From: Halorubrum kocurii JCM 14978
GTDB taxonomy: Archaea; Halobacteriota; Halobacteria; Halobacteriales; Haloferacaceae
Reading direction: 5' to 3'
Length of the DNA stretch: 64,000 bases
NCBI RefSeq assembly: GCF_000337355.1
Contig: NZ_AOJH01000037.1
Span: forward strand, 1 to 64,000
Positions within the stretch are counted from its first letter, which is position 1; each line of letters opens with the position of its first letter. The notes under the pieces were generated by a model that ran no database searches, was not told the origin of the DNA, and was given only the letters and a program-made list of their open reading frames with translations. Of the stretch, positions 1 through 64,000 are shown piece by piece. Position numbers and translations under genes: made by a program.

Positions 1-803
1 ATGTAACCGTTGCTCATCCCAAAAAGATCAACCAGATCGCAGACACCGACAAGAAAACCGACCGCGTTGACGCCAAAGAACTCGCGCGGATGCTCCGGTT
101 GAATTCGGTGCCTGAAAGCTACGTTCCAACCGAGGAGGTAAGGGAAGCCCGCGCACTCGTGCGCGGGCGACAGACGTTGGTCGAAAACCGCACCAAGTAC
201 GCCAACAAGGTTCACGGACTCCTCTCCGATCACGGCATCACTGAAGACGTGAAACCACTGACCGTGACGGGACGAGAGTCCCTGCGGGGACTCTCGATCC
301 CGACACCGTTCGACGCGTTGCTTGAGTCGTACCTCGACCTGATCGAGTCGCTCACCGAAGAGATTCAGAAGCTCGATGAGACGATTGAACAGCGCGCTGG
401 GTCTCTGAAGGAGACCCAGCTGCTGATGACGATCCCCGGGGTGAGCTACTACACGGCGCTGACGATCTACGCGGAGTTAGGTGGGGTCGATCGATTTGAC
501 GGTGACAAGGAGGTCGTCAGTTACGTCGGATTGAACCCGGTGATCCGCGAGTCAGGCGACTCGCGGATCGAAGGGAGCATCTCGAAACGTGGATCAGGGC
601 GTGTACGATGGCTGCTCGTCCAAGCAGCAAACACCGCAGTTCATACGAGTAACGACGAGTATCTGAGTCGGTTTTACGACCGGTTAGCAAGCCGGAAGAA
701 CTCACAGAAAGCGATCGTGGCAGCAGCTCGGAAGATGCTGGTGTCGATCTACCACATGCTTGATCGGGGAGAAGCGTATGATCCACCGGGTGTGACCGCA
801 TAG
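1..803 (+). mobile_element. IS110-family transposase, 5' end outside window
   Basis: The reading frame is open from the left edge, so the N-terminus is missing; an internal Met at 90 is not the real start. The first visible residues contain the K-T-D-R-x-D-A signature of the DEDD/RuvC-like catalytic domain of IS110 transposases. The C-terminal half (about 421-700) has the typical transposase_20 region: I-P-G-V near 433-444, Y-V-G-L-N-P, and S-x-x-x-K-R-G-S-G, which holds the serine used by this family. IS110 elements move by a bridge-RNA-guided mechanism without long terminal inverted repeats, so the ends of this element cannot be set from the sequence. A strong hairpin follows the stop codon. 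The family call is secure; whether the element is complete cannot be judged. Confidence 0.9.
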
Positions 804-1342
804 ACGAGGGATCTGAGGGCCGCCGGACCGGCGGCCCTCAGTGGACGGCCGAGGCCCTCCGTGAGCGCCAGCTATCGCCAGACAGCGACCGCACCGCAGA
901 CACGTTCCGACCGCCTGCCGGTTGTGAGAACAGCAGATCCCCGGACGGCGTAATCATTTTGTCGCTAGACGTGGTTTGGTCGGCTAGCAGCGTTTCCATA
1001 GGTGAAATCCTCAGCAAGAGATACATTTCTCCCCGGTTCACATCAGTACAGGGGACGCAGGAATCTCTCAGTACAGGCGACCCACATACCGACACACAGT
1101 ACGGATCTACCTTCATTGTGTCAGGAGCCCTGTGCGAGATACAGAGAGTGTATCTTACACAGCTATCAAAACTGCTCAATTGAATCGCTCGAAATGAATG
1201 TATGACATGTCGAGCACCTGTTGTTCAAGGGATATACAGAACCCTTCAGCGTTCATTATATCATTATACAGAATAGTTTAGTAACGCTTCTGTCTTACAT
1301 ACACAGTATTAAGTGTAAAGGTACTAAGGATAATTATGAGTG
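804..1342. other. Non-coding stretch between IS and lipoprotein
   Basis: Apart from the hairpin at 813-841 I see no convincing gene. Small ORFs here on both strands have no recognisable motifs. Composition shifts from GC-rich to AT-rich around 1230-1340, in front of the next gene, which suggests a promoter region, but I cannot place a single TATA box. Confidence 0.5.
813..841. terminator. Perfect 14-bp hairpin after the transposase
   Basis: CTGAGGGCCGCCGG, a single A, then its exact reverse complement, ten bases past the transposase stop. It could be a transcription terminator or a structural element of the IS110 end. No U-tract follows, so a structural role in the IS end is at least as likely. 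Confidence 0.55.
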
Positions 1343-2494
1343 ATGGATAATGGTATCCCAATTACGAAACGTTCACTTCTGGTTAGTTCTGCTGCACTAA
1401 CTACAGCACTTGCCGGCTGTTCCGGTAACGAAAACGCAGACCAATCTGACACCTCCGGAGAGGAGGAAACACCAGAGGACGCGGAATCGTCTGAACCCTC
1501 CGAAGAAGAAGAGACATCAACGTCCGAGGATTCTACTCCGTCGCTGTCGGAGTTTGAATACCCAGAAGGAGCTACGCAAAATGGTATTGCCGGTAATCAG
1601 CTCTACAGTACTCACGAATCAACACTTACTGATGCCGGGTCATTAACACTTACTCGGGATCGAACTGATATCTTTGACGGGAATGAGTTCTCTGAGACAA
1701 CTTCAAATAAGTTTGATTCAAATAATATCTACAGAGAGGTTGAGCAAACAGACGGCACTGAGTACATTTGGGCACCAGATAGCGAATCGGTTTCGTACAT
1801 TCAGGTTGAGTCGGGATTCGACCAACGCTATCGGATCGATAACCAGCAACCAGACACGAATGAGGTAACCGGTCTCGGTCAATTCAGGCAGTATCTCACT
1901 GCGACAGAATGGGGCGAAGCCGAAGAGGTCGTCGAAGCAGCAGATGGCTTCGCTGTAACGTACACGTCCACCGGCGTCAGTAACCCAGAGCGTATCAATT
2001 TTGGCGGAGAGATAGACGAATACGAAGCCTCAACCGTCGTCACGGATTCCGGATTTGTGGCTGAGCTGAGTTTTGATCTGACCGTCACATTCGATGGGAC
2101 TACGCAGGAACAGCGCCTCACCTCACGTATTGAAAATGTTGGTGAGACAACAGTGTCAGAGCCCGATTGGGCCGACACAGCACGCGAGAATGGGCTTCAA
2201 TTCGACATCAGCCTGATTGAGGGAGGGTCGGCATTCGAAATGGAGCTCGTGAATGGTGGCGAGGTGCCCTCCGATACACGAATCAGACTGCGATCCGACC
2301 AAGGTGATGGAGGCAAACGAGTTCCGTCAGCGCTTTCGGTCGGTGATCAACTGTATCTTGGGTTGTCGGATACGAACGAGCTGTTGGTTGATACAGAACA
2401 AGTCCCAGACGGGGTAACCCAACTGAACGGTCGAACGACTGTCCGTATGCGATTATCGTCTCTCCTCCTCTTTGACCACGTAGAACGCCTCTAA
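1343..2494 (+). CDS. Haloarchaeal secreted lipoprotein, function unknown
   Basis: The protein starts with a short positively charged region containing K-R-S, a hydrophobic stretch and a lipobox L-A-G-C, so it should be exported and lipid-anchored at the cysteine near residue 25. A Ser/Glu/Asp/Thr-rich linker (about residues 28-70) follows, as in many haloarchaeal lipoproteins that stand off the membrane. The remaining 300 residues look like an all-beta extracellular domain with no catalytic motif I recognise. It resembles haloarchaeal DUF7537-type lipoproteins, but I hold that family name only tentatively. A GTG lies directly before the chosen ATG (1340), so the start may be one codon earlier. 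It is a single gene, not obviously in an operon. Confidence 0.8.
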   Translation: MDNGIPITKRSLLVSSAALTTALAGCSGNENADQSDTSGEEETPEDAESSEPSEEEETSTSEDSTPSLSEFEYPEGATQNGIAGNQLYSTHESTLTDAGSLTLTRDRTDIFDGNEFSETTSNKFDSNNIYREVEQTDGTEYIWAPDSESVSYIQVESGFDQRYRIDNQQPDTNEVTGLGQFRQYLTATEWGEAEEVVEAADGFAVTYTSTGVSNPERINFGGEIDEYEASTVVTDSGFVAELSFDLTVTFDGTTQEQRLTSRIENVGETTVSEPDWADTARENGLQFDISLIEGGSAFEMELVNGGEVPSDTRIRLRSDQGDGGKRVPSALSVGDQLYLGLSDTNELLVDTEQVPDGVTQLNGRTTVRMRLSSLLLFDHVERL

Positions 2495-3018
2495 CCACTC
2501 GATATACTCTTTTTTTGCGACACCCTTAGGAGCCAGTCACTCAACAAAAGGCGATAGGTGCTTCTTCTATACTGAGCGAGCGGTCTCTGCTAAAGATTGG
2601 CCTCGGTTCGCACCGCATTAGCGCCCTACATTCAGCACGTCCACAAAAACATATCACTGTCTCAAGCAGCATTGAGTGGATTGTTTGAATCAGACTCGAA
2701 AACGGCAGCCGATACCTCTGAGAGCACACGACACAAGGCTCCAAATATCGGATCAGACACTGATCGAAGCCGGTGACACCGCTGAGCGGATTCTCAGAAG
2801 TGCATCTCTCGACGAGGGAGGTCTCAGAACAGCTCACCACGTCGCATTCGAGAATCCGACGGAGGAGAGCCATCACGGAATCATTACAATATCAACGAAC
2901 AAGCGAGGTAGATTGAAGAGAGTCGACGTGAAGAGTAAGTACTCCTCAGCGACCGGCTGTTTCAGATCATCTCGTATTTGAACTATCGGATTTGACAGAG
3001 CCGAATTTCCGGGGCCTC

Positions 3019-3062
3019 ATTAACCAACAAATTCGAAATGTGCCGAGAGATTGTTGGTTAAT
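3019..3062. repeat. Perfect 12-bp inverted repeat
   Basis: ATTAACCAACAA is followed after 20 bases by its exact reverse complement TTGTTGGTTAAT. It sits about 90 bases upstream of the DUF7342-like regulator start. It could be an operator for that regulator, a hairpin, or the footprint of a small mobile element; the sequence does not decide. Confidence 0.6.
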
Positions 3063-3120
3063 ACAGTTGATGATAGCACCACGCATTTCGCGTCTGATGA
3101 TCAATATACTACTTCACAGA

Positions 3121-3130
3121 TTATTATACT
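3121..3130 (+). promoter_or_regulatory. TATA-like box for the DUF7342-like gene
   Basis: TTATTATACT lies 24-33 bases upstream of the ATG at 3154. That is the distance expected if the transcript starts at or next to the start codon (leaderless), as is common in haloarchaea. This is why 3154 is preferred over the earlier in-frame start at 2992. Confidence 0.45.
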
Positions 3131-3153
3131 GTTCTCCCGTTATTTGCTATACG

Positions 3154-3765
3154 ATGCTCGAGGATATGTCCCCACTTCATCGAATACGCCCGGATGGCGG
3201 TACCGAACACCGTGATGTGAACGATGTCGTCGAAGACGAATGGATTGAGGAGACAACGGCGTTCGAACGAGTATACGAGATTATCCGCCGTGCCTACGAA
3301 CCGACGTCAGCTGCGAAAATCGCCGATCGTGCCCGTGTCTCGGCGACCACGGCGCGAAAGCACCTGCGAACACTCGAAAACGCCGGCGAGGTGACGACGT
3401 CGCAGGACGGCCAGACGACGCAGTACCGACGGTCGGAAACGGCCATTGTCACCGAACACGCACAGTCGCTCCTCGCGGAACAGACGCTGGGAGAGATCGC
3501 ATCCGGAATCGCGGATAAGAAGGCACAGATACAGGCGTGGCGCGAGGAACATGATGTCGATTCACCCGAGGAATTCGCCCGTGAGTTGACTGTCGACGAC
3601 GCCGACAGCAACCACGGTGCGCTCCTCACAGAGTGGCAAACGACACGACGCAACCTCGCGCTTGCCCAAGCCGCACTCGCTATCGGTGAGGCGATTCATA
3701 CTGGTCACCTTACCGGCACAGACACAGATGACGATGGCAATGGCGATCCATCCGTCGTCGTATGA
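3154..3765 (+). CDS. Winged-helix regulator, DUF7342-like
   Basis: About 203 residues. The central part (roughly residues 48-100) is a helix-turn-helix with a wing: A-A-K-I-A-D-R-A-R-V-S for the first helices, then T-T-A-R-K-H-L-R-T-L-E-N-A-G as recognition helix, and a wing ending in T-T-Q-Y-R-R. An alpha-helical region follows. This pattern matches the haloarchaeal DUF7342 family, which usually occurs as the first gene of a two-gene unit. Here the stop overlaps the start of the partner gene at 3762 by four bases (ATGA), so the two are translationally coupled. The pairing suggests a toxin-antitoxin-like or autoregulated unit (inference). An ATG at 3166 is an alternative start. Confidence 0.75.
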   Translation: MLEDMSPLHRIRPDGGTEHRDVNDVVEDEWIEETTAFERVYEIIRRAYEPTSAAKIADRARVSATTARKHLRTLENAGEVTTSQDGQTTQYRRSETAIVTEHAQSLLAEQTLGEIASGIADKKAQIQAWREEHDVDSPEEFARELTVDDADSNHGALLTEWQTTRRNLALAQAALAIGEAIHTGHLTGTDTDDDGNGDPSVVV

Positions 3766-3938
3766 CCGACGACGAACGTTCTCAACAACGCCAGTCGAAT
3801 GAGCAATCCGAGGTGTTCGGCCCTATCGACGCCGGAGCGTTGCGCGAGATTCGAGACCTGTTTGTCGAACAGGAGCCGCTGGTCCAAACGGCGTCACTAG
3901 ACGATCCGCTGAATCCACAGACGCTTTCGATCGATTGA
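3762..3938 (+). pseudogene. Truncated partner of the DUF7342-like gene
   Basis: A 58-codon ORF coupled to the upstream regulator through an ATGA overlap. The visible part (F-G-P-I-D-A-G-A-L-R-E-I-R near residues 19-31, then D-D-P-L-N-P) matches my memory of the N-terminal part of a haloarchaeal family normally about 130 residues long, which ends in a H-F-H-P-P-P motif. The gene at the right edge of this window (63825-64000) shows that ending. Here the rest is absent in all frames and the convergent ATPase gene begins its 3' end 63 bases later, so the gene seems to have lost its C-terminal half. If it is a toxin or antitoxin it is probably inactive. Family assignment is from memory, not from a search. 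Confidence 0.55.
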
Positions 3939-4001
3939 CGATGTAGCTTTGGTGACACATCCCGACCTGGCAGTGGCCAATCTGTGAGGGTGACGAATTG
4001 C

Positions 4002-5393
4002 TCACCCGCCGAGTGCGGCGACGACGTCGTCAATCGTGTAGAGGCGTATCTCGTCGCGTTCGGCAGCGACTTCGTGAACGCTGTCGGTAAAGCCGCTCCG
4101 GGAGAACAACGCGTATTCGACGGTTCGCGTGCCAGCGCCTGCCGGCTGCCACCGGAGTTCCTCAACATGCGTCTCTAGTGACGCCAATGCGCTGTAGTCG
4201 AGCGGTGATTCCTGATACTTGCACTCGCCGACGACGAGCGTGTCTTCGTCAGTGAGTCCGACGACGTCGATCTCGTGGTCCTGGTACCACCACTGCCCGA
4301 CATCGACGATCGGCGTCTCGCCGTACAGCGTCCACAGGGCCTCACAACACAGTTGCTCGAAGGCCGGCGCAACGAAATCGGCCAACTCCGGTTCGACGAG
4401 TCGTTCGTAGGCTTCGTCGCCGAACTGGTCATAGCGGTCCGCACTCCCGTACAAGAATCGGAACCAGAACCGGAAGAGCGGGTCACGCAGCCGATACTGG
4501 CTTCGCTTGGATCGTTCGGGCTTCTCAGTCACCGGCACGTGCCGTTCGATGAGCCGAAGCCGCGAGAGCCGGTCCAAATACGTCGATAGCTGATTGTAGT
4601 CGATACCCGTCACACCGGCAATCTCGTTGCGGCCGGTTGCCCCGCCGGCGATCGCTTCGAGGATCGAGAAGTAGCGCGTCGGCTCAGTCAGTTCCATGCG
4701 GAGGACGTACTCCGGCTCGTTGCGGAGGGACCCGTGACGAGTCAGCACCGTCTGCTGAACGTTCTCCCCGAGCGACCGGTCAGCGTCGAGTTCCTCAAGG
4801 TAGTAGGGGACGCCACCGAACACGCTCCACGCACGGACGGCCTCATCCGCTGTCGCATCAGCTGGCAGGAACTCCCTTGCGGCGTCGAACGAGAGTTCAC
4901 GGATGTCGAGTGTGAGGGATGTCCGCCCGTACAGCGGACTATCCCCGAGTAGCGTCGCTTCCTCCATCATGCTGATCGACGACCCGACCAGCACGAACGT
5001 CGTCTCCGACTCATCGAACTCGTGGTCGAACAACGCTTGTAACACCGACGGGAGGCTCTCGTCCTGTTCGATCAAGTAGGGAAATTCATCGAGGACAACG
5101 ATCGCATTCTGGTCGCCCAGATACCGGAACAGCCGCTCCCAATCGGGACGAATGTCCTCGATACCGGGAACCGTGTCAGCTGCAGCTTCGACGAACTGCT
5201 CTCGTTGGAGTTCCCGCGTCTTCTGTCGCGCCTGATAGAAAACAGCGTTCTCTCGTCCCTCAAGCGCCTTCTTGACGAGTCTCGTCTTTCCCAGTCGTCG
5301 CCGTCCGTACACGACAGCGAGCTCCGCGTTCTCTGAGTCAAACAGGCTATGAAGCCGATTCAACTCCTCCGAGCGATTCACGAAGCCAGTCAT
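4002..5393 (-). CDS. Archaeal ATPase with DUF234 nuclease-like C-terminus
   Basis: 463 residues. The N-terminal P-loop ATPase has Walker A G-R-R-R-L-G-K-T at residues 30-37 and Walker B V-V-L-D-E-F around D102-E103. A winged-helix segment follows (about 245-285, with G-R-N-E-I-A). The C-terminal domain carries D-x-V-G-L and G-E-C-K-Y, the pattern of a PD-(D/E)XK-like nuclease fold, as in DUF234 of the MJ-type archaeal ATPases. These proteins are widespread in archaea, often in mobile regions, and their substrate is unknown. The gene is convergent with the DUF7342 pair and stands alone. Family call is strong; cellular role is open. Confidence 0.85.
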   Translation of the reverse strand: MTGFVNRSEELNRLHSLFDSENAELAVVYGRRRLGKTRLVKKALEGRENAVFYQARQKTRELQREQFVEAAADTVPGIEDIRPDWERLFRYLGDQNAIVVLDEFPYLIEQDESLPSVLQALFDHEFDESETTFVLVGSSISMMEEATLLGDSPLYGRTSLTLDIRELSFDAAREFLPADATADEAVRAWSVFGGVPYYLEELDADRSLGENVQQTVLTRHGSLRNEPEYVLRMELTEPTRYFSILEAIAGGATGRNEIAGVTGIDYNQLSTYLDRLSRLRLIERHVPVTEKPERSKRSQYRLRDPLFRFWFRFLYGSADRYDQFGDEAYERLVEPELADFVAPAFEQLCCEALWTLYGETPIVDVGQWWYQDHEIDVVGLTDEDTLVVGECKYQESPLDYSALASLETHVEELRWQPAGAGTRTVEYALFSRSGFTDSVHEVAAERDEIRLYTIDDVVAALGG

Positions 5394-5565
5394 ACTGCGG
5401 TGTTAGTGGGTGTAGAATAAAAATATTCTGTATAATCATATTTTAGAGTATCATATTTAGAGATATCATATTATGTAGTAGCAAGAGGCAACCGTTGAAT
5501 GTATCTTGATCTCAGTTGAGGCCCCGTCACTCCGCTACCTGAAATAAAAATGTGTTCGCCGTGTG

Positions 5566-6063
5566 TTACTGGCGGGAGTCGTCAGGTTCCCACGGTGGGA
5601 AGTGCTTGTCGGGGTCAATGTCGGCACAGTTCCTGCAGAGTGGACTTGGTCCATCGTCTGGTTCAACCCACATCCCGCCGAGTGCCTGGTTACATTCAGC
5701 GCATCCCTCGGGGAGATCTGGGAACCGGTACGCGTCAATCAGCTCGTAAATCCATATCGCGTCAGCGACCTTCTCCCGAGCTCGACGGCAGGTTTGACGG
5801 TATTCAGACAGGCTCTCGAACCCCTGTCCTTGAACCATGTCTTCAGCCAGTTCCTCATTTGACACCGATGCGAATGTCCCGAGGCATCCCTGCACGAACG
5901 CGAATGCTTCCTGTTCGCTGAGGTGTGTCGTGTCTTCGAGTGCAGCGTTAAGCTCGCCTTCGTTGCGGTGAGCCTGGTTACTGAACGCTTCTTCGATCGT
6001 TTTCTCGTTACCGTATCGTTGCGAGTCGGTCCGGAATTTCTCGCTAATGTTCTCGTCTGTCAT
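5566..6063 (-). CDS. Small zinc-finger protein, unknown
   Basis: 165 residues from the ATG at 6063. An in-frame start 60 bases upstream would add an unlikely Ser/Ala-rich leader, so 6063 is preferred. The N-terminal two thirds are acidic and helical without recognisable motifs. Near the C-terminus a C-x-x-C (C-A-E-C) and a second C-x-x-C (C-R-N-C), about 22 residues apart, form a likely zinc ribbon. The end, H-F-P-P-W-E-P-D-D, is short and charged. No neighbour gives a clue: it lies between two unrelated convergent/divergent genes. Confidence 0.55.
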   Translation of the reverse strand: MTDENISEKFRTDSQRYGNEKTIEEAFSNQAHRNEGELNAALEDTTHLSEQEAFAFVQGCLGTFASVSNEELAEDMVQGQGFESLSEYRQTCRRAREKVADAIWIYELIDAYRFPDLPEGCAECNQALGGMWVEPDDGPSPLCRNCADIDPDKHFPPWEPDDSRQ

Positions 6064-6516
6064 GGTGAATTTCGTAGCCGTAGCTACTCCGTCCGCTGAC
6101 GAGGAAGCCGGACTCTCCCTCAAAGTACTACGGATGCAGGGATTGGGGCATCCTAGAGATTCTTGAGATGTCCGGTGTTAGTCTTTCAACTGTGGCTCAA
6201 CGGGCTGGGTATATATGCTTTCTTGCGAGTGACATTTTTAATATTCACTTTTCTTGGAGACGTATTTTTAGGCGTAATATAGCAACAGCAGTTCGCTGAA
6301 GGGGGCCTATTCTTCAGATTTGGGGGAGAAATTAACAAGTCACCAAGTGGGGGTCGCCCGCAGCACTACGACGAGTTGTTGTATTCGTCCGTTTCCCAGA
6401 TGCTCATCTCGTCGATGCTATCCGTCGCATTTTGATCGACGATGGCACTCACAAGTGTGGGTGTACAGACTCGTGAAGACTGTTTACTCCCGTCTCACGC
6501 GAGGCCGCGCACCATG
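6064..6516. other. Intergenic stretch, partly AT-rich
   Basis: Holds no gene I can support. Positions 6180-6310 are AT-rich and include a TATATA-like string near 6211, which could serve as a promoter, but no gene start is suitably placed for it. ORFs at 6320-6730 and 6442-6630 on the plus strand overlap xseB and look like shadows. Confidence 0.4.
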
Positions 6517-6735
6517 CTACTCCGTCGTCTCCTCATCAAGTTCGTCGCCAGCAATCTCGATAATGTCTCCGTCACCAACATCGAGCGCATCTCGGAGCAT
6601 CGCAAGTTTCTCATCCGCCTCTTCGCGTAGCTCTTTGGCCGTCTCTAGTCCGACTTCACCGTCTTCAAGCGTTTCAGCAATCTCTTCGAGGCGTTCAATT
6701 GTCCCGCCAATATCGATGTCGTCGTGCTGACTCAT
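6517..6735 (-). CDS. xseB: Exonuclease VII small subunit
   Basis: 72 residues, the usual XseB size. It is a helical hairpin with the family pattern of a first helix (I-E-R-L-E-E-I-A-E-T-L-E-D-G-E-V-G-L-E) followed by E-L-R-E-E-A-D-E-K-L, and an acidic tail typical of halophiles. Exonuclease VII degrades single-stranded DNA from both ends to short oligonucleotides; the small subunit binds the coiled-coil arm of XseA. The gene lies 33 bases downstream of xseA on the same strand, so they form an operon. Confidence 0.9.
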   Translation of the reverse strand: MSQHDDIDIGGTIERLEEIAETLEDGEVGLETAKELREEADEKLAMLRDALDVGDGDIIEIAGDELDEETTE

Positions 6736-6768
6736 AACTGGGTGATTGCCGCCCAGCCTTTTGAACCC

Positions 6769-8142
6769 TCAGAGAACACGCACGGCGAGTGCCAGCAGCG
6801 TAAGCCCCAGCACGACAAGCAACACAATGACCGCAACCCGGAGTCGTCGAGCCTCTCGCCGACTCGCTTCCACGCGGGCGTCGGTTTCGATCTCGCGGTA
6901 CCCATCCTCGATTCGCACTTCGAGCGCCTCAAGCTCACGGTCAACGCGTGTCGGATACGCCGTGTCGATCCGCGATTCAAGCCCTCCTACTCGACGCTGC
7001 GCGGCCCGAACAGTCACCGCATCCGTCTCCACAGCATGTTCGAGGGCCTGGTACGCGTCATTCAGCTGGGTTTCGATCGCAGTCAGCCGCGACGTGACGA
7101 GCGCCTCGTACGCGACCGTGATCCGGTGTTCAAGATCAGCGGTGCGTTGCCGTGTCGCCTCCCGAGCCTGCGCTCGTTGTTGAAGCGTTTGGAGCCCGGC
7201 GTCAAGCCGTTGGGTGAGTGTCGCCACACGGTCGGTGACGACCGAGGTGTAGGCACGATCCACTCGGTGTTCAATATCGGCGACGCGCTGGCGAACTGAA
7301 GCGAGGTCCGGTTCGACCGCCACACCAGCGTCGGTTGGCGTCATCGACCGGTGATCCGCTACCGCCTCCGCAAGTGTCTCGTCATCTTCGTGCCCAACCG
7401 CAACGACCGTCGGTGTCGCACAATCAGCGATCGCCCGAACGACGGGTTCCTCGTTGAAACACCACAGATCTGCGTCAGCGCCCCCGCCACGCGTCACGAC
7501 AATCACATCGATTGCCGAGTCCTGCTCTAGTCGTCGCACCGCCGTAACGAGTGAGGCGATTGCGGCCTCGCCTTGGACTGTCGCGCCACAGACTGTAATC
7601 GGGACCCCCGGATTCCGGGCCCGGACTGCTTCCTCGAAGTCACGGCGAGCGGACCCAGCTAGCGATGTCACAACCCCGATGTGACGTGGGTACTCTGGCA
7701 GTGGTTGCTTCGCGGTCTCATCAAGTAACCCATCTTCTGCGAGCTCGGCCCGAAGCGCGGCGAGACCCTCTGATCGGTCTGACTCACCGACCGGCCAGAA
7801 GTTCTTCACCGCAAGCTGGGTGCGACCATCATCGTGATAGAAATCAACGGTTGCGCGAACAATCGTTTCAGTTCCCTCCTCCAACTCATGGGCCATCGCC
7901 TCCCGCTGGTGGGCCCACATGATACACGAAATGGTGGCGTCATCGTCTAAATCGCGTAAATCGAAGAACGTCCCGAAGTCATACCGGTTAATGTCTGAAA
8001 CCTCACCGACGACGTATGACGGAAGCCGATCCTGCGCCGCATCCAACACAGATCCAATCTCCGCGTTGAGCTGTCCAACGGACCATACATTCCCCTCCGG
8101 AACCGATGGACCCTCTGGGCGCGGATCGTGCGTATCGGCCAT
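6769..8142 (-). CDS. xseA: Exonuclease VII large subunit with C-terminal membrane helix
   Basis: About 457 residues from the ATG at 8142 (an in-frame start at 8166 adds eight residues). The N-terminal OB-fold (W-S-V-G-Q-L-N through N-F-W-P-V-G) binds single-stranded DNA. The catalytic domain has the family signatures V-V-T-R-G-G-G (about residue 215) and G-H-E-D-D-E-T followed by A-D-H-R-S-M-T-P-T-D-A. A long coiled-coil arm follows. Unusually, the last 25 or so residues form one strongly hydrophobic segment (V-A-V-I-V-L-L-V-V-L-G and on), which looks like a transmembrane anchor, so the enzyme may be membrane-bound. It is the first gene of an operon with xseB. Confidence 0.9.
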   Translation of the reverse strand: MADTHDPRPEGPSVPEGNVWSVGQLNAEIGSVLDAAQDRLPSYVVGEVSDINRYDFGTFFDLRDLDDDATISCIMWAHQREAMAHELEEGTETIVRATVDFYHDDGRTQLAVKNFWPVGESDRSEGLAALRAELAEDGLLDETAKQPLPEYPRHIGVVTSLAGSARRDFEEAVRARNPGVPITVCGATVQGEAAIASLVTAVRRLEQDSAIDVIVVTRGGGADADLWCFNEEPVVRAIADCATPTVVAVGHEDDETLAEAVADHRSMTPTDAGVAVEPDLASVRQRVADIEHRVDRAYTSVVTDRVATLTQRLDAGLQTLQQRAQAREATRQRTADLEHRITVAYEALVTSRLTAIETQLNDAYQALEHAVETDAVTVRAAQRRVGGLESRIDTAYPTRVDRELEALEVRIEDGYREIETDARVEASRREARRLRVAVIVLLVVLGLTLLALAVRVL

Positions 8143-8412
8143 CTGGTCTGCGGTTTCATCTCTCACGGCTTGAGTCTGGCTCTCTTCCGCAGATATCTCC
8201 TAGCAGTAGAGTTGCGCGTTCGCTGATGTAGGCAACTTAGAATTGCCCAGGTCTGTTGGTGTTTCCGGTGTTGGTAAGAACCGTTTGCTGAATATAGAGT
8301 ATGTCATTAGAACGGGAACTAAGATATTTCCCATCTAAATCTTGAACCAGCCGATAGAACGTGCCTGCCAAACTATTGGTAGCTGGCTGGCGAGAGTCAA
8401 CTGAACATGGTT

Positions 8413-8670
8413 TCAGATATCACGCGAAATAAGTGAACTCTTGACTTCATCTAATGGAATTCTGACATAGTCCTCACTATCCTCGTGTGTCTCAATCAGC
8501 TCGTCCACACTCATGGATGTATCTTCTTTTGAGAATGACTCAGATGAAGGGGGGAGACGCACCAAATCTTCTGACACATTCTCCCCAAAAATAACTAAAA
8601 TTTCGTCTTGAAAATCATCTGCCACTCGTCTAAATGCCGCTTCGCCATATCTTGTAACTTCGTTACTCAT
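8413..8670 (-). CDS. Unknown small acidic protein, third gene of operon
   Basis: 85 residues starting at the ATG at 8670, which overlaps the stop of the upstream gene by eight bases; an ATG at 8676 is equally possible. Not recognised. The segment A-A-F-R-R-V-A-D-D-F-Q-D-E-I-L-V-I-F-G-E resembles A-F-K-S-E-K-D-I-V-V-V-F-Q-E in the gene just upstream, so the two may be distant paralogues sharing a short beta-rich domain. The region is clearly lower in GC than the xse genes, a sign of possible transfer. Confidence 0.55.
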   Translation of the reverse strand: MSNEVTRYGEAAFRRVADDFQDEILVIFGENVSEDLVRLPPSSESFSKEDTSMSVDELIETHEDSEDYVRIPLDEVKSSLISRDI

Positions 8671-9034
8671 TTTCATACAAAACGTCTGAATCCGCCATGA
8701 ACGTGTTTCCAAGTTCATCTAGTGACCGTGACAGTGCTATGTTCTCTATTTTGTATTCACTAAGAACGGAATATATTGATTCATTTTCGAGCCTCTGAAT
8801 AATCTCGTCAGTAGTCTGTTCAGGATCCTCCATTACCCACATACCTGACGGACTGGTAGCCGTATACCGGAACATGTCCCAAGATGCCTCCTCCTGAAAT
8901 ACAACTACAATATCTTTCTCCGATTTAAAAGCCTGCTTCGCATACTCTTTGATATAATCTACGGGTAACCTAGCAACCTCGTCCGAATACTCATCACGAT
9001 CAACCACAGGGAATTCAGGGTTATCCTCTTTCAT
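8663..9034 (-). CDS. Unknown acidic protein, second gene of operon
   Basis: 123 residues starting at the ATG at 9034, whose ATGA overlaps the stop of the preceding gene. The middle region (A-K-Q-A-F-K-S-E-K-D-I-V-V-V-F-Q-E-E) resembles part of the next gene in the operon. No signal peptide, membrane segment or catalytic motif is visible. Tight coupling of the three genes suggests a small complex, but the function is unknown. Confidence 0.6.
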   Translation of the reverse strand: MKEDNPEFPVVDRDEYSDEVARLPVDYIKEYAKQAFKSEKDIVVVFQEEASWDMFRYTATSPSGMWVMEDPEQTTDEIIQRLENESIYSVLSEYKIENIALSRSLDELGNTFMADSDVLYENE

Positions 9035-9387
9035 TCTTCCACGTCAACCTCTATGTTATCTTCATTGATTGGCTCTCCACACTCTGGACAACGAGCTTCT
9101 TCAGCTCCGGATTCAAGCATATTACGGACACGCTCACCCATGGAGATAGTTCCGTCAACATTACTGAGCACATTCATTATTGTTAATATTATATAAATTG
9201 AAACATCTGGAGGGACATCTGGAAGACATTCGGCTATCCTATCCTCTGAGTCATCAGCTAAAATGGGAACTGAACTGCCGCCTCGCTCTTCAGTCACCAG
9301 TTCTATGACTTCATTTCTAGATACTTCTGTCGATATGTGCTTGCTACAGATTGAACAGTCAAATTCGATCTCAATGGTTTGACGCAT
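9031..9387 (-). CDS. Unknown zinc-binding protein, first gene of operon
   Basis: 118 residues. An N-terminal C-S-I-C (residues 11-14) and a C-terminal C-P-E-C (about 99-102) are two C-x-x-C halves that could bind one zinc, with about 85 residues between them. The middle segment contains P-P-D-V-S-I-Y-I-I-L-T-I-M. Not recognised as a known family. It begins the three-gene operon 9387-8413; the plus-strand sequence just upstream is AT-rich. Confidence 0.6.
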   Translation of the reverse strand: MRQTIEIEFDCSICSKHISTEVSRNEVIELVTEERGGSSVPILADDSEDRIAECLPDVPPDVSIYIILTIMNVLSNVDGTISMGERVRNMLESGAEEARCPECGEPINEDNIEVDVEE

Positions 9388-9639
9388 ATAATGACAATAG
9401 AGAAACAGGCACTTGTAATTTGAGGATCACAATATACACAAATTGTACTAACCGGTCTGACCTGAGCCAAATAGAGGCTGATTCTATGCGAGATACGCGC
9501 CATGTATCTCGCACGGGTAACAGAATAGGTCGTTCATTAGTCAGATTTCGAAATCATCGGTACCGTCACCTAGAAACACGTCACACAAGTTCCCCCGCAT
9601 CACAACGACTACACCACAAAAATGCCGCCTGAAAGCGGG

Positions 9640-10764
9640 CTACTCCTCGACGACGTCGTCGTCCCGCAGTGCGTCAAGCGCCTCCTCTAACAACTGTTGG
9701 ACGCCGTCCGCATCAGTCGCATCGTCAACCGCATCCTCTTGATCCACCTCGACAACTGACTCATCCGCATCTGACACGATCTTGGCGGCAGACTCTTCAC
9801 CCTCATCAGCAGTCACCTCGCTTGCCCGCGCCGCCGCGTTCTGTATCGCCTCTGCTTCGTCCGGTCCTCTCGCTGCCGTCGATGAGTCCTCCTCATCTGA
9901 CGCTTCCTTCGAAACCCGCGGCCGACCGCCCCTGCTGAACGCGTCGAGCGGGAAGTCATACATCTTCGAGCGCGTCTCCTTGTAGAATGTGCCGCGCCGC
10001 GAGACATCGAAGACCTCCATCACTGTCTGGCGATCACACCCACGGTCAAGCGCTCGCCGCACGAGCTCGTCTTCTGTCCGTTGGACGAGCAATTTCGGGT
10101 CATCAGGGATGTGGCCACGGGCGCTCGTCACAATATCAGGGAGTAAACCCCACTCTTGGGTAGCGATATCTTTCGTCACGAGCGGCTCTGCCCGCTCAGC
10201 CACTTCATTATCGAGCCCGCCCAAATGCCACAACCGCTCTCGAACAGCCGTGCGGGTCATCTCAACTGTTAATTTGTCCGCAATCTCCTTTGTGCGGAGT
10301 GGGCCGTTGTCATAGAGGATCCGCAAAATCTCGTACTCGTGGGACTTCAATTTCTTGTCATCGGCTTCCGTCAGCCGGATGGGTATATCGCTGGGCGTCG
10401 ATCTCATGTGATGCCACGAGTGGCAACTCCGGCACACCGTGAGGAGGTTCGCTGGGTCGTGTTCGTCGACATCATCCGGATCCCGATCTGCGTGGTGGAC
10501 CTCGAGATCTGCCAGGCCGCCAGCGGCCGGCGCTTTCACATTACACATCCGGCAGCGATACCGGTCGCGTTCTAACACCTTCTTCTGCGTCGCCTGACCC
10601 ACCGTTTCGTTCCGCTCCGCGCCCGAGGCCATCGACGCCGTCTCTAACTGGTCCGATGGCGTCTCGGCATCGGCCGGCGTTGTGTCCGCGGGCTCCTCGT
10701 CCGCTGTTGGTTCGTCGTCTGCTCCTGTTCCGTCAGGCGTGTCCTCGTCTTCTGAATCTCTCAT
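9640..10764 (-). CDS. HNH endonuclease with winged helix and acidic tail
   Basis: 374 residues from the ATG at 10764. After an acidic, Asp/Thr/Glu-rich N-terminus comes a treble-clef HNH domain: R-Y-R-C-R-M-C, then L-E-V-H-H-A-D, then N-L-L-T-V-C-R-S-C-H-S-W-H-H, giving both zinc-binding cysteine pairs and the catalytic histidine pair. Next is a winged-helix segment (I-L-R-I-L-Y-D-N-G-P-L-R-T-K-E-I-A-D-K-L). The last 100 residues are very acidic and low in complexity. HNH-winged-helix proteins are common in haloarchaeal defence islands and plasmids. It lies 127 bases downstream of the RAMP operon on the same strand and may be read through from it, but it is not tightly coupled. Confidence 0.85.
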   Translation of the reverse strand: MRDSEDEDTPDGTGADDEPTADEEPADTTPADAETPSDQLETASMASGAERNETVGQATQKKVLERDRYRCRMCNVKAPAAGGLADLEVHHADRDPDDVDEHDPANLLTVCRSCHSWHHMRSTPSDIPIRLTEADDKKLKSHEYEILRILYDNGPLRTKEIADKLTVEMTRTAVRERLWHLGGLDNEVAERAEPLVTKDIATQEWGLLPDIVTSARGHIPDDPKLLVQRTEDELVRRALDRGCDRQTVMEVFDVSRRGTFYKETRSKMYDFPLDAFSRGGRPRVSKEASDEEDSSTAARGPDEAEAIQNAAARASEVTADEGEESAAKIVSDADESVVEVDQEDAVDDATDADGVQQLLEEALDALRDDDVVEE

Positions 10765-10890
10765 GTATATGGTTCTGTGTCCGGCTTCGCACGCACTGTG
10801 ACCGCCAGCATCGCTCATCCCCGTGGTGTATCGCTTCAATCAGTAGCCCCGCTGTTGGGGAACGCGCCGCAACCGCTCACCGAGCCAGAC

Positions 10891-11550
10891 TCACGTGTCT
10901 CGTGTCGCCGTGAGCGATTTCACGTTGAACTCCGCCTTCCCGCAGTACCGCTCAGCAACCCGGCCGAGCGCCTGCGTCCGGAGGATATCCGCCACGTTAT
11001 GGCAGACGAGTTCGTCGAATTGCCCATCTTTGAAGGCGGTCACCGCCGCCGCACTGTCGTCAAACGGATCGATTCCGCTGTAGGTCCCGTCGCCGAGTAG
11101 CTCGTACACAGCTGCCAATCCGCGCTGTTCCTCGCCGTCGACCGTCGTGTTGAACCGATCCGAAATCACCGGCATCACGTCTGTGTACGCCACATCGAAC
11201 GGTCACGCCATCTCACGGGCCGCGTACCGACTCCGTAGGAACGGCAGATCGAAGCCACCGCTCCACACCTCGCCGTTGAACGCGATGAGGAGTGTTTCGG
11301 TGTCCTGTATCCGATCTCTGACGAACGTCGCCACAGCCGCCAGCAGCGTGGCCTCATCGGTGTGTGTCGAGACGTTCACGAGTGTCTCCGACAGCCGCGC
11401 TTTCACGCTGGCCTCGACGTCGCCGGCTGTCCGCCCGGCAGTTTGGACGAACACCCGAACTCCCATCGGCATCGCAAACCCGACAACGGTTACCTCATCA
11501 TCCACGTCGAAACCGGTCGTCTCGATATCGAATGCCACCTGATCGAGCAC
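10891..11550 (-). pseudogene. DEDD 3'-5' exonuclease broken by one in-frame TGA
   Basis: Two ORFs (11550-11203 and 11193-10891) lie in the same frame and are separated only by TGA at 11203-11205. The context reads R-Y-A-A-R-E-M-A-stop-P-F-D-V, where a Trp (TGG) would fit, so a single base change explains the break. Together they make a 219-residue RNase H-like exonuclease: motif I F-D-I-E-T-T-G at residue 8, motif II with N-G and F-D-L-P-F-L-R, and motif III C-H-N-V-A-D-I-L-R-T, which lies after the stop. Start is GTG at 11550, overlapping the upstream TAG by one base. It is the last gene of the RAMP operon. The break may be recent inactivation, a sequencing error or read-through. Confidence 0.75.
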
Positions 11551-12494
11551 TATGCCACCTCACCTCGCTCCGGCACACGATCGTGGCTGGCCGGCCGCAC
11601 TCGCAGTTCACCGAAGCCGAACCGCGCATGCGTCCCCAGCCGTCGCACGCCGTTCTTTGCCGTCTGTACCGGGTCGTTCCCAGTGTAGCCGACGAGTTGC
11701 CCGTGATCGACTGTCGCCAGTTCGTACATCTTCTCCCCAGCGAGGCGCTCCTCGCGGCGACGCAACCGGCGGTCTCGTGTCGGCGCATCGCTCCCCAGGC
11801 CCGTCACCGACGTGTCCCACCACCAGGGCACTGACTGAGTGTCCGCGTCCGGGGCCTCACTTTGGAGGACATAGGGCGTCACCAGCTCGATGGTATACGC
11901 GTCGTGACCCCGCAGCGCATCGAACGAGAGCGCGCTGAGGTCGACAACCTGCGAGTCGGTGAGCGACACCTCGCCGAAGCCGTAGTTCCGAGCACCGCCC
12001 AGCAGAATCCCATTGAGCACGGATTCATCAAGCGGCAGCACGCCCTCGCGCTCGCTATGGACATACGCGTGGATGTACCATTTCACTCGGCGCTTCGAAT
12101 TCCGCTGCTCCGCAGGCACGCCGAAGAACGACTCTGGCGCGACCGTCAGCCGCCCGCCATGGGACTGACGATCCATCGTGTTCTGGGCGTCACGCGGGCG
12201 AGATGTCTGTAGCCACCGCTGGGCCGCATCTCGAAACAGGAACAGATCCTCGTACGACTCAACCGGTGGCAGCGAGCCGCCGAGTTTGCCGGCATACCCG
12301 TCCTGGGAGTGTGACTCTGGGTAGGAGCCGTATTCCGTCGGGCTGAAGATACCATGACTCACCTGTAGCTCGCGTCGCGTCCGGTCGTCGACGTCCGACG
12401 CAATCGCCTGAAACAGGGCATGGCCGGAGACATGGTACGGCCGCCCCGCATACGGGGTCGTCAGCTCGAACACCAGCTGTTGGATCGTCGTCAC
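11550..12494 (-). CDS. RAMP-superfamily protein, two-lobed, Cas5/Cas6-like
   Basis: 314 residues, GTG start at 12494 overlapping the previous stop (GTGA). Each half begins with a beta strand ending in Thr-Pro-Tyr (F-E-L-T-T-P-Y near residue 10; I-E-L-V-T-P-Y near 203) and ends in a glycine-rich loop: L-L-G-G-A-R-N-Y-G-F-G-E at about 165-176, and R-L-G-T-H-A-R-F-G-F-G-E at about 285-296. Tandem ferredoxin-like folds with such G-loops are the mark of RAMP Cas proteins (Cas5, Cas6, Csm/Cmr/Csf subunits). Candidate catalytic histidines (H21, H25, H47) exist near the N-terminus, but I cannot say whether it cleaves RNA. In the operon it would fill the Cas5/Csf3 or Cas6/Csf5 place. Confidence 0.65.
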   Translation of the reverse strand: MTTIQQLVFELTTPYAGRPYHVSGHALFQAIASDVDDRTRRELQVSHGIFSPTEYGSYPESHSQDGYAGKLGGSLPPVESYEDLFLFRDAAQRWLQTSRPRDAQNTMDRQSHGGRLTVAPESFFGVPAEQRNSKRRVKWYIHAYVHSEREGVLPLDESVLNGILLGGARNYGFGEVSLTDSQVVDLSALSFDALRGHDAYTIELVTPYVLQSEAPDADTQSVPWWWDTSVTGLGSDAPTRDRRLRRREERLAGEKMYELATVDHGQLVGYTGNDPVQTAKNGVRRLGTHARFGFGELRVRPASHDRVPERGEVA

Positions 12495-13087
12495 GCCACA
12501 CCCCCGTCGCTTCGAGTGGAGGTTGTAACATGTTCACATTCCTCGTTGTGTGCAGTAGTTGTAACCTGTTCACGTCCTGTGTGACCGTGGGCTGTCGTAG
12601 ATTGATTCGCCCGCAGCCGATATTCACGCTCAGTGAGTGCGCTCAGCGGTATCGACCACCACCGACTGACACGGAGGCTCCTGATAGGAGCCCGCCCCGT
12701 GGACTCACAGCCGACCCATGCTGCTGGGTCGCCGGGATGGTGTGCGCCCCCAGCTGTCGTCGACGTTCGTCGAGCCGGCAGTGTCGCGGGCGCTCCCGGG
12801 CAGGGCAGCGACTGTCGACGCCCATCCACTAACGACGCAAGCAGACTGGCAGCCCGACTCACAGACTCACCGCTTGACCATATCGGACAGTCTGTCGTGT
12901 CTGGCGTCCCAGCCGTGGCGTGCTCGGTCGTTGACGGTGCGTGCGCTTCCTGGCTGGCCAGCGGATGTCGACACCCACTCACCTGCGATGCCGGCGGACC
13001 GAGAGTCCGACCCACAGGCTCACCGCACGACCATATCGCATGGGTGGGGTCGGCGGTCCGCCAGTCACGATCGTGTCGGCGGGTCAC
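12491..13087 (-). CDS. Internally repetitive protein, unknown, operon gene 4
   Basis: A 198-codon ORF using GTG at 13087, whose GTGA overlaps the upstream stop. Its own stop overlaps the next GTG start in the same way. These matched overlaps are the main reason to believe it is translated in an otherwise gapless operon. The protein has about three degenerate repeats of roughly 51 residues, each with a Trp followed by Gly-Glu-Ser/Pro-Val-Ser/Gly-Arg. It is rich in Arg, Ser, Thr, Cys and His and unusually poor in acidic residues for a haloarchaeon. Against coding: most differences between repeats fall in the first codon position. The alternative is a non-coding repeat region inside the operon. 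Confidence 0.4.
   Translation of the reverse strand: MTRRHDRDWRTADPTHAIWSCGEPVGRTLGPPASQVSGCRHPLASQEAHAPSTTEHATAGTPDTTDCPIWSSGESVSRAASLLASLVDGRRQSLPCPGAPATLPARRTSTTAGGAHHPGDPAAWVGCESTGRAPIRSLRVSRWWSIPLSALTEREYRLRANQSTTAHGHTGREQVTTTAHNEECEHVTTSTRSDGGVA
12522..12573. repeat. Two direct copies of a near-palindromic 16-mer
   Basis: GTTGTAACATGTTCAC at 12522-12537 and GTTGTAACCTGTTCAC at 12558-12573 differ at one base and start 36 bases apart. The core AACATGTT is palindromic. They lie 28-80 bases upstream of the second RAMP gene, which suggests binding sites of a regulator, or the remains of a repeat-spacer unit. Confidence 0.6.
12627..13037. repeat. Degenerate tandem repeat, period about 153-163 bp
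   Basis: Three units start (reading the minus strand) at about 13037, 12884 and 12721. The first two align without gaps for about 95 bases with roughly three quarters identity and share GATATGGTC, GCGGTGAG and GTCGACA blocks; the third keeps only parts. Each contains short inverted repeats, for example CGACCCA-TGCTGC-TGGGTCG at 12711-12730 and GGCTCC-TGATA-GGAGCC at 12676-12692. This is not a normal CRISPR array, since repeats are too long and too diverged. Confidence 0.6.
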
Positions 13088-13911
13088 CCGCTCACCTCCG
13101 TCGTCCCTCGCGTATCCTCGGCGACAGCATCCTCGATGTACTGTAGCGCTGTCGACCACGATCGGATTCGGCGGAGTTGTGCGTCGACGTGTCGCCACCA
13201 CTGCGCTTCACGGCCCAAGGGCGACCCAGACACTCGGTTCCATACATCAGCAAACGATTCAGCCGGGACTGGGCCAGGCCACGCCGCTGGTCCATCTGGT
13301 GACGCCGTCAGCCGCATCGTCACCGCTCCCGTCCACAGGATGGTTCGGTGTGGCACCACGCAGTCCGCGGCGAGTGCCGCCTGCTGTCTCGCTTTTCGAT
13401 CCGCGTTCCGCGGTGGTGATTCCGACGTCGGCTCAGCAACCAGAAACAGGTCGTCAAATGTGTGGCCCGCCCGATATGCGTCGAGCAACGCGGCCACCAG
13501 CAATATGTGGTATTTGAGCGACGAGTACGGGAGATACACCGACTCGTTCACCAGCGCTGCGGTCTCACTCGTCAGCCACGCTGCGTGGAGTTCGTCTGGC
13601 GAGCCATCGATCAACGGCTCAATTGTGGTTTCTTGTACCGGGACCGCCCCTGTTTCGAGCACCGAGCCCGTCAGCAGCGACAGCCGCGCCGGCGACGCGT
13701 GATTCGCAACCGTCTGCTCGGGTTCACCGTCCGGCCGGCTCAGTAACGCCGCATCTCGATCCGCCTGCAACGGGACTGAGTCGTTCACCGGCACATCGAA
13801 CAGCTCGTCACGTCCCGACCCGTGCTGGCGACCGCGAAGTTTGTGGACGTCGTGGCGGTACGCCACTCGCAGGTCCACGTTCGCGGCCTCATCCGTTGCC
13901 GCCGGGGGCAT
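13084..13911 (-). CDS. Unknown protein of the RAMP operon
   Basis: 275 residues, ATG at 13911 in a TAATG overlap with the Csf2-like gene. I do not recognise it. It has no zinc motif, membrane segment or P-loop. The middle part (Y-L-P-Y-S-S-L-K-Y-H-I-L-L-V-A-A-L-L-D-A-Y-R-A-G) is helical; the C-terminal part is rich in Trp and Arg (W-W-R-H-V-D-A-Q-L-R-R-I-R), so RNA or DNA contact is plausible. Its place between a Cas7-like and a second RAMP gene, with coupled starts on both sides, says it is part of the same complex. It could be a very diverged Csf3/small-subunit-like protein; only structure comparison would show. Confidence 0.7.
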   Translation of the reverse strand: MPPAATDEAANVDLRVAYRHDVHKLRGRQHGSGRDELFDVPVNDSVPLQADRDAALLSRPDGEPEQTVANHASPARLSLLTGSVLETGAVPVQETTIEPLIDGSPDELHAAWLTSETAALVNESVYLPYSSLKYHILLVAALLDAYRAGHTFDDLFLVAEPTSESPPRNADRKARQQAALAADCVVPHRTILWTGAVTMRLTASPDGPAAWPGPVPAESFADVWNRVSGSPLGREAQWWRHVDAQLRRIRSWSTALQYIEDAVAEDTRGTTEVSG

Positions 13912-14831
13912 TATGTCGCCCCCGCATCGCCGTTAACCCGCTCTTGAAGCGGTTTCACGAACTGCTGACGCACTGACTCCCGCCACAGGTCATCTTTCCA
14001 CGCCATTCCCGAGGTGGCGTCTTGGGCGCGATTGTACACCCGCTTGATCTCAGCGTCCGTGTAGAGCGGGTTGATGACGCGCGCATCGACCATGCCCGCC
14101 CCGAAGTTCCGCGCGCCGCCAAGTTGGAGTTCGAATTCGTCGCTATGGGCGTCAAGGTAATCGACCGCCTCAACCAGGAGCCCGACGTATTCCGGTTTCA
14201 GCTCTCGCAACGAGAGTTTCCACGTCCCCACCAAGTTCCCGACAACGTCCCGGGACGCCATTCGCAGCGGCTGCCCGTCATCCTCGCTGTTGCGTGAGCG
14301 CACCTGGGTGTTCAGTTGCCGGTAGTGCGCTTCCGCTTCGCCCTGTAGGACGTCGACTTGCCGGCGAATTGGCGAGAACCGGAGCGGCCGGCGCACCAGC
14401 CGTCCCGCCCGGTCGTTGAACCCGCCGAACAAGTCGTAAAGGACACAGCCCGCATCGCCGTCGACGCACGAGCCTTTCTCGTGGTACCCGGCGTCGAGGT
14501 CGCGCTCGTACACGTCCTCGAGCATGTAGTCCGCGTTCGCTTCGCCCGGGTGGCACGCCGTGCCGCCGGCGATCTGTATCACGCGTTCACAGCCGTGGCG
14601 TAACCACCCCGAGAGTGGGAACGGAGACACCATCCCGCCGATTTGGTTTTGTGGGTCGTCCGCCTCGTAGCGGTCCGCCGAGGCGTGATGGCGATCCGTG
14701 ACGATCCCATCACCCGGTGCGAGCAGTGGGATTTCGAGGCCCACATACAGGTCCGGGAGTGTGAGATTCTCGATGTCGTCTGGGAGTGACATCTCGTGGT
14801 CGAGGTGTTCGGTGTCGAATGCTGGGGGCAT
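13911..14831 (-). CDS. Csf2/Cas7-like RAMP backbone protein
   Basis: 306 residues. RAMP signatures seen: an early strand D-L-Y-V-G-L-E-I-P-L-L-A-P-G (27-40); P-F-P-L-S-G-W-L-R-H-G near 70-80, matching the P-x-S-S-L-(K/R)-G-x-L-R motif of Cas7 proteins; C-V-L-Y-D-L-F-G near 129-136, as in Csm3/Cmr4/Csf2 where a C-x-x-x-x-L-F-G follows; and the glycine-rich loop L-G-G-A-R-N-F-G-A-G at 237-246. Cas7 proteins polymerise along the crRNA and form the backbone of class 1 effectors. The upstream zinc-finger gene and absence of cas10 make the type IV protein Csf2 the closest match (inference). Start and stop overlap its neighbours by one base (TAATG). Confidence 0.7.
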   Translation of the reverse strand: MPPAFDTEHLDHEMSLPDDIENLTLPDLYVGLEIPLLAPGDGIVTDRHHASADRYEADDPQNQIGGMVSPFPLSGWLRHGCERVIQIAGGTACHPGEANADYMLEDVYERDLDAGYHEKGSCVDGDAGCVLYDLFGGFNDRAGRLVRRPLRFSPIRRQVDVLQGEAEAHYRQLNTQVRSRNSEDDGQPLRMASRDVVGNLVGTWKLSLRELKPEYVGLLVEAVDYLDAHSDEFELQLGGARNFGAGMVDARVINPLYTDAEIKRVYNRAQDATSGMAWKDDLWRESVRQQFVKPLQERVNGDAGAT

Positions 14832-15424
14832 TACTCGTCACCCCCCTGGTTGGTCGCCTGTTGGTGGACCTGCTCGTTGTGTTCGGCCTGCTGTGTCCCG
14901 TCTCTCTGGGAGTAGTCGGCCGTGTGCTCGGTGGTCCCTTCGAGTTGCGTTGACCCGCGCTCATGGATGCCTTCGAACGGTGGTGTCGGGTCAGCCTCGG
15001 TGGCCTGGTGCGTGTGGAGCGGGTCGCTCTCGCGTGTCGTTTCCTCACCGATCGTGTAGGCGTCGGTCGATGTGGGTCGGCTCGCCACAACTGGTTCTGG
15101 CTCGATGAGCACCAGCCACGATGACTGGGTCGCCACGTCAGTACACAGGCCAATTCGGCCTGTCACGACGAGTTCGTGGACGCCCCTCATGAACTCTGTC
15201 GGGTGCGCGTGCTCGTCCGCCCCGCACATCACGTATCCGATCTCAAAAATGGGGTTGCCAGCTGCCCGGAAGGCATAGGCCGTTAGGTCGTCGCCTTCCC
15301 GGAGTTTGCGGTCGCAGATTTGACATGCTGCCGGCCCTTCCCCGAGCGCATGAAATTCCACTTGGTTTATTGCTTCAATTAACTGATCGACGTTCTCTTG
15401 ACCGGTGAAGTCCTTCTGTTTCAT
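14831..15424 (-). CDS. Csf1-like zinc-finger protein, first gene of RAMP operon
   Basis: 197 residues. The N-terminal half holds a zinc finger: C34-Q-I-C37, then Y-V-M-C67 with H72 and H74 close by. The spacing and small size recall Csf1, the reduced large subunit of type IV effector complexes. From about residue 120 the sequence is a low-complexity Glu/Gln/Thr/His tail that may be disordered. The stop overlaps the Csf2-like start (TAATG). It starts the operon 15424-10891; the divergent winged-helix gene at 15581 shares the promoter region. Order zinc-finger then Cas7-like is the csf1-csf2 order, which supports the call. Sequence similarity alone is weak. Confidence 0.55.
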   Translation of the reverse strand: MKQKDFTGQENVDQLIEAINQVEFHALGEGPAACQICDRKLREGDDLTAYAFRAAGNPIFEIGYVMCGADEHAHPTEFMRGVHELVVTGRIGLCTDVATQSSWLVLIEPEPVVASRPTSTDAYTIGEETTRESDPLHTHQATEADPTPPFEGIHERGSTQLEGTTEHTADYSQRDGTQQAEHNEQVHQQATNQGGDE

Positions 15425-15580
15425 GGGTTCTTACTTTCTGTGTGGGAACCCGGTCCGCGTGCGCCAACACGCGGGCATTCTAATCGACTGCCCCGTGGGA
15501 CCGAGTGTTCAATCTCTCCTAATGCTCCTGCTTACTTATACTTAACGAATAGTAAAGGTAGTTCGTGTTTACTAATATGT

Positions 15581-15832
15581 ATGGTGAGAGATAAGAGGAA
15601 CCAAAAAAGACATGACGTAAACATGCCCCTGAGAATAGACAAGAATACTGAGAAAGTGATTGATGAATTTGTATCTAAAGGCAATCTCACAACGGGTGCG
15701 CTTGTGGATTTTACAGGTCTATCTCGACCGACTGTAACAAAGAGGCTAGATAGACTTCATGCTGCGGAGTTTGTAGAATATGTCCATGAGCCAACAGCAC
15801 TCTGGCAACTTACTGAAGATCCTAGATCGTAA
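15581..15832 (+). CDS. Small winged-helix DNA-binding protein
   Basis: 83 residues from the ATG at 15581 (an ATG at 15623 is an alternative; the ORF's upstream extension crosses the shared promoter and is unlikely). Helix-turn-helix: G-N-L-T-T-G-A-L-V-D-F-T-G-L-S-R-P-T-V-T-K-R-L-D-R-L, followed by a short wing with W-Q-L-T. It covers just one winged-helix domain of the MarR/ArsR-like type with no ligand domain. It is divergent from the Csf1-like gene with about 157 bases between the starts, so it may regulate the RAMP operon and itself. DNA here is less GC-rich than the operon. Confidence 0.65.
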   Translation: MVRDKRNQKRHDVNMPLRIDKNTEKVIDEFVSKGNLTTGALVDFTGLSRPTVTKRLDRLHAAEFVEYVHEPTALWQLTEDPRS

Positions 15833-15989
15833 TGAGCCTTCTCTCAAACTCACTCTGTTTCGGTGGAAGAGGTAATCTCGAGTCTGAACACTCGTAAATC
15901 GATCTGCCTAACTGTTCATTCCAAGCTGAACACCACTACGGATCTATTTGATGCTGGAATAGCTCCCCTTGTATATGCGAACACTGTCA

Positions 15990-17219
15990 ATGACTGAGCC
16001 TGAAGTGCTAGCAACGACAAAAGAGCAGTTGTTTACCGGAGATGAGACCGGCTCAGGATACACAGTTGTCGATACTCAGTTCTCGACCGACCAGTGGTTG
16101 AATGATGTACCAATCCCACAGGAAGTAACCGAGACCCTAGCGCCATTCAATCACGTACGTGTGGGTTCAGGGTATCCGGATCTTGTTGGTGCCGGTTCGA
16201 TTGCGAGTAACTCGTTTCGTGGTCACCATGGAGACCTAGATTCGCCGCCTCTGGTCGTCGTTGAAGCGAAGGGATATGGATCGACCGGACAGGTAGACAC
16301 GGAGACGGGAATTGTTCAAGCTCATAACCGGCTACAGGAAGCGAATCTCGGATTTTTGGCCGCTCCTCGAAGTTCTATCTCGCCAGATACCCGAGCACTT
16401 GGTCGAGAGTTAAATGTCGGTATTCTCGGAGTCACAGAAGACCGGTCGGTAGATGTGCTTGAGAAACCGCGAGTAGTTGGCACACAGGTCGGTCGAGAGG
16501 CATCGACGATACGTTTCCAAGCCGGCCCACAGCGTGTTGCTGACCAGTCGTTTCATCTCAACCGACCGAAAAACTATCTTGGATACCCATTCTGTGTTTA
16601 TCATCCGGAGCCGACTGAGAATGTTCTCGAAGAGTACGTAGTGAGGGATTTCAGAAGTGCTAGGGATGGTGCCGCCTTCCTCGGGTTGATCGAAAAGCAA
16701 GCAGATGGTTCCGACGTTCTATCTCCTTTAGGTGAGGAAGTGCTTCGATTCGGGTTACAAAAACACGAGCAGTCATTGAACTCTGTCTTAGAAGAGTTCA
16801 AATCATGGAAAAGGGAGCGGACAAGACTGACCCAGTTAGCATCAGACTGGGCGTTAGTTGCCCGGTGGGTTGTATTCTCTTTTCCCGCAACACAGACACT
16901 CGTAAACCACATTCAGGAGCTTCAGAACAACGATCAGCCGCCGATCCTTCCTATCGTTGTAGAGCATCTGTTCGATACCTCGCCCACGTTCGCGGTCGAG
17001 TTCTTTATTCGAGATACGGAAGAGGCACGATCTGCAGTACTGACTGGTGACGGTGACTTGATCACAGCCTCGCTGTTAGAGTCACAAGTGTACCGTTCGG
17101 TGGTCGTGTACCAGTTCAAACAGATGCTGTATCATTCCGGCATCCTTGCGGAGTCCGGATCTGATTCGAGTAATCTTGAACCGGAGGAGAGCAATTGGCG
17201 ATTGGAACAGCCGATCTGA
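15990..17219 (+). CDS. PD-(D/E)XK nuclease-like protein
   Basis: 409 residues from the ATG at 15990 (ATG at 15975 and TTG at 15969 are alternatives). Motifs: G-Y-P-D-L-V-G with D64, then P-P-L-V-V-V-E-A-K-G with E92 and K94, the D...ExK core of restriction-endonuclease-like folds. The next helix, Q-A-H-N-R-L-Q-E-A, fits the helix after the ExK strand. The C-terminal half is helical and unknown. It is convergent with the TGT-ArcS fusion gene (40 bases between stops) and probably belongs to the modification island. A reasonable guess is a nuclease, or a sensor using a nuclease fold, acting on unmodified DNA. Confidence 0.65.
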   Translation: MTEPEVLATTKEQLFTGDETGSGYTVVDTQFSTDQWLNDVPIPQEVTETLAPFNHVRVGSGYPDLVGAGSIASNSFRGHHGDLDSPPLVVVEAKGYGSTGQVDTETGIVQAHNRLQEANLGFLAAPRSSISPDTRALGRELNVGILGVTEDRSVDVLEKPRVVGTQVGREASTIRFQAGPQRVADQSFHLNRPKNYLGYPFCVYHPEPTENVLEEYVVRDFRSARDGAAFLGLIEKQADGSDVLSPLGEEVLRFGLQKHEQSLNSVLEEFKSWKRERTRLTQLASDWALVARWVVFSFPATQTLVNHIQELQNNDQPPILPIVVEHLFDTSPTFAVEFFIRDTEEARSAVLTGDGDLITASLLESQVYRSVVVYQFKQMLYHSGILAESGSDSSNLEPEESNWRLEQPI

Positions 17220-17258
17220 AGTACACGAGTGTCGAAGTGGTCAATAGCGGGCGCAACG

Positions 17259-19277
17259 CTACTGGGGGGGTGTGGATGAAAGCACGTCGTCTAGGTGCTC
17301 GGACAGCTCTTCGAGATTAGTTGTTCTGAAGTGTTCGGTGAGTGCGCGCATTTTCGGCTCTTTTGGAAGGACAACGCCGTCTCCGTACTGGGCGAATGCT
17401 TGCTCTATAACCGTGCGGTAGGTTTTGCTGGTGGCATAGCCGACGATGGCGTCGAACTGTGAGCCGTATTCTTCGAGGTAGGAGACCAACCGGTCCACGA
17501 CGAGCTGTTGGCGCTGTTTCTCGGCATTGGTCAGCACGTACTCATATGATTTGATCTGCGAGAGATTCTCGTACTGTTCAGGTACGGGACCGTACATGCC
17601 GGAGACAGTCACTTTGTGAATTTGGTCGTTCCACTCAGCGGTTGCATCTGCGACGACGCGGTGTGTTCGAGAATTAGAATATGGCTTGGTTTGGCTACAG
17701 GGGATAACGAGCAGTACGCGCTCGTCGCCGACCCGGTAGTCCTTCCGGTCAAGAATGTTGAAGTCTTCCGGTGTGTGCTCAAGTGAGATCTCTTGATCAT
17801 CAACTGGGATATCCAAATCAAGCCGTTCCTGCTCTGCGTCGCTCTGATCGGCGACTAACCGATTGTAGCCGCGTTCTCGGAGTTGCTGTGCCAACTCTCG
17901 ATCTCGTACGGTTGCCCGTTTTAATGCCCGCTTGATGTTCCCGACATCGTTGCGAGCCATTTTGGCAACGTATTCAAGCAACTCACCGCCACTGTCGTTG
18001 ATCAGCTTCCGCACGTGATTCATTTCGTCTTGGTAGACACAGAAGTTGTGATAGCTCATTAGTGCGTAAAAATCGCTCTTCATATATCCGTCTCGATCAT
18101 ACGACTTACTGTCGTACATTGTACTCTGCAGCTGTTCGAAACCTATCCGCCGTAGATGCTCACATGCGGGACATTGACAGCCCCAGTCGTCGGGAATCTG
18201 ATCCGCAGTAAACTTCGACCAGTCTGCTGCCCATCGTGCGTCGGCTGTCCGGTCGACATCGACACCAAAATCACCTAAGTCGTGTGTCGAAGCGTTCGGG
18301 TTCCGAACGAGTTCCTCGTCTGAAACTCCGATCTCTCGGTTGATGAACTTCTTGAACTGTGCTGCTTGCATATAGCTTGACGAGTCAAATGAATCCGCGC
18401 CAAGAAGCGTCAGAAGTGCCGTGAACTTCCCACTAATCCCGAATAAATGAAGCCCGAGATCATCTTCCCGGTCCGCAGGAATCGCATCCTTCGCACCTTG
18501 CACGATGTCAACCAGCATTTCGACGTTCGTTCGAAGCGGGACGAGTGACCCGATTGCAAATCCCTCAAATGACTTGTCAATGTGCGTCGCACGGTCAAGG
18601 AACGTCCCGACGTACCAGTTGATCGTTTCGTAGTCGTGACCGTGAATAGCGACATATACCGCGGGTGGATCTGGCTGATCCTCCAAGAGTTCAAGACAGC
18701 GTATGGCACTGTCAATACTGTCTTCCATTCGTTGAGTCGTCTCCTCCTCGTTCAGATTCGGTGGGATCGGATAGTCTAGAGTAGCGATGATATCAGCACC
18801 ATAATCAAGCTGCAAATCGAGGATACTCTCTGGGTTCGTATAGATGGCCCAGTCATTATCATCTCCTCCCTCTGTTGGAGGGTCACCGAACGTATCGGAG
18901 TTCAAGAGTTTGAACCCACCTGAGTCTACAAATAACGGCCTAGTGAAACTCTCCGGTTGTGGGTGATATGGCTTGACTGGCTCATGGTCAGTAAAGTGAT
19001 CGTGAATTGGTTCCGAGCGCCAGTTCTCAAGCGATTCGGGAGTGATGTTGAAATCCAAGAAACTCATCGCTTGAAACATCGCGCCTTGAAACTCGGGTTC
19101 CCCAAAGAGATGATTCCGTAACCGACTCCAAATTCCGCCGGATTTCTCGTTGGGACCACCGATAAAATTGACTACAGGGAAGAATGCCGGTGTCTGAACG
19201 TCGCCGTGCGGTGTGTGGATTGTACCGCGACGTGCGTTGCCAGCATCGTCAGTCGCGTCGGTCTCAAACGATGCCAT
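17259..19277 (-). CDS. TGT-family transglycosylase fused to ArcS-like domain (DpdA-like)
   Basis: 672 residues. The N-terminal 430 form a tRNA-guanine-transglycosylase fold with the whole active site: V-D-S-G-G-F (D118), the nucleophile in S-F-D-S-S-S (D298), and the zinc site C367-x-C369-x-x-C372 with H410. The C-terminal part has V-I-P-C-S-Q-T-K-P-Y-S-N-S (524-536), the core motif of ArcS (DUF5591), which turns preQ0 in tRNA into archaeosine. Unlike tRNA-acting ArcS, it ends without a PUA domain. Together with nuclease and helicase genes this suggests 7-deazaguanine insertion into DNA, as by DpdA, and amidine formation on the same polypeptide (inference). It is the last gene of the operon 22598-17259. 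Confidence 0.8.
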   Translation of the reverse strand: MASFETDATDDAGNARRGTIHTPHGDVQTPAFFPVVNFIGGPNEKSGGIWSRLRNHLFGEPEFQGAMFQAMSFLDFNITPESLENWRSEPIHDHFTDHEPVKPYHPQPESFTRPLFVDSGGFKLLNSDTFGDPPTEGGDDNDWAIYTNPESILDLQLDYGADIIATLDYPIPPNLNEEETTQRMEDSIDSAIRCLELLEDQPDPPAVYVAIHGHDYETINWYVGTFLDRATHIDKSFEGFAIGSLVPLRTNVEMLVDIVQGAKDAIPADREDDLGLHLFGISGKFTALLTLLGADSFDSSSYMQAAQFKKFINREIGVSDEELVRNPNASTHDLGDFGVDVDRTADARWAADWSKFTADQIPDDWGCQCPACEHLRRIGFEQLQSTMYDSKSYDRDGYMKSDFYALMSYHNFCVYQDEMNHVRKLINDSGGELLEYVAKMARNDVGNIKRALKRATVRDRELAQQLRERGYNRLVADQSDAEQERLDLDIPVDDQEISLEHTPEDFNILDRKDYRVGDERVLLVIPCSQTKPYSNSRTHRVVADATAEWNDQIHKVTVSGMYGPVPEQYENLSQIKSYEYVLTNAEKQRQQLVVDRLVSYLEEYGSQFDAIVGYATSKTYRTVIEQAFAQYGDGVVLPKEPKMRALTEHFRTTNLEELSEHLDDVLSSTPPQ

Positions 19278-19350
19278 TCTCTACACGTCTTTGACGATGG
19301 GATGTGATAAGTTCGGTCGTTCCGTAGTGAGCCAGCTTCAATCGGATCCG

Positions 19351-20901
19351 CTATAGTCTGTCTTGAACCGTGACGATATGGATATTATCCCGACGACCGT
19401 TGTTATAGATCAGTCGGTCGTTTTCGAAATCAATCGAAATCTCTCCGCTATGATATCCTGAACGCTCAAGCTCGCTCAAATCGTCGCGGTCGCCGTACGA
19501 CCAACAAATGATTTTATCGACGCTCTCAAGCGGCTTATCTGCCTCAAAGTGATCCGTGAGCTGACGATGGATAGAGCTCGCATAGAGATTCGTATCCTGA
19601 CGAACTAACGCGTTGACCTCTGCACTCGGGTCGTAATCTTCAACCGAGATCTCAGGCTCAGCCCCAAAGCGGTTCGAGCGCTCCAACCCGAGAACGACTT
19701 CGGCGTCGTTCGATGGCGTGAATCGATTCCGCTCGTGAATCCGTTGTTCGCGTTTTTCGATCGATGATTGCTGAGACTCTGCGCGGCGAGTGAGTTTCGC
19801 CTTACGACGGTGAGACAAGTAGTCTTTGAACCACGGATCTGACGCAATCTTCGAAAGGTAGTGGCTGAGTTCCTCTACGATGGCCTGATACACTGGGCTA
19901 GATTTGTTTCGGATCTTTTCTCGGTTCGCGGACAACTCGAGGTCTTGGCAGTTTGCGATGAAAAAGAAGTGGAGGAACTCGTTGTCGTGCGAGATCGTGT
20001 CGTTGACCCGCTCAACCTTGATGTGGTCTTTTGCCAGCCAGACGCCGAACTGTGCCGAGTGCTTTCCGTAAGTAGGGAGCTCGTTGCGAGCGTCCTTGCC
20101 ACCCACCATCCCAACTACTTCTACGGTTGTTGTATCTCCGTTCTCAGTCTCAACGATGAGTTCCCGGGGTGGGTAGTGCTTACACATCCGAGATTCCGAG
20201 AACTGACCCTCCCCGGGCTCTCGCTGCTCGGTCGGGAACTCAAGCTTGTTGTTCATTACCAGTCGATCTCGTGTGTCATCGATTTCGTCGCCGAGGATGA
20301 CCGTTATCTCCATTTCTCGGAAATCATCTGTAAAGAAGTGGCCTGTAGATCCGGCGAGCGTCTTCCACTTCAGGTAGTGTTCTATCTTATTGTAGGTGAG
20401 TGATGTCGGCGAAAACCCATGACCGGATTTGAATCCGGTAATACGAATGTGCGTCCCGGAGTTGCCCTCTTTGACTGCCTCCTCGTTCAGCACATACTCA
20501 GGCATAGTTCGGTTATTGAGCTTTTCCCACGGTTGCTCCATCTGTGCGCGTAAGTTGAGCCCGTTCTTCGTGGTATTGACGAGGACTTCTTCGCTCTTGT
20601 AGAAAATCTTCGTTCCGTGACCTTTGTAGCCGATCGATCCGTTTTGACGGCCGCGCTTCGTGGAATTGCCGAGATCGAAGAACGACTCGAGATCTGCGTG
20701 GTCCATCCCCTCGCCGTCGTCTTCGATAACAATTTCAGATCCAATTGGTCGATCTCGAATAGTGATCTCGACTTCGGTCGCACCGGCATCATAACTGTTC
20801 GACAGCGATTCACGGATCACCTCAAGCGGATCCTCGAAGTCGCTAGCGATCTCTAAAAATTCGTTTACTTCGTTGACTTGCGGTATTTTGGTTGTTGACA
20901 T
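19351..20901 (-). CDS. GHKL (Hsp90/MutL-like) ATPase
   Basis: 516 residues. The N-terminal Bergerat fold is complete: N-box R-E-S-L-S-N-S-Y-D-A-G-A (about 29-40), G1 D-D-G-E-G-M (about 59-64), G2 region G-S-I-G-Y-K-G-H-G-T-K (about 87-97). Such folds bind ATP in a dimer clamp, as in MutL, Hsp90, topoisomerase VI B and MORC proteins. The C-terminal half has a charged helical region (R-R-K-A-K-L-T-R-R-A-E-S) and a small domain I do not know. It starts at the base next to the stop of the second TGT gene, so it is co-translated with it. GHKL ATPases also occur in DISARM-like and other defence clusters; here it may couple ATP to the modification enzymes. Confidence 0.75.
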   Translation of the reverse strand: MSTTKIPQVNEVNEFLEIASDFEDPLEVIRESLSNSYDAGATEVEITIRDRPIGSEIVIEDDGEGMDHADLESFFDLGNSTKRGRQNGSIGYKGHGTKIFYKSEEVLVNTTKNGLNLRAQMEQPWEKLNNRTMPEYVLNEEAVKEGNSGTHIRITGFKSGHGFSPTSLTYNKIEHYLKWKTLAGSTGHFFTDDFREMEITVILGDEIDDTRDRLVMNNKLEFPTEQREPGEGQFSESRMCKHYPPRELIVETENGDTTTVEVVGMVGGKDARNELPTYGKHSAQFGVWLAKDHIKVERVNDTISHDNEFLHFFFIANCQDLELSANREKIRNKSSPVYQAIVEELSHYLSKIASDPWFKDYLSHRRKAKLTRRAESQQSSIEKREQRIHERNRFTPSNDAEVVLGLERSNRFGAEPEISVEDYDPSAEVNALVRQDTNLYASSIHRQLTDHFEADKPLESVDKIICWSYGDRDDLSELERSGYHSGEISIDFENDRLIYNNGRRDNIHIVTVQDRL

Positions 20902-22140
20902 TCAGAAGTATCCTCCAAGTGATTCGTTCACAACGCGATGTGCGTGCTGTTGCATCGACTTCTCTCGTCCGAGTGACTGTTCGATATACGAAATCAACGC
21001 GTCATCTCCTGGACTTTGAATCGCGGATTGGATTCTCTTTATCTCCTCTTTTTGAATGATTAGGTTGTGCATCGCAACAGCGCCAAGCTTGTCTTTCTGA
21101 TACTCCGCATCTCCCTTCATGCGCCTCACTAACATATCATCACTACAGACCTGGCAGTCACATTCCGTAAAATCGACATCATCTACGGGCTCCGAATTGT
21201 ACAGCGACGTATCGTATTTCCCGTTAATCGCCGAGTGAATGTACGATGATGAATCGAATGTGTCTGCACCAACTGCGGCCAAGAGAGGGATCGCACTTGA
21301 CGAGATGCCGAGGATATGGAGAGGCAGCTCCTCGAATCCCCAGTCACTCAAAACCTCACGACAATCGCTGACTGCGGTGATCAGTTTACCCTTATTATCT
21401 TTGAGTGGAACGAGACTCCCCAAAGCGACCCCGTCGAATTCACGATGGACACGGTCCCGGCCGATGACTTTCTCAACTTCTGTGAGAAACGTATCGAGCA
21501 TTGAGTAATTGTACCCGTGGAGTGTCAGATATCGTGTGTCGTCTCGGCTGGTTAAGTCGAGAAACTCGTCGACGTTTTCCGCAGTCAGTCGCGCTTTCTC
21601 AACGCGAGTCGGGTAGTCATCGTCCGGGGCAATAGGATGATCGAGGTTTACAAGGACGTCTCCCCCGAGCCGTCTCTGTATCTCAACGATTGCCTTCTGA
21701 TCGACTTCGACCTCAAAATCGCTACCATCGAGTGTCCGATCCCCGAGGAATTTGAATCCACCTGAGTCAAGAAAGAGAGTGCCGTCAAAATCGAACACAT
21801 CGCGTTCCCTGATCGGGGCAGAAATGTAGTCTTCGTAACGTTCTCTCGAGATGCCGTAGTCCGTAAGCGACGCAACTGATGTCATCACACCATCGAAATA
21901 TCGGCTGTAATCACCACCGTTTACGACTTCATCTCCGTTCATGAACTCCTTGATAGTTCGGTGGATACCGCCACCATACAGACTTGCGTCTGTTCCCCCG
22001 GCATAGAAGTTAACAACTGGGAGAAGATTCGGAGTCGATAGTTTCGTGTCGCCGATCTGTAAAACTCCACTTCGAGCGTCACCCGCCTCAGCGGAGATCT
22101 CAAAGATGTCGTTTTTGAACTGCTCTGACCGAGATTCCAT
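20902..22140 (-). CDS. Second TGT-family protein (DpdA-like)
   Basis: 412 residues from the ATG at 22140, which overlaps the previous stop in TGATG. Active-site motifs are kept: F-L-D-S-G-G-F (D125), T-F-D-S-S-S (D296), zinc ligands C327-x-C329-x-x-C332 and H358. It is shorter than the first paralogue and lacks the ArcS-like part. Sequence motifs are closer to that paralogue than to tRNA enzymes (both have F-D-S-S-S-Y instead of F-D-C-V, and A-x-G-S-L-V-P-L). Two active TGT homologues in one operon may form a heterodimer or act on different sequences. Archaeosine TGT usually has extra C-terminal domains that are absent here, so a DNA substrate is likely (inference). Confidence 0.8.
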   Translation of the reverse strand: MESRSEQFKNDIFEISAEAGDARSGVLQIGDTKLSTPNLLPVVNFYAGGTDASLYGGGIHRTIKEFMNGDEVVNGGDYSRYFDGVMTSVASLTDYGISRERYEDYISAPIRERDVFDFDGTLFLDSGGFKFLGDRTLDGSDFEVEVDQKAIVEIQRRLGGDVLVNLDHPIAPDDDYPTRVEKARLTAENVDEFLDLTSRDDTRYLTLHGYNYSMLDTFLTEVEKVIGRDRVHREFDGVALGSLVPLKDNKGKLITAVSDCREVLSDWGFEELPLHILGISSSAIPLLAAVGADTFDSSSYIHSAINGKYDTSLYNSEPVDDVDFTECDCQVCSDDMLVRRMKGDAEYQKDKLGAVAMHNLIIQKEEIKRIQSAIQSPGDDALISYIEQSLGREKSMQQHAHRVVNESLGGYF

Positions 22141-22598
22141 CAAGCAGTCACCTCGCTGCTCATATCATTACGTACCACTTGTTTCAACTTCCGACCTTTT
22201 GTTCCGATCCCATCACCTTTGACATAGTTTATGTCGGCATTATTATTGTTGGAAATATCGCCAACAGCTTGAGTGTAGACAGACCCCATGTTCATGATGA
22301 CAGTCTCATAATCACCATTTGAGATACAGTGACGTAGGTCTTCTGTAACGTAATCGCGTAATTCGCTAGCCCGAGAGGGCGTCATACGACGGTCATAGTT
22401 GGTGATTTCATCGTCAGCGTGGAGTATTCCGTGCTCCGCAGAGAGTATTCGAAGTTCTATATCTGAGCGAAACGCGCCCTCTCTTATTGCTTTTTTGATA
22501 ATTCTAAAAAAATAGCCATCATACACTTCGATAGCTCGGGTAGGTTTAGTCACATCATTTTTGGTAGCCGAACAGGACTGAACGAGGAGCGTGGGCAT
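22140..22598 (-). CDS. DUF6884-like protein, ArcS-related fold
   Basis: 152 residues. V-Q-S-C-S-A-T-K near the N-terminus, a Y-D-G-Y-F-F-R segment, and I-L-S-A-E-H-G-I-L follow the pattern of DUF6884, distantly related to the ArcS core (P-C-S-x-x-K). Homologues sit in 7-deazaguanine DNA modification clusters. It is the first gene of the operon with both TGT proteins and the GHKL ATPase, with a TGATG overlap to the next. It probably modifies or handles the 7-deazaguanine base or its precursor. Confidence 0.65.
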   Translation of the reverse strand: MPTLLVQSCSATKNDVTKPTRAIEVYDGYFFRIIKKAIREGAFRSDIELRILSAEHGILHADDEITNYDRRMTPSRASELRDYVTEDLRHCISNGDYETVIMNMGSVYTQAVGDISNNNNADINYVKGDGIGTKGRKLKQVVRNDMSSEVTA

Positions 22599-22809
22599 TG
22601 CATCCGTATCGATCCCGACCAGTCAAAAGTGTGTCCCCTAGGGATAACTAAATCATCTATTTCCGTCGAAAACCCTATGTTTCAGAAATTTATTATATAC
22701 TATCGTCAATTACGTGTCACAACCTCTACCGTTATGCTTTCAAGAACTCGTGAACTATTCTACCATAATACGGAAGCGAAGGGCATGTCGCGGTAATATC
22801 AGTAACCAA

Positions 22810-25323
22810 ATGGACGCAGACAGAATCTCGAAGCAATCGAAAGGTAACGTCGACCAGTCACTACTAGAAGGGACGGGTAGTGGCGGAATACTATCTGCGG
22901 GGTATTTCAACGATAATTCGCTTATTAATCGACTTCACGACGGTGAGCGTGTGGACTATGCCCTTCAGAATCTCACTAAAGGAGTTACAGTCGGTAATGG
23001 GGACTCCGATGAGACAATAAGCCCTCATTCGAGCTATCGGACAGTCCTCCTCGTAACTGACGAGCGTCTCCTCTATGTCGTCGGTCAAGGAAGCGGTGAT
23101 GAAACGTTCTCCGTCCGGTTCGAGGATATTCGAGATGTCGAGATATCTCAGGGCGTTCTAAAAGACCGAATTATTGTCCAAACAGACGATGAGACGTACG
23201 ATATGTACACACAGAAAGGTGGGAGTTTAAACGAGGCTTCAAAACACATCTCTGAGATCTCAGCAAAGAAGGCAAAGAAATCGAATGAATCATCTGGTGA
23301 TGAGCAAGTAGAGCGAACAAACAAAGAAGTTACAGATAACGACGCAAACAAGCCTCCCAACAGATCCGAACAATCTGCTAATGTACTAAACCAGTCCGGC
23401 CGTAATAGGGATTCCAAGGGGAATTCGTCGAATTCAAACTCAAATATGTCTGTAACCGTTGAGATACTCGTTTCTAATATCGATGGAGAACCAGTCTCCG
23501 ACGCAAGGGTCAAAGTCACTGGTACAACACTCTCAGTTGACGGACGAACTTCGCAAACTGGGCGGTGTAGTATCTCTGTTTCCGAAGCCTCCGAATCGGT
23601 CAAGATGGAGGTCAACCACTCTGAGTATCAAACAATACAGGAAGAGGTAACCTTGGCTGATGGTGCCGTTATCGATATTACCCTCAAAAGTGCTGATAAT
23701 TCTGACAGTCACTCGGATGAGAAATCTCGCTCTGAGGGTACCGATTCGACTGAGACTTCAGATACAAGCAATGGATCACCGGAGCGTACAGAGCTATTGG
23801 ACGAACTCCTCGCGCTAAATGAGCGCTTCTCCCGGAAGGTAACTCGAGGGAGAATGCGAACTGACGGGAAGTACAGTCCTGAAGATTATGAGACGGCGTT
23901 CGGGTCGTGGTCGACTGCCGTGGATCAAGCGTCGTTTGATCGGACGAACGAGAGTTCATCAGCCCAACCAAATCAACAAACGTACTCGAGACAGGAAGTC
24001 GTCGATGCCCTCGTTGGCTTAATCGAGAAGGTGGACGGTCGACCTAGTACATCGGATATGAACGATTTGGGTGAAATGTCCGCCTCTCCCGTCTACCAGT
24101 ATTTCAAAAACTGGGATGCTGCCGTTGATGCTGCAAAGGAGGAACACGGTGCGGTAGAGTCAGATCACGACAGAGATCAATCTGCGGAATACGATGACGA
24201 TTCAGATACAGATTCTCCTGCGAAGGATACGGCGTCGGAACAGCCAGAAGACGGAGATTTGACGGCCGATCAGCGGGATTCGGAGGTGTCCTCTGAGGCA
24301 TTCGCCGAACTCAGCGGTTTTCGACGTGATTTGTTGGTCGTGATCAATGGATTGGAAGCACCGAAAGGACTCGAAATTAAACGGGAACTAGAGGAGTACT
24401 ACGACGGAACGATTCACCATGGTCGTCTTTATCCCAACCTGGACACGCTCGTGGAAGCAGGCTTCCTCGAGAAGTCGGCACAGGACGAACGGAGCAATCG
24501 ATACGAGCTGACGGACTTCGGTGCCAATCACATTGAAGCTCGATATCACTGGCAACAGAATCGAGTCGCCACTAACGAAAATCAAACACGCACTCCTGAA
24601 CCCGAAGATAGGACGACATCAAGGACCACTAAGGACGACACACCCAGTAAGAGAGAGCAACGAGATAATACTTACACAGAAAATATTCCTCAGGGTTCGG
24701 CCACAGAGGATGGCAAACAGGACTCTGACAGTGAGCTAACCGAAGGAGATGACTTCGAATGGGGCGTCGAAGAGTCGGACACAGTCTCGGACGACCTCGG
24801 TGAAGTACCAGAAGGACGTCTCTCTAACGTAGTTGCAGAAGTGATGAAAATTCGAGATATTTCATCTGGGAAGCGCGATTCAATCGTCGACATCAAGCTA
24901 TCGAACGGGAAGCGAATCGACTTCACGATCTGGAACAAGCACGACATTGAGATTGATTTTCAGATTGGGGATAAACTCCGGTTAAATGAGGTCAGACTCA
25001 AGCGATGGGAAACCGATCACGGATACGCTCATCAATTGAGTAGTACGAAAGACCTCACAATCGTTCCCATTGAGGGATCTGGTGTTCAGCGGCCGCTTGA
25101 GGAAGATGAAGAAGACGAGTGTGTAAGTGGTGAGTCAGAGAAAGCGCACGACATTGATCAGCTTATTGGAGTGGGAGGTGCGACGAAAGCCGACGCGGAG
25201 GCTCTCATGGAATCCGGGTATATGACGACTGCGGATCTAGAAAATGCCTCGCTCGATGACCTCCGTTCCGTCTCGGGACTTGACGACGGAACGGCTTTGC
25301 GTATCAAAGCAGAACTCGGGTAG
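22810..25323 (+). CDS. Modular DNA-binding protein: PH, beta, HNH-associated repeats, PadR, HhH
   Basis: 837 residues from ATG 22810. Domains in order: a PH-like domain (about 40-150, R-T-V-L-L-V-T-D-E-R-L-L-Y-V-V); a Ser/Asn/Glu-rich linker; a beta-sandwich of CarboxypepD_reg type (about 215-295); two homing-endonuclease-associated repeats (about 335-380 and 400-450, each ending in F-G-S-W or F-K-N-W plus A-V-D-A/Q-A); a PadR-type winged helix (about 500-570, I-H-H-G-R-L-Y-P-N-L-D-T-L-V-E-A-G-F); an acidic linker; a probable OB-fold (about 670-760); and a C-terminal helix-hairpin-helix pair. Four of these bind DNA in other proteins. It lies between the two minus-strand operons, divergent from one and convergent with the other, and could be the specificity or scaffold protein of the island. 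Confidence 0.7.
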   Translation: MDADRISKQSKGNVDQSLLEGTGSGGILSAGYFNDNSLINRLHDGERVDYALQNLTKGVTVGNGDSDETISPHSSYRTVLLVTDERLLYVVGQGSGDETFSVRFEDIRDVEISQGVLKDRIIVQTDDETYDMYTQKGGSLNEASKHISEISAKKAKKSNESSGDEQVERTNKEVTDNDANKPPNRSEQSANVLNQSGRNRDSKGNSSNSNSNMSVTVEILVSNIDGEPVSDARVKVTGTTLSVDGRTSQTGRCSISVSEASESVKMEVNHSEYQTIQEEVTLADGAVIDITLKSADNSDSHSDEKSRSEGTDSTETSDTSNGSPERTELLDELLALNERFSRKVTRGRMRTDGKYSPEDYETAFGSWSTAVDQASFDRTNESSSAQPNQQTYSRQEVVDALVGLIEKVDGRPSTSDMNDLGEMSASPVYQYFKNWDAAVDAAKEEHGAVESDHDRDQSAEYDDDSDTDSPAKDTASEQPEDGDLTADQRDSEVSSEAFAELSGFRRDLLVVINGLEAPKGLEIKRELEEYYDGTIHHGRLYPNLDTLVEAGFLEKSAQDERSNRYELTDFGANHIEARYHWQQNRVATNENQTRTPEPEDRTTSRTTKDDTPSKREQRDNTYTENIPQGSATEDGKQDSDSELTEGDDFEWGVEESDTVSDDLGEVPEGRLSNVVAEVMKIRDISSGKRDSIVDIKLSNGKRIDFTIWNKHDIEIDFQIGDKLRLNEVRLKRWETDHGYAHQLSSTKDLTIVPIEGSGVQRPLEEDEEDECVSGESEKAHDIDQLIGVGGATKADAEALMESGYMTTADLENASLDDLRSVSGLDDGTALRIKAELG

Positions 25324-25342
25324 CGGAATAGCCGCTTGATGC

Positions 25343-26044
25343 CTACGACAACGAGAGCTCCACGTAATCTTCGAGGTCGGAATCGCGCAACAAGTCGATT
25401 TGCTTGTCGGTAAGCTCGTCGAGAAAGAGTTGTTTATCGGATAGCAATCCCTCAACGATCGGTTCTAACGGCGTCCCAACGTACGGGCCGAATATCTCTT
25501 CGCGGCACTCTTCGAAGTACTCCCGCATGTCCTTTCCGTAGTCTGCAGCCCGCTGCTTGAGTCTTTCAAAGCTCCACTCATCGTCTCGGTAGACTTGTCC
25601 TTTCCAATCCCAATCGGAGAGGAGTTCGTGGACCGCTTGGAGTCTGACTTCGCTCACACGTTCAACACGCTCATTGAGTCGCCTCATTCCGTTCACGCGA
25701 CTCTGCATTCCGATTCGAATCTCGTGAATCTCGTTACTCACCCGGCGTTTCTGGTCTTCAACCTTCGATCTGAGCGCATCGATGCGGTCACCGAGTGCCT
25801 CGAAATCGTCTTTTTCCAACAACTCTCGTGCCTCGGCAACGGCTTGTTTGGCATCTTCGTCGATTTCGAGATTAGTCTGAAGGAACTCTTCAGCCAGGAT
25901 CCGTTGGAGTATCGTTTCCTCCATCGTTTCGGCGATATCCTCTAATCGGGAAGCAAGCTGTCGGTGACGATACTGTTGGTAGATCTCTTCGATGCTTTCT
26001 TCGAAATTTTTGTCGGGCAAATTTTCAGATTGTTCAGTCGACAT
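25343..26044 (-). CDS. Coiled-coil protein, last gene of helicase operon
   Basis: 233 residues, mostly charged helices with heptad-like spacing from about residue 60 to 150 (A-R-E-L-L-E-K-D-D-F-E-A-L-G-D-R-I-D and on), probably a coiled coil. No catalytic motif. It overlaps the upstream ATPase gene by 11 bases and is therefore co-translated. In position it corresponds to accessory genes such as dpdI in bacterial Dpd clusters, but I see no sequence basis for that name. Confidence 0.65.
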   Translation of the reverse strand: MSTEQSENLPDKNFEESIEEIYQQYRHRQLASRLEDIAETMEETILQRILAEEFLQTNLEIDEDAKQAVAEARELLEKDDFEALGDRIDALRSKVEDQKRRVSNEIHEIRIGMQSRVNGMRRLNERVERVSEVRLQAVHELLSDWDWKGQVYRDDEWSFERLKQRAADYGKDMREYFEECREEIFGPYVGTPLEPIVEGLLSDKQLFLDELTDKQIDLLRDSDLEDYVELSLS

Positions 26045-28958
26045 AGTGAGTACTCACCTCCGTGAACTCCTCTCCGAGCTTATCGGTACCACTAGTTCCT
26101 GTTAGCGGGACTTCTCTGAAATTCGTCACCACTACATCGTTATCAAGCTTCAGACTAGCCAGAGTTGCTGTAGTTCTAGCGAATGGATTTCCACCATACA
26201 GCCGATTGGCAAGCTCAGCTGCACTCACGGCATCATCCAACTCTGATTGAGTGTGATTACACACCTGCCCTAGCTGTTCCGTGAGATCGGGATCAACCGC
26301 ATCGTACGTCTTCAGTTTCTTGTACCGATCATTAACGGATTGTATGTCCGTATCCGACAGCATCTCTGAGACGTATTCAACGGCTTCGCGCTGATAGCCG
26401 TGGTCCGTTGTGTCGTTGAGCGCCTTCCTGACATCGTACATCGTGTCAGCAAGGTCACTTACGTTATGACCCGATGCGAATCGGACACGTGATGCGATAT
26501 TTCCGATGTATTGGCGACCGAGCATCCCGAGAACTTCGAAAGGCGGGTTTTGCTCCAAACGGTTGCGGACCTCCGGTACGTCGAGAGTGCTGGCAGAAAC
26601 GCCTAGCAACGAGCCAAGCACATCTTCGACGTACTTTGCGTCTTCCATCGCTTCCTTGACTGCCTTAATCTCCTCATGTCCAAGCACTTCGTCAAGCCCC
26701 GAGAGCAGTTGCCGGTCAATCATGAGTTCATCGTCAGATTGGTACCGCTCGTTCAGCCGCTCGGCAGTCACTTCGTGCCACGGATCATCGAGAAGTGTTA
26801 GCGTCGAATACGTTGCGAGAAGGAAGTCAGTGAAATCGTATCGAGCGTGCCGCTTGTAGAACACGCTGTCGCCGTTCAGTTGTGTTTCGATGATCTTGTT
26901 ACGCCACTCTTCAGCGTATCCGGTGAGTTGAGTACCGGCGGCTTCCAACTGTGCCGAATAGTCTGCGGATCTCGGTTCCATGTCTCGACGTACTCCAAAT
27001 TCGACGAGCCGACGAAGGTCGGAACGGCGAAAATCACCTCTGTCAAGGATGATCTGGTCGGGATCCGGTGGCTCGTTCGAATCCGGATAGACGAATGGAG
27101 ATTTCTGGCTACTGAGCATGTAGCGCAGTGAGGTCCCCTCGATTAGACGGAGATCATCAGTGATCTCTTCCAAGAGATCCCGGAGAGCACGTTTGACGTA
27201 CTCGTCCGTTTCAATATACTTCGTCGGGTCTTCGATCCACGAGTCAATCTGTTCTTTTTGTTCCTTGATTTCCTGTTCAAGTCTAGATGGACCACCACCA
27301 CCAATTTTGTAGCCGCACTCAGAACAAATCCGGCTACCATCGGTATCAGTCCTCCACGCTACAGCACCACACTCAGGACAGGGATCGGGGTTTGGTCCGT
27401 CCCCGGTAGATGCTATCTCTACCTGATGAGCGCCAACTTCTATTTCGCTGGGTAGCCCGGTCGTTTCGAAACCAAACGCGTCGACAAATTCTCTATTGAT
27501 AACGACGTGGTCCCCCTGCTCACGTCCGTACCATTTAGCGAGATCGGCGTACTCCTCGGCATCTTCGTAAACCTCGTCTGCAACAGAAACCGTATTCCCG
27601 AGTGGCCTGAGAACGTCCGCGGACGACGGAGCTTCAATATATCCTTCATGGTAATCTTGTAACACCTCGAATATCGTCATAATAAATTCACGCGGGGACT
27701 GCTGACTCTCGTCGAATCCGGCATAGATCCGCCGAACGAACGTCTGGTTGAACGGGAATAAGTCACGGAACGATTCCTCACAGAAGCCACAATCGGCGCA
27801 GATGGATCCCTCTGGGGCTTCTTTGAGATCGAACGTTCCATCGTCGGTGTCCCGGTCGTATTGAACGCTATCGTCGTGTGATTTGATATATCCGAGATAC
27901 GGGCGCACAAAGTCGACTGCGGAATCTTCGTTCAGGAATAGCACCGTATTCGAATCCTGTTCATTCGTTTGGAAGAACTCGAAGCGATCCTCTGCCGTCC
28001 GGGTGTGTAAAACCTCTGTAGAGTCACGGGTTCCCGCGACAATGAAGTCCCAATTGTCCGCGGACTTGTCGCGCTCCATGTACTTTCGAAGTCGCTCTGC
28101 TTCCATCGCGGCGATAGAGAAGTCCTCGAAGACGATGACTGGCCGAGTGTCCTCGAACTGTTGTCCGACTTGGTCAAGCACGTCACCAAGCGATGAGGTA
28201 TCGTAGTTCTCCCTGATTACCTGCCAAAGAGCGTTGTTGAACGCTTCGACGGCTTCTGAAACGCCAATCTCCTCATTGAAAATTTTCAGTTCATCGCGCT
28301 GTCTGTATTCGTTTTCTCCGATGAACTGAATCTTCTGAGCATACTCGCCCCGCTCGACGAGACGATTCAGTTTCTCGGCGATATAATCACGTATCTTGTC
28401 GGTCTGCTCACCGTCGGGAGCAACGTCGTACCCCTGCCTGCGCAGTGTGAGCGTCGCTCCCGAAGTGGCATTGTCCGCTACGGTCTGCGGGATATCGACG
28501 ATGTCGTCACGTAGACGCTTGAACTCAGACGCTCCCGACAGCTCTTCACCGAAGTGCTCCTGGTAGAACTCCGGAATCCGCTCGGAAAGGATCGACATCA
28601 GATCGTCGTCTTTGTCGATGTGAAGCATCGGACGACCGTCGAGTCGGAGCCGGTGAGAGAGGTACGCACAGAGTTCCGATTTACCGGTACCGACTTCTCC
28701 TTCGATGACGACGGCGAAATTCCCGACGCGATTATCAGAGAATTCTTGATAGATGCGATCCTCACCCCACGTTTCACCTCCCGCGGCTGTACCGCGGAAG
28801 ACCTCCATGGGACGGTGCGTGAATTGGAAGAGGTCGTAATCCTCAGAACGGACTGCAGCGACCTTACTGAACAATCGACGAAGCGTCTCTTCATCGACTT
28901 CGTCGAAGTGTGGACAACGTGCCGGGTCGGATTCGTCTGGTTTCACAATTTGATTCAT
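26034..28958 (-). CDS. Large P-loop ATPase with zinc ribbon, DpdH-like
   Basis: 974 residues. Walker A is G-E-V-G-T-G-K-S (87-94) and a Walker B-like P-V-I-V-F-E-D-F follows around residue 280, with the acidic pair E-D. Cysteine groups are C-A-D-C-G-F-C-E (about 385-392) and a zinc ribbon C-P-E-C ... C-S-E-C (about 535-560). The C-terminal 400 residues are helical. The general build, size and neighbours match DpdH, the ATPase of bacterial dpd restriction modules. Overlaps of 4 and 11 bases with its neighbours place it in one operon with the DpdG-like protein and a large helicase. It probably uses ATP to control restriction of unmodified DNA. Confidence 0.7.
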   Translation of the reverse strand: MNQIVKPDESDPARCPHFDEVDEETLRRLFSKVAAVRSEDYDLFQFTHRPMEVFRGTAAGGETWGEDRIYQEFSDNRVGNFAVVIEGEVGTGKSELCAYLSHRLRLDGRPMLHIDKDDDLMSILSERIPEFYQEHFGEELSGASEFKRLRDDIVDIPQTVADNATSGATLTLRRQGYDVAPDGEQTDKIRDYIAEKLNRLVERGEYAQKIQFIGENEYRQRDELKIFNEEIGVSEAVEAFNNALWQVIRENYDTSSLGDVLDQVGQQFEDTRPVIVFEDFSIAAMEAERLRKYMERDKSADNWDFIVAGTRDSTEVLHTRTAEDRFEFFQTNEQDSNTVLFLNEDSAVDFVRPYLGYIKSHDDSVQYDRDTDDGTFDLKEAPEGSICADCGFCEESFRDLFPFNQTFVRRIYAGFDESQQSPREFIMTIFEVLQDYHEGYIEAPSSADVLRPLGNTVSVADEVYEDAEEYADLAKWYGREQGDHVVINREFVDAFGFETTGLPSEIEVGAHQVEIASTGDGPNPDPCPECGAVAWRTDTDGSRICSECGYKIGGGGPSRLEQEIKEQKEQIDSWIEDPTKYIETDEYVKRALRDLLEEITDDLRLIEGTSLRYMLSSQKSPFVYPDSNEPPDPDQIILDRGDFRRSDLRRLVEFGVRRDMEPRSADYSAQLEAAGTQLTGYAEEWRNKIIETQLNGDSVFYKRHARYDFTDFLLATYSTLTLLDDPWHEVTAERLNERYQSDDELMIDRQLLSGLDEVLGHEEIKAVKEAMEDAKYVEDVLGSLLGVSASTLDVPEVRNRLEQNPPFEVLGMLGRQYIGNIASRVRFASGHNVSDLADTMYDVRKALNDTTDHGYQREAVEYVSEMLSDTDIQSVNDRYKKLKTYDAVDPDLTEQLGQVCNHTQSELDDAVSAAELANRLYGGNPFARTTATLASLKLDNDVVVTNFREVPLTGTSGTDKLGEEFTEVSTHYVD

Positions 28959-29788
28959 TGAATCACCTCAATCGAGTTCGCGTCTCTGTCGATTCCCCTC
29001 CGCCGAGGGACTCCATTCAGATCGACGGCAGCAGCGTCGCCCGATTCGACAATTCTAATCTCCTCCTCCCGCACTAGGTTGAAAAGAACCCGCGAGAGGG
29101 AGGCTGGTACGTTCCCGTCGGCTGTAAGCTCAATAAGAAAGAGGTTTTCCCGCAGCCAATCGATATACTCTGTAATTGTCACGCGTCCGTTTGTCCCAAC
29201 TTCGTTCACTGCAAGCTGTATCGACTCTTGAATCATATCCGGGCCTGGGTAGACGGTATGTCTTCTGCCGTTGGCCTTGTGAACGAGGTTAAGAAAGTCA
29301 ACGAGCCGGGACCAGTTGACGAACTTGTGTTCGTTTAAATCAATCTCTCCATGTTGAGACTGAGGAACGTATCCACGCTCGCGGTGCCGTCGGTTGATCT
29401 TCTTGTACAGGGAGGAATCGTCGGAATCGAATGCTTGAATTTCCTCTTGAAGGAGGTATTGATAGTTAAGTAGGACAACAGACTGTCTTCCCCAGTCTGT
29501 TTCCTCGGCTTCCGAAGTAAGGTTATATAGCACACCAAGCCGGAAGTCGAGCTCTTCATCGCCGGTCTTCCACGGGAGGTCAACGGCGTAGTAATCGGGC
29601 TCTCGACGGCCGACGAGTCCAATTGCACGCAACCCGTTTATTCCTTGGTTCAGAAGATCGTCACTAAGTACGGTGTCGTTTTTGAGTTCATCTTTGGTGG
29701 TGTTTCCGCGCTTTATCGACCAGTAAACGGTCCGCAACGGGGCAGGCGTCTGTACCGTGTTCAGAATGTAAGGTGCTGTTTCGCTCAT
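28955..29788 (-). CDS. Winged-helix-like protein, DpdG-like
   Basis: 277 residues, ATG 29788 in an ATGA overlap. The N-terminus (T-P-A-P-L-R-T-V-Y-W-S-I-K-R-G-N-T-T-K-D-E-L and L-N-Q-G-I-N-G-L-R-A-I-G-L-V) looks like a winged helix, with Y-Y-A-V in the wing. The rest is helical and lacks catalytic motifs. Directly upstream of the DpdH-like ATPase, this is the size and place of DpdG. I rely on context more than on sequence for that name. Possible role: DNA-binding partner of the ATPase. Confidence 0.6.
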   Translation of the reverse strand: MSETAPYILNTVQTPAPLRTVYWSIKRGNTTKDELKNDTVLSDDLLNQGINGLRAIGLVGRREPDYYAVDLPWKTGDEELDFRLGVLYNLTSEAEETDWGRQSVVLLNYQYLLQEEIQAFDSDDSSLYKKINRRHRERGYVPQSQHGEIDLNEHKFVNWSRLVDFLNLVHKANGRRHTVYPGPDMIQESIQLAVNEVGTNGRVTITEYIDWLRENLFLIELTADGNVPASLSRVLFNLVREEEIRIVESGDAAAVDLNGVPRRRGIDRDANSIEVIQ

Positions 29789-30714
29789 AGTGAGTGCATT
29801 AGCCAGTCGTGATACCGTGCGTCTATCGGGCTCGTCTCGGGGTTGAGATCCTTCGCCGCCTCCCGGGCCAAACGGATCTTTGGACTACGTTTCGCGTAGG
29901 AGGGGTCAAAGGTTGTTCCTTCCATCGAGACGGACCGATTCAGATCGTGTGCGACCTCCGATGCAGTCGATTTGTCCCACTCGATTCGTCGTCGGAGCCA
30001 GCCTCCGAAGGCTTCGATCACGTCGTCACTCTCCAAGGGTGAGACCCCAAGTTCGTCCCGGCGTGCGAAAATGTTTGAGAAGGTCTCGTAGAGTGGAAGG
30101 TATGGCGCTTCCGTGAGTTCGTCGAACAGTTCGGACGTCGTCTCAACCGTATCACCTTCGACCAGCTCATAGAGGTTCGCGTTGTCTTGTACAAAGAGAT
30201 TTTTTGTGTCTCGAAGCGGCATCCCCCAGCCTTCGCTCTCGTAATGCTCGACAAATGCCTCATAAACGCGGTCATACCGCCCGATATGTCGACAGAACGG
30301 CTCGTGGTAGAGGGGGCGGAGACCACCAGATGGTTGGAAGCGACGCTCGTCAGCGACGACGATCAATGATCCCTCGGAACTCGCGTATCGATTGACGAGG
30401 TCATTCATCGTGTACTGCGTGTTCTTTTCGTAGTAGCTCGTCGTGACGACACAGAGGTCCTCTGACGGAGGAAGCTGTATTCCCCCGCTAACGTGATAAT
30501 CATACCCGGGAAAGTCGTATTGTCTACCCCCACGTTCGTGTTGCCACGTGTGCTTGAGCTGACGCCACGAAGTCGGGTACGTGGCGTGTTCCGTACCGAG
30601 ATAATTAATCGCGGGGAGCGATCGCAGTTTCCAATAATGGACGTTTCCATCTGGGTCGTGGATGAACGCGACATCAGCGTCGTTCATCCGATTTTGGACT
30701 GCTTGTAGACTCAC
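29785..30714 (-). CDS. Unknown protein of helicase operon
   Basis: 309 residues with a GTG start at 30714 that overlaps the helicase stop (GTGA). I do not recognise it. The middle (D-L-C-V-V-T-T-S-Y-Y-E-K-N-T-Q-Y and G-S-L-I-V-V-A-D-E-R-R-F) suggests alternating strands and helices of a Rossmann-like or PLD-like fold, but no H-x-K or other catalytic motif is visible. It could be a degenerate PLD-type or adaptor protein. Coupling on both sides makes it part of the same complex as the helicase and DpdG/H-like proteins. Confidence 0.65.
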   Translation of the reverse strand: MSLQAVQNRMNDADVAFIHDPDGNVHYWKLRSLPAINYLGTEHATYPTSWRQLKHTWQHERGGRQYDFPGYDYHVSGGIQLPPSEDLCVVTTSYYEKNTQYTMNDLVNRYASSEGSLIVVADERRFQPSGGLRPLYHEPFCRHIGRYDRVYEAFVEHYESEGWGMPLRDTKNLFVQDNANLYELVEGDTVETTSELFDELTEAPYLPLYETFSNIFARRDELGVSPLESDDVIEAFGGWLRRRIEWDKSTASEVAHDLNRSVSMEGTTFDPSYAKRSPKIRLAREAAKDLNPETSPIDARYHDWLMHSL

Positions 30715-33700
30715 TGCTCACCTCCATCGACGACGGCAGTAAGTGTCCGGTGATCAAGCAGATCATTTTCGAGATAGTGGCTCGGCGTCCGCGAGAGCAA
30801 CAGACACTCGTCACAGTAGTCGACGCATCGGTCACAATCACCTACATCGACGACGTTGTCGGCGACCTCGTCAAGGCTCTCATGAACGTGCCAGCCGATA
30901 CCGTTGCCACCCTGGCGACCGTCCACGATGTATACTTCAACCGCATCTTCGGTGATTGACGCCTTGACTCGATAGTCGGACCGGTCACACTTGACGACAA
31001 CCGGAATAGCCCGATCAAGTGCCTGTTCGAGGCTGGTCAACAGCTGTGGCCATGAGGCCGTGGGATGGGTCACCCGTTCGAACCGCTCGGCGATCGCATC
31101 ACGTTCAAACTCGAGGCGCAGTCCCTGCGTGTGATGTTGTTGCCCCACCGGACGGAACGTCTCTTCCTGTGACTTTTCGAGTCGCTCGCGCCACGAGAGT
31201 CCATCAGTAGAGCCGCCACCGTCCTCTCTCTCGATCAACGCCTGGGATCGCAGTATCTCGGTCGAAGGGCTCATCGAATGACCGCGCTCGAAAGCATAAA
31301 CGAAGTCCGTCAGCTCGAATTGTCCGTATTCGATATCGCAATCTAAACCAAATAGCTTCGTCTCCTGACGGTCGCGCTCTGCGTCTGTCGAACGAACGTA
31401 CGTCGACATCTGTGCGAACGTCCGATAGGAACGTTGTCCTCCCTTGGCTACCGAGCACTCAACTGACGAGATGCCGTGAATTTGTGTGGTCGTGAGGTCG
31501 GAGTCGCAATGTGGACAGATAGTCTCGTCAGGATCGAAGCTCCGGAACCGCCGATCACACTCCTCGTTGTCACAGACGGCGACATCAGTGAGCGGTTTCT
31601 GTGTTCCCCGGACGTCATCGACGATGTATTCTGTTCCGTGTAGCGACACCATTCCCCCGAGCTCGTTCTCTTCTCCGGGATACATGTCGTACAGTCGGCC
31701 ACTCCCTTCGAAAGAGATCTCTTCCCGCTGACCGCTGAATTGAACGGGGAAGTTCTGACCGAAACTTCGGTAGTTGGCGAGATACCCGAGCTTACTCAGC
31801 CACTGATCGAGACGTGACGTGTTGCTTGTGAGATCTCGGTTTGTCGCCGCACCTGTGGACATCCCGCGGAGCCGCGAAAACGTCTGGTCAACACGCCGTG
31901 ATAGGGAGAGCGGGCCGTCACCGAAGAAAACCTCTTCGTACACCTCGACTCCACGTTGGCCAAAAATACCGGAGAGATATTCTCGTAGGACATCGTCCAT
32001 CTCCTCTTGAATGAACTCTTGGAGGATCTGTAGTTTGTCCTCAACGGAGGTGACAAACTTCTCCAAATTCTCAAGCTCCGGCTCCGAGAGCCGATAGGTC
32101 AACTCAAACACTTGGTCTTCGTGCGGATTTCGAGCAAGGTATGCGAATACCTCTGTGACGACGTGTCCCGCGAGTACCTCGTCGAAGTCCTCCGGATCAG
32201 GAATCCGAACGGGCTCAAATTCTCCGAGATAACTATCCAAATTGGCGTAGTAGTGGCCGTCGACTGGGTGTTGTCCACGGATCACCGTCATCACGAGTGA
32301 CGAACTACCTCGCGTCCGACCAGTTCGCCCGGATCGTTGGACGTAGTTCGTGAGCGTCGGTGGAACACCGACTTGTGCGACCGTATCGAGGCTCCCGATA
32401 TCGACCCCGAGCTCCATCGTCGGCGTTGAACTGACTACGTTCACCTCCGGTGGATCCTTGCGGAATCCTTCTTCGATAGCACCACGGATTGCTGGCGAGA
32501 TGTTCCCTTTATGTATTCCGACCGTGACGAACTCTGGTTCCTCTCCCCCCTGAATCGGTTCGGTCACGTCGTGGGCCCAATGGTCAACAGCGTAGTCCCA
32601 TCCGGACTCGACATCGGCGTATCCGGGAGTCGCCACGAATTTTCCCTCATCCGTTCGGGAGAACCGGGAATACGTCTCTATCGGTTTTCCACACTCCAAA
32701 CAGGTATCGGGAGCGTCACCCGATTCCGTAGTGGGGAACGACGCGTAACACTCCGTACAGAACGCCGAGTCGGGAATCAAAATGAGATTCGACTCGTCCT
32801 CTCGAACGTTCCGAGTGAACACTCCGCTCTCTGCCGGCGGTTCGACCAACCCGCTTTGCTCGAGGGAATCTCTTGCCTCATCGAAGTAGTTCCCCACTTT
32901 GGCACGCTTCTCGTCATCTGTAATGTTGGCTCGATCGACTCCGCGCTTGAGGGATTCGTGACTGGCGACGGAGACGATTCCACTCTCAAGAAACCGACTT
33001 AGGACGTCGTTGAGGACGTTATCGATCCGGGCACGGCTGGTTTCGAGATCGCTGTCGAGTCGGTCGAGAACCTTCTCCCGAGATAACCCGTCGATCTTTA
33101 CGCCGGCGTATTGGAACGAGGCGTCGCCGAGCACGAACCGCTTGTAGAGTGCATGTGCGATTGTGAGGTCCGTTGGATCATCGAACCCCATGACGGCATC
33201 AGCGGTCACAAGCGCGCTATCGAGTAGCGCCTCGCAGTTGGAGAGATATGCGTGAGCTTCGATATCCTCCCTCAACGGGACGAGGAAGTTGTAAGCTTCC
33301 GCGTCCTCGTCGAGATTCTCCTGAACTAGCGGCTCCCAGTACTCCTCGCGGAGGGTATCGGCAACCGACTTGAAAAGCTCGTACTGGTCGGCTTCACCAC
33401 CAGCTTCTAGCAACTCTTGGAGGTAGACCGTCTGGGCCATCAGTCCATACTCGGTTCCAATGATTTCTTCGCCCACACTCTCAGCAGCGCTGTGCGAGTC
33501 CGAGAACACGAGCGTCTTATTGGACGGTGCGACACGGCATACCTCCGATAACATGTACGAGAGAAGCGAAGACGTGGGAACACCGATATCAGTTAATCGG
33601 GGCGATCCTCCGCATCCCGGGCAACCACCAGTACCATCACCGCGTATCGGTGCGAACGTTTTCTCTTCTTCCTCATTGTCGACCGCGACGTACGGTTCGT

Positions 33701-35447
33701 GACATGTCCCTTTGCGACAGAACTGTACCTCTGGGATTGGTGCGGCACCGCATTTACGACACCGGTTGTCTCTTGAGAGCGCCCCGCAGTCACGGCACCA
33801 GTGGACCCGGTGTGGTGGCTTGAGGAATACGTGGTATTTCTCAGTGACAATACCTGCGAGTCGACCGAAGGCCATGATCGTATCGAGAACGCCTTCCGGG
33901 TCTGAAACCCCTTCGCGCTCCACCTCCGCGACGAGGCCCTCGTAGGATCGGAATCCTACCTCACCCGTTGTATCCCGGTCGAACCACTCGGTGAAAGCTG
34001 CCACTTCGGGGAGTTCTTCAAGCACAAACTCAAGCCACCCACTCGCAAATCCACCGGACTCGATGGCGGCCTCAACGAGAGCGTCTCTACCCTCCTCCGT
34101 TCGCACGGTTTCGCCAACATCAGCTATATCGTTGGTTTCGGTATATTCGGCTGCTGCGTCGTAAAGTGGTTGGAACGCCCACCCCGGGGCTGAGGATGAA
34201 GGTTCGATAGAGTCCTGGGCCAGTAACCCGACCTCTCTGAGGGATTCAACCGCGCTCTGCAGACCATGCTCGGCGATAAATCTATCTGGGTCGGCTACAC
34301 CGATTCGGGCGACTGCGAGCGCAGCCACGATCTCGTCGAGACTGCTCCCCGGGAGTCGGCCGAAATCGGGTGTAGTTTGAGGGCGGAACTTTCGGCCGGT
34401 GAACTCAACGCTGTTGATTGAATCCTCATCGCTACCGGTGAGTGAGGCGGCGAGTTCCGTGGGATTGTCTACTGTCGCGGACACCATCGTAACTTGCGGA
34501 TCGTTGTCCGCATAGAACTCTTTTAGACGCCGCGAGAGCATTGAAATCGCTGCCCCTTGAATTCCGCTCCACACGTGGGCTTCGTCAAAAACGATATGCT
34601 CTAGCGGCTGCTGACCTGGCTGGTCTCCGAGAATGTTTCTTGTCTCCTCCTTATCGTTGACGAACATGTAATCCAATGCTTCCGGGTTCGTGAGGAGGAT
34701 ATCCACTCCCTGCCGGATAGAATCACGAGTTACCTTAATCCACGAGTAGGAGTTATCCGCCGTTCCGACCGCGGAATCACTCAGTATCCGCAGTTTCTCG
34801 TCCGGATTTTGTGGGTCTATTAGTCCGCGTACGTACGTCCCCTCCTCCATCTCGAAGTCCCGAGCCCCGACACGAGCCGGCGTATCGGAGTCCCAGATGC
34901 CGATTGTGATTCGATCTTCCGGGGCACGATCCCGATTGATGTGATCGAGGTATGTGATAAAACGGTTGAACTGATCGGATCCCAAGGTCTTCATGGGATA
35001 GAGAATTGCCGCTTTCAGTCCGGGATTGTCGACGGAAAGACAGGTGTTGAGGATCGGAAGGAAGAACGATTCGGTCTTTCCGGATGCGGTCGGGACCGCG
35101 AGAACATTGTCACCGGGATCAGTTTCTATCGCTTTGATCGTCTCCGCTTGGTGTTGGTAGAGCTGACCGTCAGAATCGCCGCCGAACACTTCTCGCCGAA
35201 TAGCATCCACAATGTCGTCGTGGTAATCAAGACCGTCGAGAAACTCGGCAGCGGTCTGACTGTGGAACGCGGGTGCATCGACGAATTCGACAAAAGGACC
35301 CTTACGCTCGATTGTCTGATCAGAAACAAACGACTGAGCCCCCTCCACTCCATCGACATCGTTGAGCTTGGTCATGGCACGGTTCCACCAGGTGATCTCA
35401 GCTGCTCTATCGGTGGCAGCGTTGAGTCTGTCTTGTGGTGAATTCAT
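30711..35447 (-). CDS. Giant DEAH helicase with zinc clusters and DUF1998
   Basis: 1578 residues. Superfamily 2 motifs: Q-H-Q upstream, Walker A P-T-A-S-G-K-T (119-125), D-E-A-H-V-W (about 293-298), S-A-T, and motif VI Q-R-S-G-R-T-G-R. The insertion after the first RecA domain carries several C-x-x-C pairs (C-R-D-C, C-R-K-C, C-P-G-C-G); others come later (C-T-E-C, C-L-E-C, C-P-H-C). The C-terminus ends in a DUF1998/MrfA-type zinc site C-D-R-C-x-x-x-C-D-E-C. Such helicases occur in Dpd (DpdJ/DpdF) and DISARM (DrmA/DrmB) modules. It is the first gene of the five-gene operon 35447-25343 and divergent from the second large helicase. Confidence 0.8.
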   Translation of the reverse strand: MNSPQDRLNAATDRAAEITWWNRAMTKLNDVDGVEGAQSFVSDQTIERKGPFVEFVDAPAFHSQTAAEFLDGLDYHDDIVDAIRREVFGGDSDGQLYQHQAETIKAIETDPGDNVLAVPTASGKTESFFLPILNTCLSVDNPGLKAAILYPMKTLGSDQFNRFITYLDHINRDRAPEDRITIGIWDSDTPARVGARDFEMEEGTYVRGLIDPQNPDEKLRILSDSAVGTADNSYSWIKVTRDSIRQGVDILLTNPEALDYMFVNDKEETRNILGDQPGQQPLEHIVFDEAHVWSGIQGAAISMLSRRLKEFYADNDPQVTMVSATVDNPTELAASLTGSDEDSINSVEFTGRKFRPQTTPDFGRLPGSSLDEIVAALAVARIGVADPDRFIAEHGLQSAVESLREVGLLAQDSIEPSSSAPGWAFQPLYDAAAEYTETNDIADVGETVRTEEGRDALVEAAIESGGFASGWLEFVLEELPEVAAFTEWFDRDTTGEVGFRSYEGLVAEVEREGVSDPEGVLDTIMAFGRLAGIVTEKYHVFLKPPHRVHWCRDCGALSRDNRCRKCGAAPIPEVQFCRKGTCHEPYVAVDNEEEEKTFAPIRGDGTGGCPGCGGSPRLTDIGVPTSSLLSYMLSEVCRVAPSNKTLVFSDSHSAAESVGEEIIGTEYGLMAQTVYLQELLEAGGEADQYELFKSVADTLREEYWEPLVQENLDEDAEAYNFLVPLREDIEAHAYLSNCEALLDSALVTADAVMGFDDPTDLTIAHALYKRFVLGDASFQYAGVKIDGLSREKVLDRLDSDLETSRARIDNVLNDVLSRFLESGIVSVASHESLKRGVDRANITDDEKRAKVGNYFDEARDSLEQSGLVEPPAESGVFTRNVREDESNLILIPDSAFCTECYASFPTTESGDAPDTCLECGKPIETYSRFSRTDEGKFVATPGYADVESGWDYAVDHWAHDVTEPIQGGEEPEFVTVGIHKGNISPAIRGAIEEGFRKDPPEVNVVSSTPTMELGVDIGSLDTVAQVGVPPTLTNYVQRSGRTGRTRGSSSLVMTVIRGQHPVDGHYYANLDSYLGEFEPVRIPDPEDFDEVLAGHVVTEVFAYLARNPHEDQVFELTYRLSEPELENLEKFVTSVEDKLQILQEFIQEEMDDVLREYLSGIFGQRGVEVYEEVFFGDGPLSLSRRVDQTFSRLRGMSTGAATNRDLTSNTSRLDQWLSKLGYLANYRSFGQNFPVQFSGQREEISFEGSGRLYDMYPGEENELGGMVSLHGTEYIVDDVRGTQKPLTDVAVCDNEECDRRFRSFDPDETICPHCDSDLTTTQIHGISSVECSVAKGGQRSYRTFAQMSTYVRSTDAERDRQETKLFGLDCDIEYGQFELTDFVYAFERGHSMSPSTEILRSQALIEREDGGGSTDGLSWRERLEKSQEETFRPVGQQHHTQGLRLEFERDAIAERFERVTHPTASWPQLLTSLEQALDRAIPVVVKCDRSDYRVKASITEDAVEVYIVDGRQGGNGIGWHVHESLDEVADNVVDVGDCDRCVDYCDECLLLSRTPSHYLENDLLDHRTLTAVVDGGEQ

Positions 35448-35819
35448 TTTATATGGTATCTGATCTTACCTTCGGGTTCACGTACTCGACAACAGTAAGA
35501 AGGCGAGATCTCATGGCGTTCCGATGCCGGACCCGGATCGCTAGATTTGACGGTCGGTTTGTCAACGTTATCTCACGATTTACGCGACTCTGATGTAAAG
35601 TCACGGGTCAAAGAATCACGGTAGATACTGGCGCGCCGGTAAGAGTTTGCTGAAAACCACACCGTGAGGCCGTAATGGTCGTGGAAATCTACAGAAACTG
35701 CTTCCTTCCCCTTTTCTGTATTCCACGTTTATTATTAACAAGATATTTAGTTCGCAGTTATTCCAACCTACGCCGGAAGATTGAACTTGATATCCGAACC
35801 ACACGTGGTATCTCACTCG
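35448..35819. other. Divergent intergenic region between two helicase genes
   Basis: 372 bases between opposite starts, with AT-rich stretches near 35446-35470 and 35715-35760 (for example TTATTATTAAC near 35730). It should hold promoters in both directions, but I cannot pick out one TATA box for each. A minus-strand ORF at 35616-36125 reaches into the plus-strand helicase and is probably a shadow. Confidence 0.45.
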
Positions 35820-38800
35820 ATGAAATATTTTGATTCGAATTCGGATCGATCGCGCGTCGACGATGATGTAGAACCCCTCGTTCACGGGATTCTCGAAAAT
35901 ACGCAGATTTTCGGCCCAGATACAGAGGACCCTCCACGGGTCACCTCCGCGCTCAAATACGTTCAGGAGCCGCAGAAGCGCCGAAGTCCGGGAGAATACG
36001 ACGGCGATGACGAGTTCATCGAGAACATTATCGACATTTTTGGATTTGAACCTCTGAACTTCCAACAGACGAGCTGGGACATCGTCCGCGACCTCAACGA
36101 ACGACGAGGGGGAGGTGATTCCCAAGGTGCAATATTCTCTGCACCAACCGGATTCGGAAAAACGGAAGCGTTCCTCGGTCCGCTGTACCAGTTATTACAG
36201 GACGACGATCTCGATCGGGTTGCCCTAGTATATCCCAGTAAAGCGTTGTTACAGGACCAATTAGGCCGTGTCCTCGAACACCTCCACACGATCAAAACGA
36301 CGACCGACGAGCAGCTGTCGGTCGGCGTTTGGTCGGGAGACACAGCATACAAGCCCGAGGACGTTTCCACGGAAGATGCACTGTTCGAGGGAACGGGTCG
36401 GAGAAAGCGGTTCAGACTTGCCAACTGTTGGTGCGGTGATCACCAAGATCCGCATGCGTTTCAGTACGAAGGGGGCGGAAGTCACTACGACCTCGTCTGT
36501 GAACACGACGAATCGCACCGATTTAGCGATCGAGAAGTCGTCCTGAACAGGGAGGACATCCGGCAGAGTGGTGGACCGGACATCGTTCTTACGACACTCG
36601 AATCGCTAGAGCTGTTCGGATTGAAACCGAACTACAGTCTCATCGATGACATAGATGCAATCGTCTTCGACGAAGTACACCTTTATACTGGGATTCGTGG
36701 CGCACACGCAGCGAACATCATCGAGAACATCGAGGAGATTACGGATCACTCAACGCTCTGGCTAGGAGCGAGTGCGACCGTCGACGACGCCGAGCAGTTT
36801 GCAGCCAAGATTTTCCCGATTCCGGACGGTCGGATTAGAGCTGTTTCTCCACCCGATGAAGACTTCGCTACCGATCACAACGATAAGGAGCATTACTTCT
36901 TCCTGAAGGCGACGGAGGACGGGCCCGGTGTCTCGTCTATGTTCATCCAACAGATCCTGCTTCTTGGTCACGCAATGCTCCAACAGAAGGGTGAACCACG
37001 CGGAAAGGTCCTCTCGTTTATCGATAGTATCAGCCAAGTTAATCAGAAGCGCTCGCAGCTAGAAGACGCGGACCGACAACGAGGTCTGTGGCGCTATCAC
37101 ACCGACATTGATGAGCCAGGGGACTGGCGCGAAGTTGCTAACGGGATGGACCGGGAATTTGTGGACGGACCTCTGAATTTCTCGTCCGTCTTCTCCGACG
37201 TTGGGTTCGATGCCTCAGTCGTACAAAGCGACGTACTCCTGTCGACGAACTTCCTTGAGGTCGGTATCGACGTCGGGGATATTTCGATCGTTACGCAGTA
37301 TCGGACGCCGTGGAACCTCTCATCGTTCGTTCAGCGCGTCGGGCGTGCTGCCCGTGAGTCGGGAACAGACTCGTTCATCTTCGTCTTCCTATCGGATCTC
37401 ACGAGCGACGCGAACATGTTCTACCGAGCTGATCGATTCCTCGGCTCCGAGATCAGGACACCACTGAAGTCTGACAATGAGGTAATTGATTGGATTCACG
37501 AGCGATACCGTGAGTTCTACGAGGTTTCATCACGCGTCCGTGACCGCCACCACTACTCCACGAGTCAAGAAAAGACGGAGTTTCACAAGGAGTATCTGGT
37601 CGATGAACTTGGCTGGGAATCGTATCATAACCTGATCTCCGATCCCCAGGCGGTACTGTCCCGTGAGCTTGGGATGACCGATTCATTCTCACCGTTGACC
37701 GGACAGGAGCCGATTACACACGTGTTGGCTAAAATCGAGAGCAGAGAGGCGGAAATACAGCGAAAACTGGGCAATCTCGGACTTGACGGTGACTCCTCTA
37801 CCGGAAATACGGCGAGAGAGATGGTTGAAGGCGTCCGTGAGGACATACTGGCATACGTCCAAGAGCGAGTGGTCCTCGTGGAACGGTGTCGAGAACATGA
37901 TGACCCACTTGTTGAGGAGTCAGTTCTCGACAGGTTGGAAGAAGTCCTCGTGCAGTCTAGAGACACCATTGCGGATTCGAATCCTGACCCGATGGCAGAG
38001 CTCGATCGCTTCCGTGACGTACTTCCTCTACTCTACGACTCTAAGGCAAGTGTCCTCAGAATAAAGAACGCCTACGATCGTGACGAGATAAATCTTCCAC
38101 GACTCAATTACGATGTCGGTGACCTCGAGGACGCAGTCGAACGTGTTGCGGACGCGGCCGACGACGGAAGAGCGGGCGCGCTTGTCCGTGAGAGAAAACG
38201 GATTTACTACCTCAAACAATCTCTTGAGGAGCTCTACGACTACCAGTCGATCCAATCCAATTTCCTCAGTCTCTACTATGTCAAGCATCTCCTCCGCGGT
38301 GCGTACTACTACGATCGTTTTCTACAGGTTAACAATGATTCTCTCGGCGGGGAGGTATGGTATGTTCCCGAGAACTACTTCGATGACGCGGGGCAGTATT
38401 TCACCGTATTCCATGGAAAGAACGATACCGACGGGAGCGACCAGTCAATTGATACGTTAGTTCATTCGTATGCCCCCTTCAGAAGTGAATACAAACAAGA
38501 AGCCGGCCGTCTGCAAGCGTTCGTCCCCGAAACAGTAGTTGAAGACGATACGGTCCGGTTCGTTTTCGAAGACGTACCTGGCGAACGACGGGACGGCCTC
38601 ATCATTCCCGACTCGATCAGACTCGACGAAGTCACTGATCTGAGCGGATCGAAGGCACTGAACATCGTCAGATACTGTCCGCAGTGTCTTCAGATTCTCG
38701 ACCAGGATAGCTGCTTGCGTCATAACGACTCGGCCTACGGTAAGATCCATGCCAGCCCCGATGTCGAAACGGACGTTGTCCTCGGCGGTGATGCTGAATC

Positions 38801-39863
38801 GCGGGAGATTTCGACTCTCTCAGACGTTTCAGGCGAGATCAGACTCAGCGGTGCATCTTTAGAGATCACGCCGGCAACGTATGCTCGCTCGGCGGACGAA
38901 TACATCTTCACGGGCGGTGATCGAATAGAACGCTCCATCGAGGCTCCCGAACAGACACTCGGATTCGAACTAGACACGCGCGGTATTACGTTCGACGTGT
39001 CGGGTTACCTCGAACGGATTGACGACCCGGATGTCATCTCACGAGTCGATCGATACAAGAATCGCTCCGAGGTCGGACTACGGGAGATTGGTGTACACAC
39101 GGCCGCCCACTTTTTCACCCAATTGGTTGCCGACGTGGCTGGGGTAACTCCGGGATCGTTGTTTTACGGCATAGACTCCGAGGAGGAGGTTGTCTACGTC
39201 TTCGAGCGGTCGCAGGGCGGACAGGGACTCGTGGACATGGTCTTTGAGGACTTCCAAGAGGACCCGGGAACTACACTCGAATCAGCGACTCGGATCACGT
39301 ACGATCCGCAGGTGATCTGCGAACGACTCTGGGCAGACGAAGATTTCATCGACAAGGTCTCCACTTCCGATATCGGTCGGGCGAAAATCGAGGAAATCGT
39401 CCGTGCATCGGACAGGGTGCCAGTGTTTGAACACGTCGTCGAGCAAGTCGTAGAAGAAGTACAGTCGTCCATCGATCGAGCCCGTCAACTCGTTCGTGAA
39501 GAGAACATATCCGTACGACGTGCGTGTACCGTGAAACACGTGGTCGCATCAGCTCGAATAGATGGTAATGACACGTATCCCGAGGAAGAAGTGAACAAGC
39601 ACCTTACGGACTTCGACAATCACGATCGGGTGAAGGCGCTCTTCTTTTCACCGAATATCGACGGCTGCGTCGAGAATCTACAACTGTCGGAATGTATCTC
39701 AGGCCACGACCAATCGGACACGCTTAGTTACGTCCTCTTAGAGGAACTCCGTGAAGAGCTGATTCAGCGGGTTGAGCATGAAGACCTCGGTGATGAGCTA
39801 TTTGACCGTGAAGTCCTACCGGGAGGTGAGTACGATGGGACGAGCATTTTCCTTACCCTCTAG
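35820..39863 (+). CDS. Second giant helicase, DpdJ-like, with DUF1998-like C-terminus
   Basis: 1347 residues from the ATG at 35820 (a TTG at 35781 would add 13). Helicase motifs: S-A-P-T-G-F-G-K-T-E (about 102-111), I-V-F-D-E-V-H-L-Y (DEVH instead of DEAH), S-A-T-V, and Q-R-V-G-R-A-A-R-E-S. A long helical insert follows, then C-P-Q-C ... C near residue 945, and a DUF1998-like C-terminal part with F-E-R-S-Q-G-G-Q-G-L-V. The stop overlaps the start of the PLD gene by 29 bases. A large helicase directly in front of a small PLD protein is the dpdJ-dpdK arrangement of bacterial Dpd clusters, and also recalls DISARM. It likely unwinds or translocates on invading DNA. Confidence 0.75.
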   Translation: MKYFDSNSDRSRVDDDVEPLVHGILENTQIFGPDTEDPPRVTSALKYVQEPQKRRSPGEYDGDDEFIENIIDIFGFEPLNFQQTSWDIVRDLNERRGGGDSQGAIFSAPTGFGKTEAFLGPLYQLLQDDDLDRVALVYPSKALLQDQLGRVLEHLHTIKTTTDEQLSVGVWSGDTAYKPEDVSTEDALFEGTGRRKRFRLANCWCGDHQDPHAFQYEGGGSHYDLVCEHDESHRFSDREVVLNREDIRQSGGPDIVLTTLESLELFGLKPNYSLIDDIDAIVFDEVHLYTGIRGAHAANIIENIEEITDHSTLWLGASATVDDAEQFAAKIFPIPDGRIRAVSPPDEDFATDHNDKEHYFFLKATEDGPGVSSMFIQQILLLGHAMLQQKGEPRGKVLSFIDSISQVNQKRSQLEDADRQRGLWRYHTDIDEPGDWREVANGMDREFVDGPLNFSSVFSDVGFDASVVQSDVLLSTNFLEVGIDVGDISIVTQYRTPWNLSSFVQRVGRAARESGTDSFIFVFLSDLTSDANMFYRADRFLGSEIRTPLKSDNEVIDWIHERYREFYEVSSRVRDRHHYSTSQEKTEFHKEYLVDELGWESYHNLISDPQAVLSRELGMTDSFSPLTGQEPITHVLAKIESREAEIQRKLGNLGLDGDSSTGNTAREMVEGVREDILAYVQERVVLVERCREHDDPLVEESVLDRLEEVLVQSRDTIADSNPDPMAELDRFRDVLPLLYDSKASVLRIKNAYDRDEINLPRLNYDVGDLEDAVERVADAADDGRAGALVRERKRIYYLKQSLEELYDYQSIQSNFLSLYYVKHLLRGAYYYDRFLQVNNDSLGGEVWYVPENYFDDAGQYFTVFHGKNDTDGSDQSIDTLVHSYAPFRSEYKQEAGRLQAFVPETVVEDDTVRFVFEDVPGERRDGLIIPDSIRLDEVTDLSGSKALNIVRYCPQCLQILDQDSCLRHNDSAYGKIHASPDVETDVVLGGDAESREISTLSDVSGEIRLSGASLEITPATYARSADEYIFTGGDRIERSIEAPEQTLGFELDTRGITFDVSGYLERIDDPDVISRVDRYKNRSEVGLREIGVHTAAHFFTQLVADVAGVTPGSLFYGIDSEEEVVYVFERSQGGQGLVDMVFEDFQEDPGTTLESATRITYDPQVICERLWADEDFIDKVSTSDIGRAKIEEIVRASDRVPVFEHVVEQVVEEVQSSIDRARQLVREENISVRRACTVKHVVASARIDGNDTYPEEEVNKHLTDFDNHDRVKALFFSPNIDGCVENLQLSECISGHDQSDTLSYVLLEELREELIQRVEHEDLGDELFDREVLPGGEYDGTSIFLTL

Positions 39864-40281
39864 CGGCCTCCGATATCTGCTCGGCCACGCACTCACATAC
39901 AGTGAGCATGTCGTGATCTGTTCACCGTGGTTAAGCGATGTCGACGTACATCTCCCACTCACGAAGGATGTCAACGAACGCAGAATGAAGTTGACTGCTG
40001 CGATTAGAGCGTTGAACACCCAACTCGACGTCTACGTCCGGCCTGACGAATCGAGTAACGACTACGCACTCTCTCGACTCACGGATATTGAGAACGTCAA
40101 CGTTCACCAGATTAGCGACCTCCATGCGAAAGCAGTGATCACCGAGAAGTACGTCTACGTCGGATCTGCGAATATTACCCGAGGGGGGCTACTGACCAAT
40201 CTAGAGCTCTGCGAGGTTCTTGAAAACGACTACGGGAACGTAGAGACGTACCTCACAAAGGAGTTAGATCTAGGAAATTAA
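39835..40281 (+). CDS. Phospholipase D-family nuclease, DpdK-like
   Basis: 148 residues. The start at 39835 is set by a good ribosome binding site (GGAGGTG at 39822-39828). One PLD motif is present: H97-A-K99 followed by V-Y-V-G-S-A-N (107-113), with Glu in the place of the usual Asp. A single motif means the enzyme must dimerise to form its active site. PLD proteins of this size are the nuclease of Dpd (DpdK) and DISARM (DrmC) systems. It is translationally coupled to the large helicase in front. The convergent que transporter gene ends 55 bases after it, which marks the border between island and core genes. Confidence 0.75.
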   Translation: MGRAFSLPSSGLRYLLGHALTYSEHVVICSPWLSDVDVHLPLTKDVNERRMKLTAAIRALNTQLDVYVRPDESSNDYALSRLTDIENVNVHQISDLHAKAVITEKYVYVGSANITRGGLLTNLELCEVLENDYGNVETYLTKELDLGN

Positions 40282-40336
40282 CTCCGTCTGTGGGAATTGG
40301 TCTATTATTTATCACAGAGGCACATTCAACACCTAG

Positions 40337-40996
40337 CTAAGCCGGCCGTTCCACGAACTCCGTAACAGCGTAGAACGGGAGCGTATCAATCAGCGCCACA
40401 AGCAGTTTCACGATGTACTGCCCAGCGACGATCGACACGAGCGCCCAACCCCACGTCGGGTCCCCACCGAGGCCGAGTGCCGGAAAGATAGCGAAGCCGA
40501 GCGTGATGAACACGACCGTGTCCACGCCCTGACTAATTGCAGTGGAGCCGCAATTTCGGAGCCAGCGATGCCGACCAGCGGTACGATCCTTCAGGTCAGC
40601 GAAGAGTCGGACGTCGAGATGCTGGGCGAACGCGAGCGCGACGACGGAGGCGAGGATGATCGATGCCGAGCCGCCAAGCGTCGAGACGAACGCGTCTTGC
40701 CCACCGTAGAACGGAGCGGATGGCATCCAAATGGCGAGGAAGACGAGCGCATACGCGATGACGAGCGTGACGACGGTGCCGTTGACCACAGTCGCAGCGT
40801 ACTCTTTCCCGTGATACTCGACGAGCAAGTCCGAGGCGAGGTACGCGACGCCGAACGCAACGAACCCAGCGGGGACGGCGACACCGCCAAGCCCGGGGAG
40901 TTCGATCCACGTGAGTTTCGCTGCGAGGACGTTTGCGAGGATGATTGAGCCGGCAAAAACGGCAGTAAAGATCGCGCGAGTATCCTCGGTCTCCAT
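40337..40996 (-). CDS. Queuosine/archaeosine precursor transporter
   Basis: 219 residues with six or so hydrophobic segments. Family signatures of the YhhQ/DUF165 (QPTR) transporters are clear: A-N-V-L-A-A-K near residue 22, F-G-V-A-Y-L-A-S-D-L-L-V-E-Y-H-G near 48-63, and S-Q-G-V-D-T-V-V-F near 155. These import preQ0/preQ1 or related deazapurines. The gene is divergent from queD with which it shares the upstream region. Next to queDEC it belongs to archaeosine metabolism, and it could also feed the DNA modification island. Confidence 0.9.
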   Translation of the reverse strand: METEDTRAIFTAVFAGSIILANVLAAKLTWIELPGLGGVAVPAGFVAFGVAYLASDLLVEYHGKEYAATVVNGTVVTLVIAYALVFLAIWMPSAPFYGGQDAFVSTLGGSASIILASVVALAFAQHLDVRLFADLKDRTAGRHRWLRNCGSTAISQGVDTVVFITLGFAIFPALGLGGDPTWGWALVSIVAGQYIVKLLVALIDTLPFYAVTEFVERPA

Positions 40997-41153
40997 TAGC
41001 GGTCACCACCCGCTATGACCGGACCACTGCGTGCGGTGCTGTGTTGCGGCTCGGCTGAGGTGGGTACCGATGGCCAACGAGAGAGTCGGCGGAGAGACGA
41101 TCGTGAGTGTGAGTGGTGCTGCTGTTCCATCGATGAAGTAACGAAACTCAATC

Positions 41154-41163
41154 TTTATATATT
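41154..41163 (+). promoter_or_regulatory. TATA box of the queDEC operon
   Basis: TTTATATATT ends 20 bases before the queD ATG at 41183. With the usual 25-or-so base spacing, transcription would begin almost at the start codon, so a leaderless mRNA is likely. This decides for 41183 over the upstream in-frame start at 41015. Confidence 0.65.
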
Positions 41164-41182
41164 CCCCGAATATTCTTCGAGT

Positions 41183-41644
41183 ATGGCCCGAAGTATATCG
41201 AGAGACGAATCCGAAGCAGATGTGCTTCAGGAAGCAGGCCAACGCACACTCCACATCGGAGCAGACAATCCCATCCGAATTAGCTCGGGCCACAGAATCC
41301 TCCACCACGACGGGAAGTGCTCGCGGCCACACGGCCACAACTACGAGATCACCGTCGAGGTAAGCGGTGAACTCACCGAGGAAGGGTGGGTCGTCGACAA
41401 AGGCGACGTCACAGACGTCATCGACGCCTGGGACCACCGGTTTCTCGTTGAGGAAGGCGACCCGCTCGTTGACGCGTTCGAGCAGGCCGGCGACGGCGAC
41501 GCCCTCGTCATCTTGGAGCACCCACCAACGGCAGAGGTGATGAGCGTCCTCCTCGAACAACGGATGCTTGAGGCGTTCCCAGACACCGTCTCGGACGTCT
41601 CCGTGTCGGTGAGCGAAACCGGCGAGCTCTGTGCGACCTACTGA
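41183..41644 (+). CDS. queD: 6-carboxytetrahydropterin synthase
   Basis: 153 residues. QueD converts dihydroneopterin triphosphate to 6-carboxy-tetrahydropterin, the second step towards preQ0. Zinc-binding histidines are in S-S-G-H-R-I (H37) and C-S-R-P-H-G-H-N-Y (H49, H51); the catalytic cysteine is in the D-G-K-C-S segment. Further family motifs are V-V-D-K-G-D-V (with D) and W-D-H-R-F-L. The stop overlaps the queE start in TGATG. A TATA box 20-29 bases upstream marks the beginning of the operon. Confidence 0.92.
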   Translation: MARSISRDESEADVLQEAGQRTLHIGADNPIRISSGHRILHHDGKCSRPHGHNYEITVEVSGELTEEGWVVDKGDVTDVIDAWDHRFLVEEGDPLVDAFEQAGDGDALVILEHPPTAEVMSVLLEQRMLEAFPDTVSDVSVSVSETGELCATY

Positions 41645-42420
41645 TGCCGGTCGCAAGTGACGTCGAGGAGCCCACAACGGACGCTGAGGCGGCTGGTGAG
41701 GGGCTTCCGATCAACGAGGTGTTCTACTCGTTGCAGGGCGAGGGAACGCTCGCAGGCGTGCCCTCTGTCTTCGTGCGGACCTCTGGGTGTAACCTTCGGT
41801 GTTGGTTCTGTGATTCCTACCATACGTCGTGGGAGCCGACCGGGGCGTGGCGCGACGTCGACTCGATCATCGAGGAGGTGCAGTCCCACGAGCAGGCGAA
41901 CCACGTCGTACTCACGGGCGGCGAGCCACTCATCCACGAGGAGTCCGTCGAACTCTTAGAACGGCTCGATGCAGAGGGGTATCATACGACGGTAGAGACA
42001 AATGGGACAATCTACCGGGACGCGCCGATCGACCTGGCGAGTATCAGCCCGAAACTGGCGAGTAGTACGCCGACACCCGATCGTGACCCCAAAGGGGAGG
42101 GCGAGTGGGAGGAGAAACACGAACAGAATCGGATCGATATGGATGCGCTCTCCCAGATGGTCGACGACTACGAGACGCAGCTCAAGTTCGTCGTGACCGA
42201 CGAATCGGATCTCCCAGAGATTACGGATCTGGTGGGCCGAGTGCGAGCGGCGACGGCGACGACCGTGGCGGATGATGACGTGTTGTTGATGCCGGAGGGC
42301 ATGACGCGCGAGCAACTCGACGGGACGCGCAGCGAGGTCGCCCAGTTAGCGATGGAGTACGGGTACCGGTACACGCCGCGACTGCACGTGGACCTATGGA
42401 ACGACGCACCGGGAACATGA
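41644..42420 (+). CDS. queE: 7-carboxy-7-deazaguanine synthase (radical SAM)
   Basis: 258 residues. The radical-SAM cluster is C-N-L-R-C-W-F-C (CxxxCxxC), preceded by the QueE-typical L-Q-G-E-G (E-V-F-Y-S-L-Q-G-E-G-T). G-G-E-P binds the S-adenosylmethionine amino group. QueE rearranges 6-carboxy-tetrahydropterin to 7-carboxy-7-deazaguanine. It overlaps queD by one base and is followed by queC after a gap of 94 bases, so the three form one metabolic unit producing preQ0. Confidence 0.93.
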   Translation: MPVASDVEEPTTDAEAAGEGLPINEVFYSLQGEGTLAGVPSVFVRTSGCNLRCWFCDSYHTSWEPTGAWRDVDSIIEEVQSHEQANHVVLTGGEPLIHEESVELLERLDAEGYHTTVETNGTIYRDAPIDLASISPKLASSTPTPDRDPKGEGEWEEKHEQNRIDMDALSQMVDDYETQLKFVVTDESDLPEITDLVGRVRAATATTVADDDVLLMPEGMTREQLDGTRSEVAQLAMEYGYRYTPRLHVDLWNDAPGT

Positions 42421-42514
42421 GTGCTGTACTGAGACAGTTCGGCCAAGATCGTGTGGTGCCGCGAGTGCGGTGTGGTGGACAGAGCGAAAATCGATTCGAC
42501 GCAACTGAGCAATC

Positions 42515-43204
42515 ATGAGCAACAAAAGTGCGGTCATTCTGGTGTCCGGCGGGATGGATAGTGCGACAGCTGTGTACGAAGCAATGGAACAGGGGTACGA
42601 GCCGTACTTCCTCCACACCTCATACGGGCAGCGCACGGAAGACAAAGAGTACGAGTGCGCACAGGCGCTTGCTGAGAAGGTTGATGCGGCTGACTTTCTC
42701 CATATCGAGACGGGGCACCTCTCGCAGATTGGGGCATCGAGTCTGACCGACGAAGAGATGGATGTGGCTGACGCGGATATGGAAAGCGACGAAATTCCGA
42801 CGTCGTACGTCCCCTTCCGGAACGCGAATCTGTTGTCGATGGCGACGTCGTACGCGGAAGCGACTGAGTCGGAGGCGATATTTATCGGTGCGCACTCCGA
42901 GGATTTCTCTGGGTATCCCGACTGTCGCCCGGCCTTTTTCGACGCCTTTCAGAACGTGATCGACGTCGGGACAAAACCGGAGACGGAGATCGAGTTGAAA
43001 GCGCCATTCGTCGAGTGGTCGAAAACGGAGATCGCGGAGCGTGGGTTGGAGCTTGGTGTGCCGTACGAGATGACGTGGTCGTGTTACCGTGACGAGGAGC
43101 CAGCGTGTGGGACGTGTGATGCGTGTGCGTTCCGGCTTGAGGCATTCCGGAATGCTGGGTCACGCGATCCGATCGAGTACGCTGAGCGGCCGGAGTTCTC
43201 GTAA
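42515..43204 (+). CDS. queC: 7-cyano-7-deazaguanine (preQ0) synthase
   Basis: 229 residues. PP-loop S-G-G-M-D-S at about 10-15 binds ATP; V-P-F-R-N and G-A-H-S-E-D-F-S-G-Y-P-D-C-R are QueC signatures; the zinc site is built by S-C-Y-R with C-G-T-C-D-A-C near the C-terminus. QueC makes preQ0 from 7-carboxy-7-deazaguanine and ammonia. It is the only complete queC in the window; its 3' end is repeated at 53166-53439 and 63709-63810. The intact gene therefore seems to be the site at which two modules were added downstream. Confidence 0.93.
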   Translation: MSNKSAVILVSGGMDSATAVYEAMEQGYEPYFLHTSYGQRTEDKEYECAQALAEKVDAADFLHIETGHLSQIGASSLTDEEMDVADADMESDEIPTSYVPFRNANLLSMATSYAEATESEAIFIGAHSEDFSGYPDCRPAFFDAFQNVIDVGTKPETEIELKAPFVEWSKTEIAERGLELGVPYEMTWSCYRDEEPACGTCDACAFRLEAFRNAGSRDPIEYAERPEFS

Positions 43205-43223
43205 CTCACGAGTCGATTTTACT
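42931..43223. repeat. queC 3'-end repeat, copy 1 (in the intact gene)
   Basis: Positions 42931-43204 match 53166-53439 without gaps. Positions 43103-43223, which run 19 bases past the stop (CACGAGTCGATTTTACT shared), match 63709-63829. This copy is the end of the complete gene. Confidence 0.9.
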
Positions 43224-43404
43224 GGCCGGAATCAATACCTCTGCGTTTCTCACATTCGCCACAAAAATTTGAGGGCAATTCCGATACAGAGTTGACGTGC
43301 TTCTCTGACGTGAACTGATTGTGAGTCGCGTAGTGGTCTGCCCACCCACACCGAGTATTCTCGGCAAAGTGCCACTTCTGATCGCCTTTCCGTTTTATTT
43401 CCAC
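43219..43404 (-). CDS. Possible small zinc-finger protein
   Basis: A 61-codon ORF. It has one cysteine in T-R-C-G-W and a C-G-E-C-E-K-R-R near the end, a spacing seen in small haloarchaeal zinc proteins. It is rich in His and Trp. It begins within the region after queC and is opposite to the Argonaute gene. It may be a remnant of a longer gene cut by the insertion at queC. Evidence is the cysteine pattern only. Confidence 0.35.
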   Translation of the reverse strand: MEIKRKGDQKWHFAENTRCGWADHYATHNQFTSEKHVNSVSELPSNFCGECEKRRGIDSGQ

Positions 43405-43573
43405 CCTGACAGTTAATCCGGTACACTACATTAGTGTTCGGTACAATTGCCGGTCGACCCTACTGAGTCAAAATATACCCTCTTCTGACTGCTTGAAATG
43501 GCTCGTGAACGGATAGGCGCACATCATATTTCGTTATGTACGACAATTAGACAACAAAACACTTTTCGAGAGT

Positions 43574-43581
43574 GGAGGGTG
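43574..43581 (+). promoter_or_regulatory. Ribosome binding site of the Argonaute gene
   Basis: GGAGGGTG lies nine bases before the ATG at 43591. It decides for this start over the upstream in-frame ATG at 43498, which has no such site. Confidence 0.6.
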
Positions 43582-43590
43582 CTATTGACT

Positions 43591-45828
43591 ATGTCTCAAG
43601 ATTCTCGTTCAACAGAGGTTGAACGTCAGGCCGAAATTCAGCCAGGCACGTATCTGTTGAACGGGCGTGGGGAAATCCAGTTAGATGAAGTCGATGCGTT
43701 CCAATATGATTTGAAGGTTTCAGGAGGAGTCGAGCAGTATTGGGATCGGGAACAGTTCACGTCTTCTGCTGCATACTATTTAGATCAGGAGCACGGGTCG
43801 CCTGTGGCTGAAATAGGGAAGATGAATGTCCTCTCAAAGACGGATCTTTCGAGATCAGTTCGTGTTTGGCAGCGGAATGTGACGCCGATTAACCGTCAGA
43901 GTGTTACTCTTACTGCAGCACAACCGGAGGACCGAGAAAAGATCAAAAGTTTCGTTCAGTCGTGTTTCAAGCGTGCTGTACCAACTGAGAAGTACTCCTT
44001 CCGATTTCTCAATAAGATTGTACGTGATGAACCGGAGTTCACGACTGGGTCAGAAGGGTTCTCCGCCCATCCGAAACACGACGTGAAGATTCAGGTGACT
44101 GCAGATGGTAACGTGTTGGTTCATGTCGATTCTGGGTTCTCAATTCGGAGTAATTCGACGCTTGACGAGATTTATTCTGAGCAAGATAATCCGTACGGGA
44201 AGCGGGTCGCCCATGATCCGGAACGGTACGGTACGCAGGGGCAAGGAACTCTTCGAGGATGGAGTGATTATCGGTACACCGATCATATCTCAGACGCGGG
44301 GTCGTCCGTTAATGAGATGCACAAAGGCGTTGCTGATGAAGAGTGGAGACAGCGGCTTGCTGAAGAGAATCCGCGTCTCTTGAAAGTCGAATACGGTAAT
44401 AAAACTCGGCGACAGGCTCCTCATTTCCTCAGGCTATCTCCACGCATAGAGCAGGTTCAGGATCAGGACCGGGAGTTCTACTCTAGATTTAATTCCCGAA
44501 GTGCGATGATGCCTGATGAGCGGTTTGAGCTCTCAAAGGAATTCCTCCAAAATGTGAGTCGCTTACCGGTCTTGGATATGGAACTTGAACCAGGGCCGGT
44601 AAATTCATCGTACGAATTGCTGGAGATGCGTGAGGAAAACCGGTTGGTTTTCGGTGGAAAGCAGCGGGCGCGTGATCCTGGTTCGGGCCTTCGTGAGAAT
44701 GGAGTCTATCAATCTCCGTCGCAGTACAGGCTTGGCGTGCTCACCCCAGAACGGTGGGGGGAGAAGGCTTCGGAGTTGATTCCACTCATTGTTAGTGGGC
44801 TGAATGACCTGTCCGCGTCAGCAGGTGTTCGTGCGTATGGATATGAATTGGGAGACGTCTCAAATTACACGCCTGTTGTACAAGATTTACACGAAGAAAC
44901 TGACGCTGTGTTGGCAGTCGTGCCGAATAAGGGAGTAGCTGAGGACTTCGGGATCGATGATCCGTACAAGGAGTTGAAGCGCACGCTTCTGCGAAAAGGT
45001 ATTCCGACGCAGATGATGCAGAAGTCAACTGTTGATGAAATTGTGGGTCAGAAGGCAGGCATAGGGAATGACAAGTTCTTGAATGCGTTGAGTGCCGTCG
45101 TTGCGAAGGTTGGTGGGACTCCGTGGCAGATCGATTCGCTGCCGGGAAAGACAGACGCCTTCATGGGTCTCGATGTGACGTACGATGAATCTTCAGAACA
45201 ACACGCTGGGGCAAGTGCCAGCGTCGTGTTAGCCGATGGGACTACGTTTGCGGCGGAATCTACCACGCAGCAAGGTGGTGAGAAGTTTTCAGCGCGTCAC
45301 GTAGAACAGTTTGTTCGAGATCTCGTATTCGATTTCGCAGGTGAACAGGGGCGCGATATTGACCGCTTGTGTATAATGCGGGATGGAAAGATCTCTGAAG
45401 ATATTGACGCTGTTCGGGAGGGATTATCCGGCATAGAGGCAGAGATTGATATCGTAGGTATTCGGAAATCGGGCCAGCCTCGAATTGCCGAATTCGACGG
45501 GACTCGGTTCCGTATCGCAGAGAAAGGTGTTGGGTTCGTCGATGCTGATCGATCTCAATCAATTATCCATGCCTTCGGAAAGCCGGAGATTCATGATGAC
45601 AACCCTGTGGGAACACCGCGAACGTTCCGCTTGACGAAAGATTCCGGTCCGACAGACGTTGAAACGTTGACTCGGCAGGCGTACTGGCTATCTGAGATTC
45701 ACTTTGGTAGTCCGGTCCGTAGCCCGAGATTGCCAGTGCCGATCGAGTACGCTGACATGGCTGCTGAGTACGTGCGAGAGGAGTATGTCTCACCGGGAAC
45801 GGTGATTGAAGGGCCGGCGTACATCTAA
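43591..45828 (+). CDS. Long prokaryotic Argonaute with complete DEDD tetrad
   Basis: 745 residues, full length for a long pAgo (N, PAZ, MID, PIWI). In the MID domain, P-Y-K-E-L-K-R, I-P-T-Q-M-M-Q and V-V-A-K-V-G-G give the Y-K...Q...K set that binds the 5' phosphate of the guide. PIWI tetrad: D528 (M-G-L-D-V-T), E564 (G-G-E-K), D598 (M-R-D-G) and D722 (P-I-E-Y-A-D, aligned with the fourth residue in other Argonautes). So it should be able to cut a target, probably DNA, guided by short DNA, like the haloarchaeal NgAgo-type proteins. The gene is convergent with addA (38 bases between stops). Pairing with an AddAB nuclease is suggestive because RecBCD/AddAB products can serve as pAgo guides in bacteria. 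Confidence 0.92.
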   Translation: MSQDSRSTEVERQAEIQPGTYLLNGRGEIQLDEVDAFQYDLKVSGGVEQYWDREQFTSSAAYYLDQEHGSPVAEIGKMNVLSKTDLSRSVRVWQRNVTPINRQSVTLTAAQPEDREKIKSFVQSCFKRAVPTEKYSFRFLNKIVRDEPEFTTGSEGFSAHPKHDVKIQVTADGNVLVHVDSGFSIRSNSTLDEIYSEQDNPYGKRVAHDPERYGTQGQGTLRGWSDYRYTDHISDAGSSVNEMHKGVADEEWRQRLAEENPRLLKVEYGNKTRRQAPHFLRLSPRIEQVQDQDREFYSRFNSRSAMMPDERFELSKEFLQNVSRLPVLDMELEPGPVNSSYELLEMREENRLVFGGKQRARDPGSGLRENGVYQSPSQYRLGVLTPERWGEKASELIPLIVSGLNDLSASAGVRAYGYELGDVSNYTPVVQDLHEETDAVLAVVPNKGVAEDFGIDDPYKELKRTLLRKGIPTQMMQKSTVDEIVGQKAGIGNDKFLNALSAVVAKVGGTPWQIDSLPGKTDAFMGLDVTYDESSEQHAGASASVVLADGTTFAAESTTQQGGEKFSARHVEQFVRDLVFDFAGEQGRDIDRLCIMRDGKISEDIDAVREGLSGIEAEIDIVGIRKSGQPRIAEFDGTRFRIAEKGVGFVDADRSQSIIHAFGKPEIHDDNPVGTPRTFRLTKDSGPTDVETLTRQAYWLSEIHFGSPVRSPRLPVPIEYADMAAEYVREEYVSPGTVIEGPAYI

Positions 45829-45866
45829 TTACACAGCGAGTGCGTCAGCACTCGAGGCCAGTGCTT

Positions 45867-48800
45867 CTAGTCGATATGTACTGGCGTATCGTCAAGGAGC
45901 AATTCGATTTGGTGAATCGTGTTGCTGAATGCGTGCGTGAATTCGGTAGATTCCCATGTGTAGGTGTCTTCTACGTCGGTAAAGTAGAGCGTGGCAGCCA
46001 CGTCCCGTGTAGGGTCTTGTTGGCTGAGCGCGGCAGCGTATGCTTGTATCTGTGGTTGATGGTGTGTAGCTCGTTCGTCGAGAAACTCCTCGGTTGTCTC
46101 AGTTGACGGTTTCCGGTCGGTTTTGTAGTCGATGACGTGGTATGTTTTTGGAGTGACAATGAGGTGGTCGATGAAGCCGCTGACGGTGCCAGTGTCGAGG
46201 GTGAGTTCGATATAGTACTCATCATGTGTTTGTTGAACGTCGAGATCCGCATGAAAGTCGTCGAGGTAGTGGATGGCAGAGGCGGCGGCAGTTTCGATGG
46301 CGTCGTACGCTGAGTCGGGATACGTGTCGTCGGTGAGGCCCGGAGTGCGGTCGTGTTGTTCTTGGATTGCTTGGTCGATGACGGGGCGGCGGTACTCAAC
46401 TGGTGGCCGGGTTTCGCAGAGCCGGTGGACGGCGTGCCCGTAGATCGCGGCGGGGATGTCGCGGGTGTTTCGATTGGGAGAGTCGTGTCCGTCGCTATTG
46501 TCGGCATCGTGCGTTACGGCGGTGGCGGTGACCTGGTGTGTGTCGTCGTGACGTTGGAGTTGGGCGGTGCCGGCGGGGATACGGCTCAGGTCGGATGCGG
46601 AGAGGGTGAACTCCCACGGGTGTTCGTACTCGTACGCGGAGCGGTGCGTAGAGGCCGAGATGGGATCGGGGTCGTGATCGTATCGTTCGGTGTCGGGTGG
46701 GCAGCGAACTGTGATTTTACCGTGGTCGGTAGTTCCGTTGATATCGTATGGGTGCGTGACGGTGAACGAGCCGTCGGTTTCAAGTGTATTCCAATTCCGT
46801 ACAGCGCCATCGTCGTCGCCGAAGAGCGCCGGTTGGACCCAGTCGCGGTAGGAGCTCGGGTTGTCCGGGTCGGGTTGTTCGATTCCCGTTTCATGGTCGT
46901 TATCGGCGGTGTGGCGGCCGGTGAGTATGAGGTGGTCTTCGGCGCGTGTGGCGGCGACGTAGAGGACGCGTTTTTCTTCGGCATGCTCTTCTGCGCGACG
47001 GCGGTCGCGGGCCACGTGTCGCATAAGCGTCGCGTTCGTGTCGGTGCGGTCGTCAGTAGGAACGTTCAGGCCGAGGACGGGACGCCGCTCACCATCGATC
47101 GGGACGCGTTCGTACTCGATGCTGCCGTTGCTGAGACGGGCTTTGTCGTTGAAACCTTTCCCAAGACCGGGGACGACGACAACCGGGTACTCCTGACCTT
47201 TCGCTTCGTGGACGGTCATGATACGGACACCGGTCGCGTCGGTGGCGTCGTTGGCTTCGGGTTCCTTCCGTGCCTGTTCAGCGTGGTTGGTGAGGCGCGT
47301 AGTGACACGGTCGAGACTGGGGACGCCGCTGGCGTCGAATTCGCGGAGTTTGTCGCGGAGTTTGTCGATGTTGGCGAGAGCGGTGGTACCGCGTTCGTCG
47401 GCGGCGATCGCGGCGAGATACCCGGTTTCTTCGAGGATTCGGTCAGCAAGCGCGACCCAACTGTCAGCGGTCGCTCCGGGTATGTCGTCGGTGCCGGCGT
47501 ACGCACGCCAGCGTTCGAGGTCGGTAACGACGGATGTCACGTCCGGATCGTCGCTTGCTTGGAGAGAGGTCCATAACGTGTCGCCTGGGTCGTGAGCGGT
47601 TGCGAGTTGTGTGTCGGTGAGGCCGCACAATGGAGATCGGGCGGCGGCGTACAGCGCGATGTCGTCGGTCGGGTCTGCGAGCGCGTCGAGGAGTGCGGTG
47701 AACGCGCGGATTTCCGGCGTGTCGTAGAACCCTTCGCCTTTGATGACGGTGTACGGAAGGTTTGCGCCGCGAAGTCCGCGCTCGTAGTCTTTGAGATCGC
47801 TGCGGGACCGGATGAGCACGGCAATGTCGTCTGGTGTGACGGGACGCGTGTCGTCGTCGGTGTCGTCGTCGTGATCGGTGACGAGCGTTTCGTCGTTGAG
47901 TAGTTCGGCGATTCGGTTAGCGATGGCAGTCGCTTCGATGTCGCCCGGTTCGGATTCGGGAAGGTCGGTCAGGTCGTGATCCGGAGAGAGATACCGGTCG
48001 CGGAGGTCGGCGTCGACCGGGACGGGTAGGTACTCGGTGATCGGATCGAGATCGGTTGGCGTGTCGCGCCCGGCGATGAGTGGAGCGCTCACCGCTTCGT
48101 ACGGTTCGTCGTCACCGTACCCGAACACGCAGTCAAACAGGCCGTTGATACCACGGAGTGTCTCGGGGAGGGTACGGAAGTTCGTGGTGAGCGCCGGGTC
48201 GCATACACTCGATCCGTTCGTGGTGTTCGCGGCATGGATCGTGTCAGCGGCATCGTCGAAGACGGTGACGTCAGCGTCCCGGAACCGGTAGATGCTCTGT
48301 TTGATGTCGCCAACGACACACACGTTATCAGCGTCAAACGGGTCCGAATCGCTTGTGAGCGCTTGGACCAGTTGCCACTGCCGCGTGTTGGTGTCTTGAA
48401 ACTCATCGACCATGACGTACCAGAGATCCTCACGGAGGCGGTCGGTTGCCTCGGTGTTTGTGTCCGTCAGGAAGGTGAGGGCGTGCCCAATCAGGTCGTT
48501 GTAGTCGAGTACACCACGCTGCTGTTTCCGGTCGTCGTACTTGGTGAGCGCCGTGTCAGCGAGGTCGGCGAGCGCGATCAGGAGGTCGTGAGCATCACGG
48601 TCGGGGTCAACTGACACGTCGGTCGGCTGGGCGTCTGGTTCAAGCGCATCAAGTACACTGTCCATCGCCTCCCGGAAGCGTACTGCGGTCTGGCCGTCGC
48701 TCTCTCGAAACGACTTGTTCCCGTAGTACGTTCCGTCACCGTACCGGTCACCGTCACCGTTCGTGAGAATGTCGCAGAGGGTGAGACACAGCGAGAGCTG

Positions 48801-49739
48801 CGTGATCGGAGACATGGCCTCGACATCCATACTGGTGAGGTCCTCGTAGAAGTCAAGAATCTCATTTCCGACACGTTTCATCGGATTTGTTCCGAGTCTG
48901 TCGCTGACTTCGTCGTCGCCGTACAACTCACGGAGGGTGTCAAGATCCTCACGGACGGTATCGAGCAAGTGATTCGGATCGACATCCAGTGGATGTAGTT
49001 CGACGAGGTACGCCTCGTACTCGTCGAGGTCTTCCAAGTCACGAATCTCGTCGATCCAGTGGCCGGTCATGTCGGGTTCGGCAATGAGTCCGGCGAGCAC
49101 ATCCACGAGTTTTGTCCGGTCGAACACGGGGGCAAGCTTCTGCGTTTTTGGGGGATTTGATTCGACAAGTTCGGTCGCAACCGTCGTGCGAAGCTGCGCG
49201 GTTTCACCGGCTTCGAGCACGTCGAAGTCAGGGTCGACGGCAGGATGCGTGACAGCGTACTCCTCAAGGATCCGACTACAGAACCCGTGTGTAGTGTCGA
49301 TGTACCCAGCTTCGACGCCGTCGGCAGCGGCGCGCCAGACGGCCCACTGATCTGGGTCGTCGATGTCCGCGAGGCGGTCGCGGATCTTCTCGCGGATGGA
49401 GCGTTTCAGGTCTTCGGCGGCGCGGTCCGTGAACGTCGTGACGACGATTCGTTCAGGGAGGCGGCGCGCCGCTGCCGGGTCTGTGATTCGGTCGATGTCG
49501 TCCGGGACATGGTACGCGGGCTCCCCATTACCGGCAGTGAGGCTTTCCGGGCCGTCGAGGTGTGCCCGGAGGATCGTGAGGTACCGTTCGGTGAGCGTCG
49601 TCGTTTTCCCGGTCCCGGCACCGGCTTTCACCGTGACGTTTCGGTCGATCGTACGGGCAGCGCGTTGCTGTGCGCGGGTCAGCGGGATATCGTTGTCGCC
49701 GGCGGGGTGTGAGTCGTCTGTGTGCGTGTCGTCAGTCAT
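45867..49739 (-). CDS. addA: AddA-like UvrD helicase with RecB-type nuclease
   Basis: About 1290 residues from the ATG at 49739, in an ATGA overlap with the addB stop; an earlier in-frame start lies inside addB and is unlikely. N-terminal superfamily 1 helicase: Q-motif L-T-R-A-Q-Q-R-A-A, Walker A A-G-A-G-T-G-K-T (39-46), D-E-F-Q-D-T-N (motif II), and R-A-E-D-H motif VI region. The C-terminal nuclease has V-S-G-F-I-D and V-I-D-Y-K-T-D. AddAB processes double-strand DNA ends for recombination and degrades foreign linear DNA. The gene is GC-rich like the chromosome, unlike the following module. Confidence 0.85.
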   Translation of the reverse strand: MTDDTHTDDSHPAGDNDIPLTRAQQRAARTIDRNVTVKAGAGTGKTTTLTERYLTILRAHLDGPESLTAGNGEPAYHVPDDIDRITDPAAARRLPERIVVTTFTDRAAEDLKRSIREKIRDRLADIDDPDQWAVWRAAADGVEAGYIDTTHGFCSRILEEYAVTHPAVDPDFDVLEAGETAQLRTTVATELVESNPPKTQKLAPVFDRTKLVDVLAGLIAEPDMTGHWIDEIRDLEDLDEYEAYLVELHPLDVDPNHLLDTVREDLDTLRELYGDDEVSDRLGTNPMKRVGNEILDFYEDLTSMDVEAMSPITQLSLCLTLCDILTNGDGDRYGDGTYYGNKSFRESDGQTAVRFREAMDSVLDALEPDAQPTDVSVDPDRDAHDLLIALADLADTALTKYDDRKQQRGVLDYNDLIGHALTFLTDTNTEATDRLREDLWYVMVDEFQDTNTRQWQLVQALTSDSDPFDADNVCVVGDIKQSIYRFRDADVTVFDDAADTIHAANTTNGSSVCDPALTTNFRTLPETLRGINGLFDCVFGYGDDEPYEAVSAPLIAGRDTPTDLDPITEYLPVPVDADLRDRYLSPDHDLTDLPESEPGDIEATAIANRIAELLNDETLVTDHDDDTDDDTRPVTPDDIAVLIRSRSDLKDYERGLRGANLPYTVIKGEGFYDTPEIRAFTALLDALADPTDDIALYAAARSPLCGLTDTQLATAHDPGDTLWTSLQASDDPDVTSVVTDLERWRAYAGTDDIPGATADSWVALADRILEETGYLAAIAADERGTTALANIDKLRDKLREFDASGVPSLDRVTTRLTNHAEQARKEPEANDATDATGVRIMTVHEAKGQEYPVVVVPGLGKGFNDKARLSNGSIEYERVPIDGERRPVLGLNVPTDDRTDTNATLMRHVARDRRRAEEHAEEKRVLYVAATRAEDHLILTGRHTADNDHETGIEQPDPDNPSSYRDWVQPALFGDDDGAVRNWNTLETDGSFTVTHPYDINGTTDHGKITVRCPPDTERYDHDPDPISASTHRSAYEYEHPWEFTLSASDLSRIPAGTAQLQRHDDTHQVTATAVTHDADNSDGHDSPNRNTRDIPAAIYGHAVHRLCETRPPVEYRRPVIDQAIQEQHDRTPGLTDDTYPDSAYDAIETAAASAIHYLDDFHADLDVQQTHDEYYIELTLDTGTVSGFIDHLIVTPKTYHVIDYKTDRKPSTETTEEFLDERATHHQPQIQAYAAALSQQDPTRDVAATLYFTDVEDTYTWESTEFTHAFSNTIHQIELLLDDTPVHID

Positions 49740-52700
49740 TTGGTGTCCTCCGTGTCGAGGCCGGGAGCGTAGTGCGGCGTGTTCGTGTCGGTGAGCTGCT
49801 GGTGAACGGCGTGTCTGCGGTGGTGGCGGACGTCGCACGCGTCCCGATACGGACAGTACTCGCACCCGGCGGTATCGGGGTCGAGGACGGTTGGGTGAAA
49901 CGCCCCGTCGTCGACGGCGGCCGAGATGCGGGCGATCCGGTCGGGAACAGTCTCATGAAGGAATTCGTTGAACTCGTTGCGCGTGTCGAACGTGAGCGAT
50001 CGGTAGCGTCGCAACGGGTCCGGGTCGTCTGTTCCCCAGTACGCGTGGGCGGCATCTTCGTCACCGCCGATCGTGCCGTCGTGCGGGGAGACAGAACTCT
50101 TCGGAGTCACTCGGTAGTAGGACGCTCCGACGGGTTCGCCGTCGAGCGCGTCTTCGGCCATCAATAAGTACGCGGGGAGCTGAAAGGCGTACCCGTCGAT
50201 CGTATCGCTCTCGCTGTTCGTGCTCCCTGTCTTGTAGTCTACGCCGACGAGTCCGCCGTCTGATGTGATATCGAGCCGGTCGATTTTTCCACGGATCTCC
50301 ACGTCTGTCCCGGGAACGCGGACAGGGCCGTCCGAGATCACTTCGGGGCCGGGCTCGTCAGGGGTGAGTCCGACGTGTGCCTCGAAGTACGTCGGCGTTA
50401 CGTCCCGGGGAGCGAGTTCGACCTCGGCACGGAGGAACCGTTTGAACAGTCCGGCAGCGGCGACTGAGTCTCCGTATTGGTTGTCCGGAACGTCCAGCCC
50501 GTCGAATAGAGCCGCGAGCCACGCGTCGTGGAACGCGGTGTCACGTGCGTCCAACTCCACGAGCCGCTCAGCCGCAACCGCGTACAATTTCGTTTCTGCG
50601 TCCGACAGTGTATCCCCGGTGACGTTCTGGTGGCCTGCCGCCCGCCAGTCCCGGTAGAAGCGCTCGAGCACGTCGTGGACGTACGTGCCGACGTCGAGCG
50701 CGTCTGGCTCCAACGTGACCTCGTCATCCGGTTCGATGTCGAGGACGTTTCCGAGGTAATACTTGAACCCGCAGTCGGCGAACGTTTCGAGGCGGCTCGG
50801 ACTGTACGGTTTTCCGCCATCTCGCAAGTCAGAGATGACTTCTGGGTCGACGTGCCCATCGTACTTACCGACTGTATCAGCTGCGCGTGCGGCAGCAACT
50901 TGTACGCCGCCTGCGAGCCGTTCAGGCGCGTTCGCACCCGGTATATCGATGTCGTACGTGTCAGCGTTCTCCACGACCTCCCTCGGTGTGACGGCGTCCG
51001 TGTCGATGGCAGTGGCGAGCGATCGATGGACGTCTGCGTACGTCGCTGGTCCCGCGCGGTTGCTGTCACCACGTTTGACCTCCTGTTCGGTGACGCGTTC
51101 AAGTTCTAGCACCGTGTCGGCGATGACGTACGGGTCACCATTCGCATCGCGCTCAGGCGCGGTGAACGTCACCGTCGCGTCGGACGCAAGCAACTGCGCG
51201 AACACGTACCGCGTCCCTGAGACAGGGTCCGCAGCTTCGAAGTCCGAATGCGCGTCGTTGAGCGGCCGCGCGAACGCCAAGCGGCGCGGGGGCGACGGCG
51301 TGTGTTCGGTCGTGAGTCCCGGTACGATCACGTGATCCGTGTCGTTCCCGACCGCCTCGACCGGTGAGCACACGCGGACGCTGTTCGACTCCCGACCGAT
51401 CGTCGTGTCAATCGAGATTTGTTCGAGCGCGCGTCGAAGGGCTTCAACAGTCGTGTCCGCGTCGACAGTCCGCCGACTTGATGGCCGGAGATCAGTCAGT
51501 GATGCACACACGTCGGCCACGGCCTCTATCGCCTGTTGCTCCCGAGCCGTCACGTGCCGTGAAAACTCGACGCCATCCGTGAGGTTCGTCCCGTCGTCAC
51601 TCGTCGGGATGCCAAGAGCGGCGAACAGCTCCTGACGGGCAGCGTCGAAGTCATCGTTGGTTGCGAACTTGTCACACGCCTCAACGGCGTCTCGGACCAG
51701 GTTCTCGTCCGTCGCCTCCACGTGGTCAGCGAGCACAGAGACCTGTGTCGACTCCAATAACTCTGCGGTCCGAAGCACCCGACGAGTAGATCCTCGCTGA
51801 CCGGGATACACGAGTGGGTTCGACAGCAGTCTGACCAGCGGAGCCTGTCGGTCTGGCTCCGTCCCGAGATCCATCACCGCTTCGAACAGCTTCCCAGTCG
51901 ACGTAGCGAAAAATGACTGCGACGAATGGAACGATACCGGCACGTCCGCATCATGGAGTCCATCCGTGAGCCGGTCGCCGTACGTTTCTGTATCGAACGG
52001 CGCGACAGCGATCGCTTCGGGATTGACACCCTCCCCGATTAGCGACCGCACCTCGCTCACGACGGCGCGCACCTCTCGCTGAATCGTTGCGTGCGTCTCG
52101 ACTGCCACGCCGGAGCCGACCGTGACTGACTCGTCGCCTCCGTCGACGTGCTGGTACAGAGATGCAGCCGCGGTTTCCCGCAATGTAGGCGATTCCGAGT
52201 GTTCGACAGTCGCTGTCGACGTGAACCCAAGATCGGCGTACCACTCATAGATGCGGCGGACGGCGTCGTCCGCGCCGTTCGGCTCATCGCTTTCAGTTAC
52301 GCGCGGTACCACGACCCCAGTGTCGAACGTGTCAGCAAGTAGTTCAACGAGATTGCGTTCCAATGGCGAGATCGTTTGGAACGAACCGATGACCACTACG
52401 TCGGTCGCGGCGAGTTCGGACCCCACGAGCTGCTGTCCGGCGTTGAGGACGTGACGGAACCGTTCACTCCGGAACGTCTTCGCGTTGCCGAGCCCGTCAC
52501 GACGTGCCTCGTGAACCAGCCTGACGAACTGCGACAACACGCGCCCGAGATTTGGAAGCCCTTCCCGGGTGAGACGCTGCTTGACTTCATCCGCTGTGAT
52601 CGCGTCCGCAAACTCCAGCAGCGTCAAGAGTTCTTCAGCCTGTTCGATGAGCCCAACGGCAGGGTCATTCTCGGTATATAACGGGTGGGTTGGATCTTCA

Positions 52701-53002
52701 ATGCGAGCGAGCGCTTCCTCGACGATCCACCGACGCTCCGCGTCCGTGACGAACGTCGACGGTCCGGCATACGTATCTGCCTCGTACAGCGCGTCGACGA
52801 GCGTCCGAAACCCGTCAAGCTGAAGTTCTACACGTGACCCGTGCGCATTCCACTGATCACCGATAACTGTATCGTCCACCGCCGGCGGTTCAAGATACAA
52901 CACCGAGTGCGGCACGCCCGTAGCCCGGTCACCAGCCCACCGGAGTGCGGTACCCCGACTGCGGGAGGGCGTCGATCGAGAGAACATCCGGCAGGTCGTC
53001 AT
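49736..53002 (-). CDS. addB: AddB-like nuclease subunit with 4Fe-4S site
   Basis: 1088 residues. The C-terminal nuclease is clear: C-G-F-K-Y-Y as first cluster cysteine, E-I-R-G-K-I-D-R-L-D and G-V-D-Y-K-T-G as PD-(D/E)XK core, and C-E-Y-C-P-Y-R-D-A-C with the other three cysteines of the iron-sulphur staple. The helicase-like N-terminal part has lost a standard Walker A, in line with AddB of several groups. It forms an operon with addA (4-base overlap). The start at 53002 lies 163 bases from the second queC fragment, so the operon borders a module junction. Confidence 0.85.
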   Translation of the reverse strand: MTTCRMFSRSTPSRSRGTALRWAGDRATGVPHSVLYLEPPAVDDTVIGDQWNAHGSRVELQLDGFRTLVDALYEADTYAGPSTFVTDAERRWIVEEALARIEDPTHPLYTENDPAVGLIEQAEELLTLLEFADAITADEVKQRLTREGLPNLGRVLSQFVRLVHEARRDGLGNAKTFRSERFRHVLNAGQQLVGSELAATDVVVIGSFQTISPLERNLVELLADTFDTGVVVPRVTESDEPNGADDAVRRIYEWYADLGFTSTATVEHSESPTLRETAAASLYQHVDGGDESVTVGSGVAVETHATIQREVRAVVSEVRSLIGEGVNPEAIAVAPFDTETYGDRLTDGLHDADVPVSFHSSQSFFATSTGKLFEAVMDLGTEPDRQAPLVRLLSNPLVYPGQRGSTRRVLRTAELLESTQVSVLADHVEATDENLVRDAVEACDKFATNDDFDAARQELFAALGIPTSDDGTNLTDGVEFSRHVTAREQQAIEAVADVCASLTDLRPSSRRTVDADTTVEALRRALEQISIDTTIGRESNSVRVCSPVEAVGNDTDHVIVPGLTTEHTPSPPRRLAFARPLNDAHSDFEAADPVSGTRYVFAQLLASDATVTFTAPERDANGDPYVIADTVLELERVTEQEVKRGDSNRAGPATYADVHRSLATAIDTDAVTPREVVENADTYDIDIPGANAPERLAGGVQVAAARAADTVGKYDGHVDPEVISDLRDGGKPYSPSRLETFADCGFKYYLGNVLDIEPDDEVTLEPDALDVGTYVHDVLERFYRDWRAAGHQNVTGDTLSDAETKLYAVAAERLVELDARDTAFHDAWLAALFDGLDVPDNQYGDSVAAAGLFKRFLRAEVELAPRDVTPTYFEAHVGLTPDEPGPEVISDGPVRVPGTDVEIRGKIDRLDITSDGGLVGVDYKTGSTNSESDTIDGYAFQLPAYLLMAEDALDGEPVGASYYRVTPKSSVSPHDGTIGGDEDAAHAYWGTDDPDPLRRYRSLTFDTRNEFNEFLHETVPDRIARISAAVDDGAFHPTVLDPDTAGCEYCPYRDACDVRHHRRHAVHQQLTDTNTPHYAPGLDTEDTK

Positions 53003-53165
53003 TATGTTATCCTCTCGTGATCACTACGTGAAACTTGTGCTGTCCAAGCCGGTGTCTCTCAGGTGAATTAGACCCTGCTACAGATGTAACTCACCCTACC
53101 ACTAATCTGTTGAGTGGTGTACTCGGAGGTAGCGAATCTGACGGTACCATGGGGATCACCCGGCG

Positions 53166-53439
53166 GGCCTTTTTCGATGCCTTTCAGAACGTCATTGATG
53201 TCGGGACAAAACCGGAGACAGAGATTGAACTGAAAGCGCCGTTCGTTGAGTGGTCGAAAACGGAAATCGCGGAGCGCGGGTTGGAGCTCGGCGTGCCGTA
53301 CAAGATGACGTGGTCGTGTTACCGCGATGAGGAGCCGGCGTGTGGAACGTGTGATGCGTGTGCCTTCCGGCTTGAAGCGTTCCGGAACGCTGGGTCACGC
53401 GATCCGATCGGGTATGCTGAGCGGCCGGAGTTCTCGTAA
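53166..53439 (+). pseudogene. queC 3'-end fragment, copy 2
   Basis: Matches 42931-43204 of intact queC without gaps and ends at the same stop. It encodes the last 90 residues, with all zinc cysteines. By eye there are about 25 base differences, and apart from the junction residue only two change an amino acid (Glu to Lys in P-Y-K-M, Glu to Gly in I-G-Y). The pattern is that of a gene under selection, so this is the end of a diverged, once functional queC, not a local copy that has decayed. A GTG/ATG upstream opens a longer frame (from 53035) but the added part is unrelated to QueC. Confidence 0.85.
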
Positions 53440-53492
53440 GCGAAATCGGGAATATATCGGTATGAATTGTGTTAATCGCTCAGATGTTTTCC

Positions 53493-53867
53493 CTATTTTC
53501 CCCAGACTGTACCGATACCAAGCTTTTCTCCGAGGAGTTTTAGCATCAAAATCAGAAATCCCAGAATCAAAATTGTTCCAAGATGTCCAAATATCGGATG
53601 TACAAGATCAGAGGTGATATCTGGCGAAATAAACAGCAATACTAACCCAGCAAGAACGAATCCTGCTGTGTAGGTTTTTGTCCAATATTTGGCAGAGATA
53701 TAGATACTCAACAGCATAATTCCCGTTAGCAATAAAAAGACAAATCCGGCTACGACGTCACCCCAAGCGGTTTGCGCGTAGACAACTCCCAGAAAAACGG
53801 CAATTGATGGTAACGCGATCTCGAAAATAGCCCGAACAATTCCGTTCGTTATTGTTGGTGTTCCCAT
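53493..53867 (-). CDS. Small four-helix membrane protein
   Basis: 124 residues with four hydrophobic segments: about 11-30 (A-I-F-E-I-A-L-P-S-I-A-V-F-L), 38-58 (V-A-G-F-V-F-L-L-L-T-G), 67-83 (T-A-G-F-V-L-A-G-L-V-L-L-F-I) and 93-112 (G-T-I-L-I-L-G-F-L-I-L). No known family. It is the first gene of the low-GC module after the queC fragment, divergent from the FtsZ-AAA gene by 218 bases. It could anchor that protein, but nothing in the sequence proves a link. Confidence 0.6.
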   Translation of the reverse strand: MGTPTITNGIVRAIFEIALPSIAVFLGVVYAQTAWGDVVAGFVFLLLTGIMLLSIYISAKYWTKTYTAGFVLAGLVLLFISPDITSDLVHPIFGHLGTILILGFLILMLKLLGEKLGIGTVWGK

Positions 53868-54084
53868 TTTATAATGTCACACTCTATTTCTCATAGGTCT
53901 ACTAAGTCCACTGTGGATGAGATATAATTAATTCTACGGATTCTAGTTGGTCCGATAATATCCGAGCCATACACGAAAGGCTAGCCTAGTGTCAGCTTCC
54001 ATCTTATACCTTTTATTAACTAATATTCAAGAGTACATTCTCCGATTTGGCAAAGGTTAGGTGCTCAGGTTAGTTAGATTAGGT

Positions 54085-56946
54085 ATGGATTTGGGCGTTC
54101 TCGGACTTGGAAGTGGAGGAAACAGAATTGTGGATTCAATGATACAAAAAGAGTTCACTGAGGGAAGTCATGTTATTTATGAAGCGATTGGAATCGACTC
54201 ATCGAAATCAGATATCGCAGGACTCGAGTATATCTCTAAATCCAAGCGGGTTACAGTAGGTCTTTCTGAGGTCGGTGGACACGGTGTTGGTTCCAATCTC
54301 GAAATGGGATCAGATATCGTTAGTAATGAAGAACGGGAAATAGCATCGGCGATTAGTAATTCAATGTTAGAAGAAGTCGACGCATATCTTGTCGTAACCT
54401 GTGCTGGTGGTGGAATGGCTGGGGGTGCCTCAACGCTGATTGATTTATTCCGTGCAATCGACACGAAGCCAGTGTACGCAGCTGTCGTACTTCCTCATAT
54501 GGGTGAAGGGGGACTGTGTGTTCTTAACGCGTGTCTAAATGTAAACACAATATATCCGAGTGCAGATGGCGTGTTTCTTTTTGACAACGGGCACTACTAT
54601 GACAATGAATCGGACAATTTTCGGCGTGAAGATGCCACTGAGGCATTCTCAAGTCAACTTTTGGGGCTATTCTCATTTATAAATACAGAGTCAAAGGCTA
54701 CTGGCAACGCATTGCTCCATGATGAGATCAATACGATGCTTGGGTCCCCCGGAATTGCGGCAGTTGGATGTGCTTCCACTACCGTTACCACTGGTTCCCA
54801 AGGTACAATTTCACGGTTCTTGGGGGAGGAGGCCAATATTGATCCTGATGAAGCAACTGAAGAACTAACTTCACTCACCAAAGCAGCAGCTGATGACGTT
54901 GGTGTATTAACAGCCTATGACAACGTCCCAACAGCCATATTTTTCATATCAGGTCCGCAGGAGTATTTGAACTCCGACGCGATCAGACTAGCGGAACAGA
55001 AAGTGGTAGATCCCAACATTACAGACGTCACAATTAGAACCACCGTTAATGACTCATCTACGCTCGAAGTTGTGGTCGGATTTGCAGGTATCACAGAGGC
55101 TCCGATACTTAATTGGCTAGAGCAGATTTATGACGAATCCGGTGAAAAATCCGGTACAACTGATTCTCGACCCCCCTTCCGCATTACTAATCACTCAAGC
55201 AATACTACTGAAAATCAGGATGATACAACGGGCTCAGTCCAACAACCAAAGGATGATACACCGACCACATCCGATGAGACAGTTACCCAAACAGAGGGTG
55301 CCGAACACACAGAACAATCTATTCCTGACCCATCAGATGTCCAAGGGGTTGATCGACCACCAGAGAGATCATTTGACGATGTAATTGGACTCTCTGATGT
55401 CAAAGAACGCATCAAAGAGGATGTACTGATCCCCGCGAGGGACGACCGATTCGATGAGTACGGAATCGGATCTGTAACAGGTGTGTTATTCCATGGACCG
55501 CCAGGAACAGGCAAAACGTACGTTGCAAAGGCAACCGCTGGTGAACTAGGTTACAATTATATGGAGGTTGATCCCTCCGATATCAAAAGTCAGTATGTCG
55601 GTGGTGGATCTGAGAATGTGAACGAGCTATTTGAGCGTGCGAAAACAGCCCAACCGACATTAATTTTTATTGATGAGATTGACTCTATCGCAGGCGAACG
55701 TTCCGAAACAGGTGGTATGACACAATCAGAGCGTAGCATGATAAATGAATTACTTGGAGAACTCTCTAAACTTAATGAGAGCGAAGATGACGTTATTGTT
55801 GTTGCTGCGACGAACACGCTCGACGATGTCGATACTGCAATTAAGCGGTCAGGGCGGTTTGATACGACAATTCATATCGGAGCTCCGGACTTCGAGACAC
55901 GGTATGGTATTCTTCAATCAACGTTAGACGATGGTCCACCGAATGAACTCACCAATATCGATTCCGATGTCATCCGATCGAAGACCGACGGACTTGTCAG
56001 TAGCGACATGGCTGAGATCGGGAAATCGTCAATACGAAAGGCTCTTGCAGCATCTCAAGACGGATCAACGCCTGTTGTCAGAGTAGAATATTTACTCGAA
56101 AGTATCGAAGAGATAGTTTCGAAGCGCCAACAAGATAATTCGGCGGCAAAAATGATTCAGGAGCCTCCGGAAATCGATTTCAATGACGTTGCTGGCATGG
56201 ATGGTTTAAAACGCAAACTCAGTCAAACAATCATTGACCCCGCAGAAAACCCGGAAAAATATGAACAATACGGATTAGACATTACAAACGGAGTGTTATT
56301 ATACGGTCCTCCGGGCACCGGTAAAACGTATTTAAGCAAAGCTGTTGCTGGTGAGCTAGAATTCAATCTCATCAGTATTACTGCGTCTGATGTTGTAAGT
56401 AAATGGATCGGAGAAGGAACTCAGAATGTTGGTGAGTTGTTCGAGACTGCGCTTGACAACCAGCCATCTATCGTGTTCATTGACGAGATCGACGCTATTG
56501 CAAGCCAACGGGGTGGTGGAGATAGAATGCATCAAGATCAAAAACAGATTGTCAACGAGATTCTTACTGGGATGTCGGAGGTGCAGGGAGAGGATGTAGT
56601 AGTTATTGCTGCGACAAACCTTCGTTCTTCGCTCGATGATGCGCTTACACGCTCGGGACGATTTGACGAAACGATCGAAGTCCCACCACCAGACGATGAG
56701 GCACGCATAGAGATGCTCAAATATCACTTATCAGATCGACCACTTGCAACTGATAAAATAAACTGGGAAGAAATCAAGATGGTGAGCAGAAAGGATGCAA
56801 ATGGTCATCCATACGTCGCTTCCGACATGAAACTCATCACAGAAACAGCTGCACGGGTGGCTATGAATCAAGGTTCGAAAATCACACAGGACCATCTTTG
56901 GCAGGCGATCGAAGATACTGACGCTAGCCATTCAACATATAATTGA
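54085..56946 (+). CDS. Tubulin/FtsZ-like GTPase fused to two AAA+ ATPase domains
   Basis: 953 residues from the ATG at 54085 (GTG 54061 is eight codons earlier). Residues 1 to about 340 look like the tubulin/FtsZ superfamily: L-G-L-G-S-G-G-N-R (6-14) as first nucleotide loop and C-A-G-G-G-M-A-G-G-A-S (106-116) as the tubulin signature, then a second domain of similar length to FtsZ. A Thr/Asp/Ser-rich linker (about 350-430) leads to two Cdc48-type AAA+ domains: Walker A G-P-P-G-T-G-K-T at 471-478 and 741-748, F-I-D-E-I-D in both, and R-S-G-R-F-D arginine-finger segments in both. I know of no characterised protein with this order. A GTP-driven polymer that recruits or contains an unfoldase is the obvious idea. 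DNA is low in GC. Confidence 0.8.
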   Translation: MDLGVLGLGSGGNRIVDSMIQKEFTEGSHVIYEAIGIDSSKSDIAGLEYISKSKRVTVGLSEVGGHGVGSNLEMGSDIVSNEEREIASAISNSMLEEVDAYLVVTCAGGGMAGGASTLIDLFRAIDTKPVYAAVVLPHMGEGGLCVLNACLNVNTIYPSADGVFLFDNGHYYDNESDNFRREDATEAFSSQLLGLFSFINTESKATGNALLHDEINTMLGSPGIAAVGCASTTVTTGSQGTISRFLGEEANIDPDEATEELTSLTKAAADDVGVLTAYDNVPTAIFFISGPQEYLNSDAIRLAEQKVVDPNITDVTIRTTVNDSSTLEVVVGFAGITEAPILNWLEQIYDESGEKSGTTDSRPPFRITNHSSNTTENQDDTTGSVQQPKDDTPTTSDETVTQTEGAEHTEQSIPDPSDVQGVDRPPERSFDDVIGLSDVKERIKEDVLIPARDDRFDEYGIGSVTGVLFHGPPGTGKTYVAKATAGELGYNYMEVDPSDIKSQYVGGGSENVNELFERAKTAQPTLIFIDEIDSIAGERSETGGMTQSERSMINELLGELSKLNESEDDVIVVAATNTLDDVDTAIKRSGRFDTTIHIGAPDFETRYGILQSTLDDGPPNELTNIDSDVIRSKTDGLVSSDMAEIGKSSIRKALAASQDGSTPVVRVEYLLESIEEIVSKRQQDNSAAKMIQEPPEIDFNDVAGMDGLKRKLSQTIIDPAENPEKYEQYGLDITNGVLLYGPPGTGKTYLSKAVAGELEFNLISITASDVVSKWIGEGTQNVGELFETALDNQPSIVFIDEIDAIASQRGGGDRMHQDQKQIVNEILTGMSEVQGEDVVVIAATNLRSSLDDALTRSGRFDETIEVPPPDDEARIEMLKYHLSDRPLATDKINWEEIKMVSRKDANGHPYVASDMKLITETAARVAMNQGSKITQDHLWQAIEDTDASHSTYN

Positions 56947-57004
56947 GAATTTAAATATCATATCCTCTGACTGTAGTTGAATATCACCACGAATTGTTGC
57001 GCTA

Positions 57005-57382
57005 TCAAGCAATATTGAGAACAAAATATCGGCGTGCTGCCATCATATCTCCACGGATCGTCGCGTCTCGCAAATCCATTGGGTGAGTTGTTTGCCCTCG
57101 GAGAATGTGATAAGACAGATCTAATGTAGGTAGTGTGACACCAACAAAACGATTTGGAGAATTGTTGTGAGCACTTTCCGATTCAGTTGGTGAATAAATA
57201 CTATGTAAGAATGTCTCAGTGAGGTCTTCCTGCCGCCGAGCAGCATGCGTTGGTGAGATGTCATAAAGGCAATACTCTCCATCAGAAACAGCAGTGCGCG
57301 GACAATGCCACGTATCGTCTAGATAGGGGAATAGAGTGTCATCAGAAACATCATGAGTATAATTACAGGGCGTAGAAGCCAT
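57005..57382 (-). CDS. Probable truncated pentapeptide-repeat protein
   Basis: 125 residues. The N-terminus (C-N-Y-T-H-D-V ... W-H-C-P-R-T-A ... Y-C-L-Y-D-I-S) is like the cysteine-containing head of haloarchaeal pentapeptide-repeat proteins. Only one or two repeat-like units (M-D-L-R-D-A-T-I-R-G-D) appear before the ORF ends in an unrelated tail, so the repeat domain seems to be lost. It may be a gene remnant. Family match is from memory. Confidence 0.45.
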   Translation of the reverse strand: MASTPCNYTHDVSDDTLFPYLDDTWHCPRTAVSDGEYCLYDISPTHAARRQEDLTETFLHSIYSPTESESAHNNSPNRFVGVTLPTLDLSYHILRGQTTHPMDLRDATIRGDMMAARRYFVLNIA

Positions 57383-57477
57383 CTATCTTGTCTATTGATG
57401 GGTCAACGAGTGTCTAGTCGTTAATCACGGAGAGATTCAAATAAGCTTGACACCAGTCTCAGATTAAACAATACAAA

Positions 57478-57936
57478 TCACTCTGAGTCTGTATGGCTGT
57501 CTCGAATCTCATGTTCATACTCGTCGACTGTAACACGAGACCCCTCTCGGGCGGGGTCTACCGGCGGATCTTCTGAGAGAAAAAACGCATCGTACCTCAT
57601 ATTTGGGCTAATATCGAGCGTTTCGCAGATCGCTTTGTACGTCTGATCTGAGTCGATCCACGCGACCATTGCCACACCGCGAATAGACGGTGAATCAGAC
57701 ATCGCTTGCCCCATTGACCCCGGAACATGAATTTCGTATTGGGGACCGTTCCCTGAGAGGTTCACTCGAACACACGCTTGTTCACTCTCCGGCGCGAACC
57801 GAAAACGGACATCATCAGCGTTGAGCTCTAATTCCGGATGTCGCTCAATAATTGACCACGTTGCTTTCCGGCGTTTCTCTTCGATTGAGTCCCCGGCGTA
57901 ATCGGCATCGGACTCTTCATAACACAGTTCACACAT
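57478..57936 (-). CDS. Unknown protein, small gene of AAA+ cluster
   Basis: 152 residues. The N-terminus M-C-E-L-C-Y-E-E has a C-x-x-C that may bind metal without a visible second pair. The rest is mixed alpha/beta with an acidic end. Not recognised. It lies between the two AAA+ genes on the strand of the second one, about 100 bases downstream of the small gene at 58038-58379. Confidence 0.55.
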   Translation of the reverse strand: MCELCYEESDADYAGDSIEEKRRKATWSIIERHPELELNADDVRFRFAPESEQACVRVNLSGNGPQYEIHVPGSMGQAMSDSPSIRGVAMVAWIDSDQTYKAICETLDISPNMRYDAFFLSEDPPVDPAREGSRVTVDEYEHEIRDSHTDSE

Positions 57937-58037
57937 ACAACCTTTCCTACGTTAGAACACACTCAACGATATTCATTCGCCTGGCCTAGCTGCGTCTTGA
58001 TAAAATCGAGCCGTGGTGAACTCAGCGAATCGGATTG

Positions 58038-58379
58038 TCACTCCTCATTCGACTCCGGACTGTCATCGACTAATCGCCAGATGAACTCGTCGTCATTCGC
58101 TTCAGTGATCTTCAGTCCAAGTGCATCTGCAAAAGTGTCTAACCACACTTTGTTTCTCTCACGACCTACTAAGAGACTCACTCGCCCCTCCCGGTCTAAG
58201 TCTACGCGTGTATCCATCCCAAATTCCTCAAAGAATCCTCGCTGGGCGGCAAACCAGTTGAGGGCGTCACGAACCGAACAGAACTCTGGTATCACCTGAC
58301 CCATGTCGCTCGATTCAGGGGGCGATTCGATGACCTCCTCGACAACTCCGTCCTGATTTTCGGTCTCGTCCATGTCCAC
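58038..58379 (-). CDS. Unknown acidic protein next to AAA+ gene
   Basis: 113 residues, start ATG at 58379, two bases after the stop of the double-AAA+ gene on the same strand, so the two are probably co-translated. After an acidic N-terminal 30 residues there is a compact domain (F-C-S-V-R-D-A-L-N-W-F-A-A-Q-R-G-F to F-I-W-R-L-V). No known family. It may be an adaptor or substrate of the AAA+ protein. Confidence 0.6.
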   Translation of the reverse strand: MDMDETENQDGVVEEVIESPPESSDMGQVIPEFCSVRDALNWFAAQRGFFEEFGMDTRVDLDREGRVSLLVGRERNKVWLDTFADALGLKITEANDDEFIWRLVDDSPESNEE

Positions 58380-58381
58380 GA

Positions 58382-60499
58382 CTAGTAATACCCGACACCG
58401 ATGTCAGTGGGGTCATCTGTCTCGTGAGCTGAAGCCAAACTTGGATCAACGGTGTGAATCGCTTGCTCAAGATGCTGTTGTGCGATCAACTCGATGTCAT
58501 CAGGCTGTGCTTCGGACATTGCGTACCGGGCGGCCTCATCGACGATCTTTGCCAGATCAGCTGCAACATACGGTGTCCCACCCGATGTTGTCTCTGTGAG
58601 GTGTTGAATCTCGTCCCAGTCGATTTCGGACGTATCCACCGGCCGGTCCGCCAGTTGCGTCTTGAGAATCTTCACACGGGCCGTCCCATCAGGCGGCGGT
58701 ATTTCCACGCGTTCGCCGAGACGACCGGAGCGGGTGAGCGCGTCATCAATAATATCTGGCCGGTTCGTCGTCCCGATGACGAACACATCTGAATTGTCGA
58801 GAGTAGAAATCTGCGTCAAGAGTTCATTTACTGCTTGCTCTTCGGTGTTGCTCATTTGAATGCCACCGCGTGAACTCGCAATGGCATCGATCTCGTCGAT
58901 GAACACGATCGCCGGCGAGACGTCTTTCGCCTTCTCGAATAGATCTTGAATGTTCTGTGCAGCCTCACCGACCCATTTGCTTACGATGTCGGATGCGGTA
59001 ATCGGAAGGAACGAGCACCCGGCCTCTCCGGCGAGTGCTCTTGAAATATACGTCTTCCCCGTACCTGGTGGTCCGTACAATAGTACGCCGTTCGAAATCT
59101 CTAACCCGTACTGATCATACAGCTCTGGGTTCGTCAGGGGGTCGAGCAAGGTTTCTGTCAGTCGCTGTTTTGTCTCGTCCATTCCGCCGACCGCTGAGAA
59201 ATCGATATCCGGTGTTTCGGTCAGGAACTCACCGGCAGTGTCAGCCGACTGTTTTTCGGTCACACCAGCCACCTGCTCCATGATTAAATCGGCAGACACG
59301 CATGGAACCTCGCCGCGGGCATTGCGACGGACACTCGCACGTTTCGATTTATCGACTACCTCAACGATATCGCTTGAAGACAGGTTCGTCGTTGCCTCAA
59401 CGAACGCGTCGATAAACGTTGTATCCGTCCAAACCGGGTCGACGTCCCCATCAAACGATCTGAGTTCAGTTTCGAGGATCGCCAGCCGCGTCATCGCATC
59501 TGGCATTCCGATTTTGATCCGCGTGTCAAATCTCCCCGTCCGTTTCAACGCGGCATCGACTTGGTCTGGTCGGTTCGTTGCCCCGATTACGACCACGTCA
59601 GTATCCCGCTCGTTAATATCGCCGACGTGCCGGAGGAGTTGATTTACTGCTTCGGCACGTCCTTGGTGGAGACCAGAGTCCCGCTCCGGAGCAATACTAT
59701 CGAGTTCGTCGAAAAACACGACACACGGCTGGTGCTCTTCTGCGAGTTCGAACACCTCCGCGATATTCTCTTGCGTCTGTCCGAACTCACTATCTCTAAG
59801 CAACCCGACGTCGACTTCGAAAAAGTTGTATGCTAATTCACCGGCTAGCGCAGTTGCGACATGCGTTTTCCCGGTTCCTGGCGGGCCGAATAACAGTAAT
59901 CCGTTCGCTTTGCCGATGTCGTACTCGTCGAACTGTGGGTCGGTGAACGGTCTAATAATCTCCTCGCGGAGCTCTTGTTTCACGGCATGGAGCCCAGCGA
60001 TCTCGCTGAAGTCTAGATCTGGGGGCGGGTCGATGTACTCGTTGTCTGGGGCAACCACAGCGTCGGGGTCGGAGTGAGGTGTCGATTGGGTTCCCGGGAC
60101 AGGGTCGGGCTGGTTATCTGCGGCTGGGGAGGGCTTCACGTACTCGAAACGTGGAGTCCGCTGTGCGAGCTCGTTGAATGCAGTCGATGGTGACTTTCCG
60201 GGCCAGTATCGAATCGTTCGTTGTTCGCCTGCTGCTAACTCGATGCGTATCTGAAACTCATTGGTTTCCGCTTGAGCTCCCCAGGTGACGAATTCCTTGT
60301 CCGTCGCTTTTGTTGACGCGATATCGCACGTGACGGGAAATTCTTCGACAATACCAGCGACCTTGTCGGTCTCATTCCGGTTCTCGAAAGTCAAACGGAT
60401 ACAGCGTGGGTAGAGGCCGTCTCGCTTTTCGATCGATTTGTCGATCCAAATTCCACTTTGAACCGTCTCTACTGATAGTGCTTCGTCGTTGCTTCCCAT
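58382..60499 (-). CDS. Cdc48-like double AAA+ ATPase with unusual N-domain
   Basis: 705 residues. The N-terminal 120 residues are beta-rich and unlike the Cdc48 N-domain; an Asp/Pro/Ser linker follows (about 122-160). D1: Walker A F-G-P-P-G-T-G-K-T (204-212), Walker B F-F-D-E-L-D (262-267), T-G-R-F-D. D2: Walker A Y-G-P-P-G-T-G-K-T (475-483), F-I-D-E-I-D, S-G-R-L-G where the second arginine-finger region has Leu-Gly instead of Phe-Asp. D2 is close to the D2 of the FtsZ-AAA fusion (both have I-T-A-S-D-x-V-S-K-W). It probably unfolds or remodels proteins as a hexamer, possibly mixed with or regulating the fusion protein. First gene of an operon with 58379-58038. Confidence 0.85.
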   Translation of the reverse strand: MGSNDEALSVETVQSGIWIDKSIEKRDGLYPRCIRLTFENRNETDKVAGIVEEFPVTCDIASTKATDKEFVTWGAQAETNEFQIRIELAAGEQRTIRYWPGKSPSTAFNELAQRTPRFEYVKPSPAADNQPDPVPGTQSTPHSDPDAVVAPDNEYIDPPPDLDFSEIAGLHAVKQELREEIIRPFTDPQFDEYDIGKANGLLLFGPPGTGKTHVATALAGELAYNFFEVDVGLLRDSEFGQTQENIAEVFELAEEHQPCVVFFDELDSIAPERDSGLHQGRAEAVNQLLRHVGDINERDTDVVVIGATNRPDQVDAALKRTGRFDTRIKIGMPDAMTRLAILETELRSFDGDVDPVWTDTTFIDAFVEATTNLSSSDIVEVVDKSKRASVRRNARGEVPCVSADLIMEQVAGVTEKQSADTAGEFLTETPDIDFSAVGGMDETKQRLTETLLDPLTNPELYDQYGLEISNGVLLYGPPGTGKTYISRALAGEAGCSFLPITASDIVSKWVGEAAQNIQDLFEKAKDVSPAIVFIDEIDAIASSRGGIQMSNTEEQAVNELLTQISTLDNSDVFVIGTTNRPDIIDDALTRSGRLGERVEIPPPDGTARVKILKTQLADRPVDTSEIDWDEIQHLTETTSGGTPYVAADLAKIVDEAARYAMSEAQPDDIELIAQQHLEQAIHTVDPSLASAHETDDPTDIGVGYY

Positions 60500-60779
60500 C
60501 CGGTACCGAGTATCAACCGCTACACCAACATAATTCTACGGCACATGTCAAATCGTAAATCACCGAAATTGACCGTTCTAATACCACCGTGGCTCTCGGG
60601 GTCAAAATAATGCCGAGCAAGACAGAGAGGGCATTCTGTTAGATCTTTTCAGATACCCCGACAGTCTCCCGACGTTTTGAGGAGACTGTTCCACTCACAC
60701 TGATTTTGTTTCTCACTTTCCCAGGCCTCCACACAGTTTTTAACACGCAGTAAGAGTGTCAAGTAGACGGTGACAACGA

Positions 60780-61553
60780 GTGGGTGTTGACAAATTTGAC
60801 CTGTCTTCGCTAGTGGCTGCGGCTGAGCCTCGTGAATATATCATCACCTCAAAACACTCGGCTTTTGCTGATACTGATTCGGAGACTACTCAAATCCGGT
60901 GTGCGATCTGTGGGACACCGGATACAGACGCCCACAATTTGGCGATCGGATACGCAAATCCTGTCTGTAAGGCGTGTGATGAGTTAGCCGTTAACGAGGA
61001 AGGGACTGAACCGTGGACGGGATGGAAACCGGGGAACGAGCCTGACTCAGAGCCAGGCGTGATTCAGCTATCACCGGATCAAGGCGAAAACCCGGTTTAT
61101 ATTGCGGGCGTGAAATGCTGGCGTCGGTATCGATTTGGCGGGCACGTCACTCGACGTGACGCGTTTGATTGTGATTCCCTTAAGCAATTTCAGCAGAAAC
61201 ATCGGATAGACGGAGAATGGATTCACGCGTTTAATTCACCGAAGCCGAATGGTGTTTCGCTCTCGAAGGAAGTGTATCAGCAACTTCGGGATCGTGAACA
61301 AGAGGTACAGAGTCTACGTGATGAATTGGACCGTATTATTGAAGAAGGCAGTACAGAACTACGCTTCGAAGATATCCAACAGCGGGTACAAACTATTGGT
61401 GGCAAACTTCCACGCCAAGTTGAAAAAGAAGTGGATGGTGGGGAAGTGTCCCTGAAAGAGTATGCAACTAGCGTTAGACGTGCGCTAGCGTGGACTGAAC
61501 ATAACCGTCAAGATTTCCTTGGTCTTCACAGACGGTATTTTGAATCGGTATAA
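60780..61553 (+). CDS. Zinc-finger protein with coiled coil, unknown
   Basis: 257 residues with a GTG start at 60780. C-A-I-C-G-T-P-D at about 41-48 and C-K-A-C at about 66-69 form a zinc finger of the C-x-x-C...C-x-x-C type. A middle region with R-R-Y-R-F-G-G-H-V-T-R-R follows, then a charged coiled coil at about 165-190 (L-R-D-R-E-Q-E-V-Q-S-L-R-D-E-L). Not recognised. It is convergent with the next two genes and divergent from the Cdc48-like gene (280 bases between starts). Confidence 0.6.
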   Translation: MGVDKFDLSSLVAAAEPREYIITSKHSAFADTDSETTQIRCAICGTPDTDAHNLAIGYANPVCKACDELAVNEEGTEPWTGWKPGNEPDSEPGVIQLSPDQGENPVYIAGVKCWRRYRFGGHVTRRDAFDCDSLKQFQQKHRIDGEWIHAFNSPKPNGVSLSKEVYQQLRDREQEVQSLRDELDRIIEEGSTELRFEDIQQRVQTIGGKLPRQVEKEVDGGEVSLKEYATSVRRALAWTEHNRQDFLGLHRRYFESV

Positions 61554-61645
61554 ACCGAATCTGTCCCTTGCTGTAGGGTACTATCTGTTTATTTTCTCGG
61601 ACCGGTTAGTTTCCACCTGACGCTCACGATCTTGGTGGAGTACCG

Positions 61646-62194
61646 TCATAGGTCATCCCCCCAGTTGAACGACGGTGTCTCCTCGTACACGTCTTCTCTG
61701 AGGTGTTCAAACAGTTTCGCGTATGTTAGTCCGAGGCCCCTTGCCACAGCCCATGGCCTGTGGTTATGCGCAAGGAGGTACAACCCCATCGCGCCGAGAC
61801 CACGACTTGCGACACGCACCGGAATTCGCGGTCGAGCCTGGCCATGGACCCAGTACATTGCGGCGGTTTCGACGTCGTCACGATATCGCAGCGGGCCAAC
61901 GAGCTCCTCTATTTGAGCCCAATCTGACGCACGGCTGCTCGCCCGGTCTGGCTTCCCGCAGAACGAAATGACACCGTCAAAGTCGCGGAGGTCGTCAGGA
62001 GTCAATTCGACTGTGTCCCCAGCAGAAGCGCCGATTGTCGCCACTGAGTCTCGCTTGAGGTCTGGGCATTGTTCCGTTGTTGCCGGCCACTTCGTTCCTT
62101 TCGGGGGCTGTTTTGTCGGCACGTAGTACACGCTAGTGGACGCGGCGAGCACAGTGCCATACGCGGCAGTAACCATGACGTTCATCTTATTCAT
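61646..62194 (-). CDS. Unknown protein paired with a membrane protein
   Basis: 182 residues. The first 25 residues are moderately hydrophobic (V-M-V-T-A-A-Y-G-T-V-L-A-A-S-T-S-V-Y-Y-V) and could be a membrane anchor. The remainder is soluble with S-R-G-L-G-A-M-G-L-Y-L-L-A-H-N near the end. No known motif. It overlaps the upstream membrane protein gene by eight bases. Confidence 0.55.
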   Translation of the reverse strand: MNKMNVMVTAAYGTVLAASTSVYYVPTKQPPKGTKWPATTEQCPDLKRDSVATIGASAGDTVELTPDDLRDFDGVISFCGKPDRASSRASDWAQIEELVGPLRYRDDVETAAMYWVHGQARPRIPVRVASRGLGAMGLYLLAHNHRPWAVARGLGLTYAKLFEHLREDVYEETPSFNWGDDL

Positions 62195-62999
62195 CCCCGA
62201 TTTCGCCCCTGTTGACGGCGAGCGCTAGTGAAACGACAATTATGGTTAGTGTCGGGGCGTCCGTTACGATATCTGCGACTTCGAGGCCGACCAGACACAA
62301 CGCGATTGCGCAGCCGTTCTTGAATCGCTGAACGATGACGTAATCGAGTAACCCTGGGCCGCAGACAACGGTAGCAGCCACGACGGAGAGTCCGGCGAGG
62401 GAGGCGACCACTGACCGCAGTATAAGCACTCGCTCAGTAGCAACGACTGTCCATACCCAGTCTACAACTCCGTCGCCCGGGAGGAGAAGTGTTACTTCAC
62501 CGCTCACAACACTCACGCCCGCGTCAAGAAGTAGTAAACAAATTAGCATCAATCCAATAGTCAGTAATGAGGGAACCCACTGCGGCGTCGAATTGTTAAC
62601 AATTTCAAAAGCAATCACAAATAACACAATCATTGTGAGGACAGCGAACCCGTCAACCCAGAGTACAGCACGGGAAGCCGTCGCTATCGTTGCGGTAAGG
62701 GCTGCTGCGGGAAGTTGAACGGCTCCAATCAGAGCCACGATCTGTAGCCCCCGTGTCCTGTTCGTGGTGAGTTCTGCAAGGACGATAGCGACTGCCGCTG
62801 GCCCACCGAATACGACTACGCCAAGTGCAACTGAGCTCGAAAATGAACTCAGCGCTCCGGTAGCAACCATGGACGGGTAAATTCCCGCAAACGGGAGCAG
62901 CATCACTAACGCGAGTGCTTGGGCACCGCTGACTGCCATCAACTGCCTGACTGTGTTGAGACCGCCGCGGGTCGCCGAGAGGGCTGACAGACGGCTCAC
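62187..62999 (-). CDS. Multi-pass membrane protein, DUF5794-like
   Basis: 270 residues with seven or eight hydrophobic segments. The part L-P-F-A-G-I-Y-P-S-M-V-A-T-G-A-L ... V-V-F-G-G-P-A-A-V-A-I-V-L-A-E is similar to haloarchaeal DUF5794 membrane proteins as I remember them. Function of that family is unknown. It forms an operon with 62194-61646. Confidence 0.6.
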   Translation of the reverse strand: MSRLSALSATRGGLNTVRQLMAVSGAQALALVMLLPFAGIYPSMVATGALSSFSSSVALGVVVFGGPAAVAIVLAELTTNRTRGLQIVALIGAVQLPAAALTATIATASRAVLWVDGFAVLTMIVLFVIAFEIVNNSTPQWVPSLLTIGLMLICLLLLDAGVSVVSGEVTLLLPGDGVVDWVWTVVATERVLILRSVVASLAGLSVVAATVVCGPGLLDYVIVQRFKNGCAIALCLVGLEVADIVTDAPTLTIIVVSLALAVNRGEIGDE

Positions 63000-63283
63000 T
63001 GCCGGCCCTCCGTCGTACGGGTGACCTCAAGCTGGCTCGGAAGTAACGAATAGACTAGGAAGTACGCAGTTGCCGTTACGGCGGCGGTTGGAGACGATTC
63101 CACACCGGTAGGCATGGTGGAATGCACCATTGAGATATGCCGACCGACGGCAACTCGCGGGGCTTACAGCCAAGATGTGACTCTTGTAATATACAGTAGT
63201 ACTGGCAGATTATATTAGTCTTCTGTCGGATCATCTGTTGGGCGTCACCAAGAACACTGTCACGACAACGCAGTCGTCTCTCG

Positions 63284-63700
63284 TACATCATCGAGAACAA
63301 GATCGATGATTATCAGGTAGACCCGGCGGTTCGTGACACGCCGATGCTCGTCGCGGTTGACGAGGCGCACAATTACTTAGCGAGTGCGAGCAGCCTCCGC
63401 GAAGAATACATTCTCCGACGGGCGCGCGTCGCTGTCAAGCAGGGCCGGAAGTACAAGCTTGGACTGTGTCTCATCACACAGAATCCGGATGACGTTGACG
63501 ACGACGTGATCAAGCAAATCAATACGAACATTTTCCTCGGACTGAAGGCTGAGGTCGTCGATGACGTGCCGTCCATCCCTTCCGAGTTCAAGAAAGATCT
63601 TCCGAACTTCGGCAAAGGACAAGCTGTCGTGAAAGCACCGGATGTAGAGGCCGTTGAAGTGAAAGGTCTCCCGTACTGTGTCACCCGACACGGTAACTGA
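63284..63700 (+). pseudogene. C-terminal remnant of a HerA-like ATPase
   Basis: From about 63284 the frame reads S-Y-I-I-E-N-K, then L-V-A-V-D-E-A-H-N (Walker B), then R-A-R-V-A-V-K-Q-G-R-K-Y-K-L-G-L-C-L-I-T-Q-N-P (sensor and arginine region), as in HerA/DUF87 DNA-pumping ATPases. The N-terminal half with Walker A is missing; upstream sequence in the same frame does not resemble it. The stop (63698-63700) comes eight bases before the third queC fragment, so the remnant ends at a module junction. Confidence 0.7.
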
Positions 63701-63708
63701 TGATTCCG

Positions 63709-63829
63709 GCGTGTGGGACGTGCGATGCCTGTGCGTTCCGGCTTGAGGCGTTTCGGAATGCTGGGTCACGCGATCCGGTCGGGTATGCTGAGCGGCCGGA
63801 GTTTTCGTAACCCACGAGTCGATTTTACT
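63709..63829. repeat. queC 3'-end repeat, copy 3
   Basis: Matches 43103-43223 with roughly ten differences and no gaps. It encodes the last 33 residues of QueC to the same stop (63808-63810) and continues 19 bases past it. Unlike copy 2 it shares the sequence after the stop with the intact gene, so it may be the original chromosomal end that was displaced. Confidence 0.85.
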
Positions 63830-64000
63830 CGTCCCAGAATGCCTCGATCCGTTCGTCAAGACGAGAGAGTACGGAGGCGAGCACGTCTCGCCACTCGGGT
63901 GGATACTCATCATCGTCGCCTGGTGTTGATGCATCCGGGGGCGGGTGAAAATGCTCGCGGGTGTTGTGATCGTTGGGGTGGCGATCCCATCGACACTCCC
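63825..64000 (-). CDS. Partial gene, H-F-H-P-P-P-motif family, runs off right edge
   Basis: The last 58 codons of a minus-strand gene. It reads R-W-D-R-H-P-N-D-H-N near the edge, then H-F-H-P-P-P-D-A, and ends in an amphipathic helix with E-A-F-W-D-E. I believe this is the C-terminus of the haloarchaeal family whose N-terminus occurs as the truncated gene at 3762-3938, normally paired with a DUF7342-like regulator. Its TAA lies inside the stretch shared after the queC stops, so queC and this gene were probably the original convergent neighbours. Confidence 0.55.
   Translation of the reverse strand, partial: ECRWDRHPNDHNTREHFHPPPDASTPGDDDEYPPEWRDVLASVLSRLDERIEAFWDE

What the first reader, a model, noticed from the sequence alone, without database searches (positions are those of the whole stretch)
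54085..56946. Tubulin/FtsZ-like GTPase fused to a tandem Cdc48-type AAA+ unfoldase
One reading frame joins a tubulin-type nucleotide fold (GLGSGGN and AGGGMAGGAS loops) to two intact AAA+ domains through a long disordered linker. I know of no studied protein that combines a GTP polymer with a protein-remodelling motor. It may build a filament that recruits or threads substrates, for defence, plasmid segregation or membrane work.
Basis: partly seen in the sequence, partly recalled or inferred. Interest (0 to 1): 0.85.

Follow-up and report, generated by a model that had tools for sequence, protein, structure and literature searches.

The report
Tubulin-like CetZ fused to tandem unfoldase
In two salt-loving Halorubrum archaea, a mobile stretch of DNA next to antiviral genes carries one intact gene that joins a tubulin-like (CetZ) domain to a double-ring protein-unfolding motor, a combination found in no other genome or paper I searched; it probably uses the tubulin-like part to choose what the motor pulls apart.

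Summary
ORF 54085-56946 (+, 953 aa) is a CetZ (archaeal tubulin-superfamily) domain (residues 1-352; PDB 4b46, E=1e-40, whole domain), a Thr/Asp-rich linker and two complete AAA+ domains. It is not an assembly join: an independently assembled, collinear 953-aa copy (94% identical) exists in Halorubrum coriense, with selective constraint in every segment, linker included (dN/dS 0.08-0.36). Only these two species had it: 2 of 52 Halorubrum genomes and 2 of 391 sampled class genomes. I found no published mention in the library held.

The phosphate-binding T4 loop is altered (GGGTGSGG in canonical CetZs, GGGM-AGG here, in both species), so a normal GTP polymer cannot be assumed. The AAA engine is not canonical Cdc48: it belongs to a rare haloarchaeal tandem-AAA clade whose known members carry unrelated N-terminal domains.

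The gene lies in a low-GC cassette (53440-63810) bounded by 105-bp copies of the queC 3' end, beside a cassette with pAgo and AddAB-like genes.

Best explanation: a conflict-associated tandem unfoldase whose CetZ domain supplies specificity. The architecture is shown; target, polymerisation and defence role are inferred.

The parts
54085..56946 (+). CetZ-AAA-AAA fusion gene, 953 aa (possible GTG start at 54061)
   Evidence: collinear homologue in H. coriense
54085..55140 (+). CetZ (tubulin/FtsZ superfamily) domain, residues 1-352; T4 loop altered at residues 108-114 (GGGM-AGG), T7 Glu E214 retained
55141..55356 (+). low-complexity Thr/Asp/Ser-rich linker, residues 353-424
55357..56064 (+). AAA+ domain D1 (about residues 425-660): Walker A 471-478, FIDEID 528-533, aromatic pore-loop motif YVG 504-506
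56065..56943 (+). AAA+ domain D2 (about residues 661-953): Walker A 741-748, FIDEID 798-803, aromatic pore-loop motif WIG 774-776
53493..53867 (-). 124-aa protein with four predicted TM segments, divergently transcribed from the fusion and conserved in H. coriense; some relatives elsewhere lie beside RM or CBASS genes
58382..60499 (-). second tandem-AAA protein (705 aa) of the same AAA clade with an unidentified N-terminal domain; internally deleted in H. coriense, so not needed by the fusion there
57478..57936 (-). 152-aa protein of unknown function in the cassette, conserved in H. coriense
58038..58379 (-). 113-aa acidic protein of unknown function, immediately downstream of the second tandem-AAA gene
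60780..61553 (+). 257-aa protein with a CxxC...CxxC motif, function unknown, conserved in H. coriense
53335..53439 (+). 105-bp duplication of the queC 3' end: left boundary of the cassette
63706..63810 (+). 105-bp duplication of the queC 3' end (91% identical to the left copy): right boundary of the cassette
42515..43204 (+). complete queC, source of the duplicated 3' ends
43498..45828 (+). prokaryotic Argonaute in the preceding cassette (context)

Best explanation
A horizontally exchanged, defence- or conflict-associated unfoldase. SHOWN: one polypeptide-coding frame carries a divergent CetZ domain, a low-complexity linker and two complete AAA+ modules; the same tandem-AAA engine occurs with unrelated N-terminal domains in other haloarchaea; the gene is under purifying selection and sits in a repeat-bounded cassette next to Argonaute/nuclease genes. 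INFERRED: D1/D2 form a two-tier hexameric ring that uses ATP and aromatic pore-loop residues to pull polypeptides through its channel; six CetZ domains on flexible tethers serve as the recognition module, binding or co-assembling with tubulin-superfamily polymers (host CetZ/FtsZ, or an invader's protein), so that the ring extracts or unfolds subunits or attached proteins. It would work like a katanin- or ClpX/FtsZ-type remodeller with its tubulin-binding adaptor built in. The likely biological use is response to mobile elements or viruses, by blocking them or by arresting the host.
For: All catalytic AAA motifs and aromatic pore-loop motifs are intact in both domains. The fusion's D1 pairs with the D1s, and its D2 with the D2s, of the neighbour and of G149's protein (supports 0.974 and 0.956); these and both domains of G277 group apart from the genome's three Cdc48-like proteins (0.992). 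N-terminal domains differ across the clade: CetZ; unidentified (window 58382-60499 and L061); HEAT repeats (L062). The N-domain changes much faster than D1 (dN 0.057 vs 0.009; dN/dS 0.36 vs 0.08), as expected of a recognition domain on a fixed engine. The degenerate T4 loop fits binding or co-assembly better than autonomous GTP cycling. Context: a pAgo + AddAB-like cassette adjoins and DpdJ/DpdK- and DruE-like genes lie upstream; the gene's GC is 45-47% against 54% for the window; the fusion half of the cassette is 93.5% identical between species against 87.9% for the que genes. Precedents (abstracts): AAA+ proteins ZapE and ClpXP remodel FtsZ (PMC8503651, PMC5256927); PcdA, co-opted from a phage restriction system, acts in S. 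aureus division-plane selection (PMC10602043).
Against: No direct evidence for any substrate, for polymer binding or for antiviral activity. Defence context is association only. The cassette order differs between species and pAgo is not adjacent in H. coriense. Only two sequences exist, so constraint estimates are coarse. A degenerate T4 loop does not prove loss of GTPase activity. The C terminus (TYN) is only a weak resemblance to a proteasome-docking HbYX motif.
Confidence: 0.42

Rival explanations
1. One reading: the CetZ domain itself polymerises with GTP into a filament that carries AAA rings along its length and threads substrates.
For: T1 glycines, T3 (GHGVG), T6 (FDN) and the T7 Glu corresponding to E218 of CetZ1 are retained; whole CetZ domain including the C-terminal subdomain is present.
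Against: T4 signature GGGTGSGG is replaced by GGGM-AGG with a deletion in both species; a hexameric AAA ring would impose its own geometry, so the flexible linker would have to bridge two assemblies.
Confidence: 0.2
2. Housekeeping cytoskeleton remodeller: a lineage-specific factor that regulates the host's own CetZ/FtsZ during shape change or division, carried in a mobile cassette without a defence role.
For: The same genome has seven other tubulin-superfamily loci, including CetZ and FtsZ genes; AAA+ factors that regulate FtsZ are known (PMC8503651, PMC5256927).
Against: Present in only 2 of 52 Halorubrum genomes, low GC, repeat-bounded cassette beside pAgo/AddAB-like genes.
Confidence: 0.2
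3. A gene of the mobile element itself (partition or maintenance, analogous to TubZ), not of host defence.
For: Mobile-looking cassette; tubulin-superfamily TubZ proteins segregate plasmids (established knowledge); arCOG01308 CDC48-family ATPases are listed as virus/plasmid-associated in archaeal dark-matter islands (PMC4158269).
Against: No relative in the phage collection covering most of the query, none in viral contigs; plasmid matches to the CetZ part are under 32% identical, and those opened are ordinary-length CetZ genes; no partner or centromere array recognised.
Confidence: 0.15
4. Assembly chimera, frameshift join or decaying gene.
For: None beyond the unusual architecture.
Against: Independent collinear copy in H. 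coriense and constraint in all segments.
Confidence: 0.03

Closest known systems
CetZ family (H. volcanii CetZ1/CetZ2, PDB 4b46/4b45)
   Same: Whole two-subdomain CetZ fold by sequence; Pfam Tubulin and CetZ_C above cut-off; groups with CetZs apart from FtsZ in the tree; T7 Glu, T3 and T6 motifs kept
   Different: About 30% identity, very long stem branch, altered T4 loop, fused to tandem AAA+
Cdc48/p97/VAT tandem AAA+ unfoldases
   Same: Two complete type-II AAA modules with Walker, sensor, arginine and aromatic pore-loop motifs
   Different: CDC48 model 347 bits vs cut-off 803; no CDC48 N-domain; AAA domains fall in a separate haloarchaeal clade from the genome's own Cdc48-like proteins
Haloarchaeal island tandem-AAA proteins (window 58382-60499; L061; L062)
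   Same: Same D1/D2 clade and layout: variable N-terminal domain + D1 + D2
   Different: N-terminal domains are unidentified (first two) or membrane/HEAT (L062) instead of CetZ
AAA+ regulators of FtsZ/tubulin (ClpXP, ZapE, katanin/spastin) and the restriction-derived PcdA
   Same: AAA+ machine acting with tubulin-superfamily polymers or cell division
   Different: There the tubulin homologue is a separate partner; here a tubulin homologue is part of the AAA+ chain; whether the function is shared is untested
FtsZl-1/FtsZl-2 families (Makarova and Koonin 2010, PMC2875224)
   Same: Divergent prokaryotic FtsZ-tubulin superfamily members in conserved contexts
   Different: Those associate with vWA and GTPase genes; no AAA+ fusion was mentioned in the passages searched

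Membership tests
CetZ | Tubulin GTPase domain and CetZ_C domain above curated cut-offs | tested here: met
   52.7 vs 33 bits; 38.7 vs 21.6 bits
CetZ | Groups with CetZ rather than FtsZ in a tree | tested here: met
   support 98/100 for the CetZ group excluding FtsZ; long stem branch noted, so exact position inside CetZ is unsure
CetZ | Canonical T4 loop GGGTGSG | tested here: not met
   GGGM-AGG in both species; hence 'CetZ-derived domain', not a standard CetZ
CetZ | T7 catalytic Glu (E218 of CetZ1) | tested here: met
   E214
CetZ | GTP-dependent polymerisation | not testable with these tools
   needs biochemistry
CDC48/p97 | Two complete AAA+ modules | tested here: met
CDC48/p97 | CDC48 family model above its curated cut-off (TIGR01243) | tested here: not met
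   346.9 vs 802.65 bits
CDC48/p97 | CDC48 N-terminal domain | tested here: not met
   the N-terminal 352 residues are CetZ and the remainder is a short low-complexity linker
CDC48/p97 | Ortholog-level clustering with Cdc48 D1/D2 | tested here: not met
   fusion, neighbour, L061 and L062 form a separate group
Known anti-phage defence system (PADLOC-DB 2.0) | Specific match of the fusion to a defence model over its length | tested here: not met
   only generic AAA matches (IetA, TRIP13)
FtsH/PAN | Family models above cut-off | tested here: not met
   FtsH 375 vs 600; PAN 369 vs 500

The most novel reading that the evidence does not exclude
A new conflict system in which one polypeptide combines a tubulin-family nucleotide switch with a tandem AAA+ unfoldase, so that assembly on a filament (host or invader) directly licenses protein unfolding; the CetZ case is one of several interchangeable sensors on an uncharacterised haloarchaeal tandem-AAA engine.
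Probability: 0.25. Interest if true: 0.88.

Novelty: new variant of a known kind. Interest (0 to 1): 0.62.

Why it matters
Known AAA+ machines meet tubulin-family polymers as separate partners (ClpX-FtsZ, ZapE, katanin, spastin). A natural covalent fusion gives a ready-made test of how a tubulin-like domain can target or gate an unfoldase, and of what CetZ domains bind. It also points to an uncharacterised haloarchaeal tandem-AAA family with swapped N-terminal domains, and to the queC 3' end as a recurrent island-building site in Halorubrum.

Tried and rejected
Assembly join, frameshift and pseudogene: rejected by the collinear H. coriense copy and constraint. Structure prediction of residues 1-352 from a two-row alignment failed (pLDDT 34) and is not used; fold assignment rests on sequence comparison with solved CetZ structures. 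No fold search was run because of the poor model. Viral contigs: the full-length protein, the tandem-AAA alignment and the CetZ alignment gave no fused relative (the AAA alignment returned many AAA loci, none opened further). Phages: only partial AAA matches, none covering 80% of the query. Plasmids: CetZ genes below 32% identity (eight opened). A required pair with the second tandem-AAA gene is unlikely: in H. coriense that gene is internally deleted. Proteasome docking through the C-terminal TYN: considered, weak.

Full report
OBSERVATION. The window is from a Halorubrum genome (inferred: its same-genus relative G357 matches the H. coriense contig). ORF 54085-56946 (+) encodes 953 aa from the ATG; a GTG 24 bases upstream is also in frame. 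Pfam gives Tubulin at 5-173, CetZ_C at 214-347 and AAA in two stretches. A phmmer search of PDB sequences with residues 1-372 aligns residues 1-352 with CetZ 4b46 (E=1.1e-40) and 5-245 with CetZ 4b45 (E=8e-22); FtsZs are far weaker. The N-terminal domain is therefore CetZ, not merely tubulin-like. Residues 353-424 form a low-complexity linker. D1 and D2 each have GPPGTGKT, FIDEID, a TN sensor, SGRFD, and aromatic pore-loop motifs YVG (D1) and WIG (D2).

REALITY OF THE FUSION. H. coriense DSM 10284 has the same 953-codon frame, 94% identical. NG86 dN/dS is 0.36 (CetZ), 0.20 (linker), 0.08 (D1), 0.19 (D2), 0.24 overall; nucleotide differences by codon position are 38/21/81. The constraint on the linker and the shared frame rule out an assembly join.

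DISTRIBUTION. Full-length searches found the fusion in 2 of 52 Halorubrum genomes, the same two species among 170 family and 391 class genomes, and no further species in 295 phylum genomes. A CetZ-domain search found CetZ in 365 of 391 class genomes; in the rows listed, only these two lay in a 961-aa frame, the rest 389-615 aa (the list was truncated). A GTDB contig scan with the CetZ domain returned only H. coriense (close relatives only). Viral, phage and plasmid collections gave no fused relative. So the fusion is rare; unsampled genomes remain possible.

THE CETZ DOMAIN. Against 25 canonical CetZ rows, 75 of 193 highly conserved columns match. Retained: T1 glycines, T3 GHGVG, PxxxEG, FDN and the T7 Glu (E214, aligned with E218 of 4b46). 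Altered: T4 GGGTGSGG to GGGM-AGG, in both species; T1 GQAGGK to GSGGNR. Nucleotide binding is plausible; hydrolysis and polymerisation are not predictable. The tree places it inside CetZ, separate from FtsZ, on a very long stem; the program warned about long branches, so its exact sister group is unresolved.

THE AAA ENGINE. TIGR01243 (CDC48) scores 347 against a cut-off of 803. In a FastTree of AAA domains, the fusion's D1 groups with the D1s of the neighbouring gene (58382-60499) and of G149's protein (0.974), the D2s likewise (0.956), and with both domains of G277's protein they form a group (0.992) apart from the genome's three Cdc48-like proteins. Searches with the neighbour found the clade in only 3 of 292 genomes at E<=1e-110. 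The proteins have different N-terminal regions: CetZ; no Pfam match (neighbour, L061); membrane-like segment plus HEAT repeats (L062). The simplest reading is one tandem-AAA engine with exchangeable N-terminal specificity domains; this is an inference from four proteins.

GENOMIC SETTING. Complete queC is at 42515-43204. Copies of its last 105 bp recur at 53335-53439 and 63706-63810, with degraded copies near 65 kb. The interval 53440-63810 is therefore a cassette. Homology to H. coriense starts inside the left repeat (53330) and a segment at 65084-65900 lies after the cassette here but directly before it in H. coriense, so cassettes have been reordered. Identity of the fusion half of the cassette (93.5%) exceeds that of the que genes (87.9%), suggesting recent exchange between species. 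Sequences like the 105-bp queC end occur in 29 of 52 Halorubrum genomes, up to nine copies. The preceding segment carries a pAgo (PADLOC E=0, Piwi E=1e-14) and AddAB-like helicase/nuclease genes; upstream of queD are DpdJ/DpdK-like and DruE-like genes. The divergently transcribed four-TM gene (53493-53867) has relatives beside what reads as a type I RM operon (L063, by eye), a IIG RM and CBASS genes (L065), and near TmtA (L066); the fourth (L064) has no scored defence neighbour. This is association, not proof of defence.

MECHANISM. Shown: architecture, intact catalytic motifs, constraint, domain exchange within the AAA clade, mobile context. Inferred: hexamerisation, substrate threading, CetZ as recognition module, a tubulin-superfamily target and a role in conflict. 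Literature supports that AAA+ proteins can act on FtsZ (ZapE, PMC8503651; ClpXP, PMC5256927) and that a restriction-derived protein can work in cell division (PcdA, PMC10602043); these are abstracts. The katanin/spastin analogy is from general knowledge. Papers on CetZ diversity (PMC9856176) and FtsZ/tubulin evolution (PMC9871819) contain no mention of fusion or AAA; PMC searches for such a fusion found none. The library is incomplete.

VERDICT. It is best described as a CetZ-headed member of a rare haloarchaeal tandem-AAA family, in a repeat-bounded defence-type island. The proposed GTP polymer is unproven and the altered T4 loop argues for caution.

Noticed in passing
window 42515-43204, 53335-53439, 63706-63810; also 64904-65050 and 65786-65900 on contig C37: The queC 3' end is repeatedly duplicated and bounds exchanged cassettes; queC-end-like sequences were found in 29 of 52 Halorubrum genomes, up to nine copies in one. 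No integrase was identified for this site.
   Followed up: partly
window 43498-53002: Cassette with a prokaryotic Argonaute and two large AddAB-like helicase/nuclease genes, directly before the CetZ cassette.
   Followed up: partly
window 30711-40281: DruE-like and DpdJ/DpdK- or DrmA/DrmC-like genes directly upstream of the que operon; the system type was not resolved.
   Followed up: no
window 58382-60499; L061 8171-10633; L062 8525-10993: Rare haloarchaeal tandem-AAA clade with different N-terminal regions (unidentified, unidentified, membrane+HEAT); the gene's counterpart in H. coriense is internally deleted.
   Followed up: partly
window 53493-53867; L063 9683-10045; L065 about 9627-9953; L066 9660-10010: Small four-TM protein divergent from the fusion; relatives lie beside or near RM, CBASS or TmtA genes in other haloarchaea.
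   Followed up: partly
window 57005-57382: Short frame resembling by eye the N-terminal part of a 551-aa protein in H. coriense (L011 6847-8502); possibly a remnant.
   Followed up: no
window 63344-63700: Weak HerA_C match (E=0.00045): possible truncated HerA-like ATPase next to the right queC repeat.
   Followed up: no
G000:C79:38127-38543: A further very divergent tubulin-superfamily gene in the same genome (384-aa frame).
   Followed up: partly
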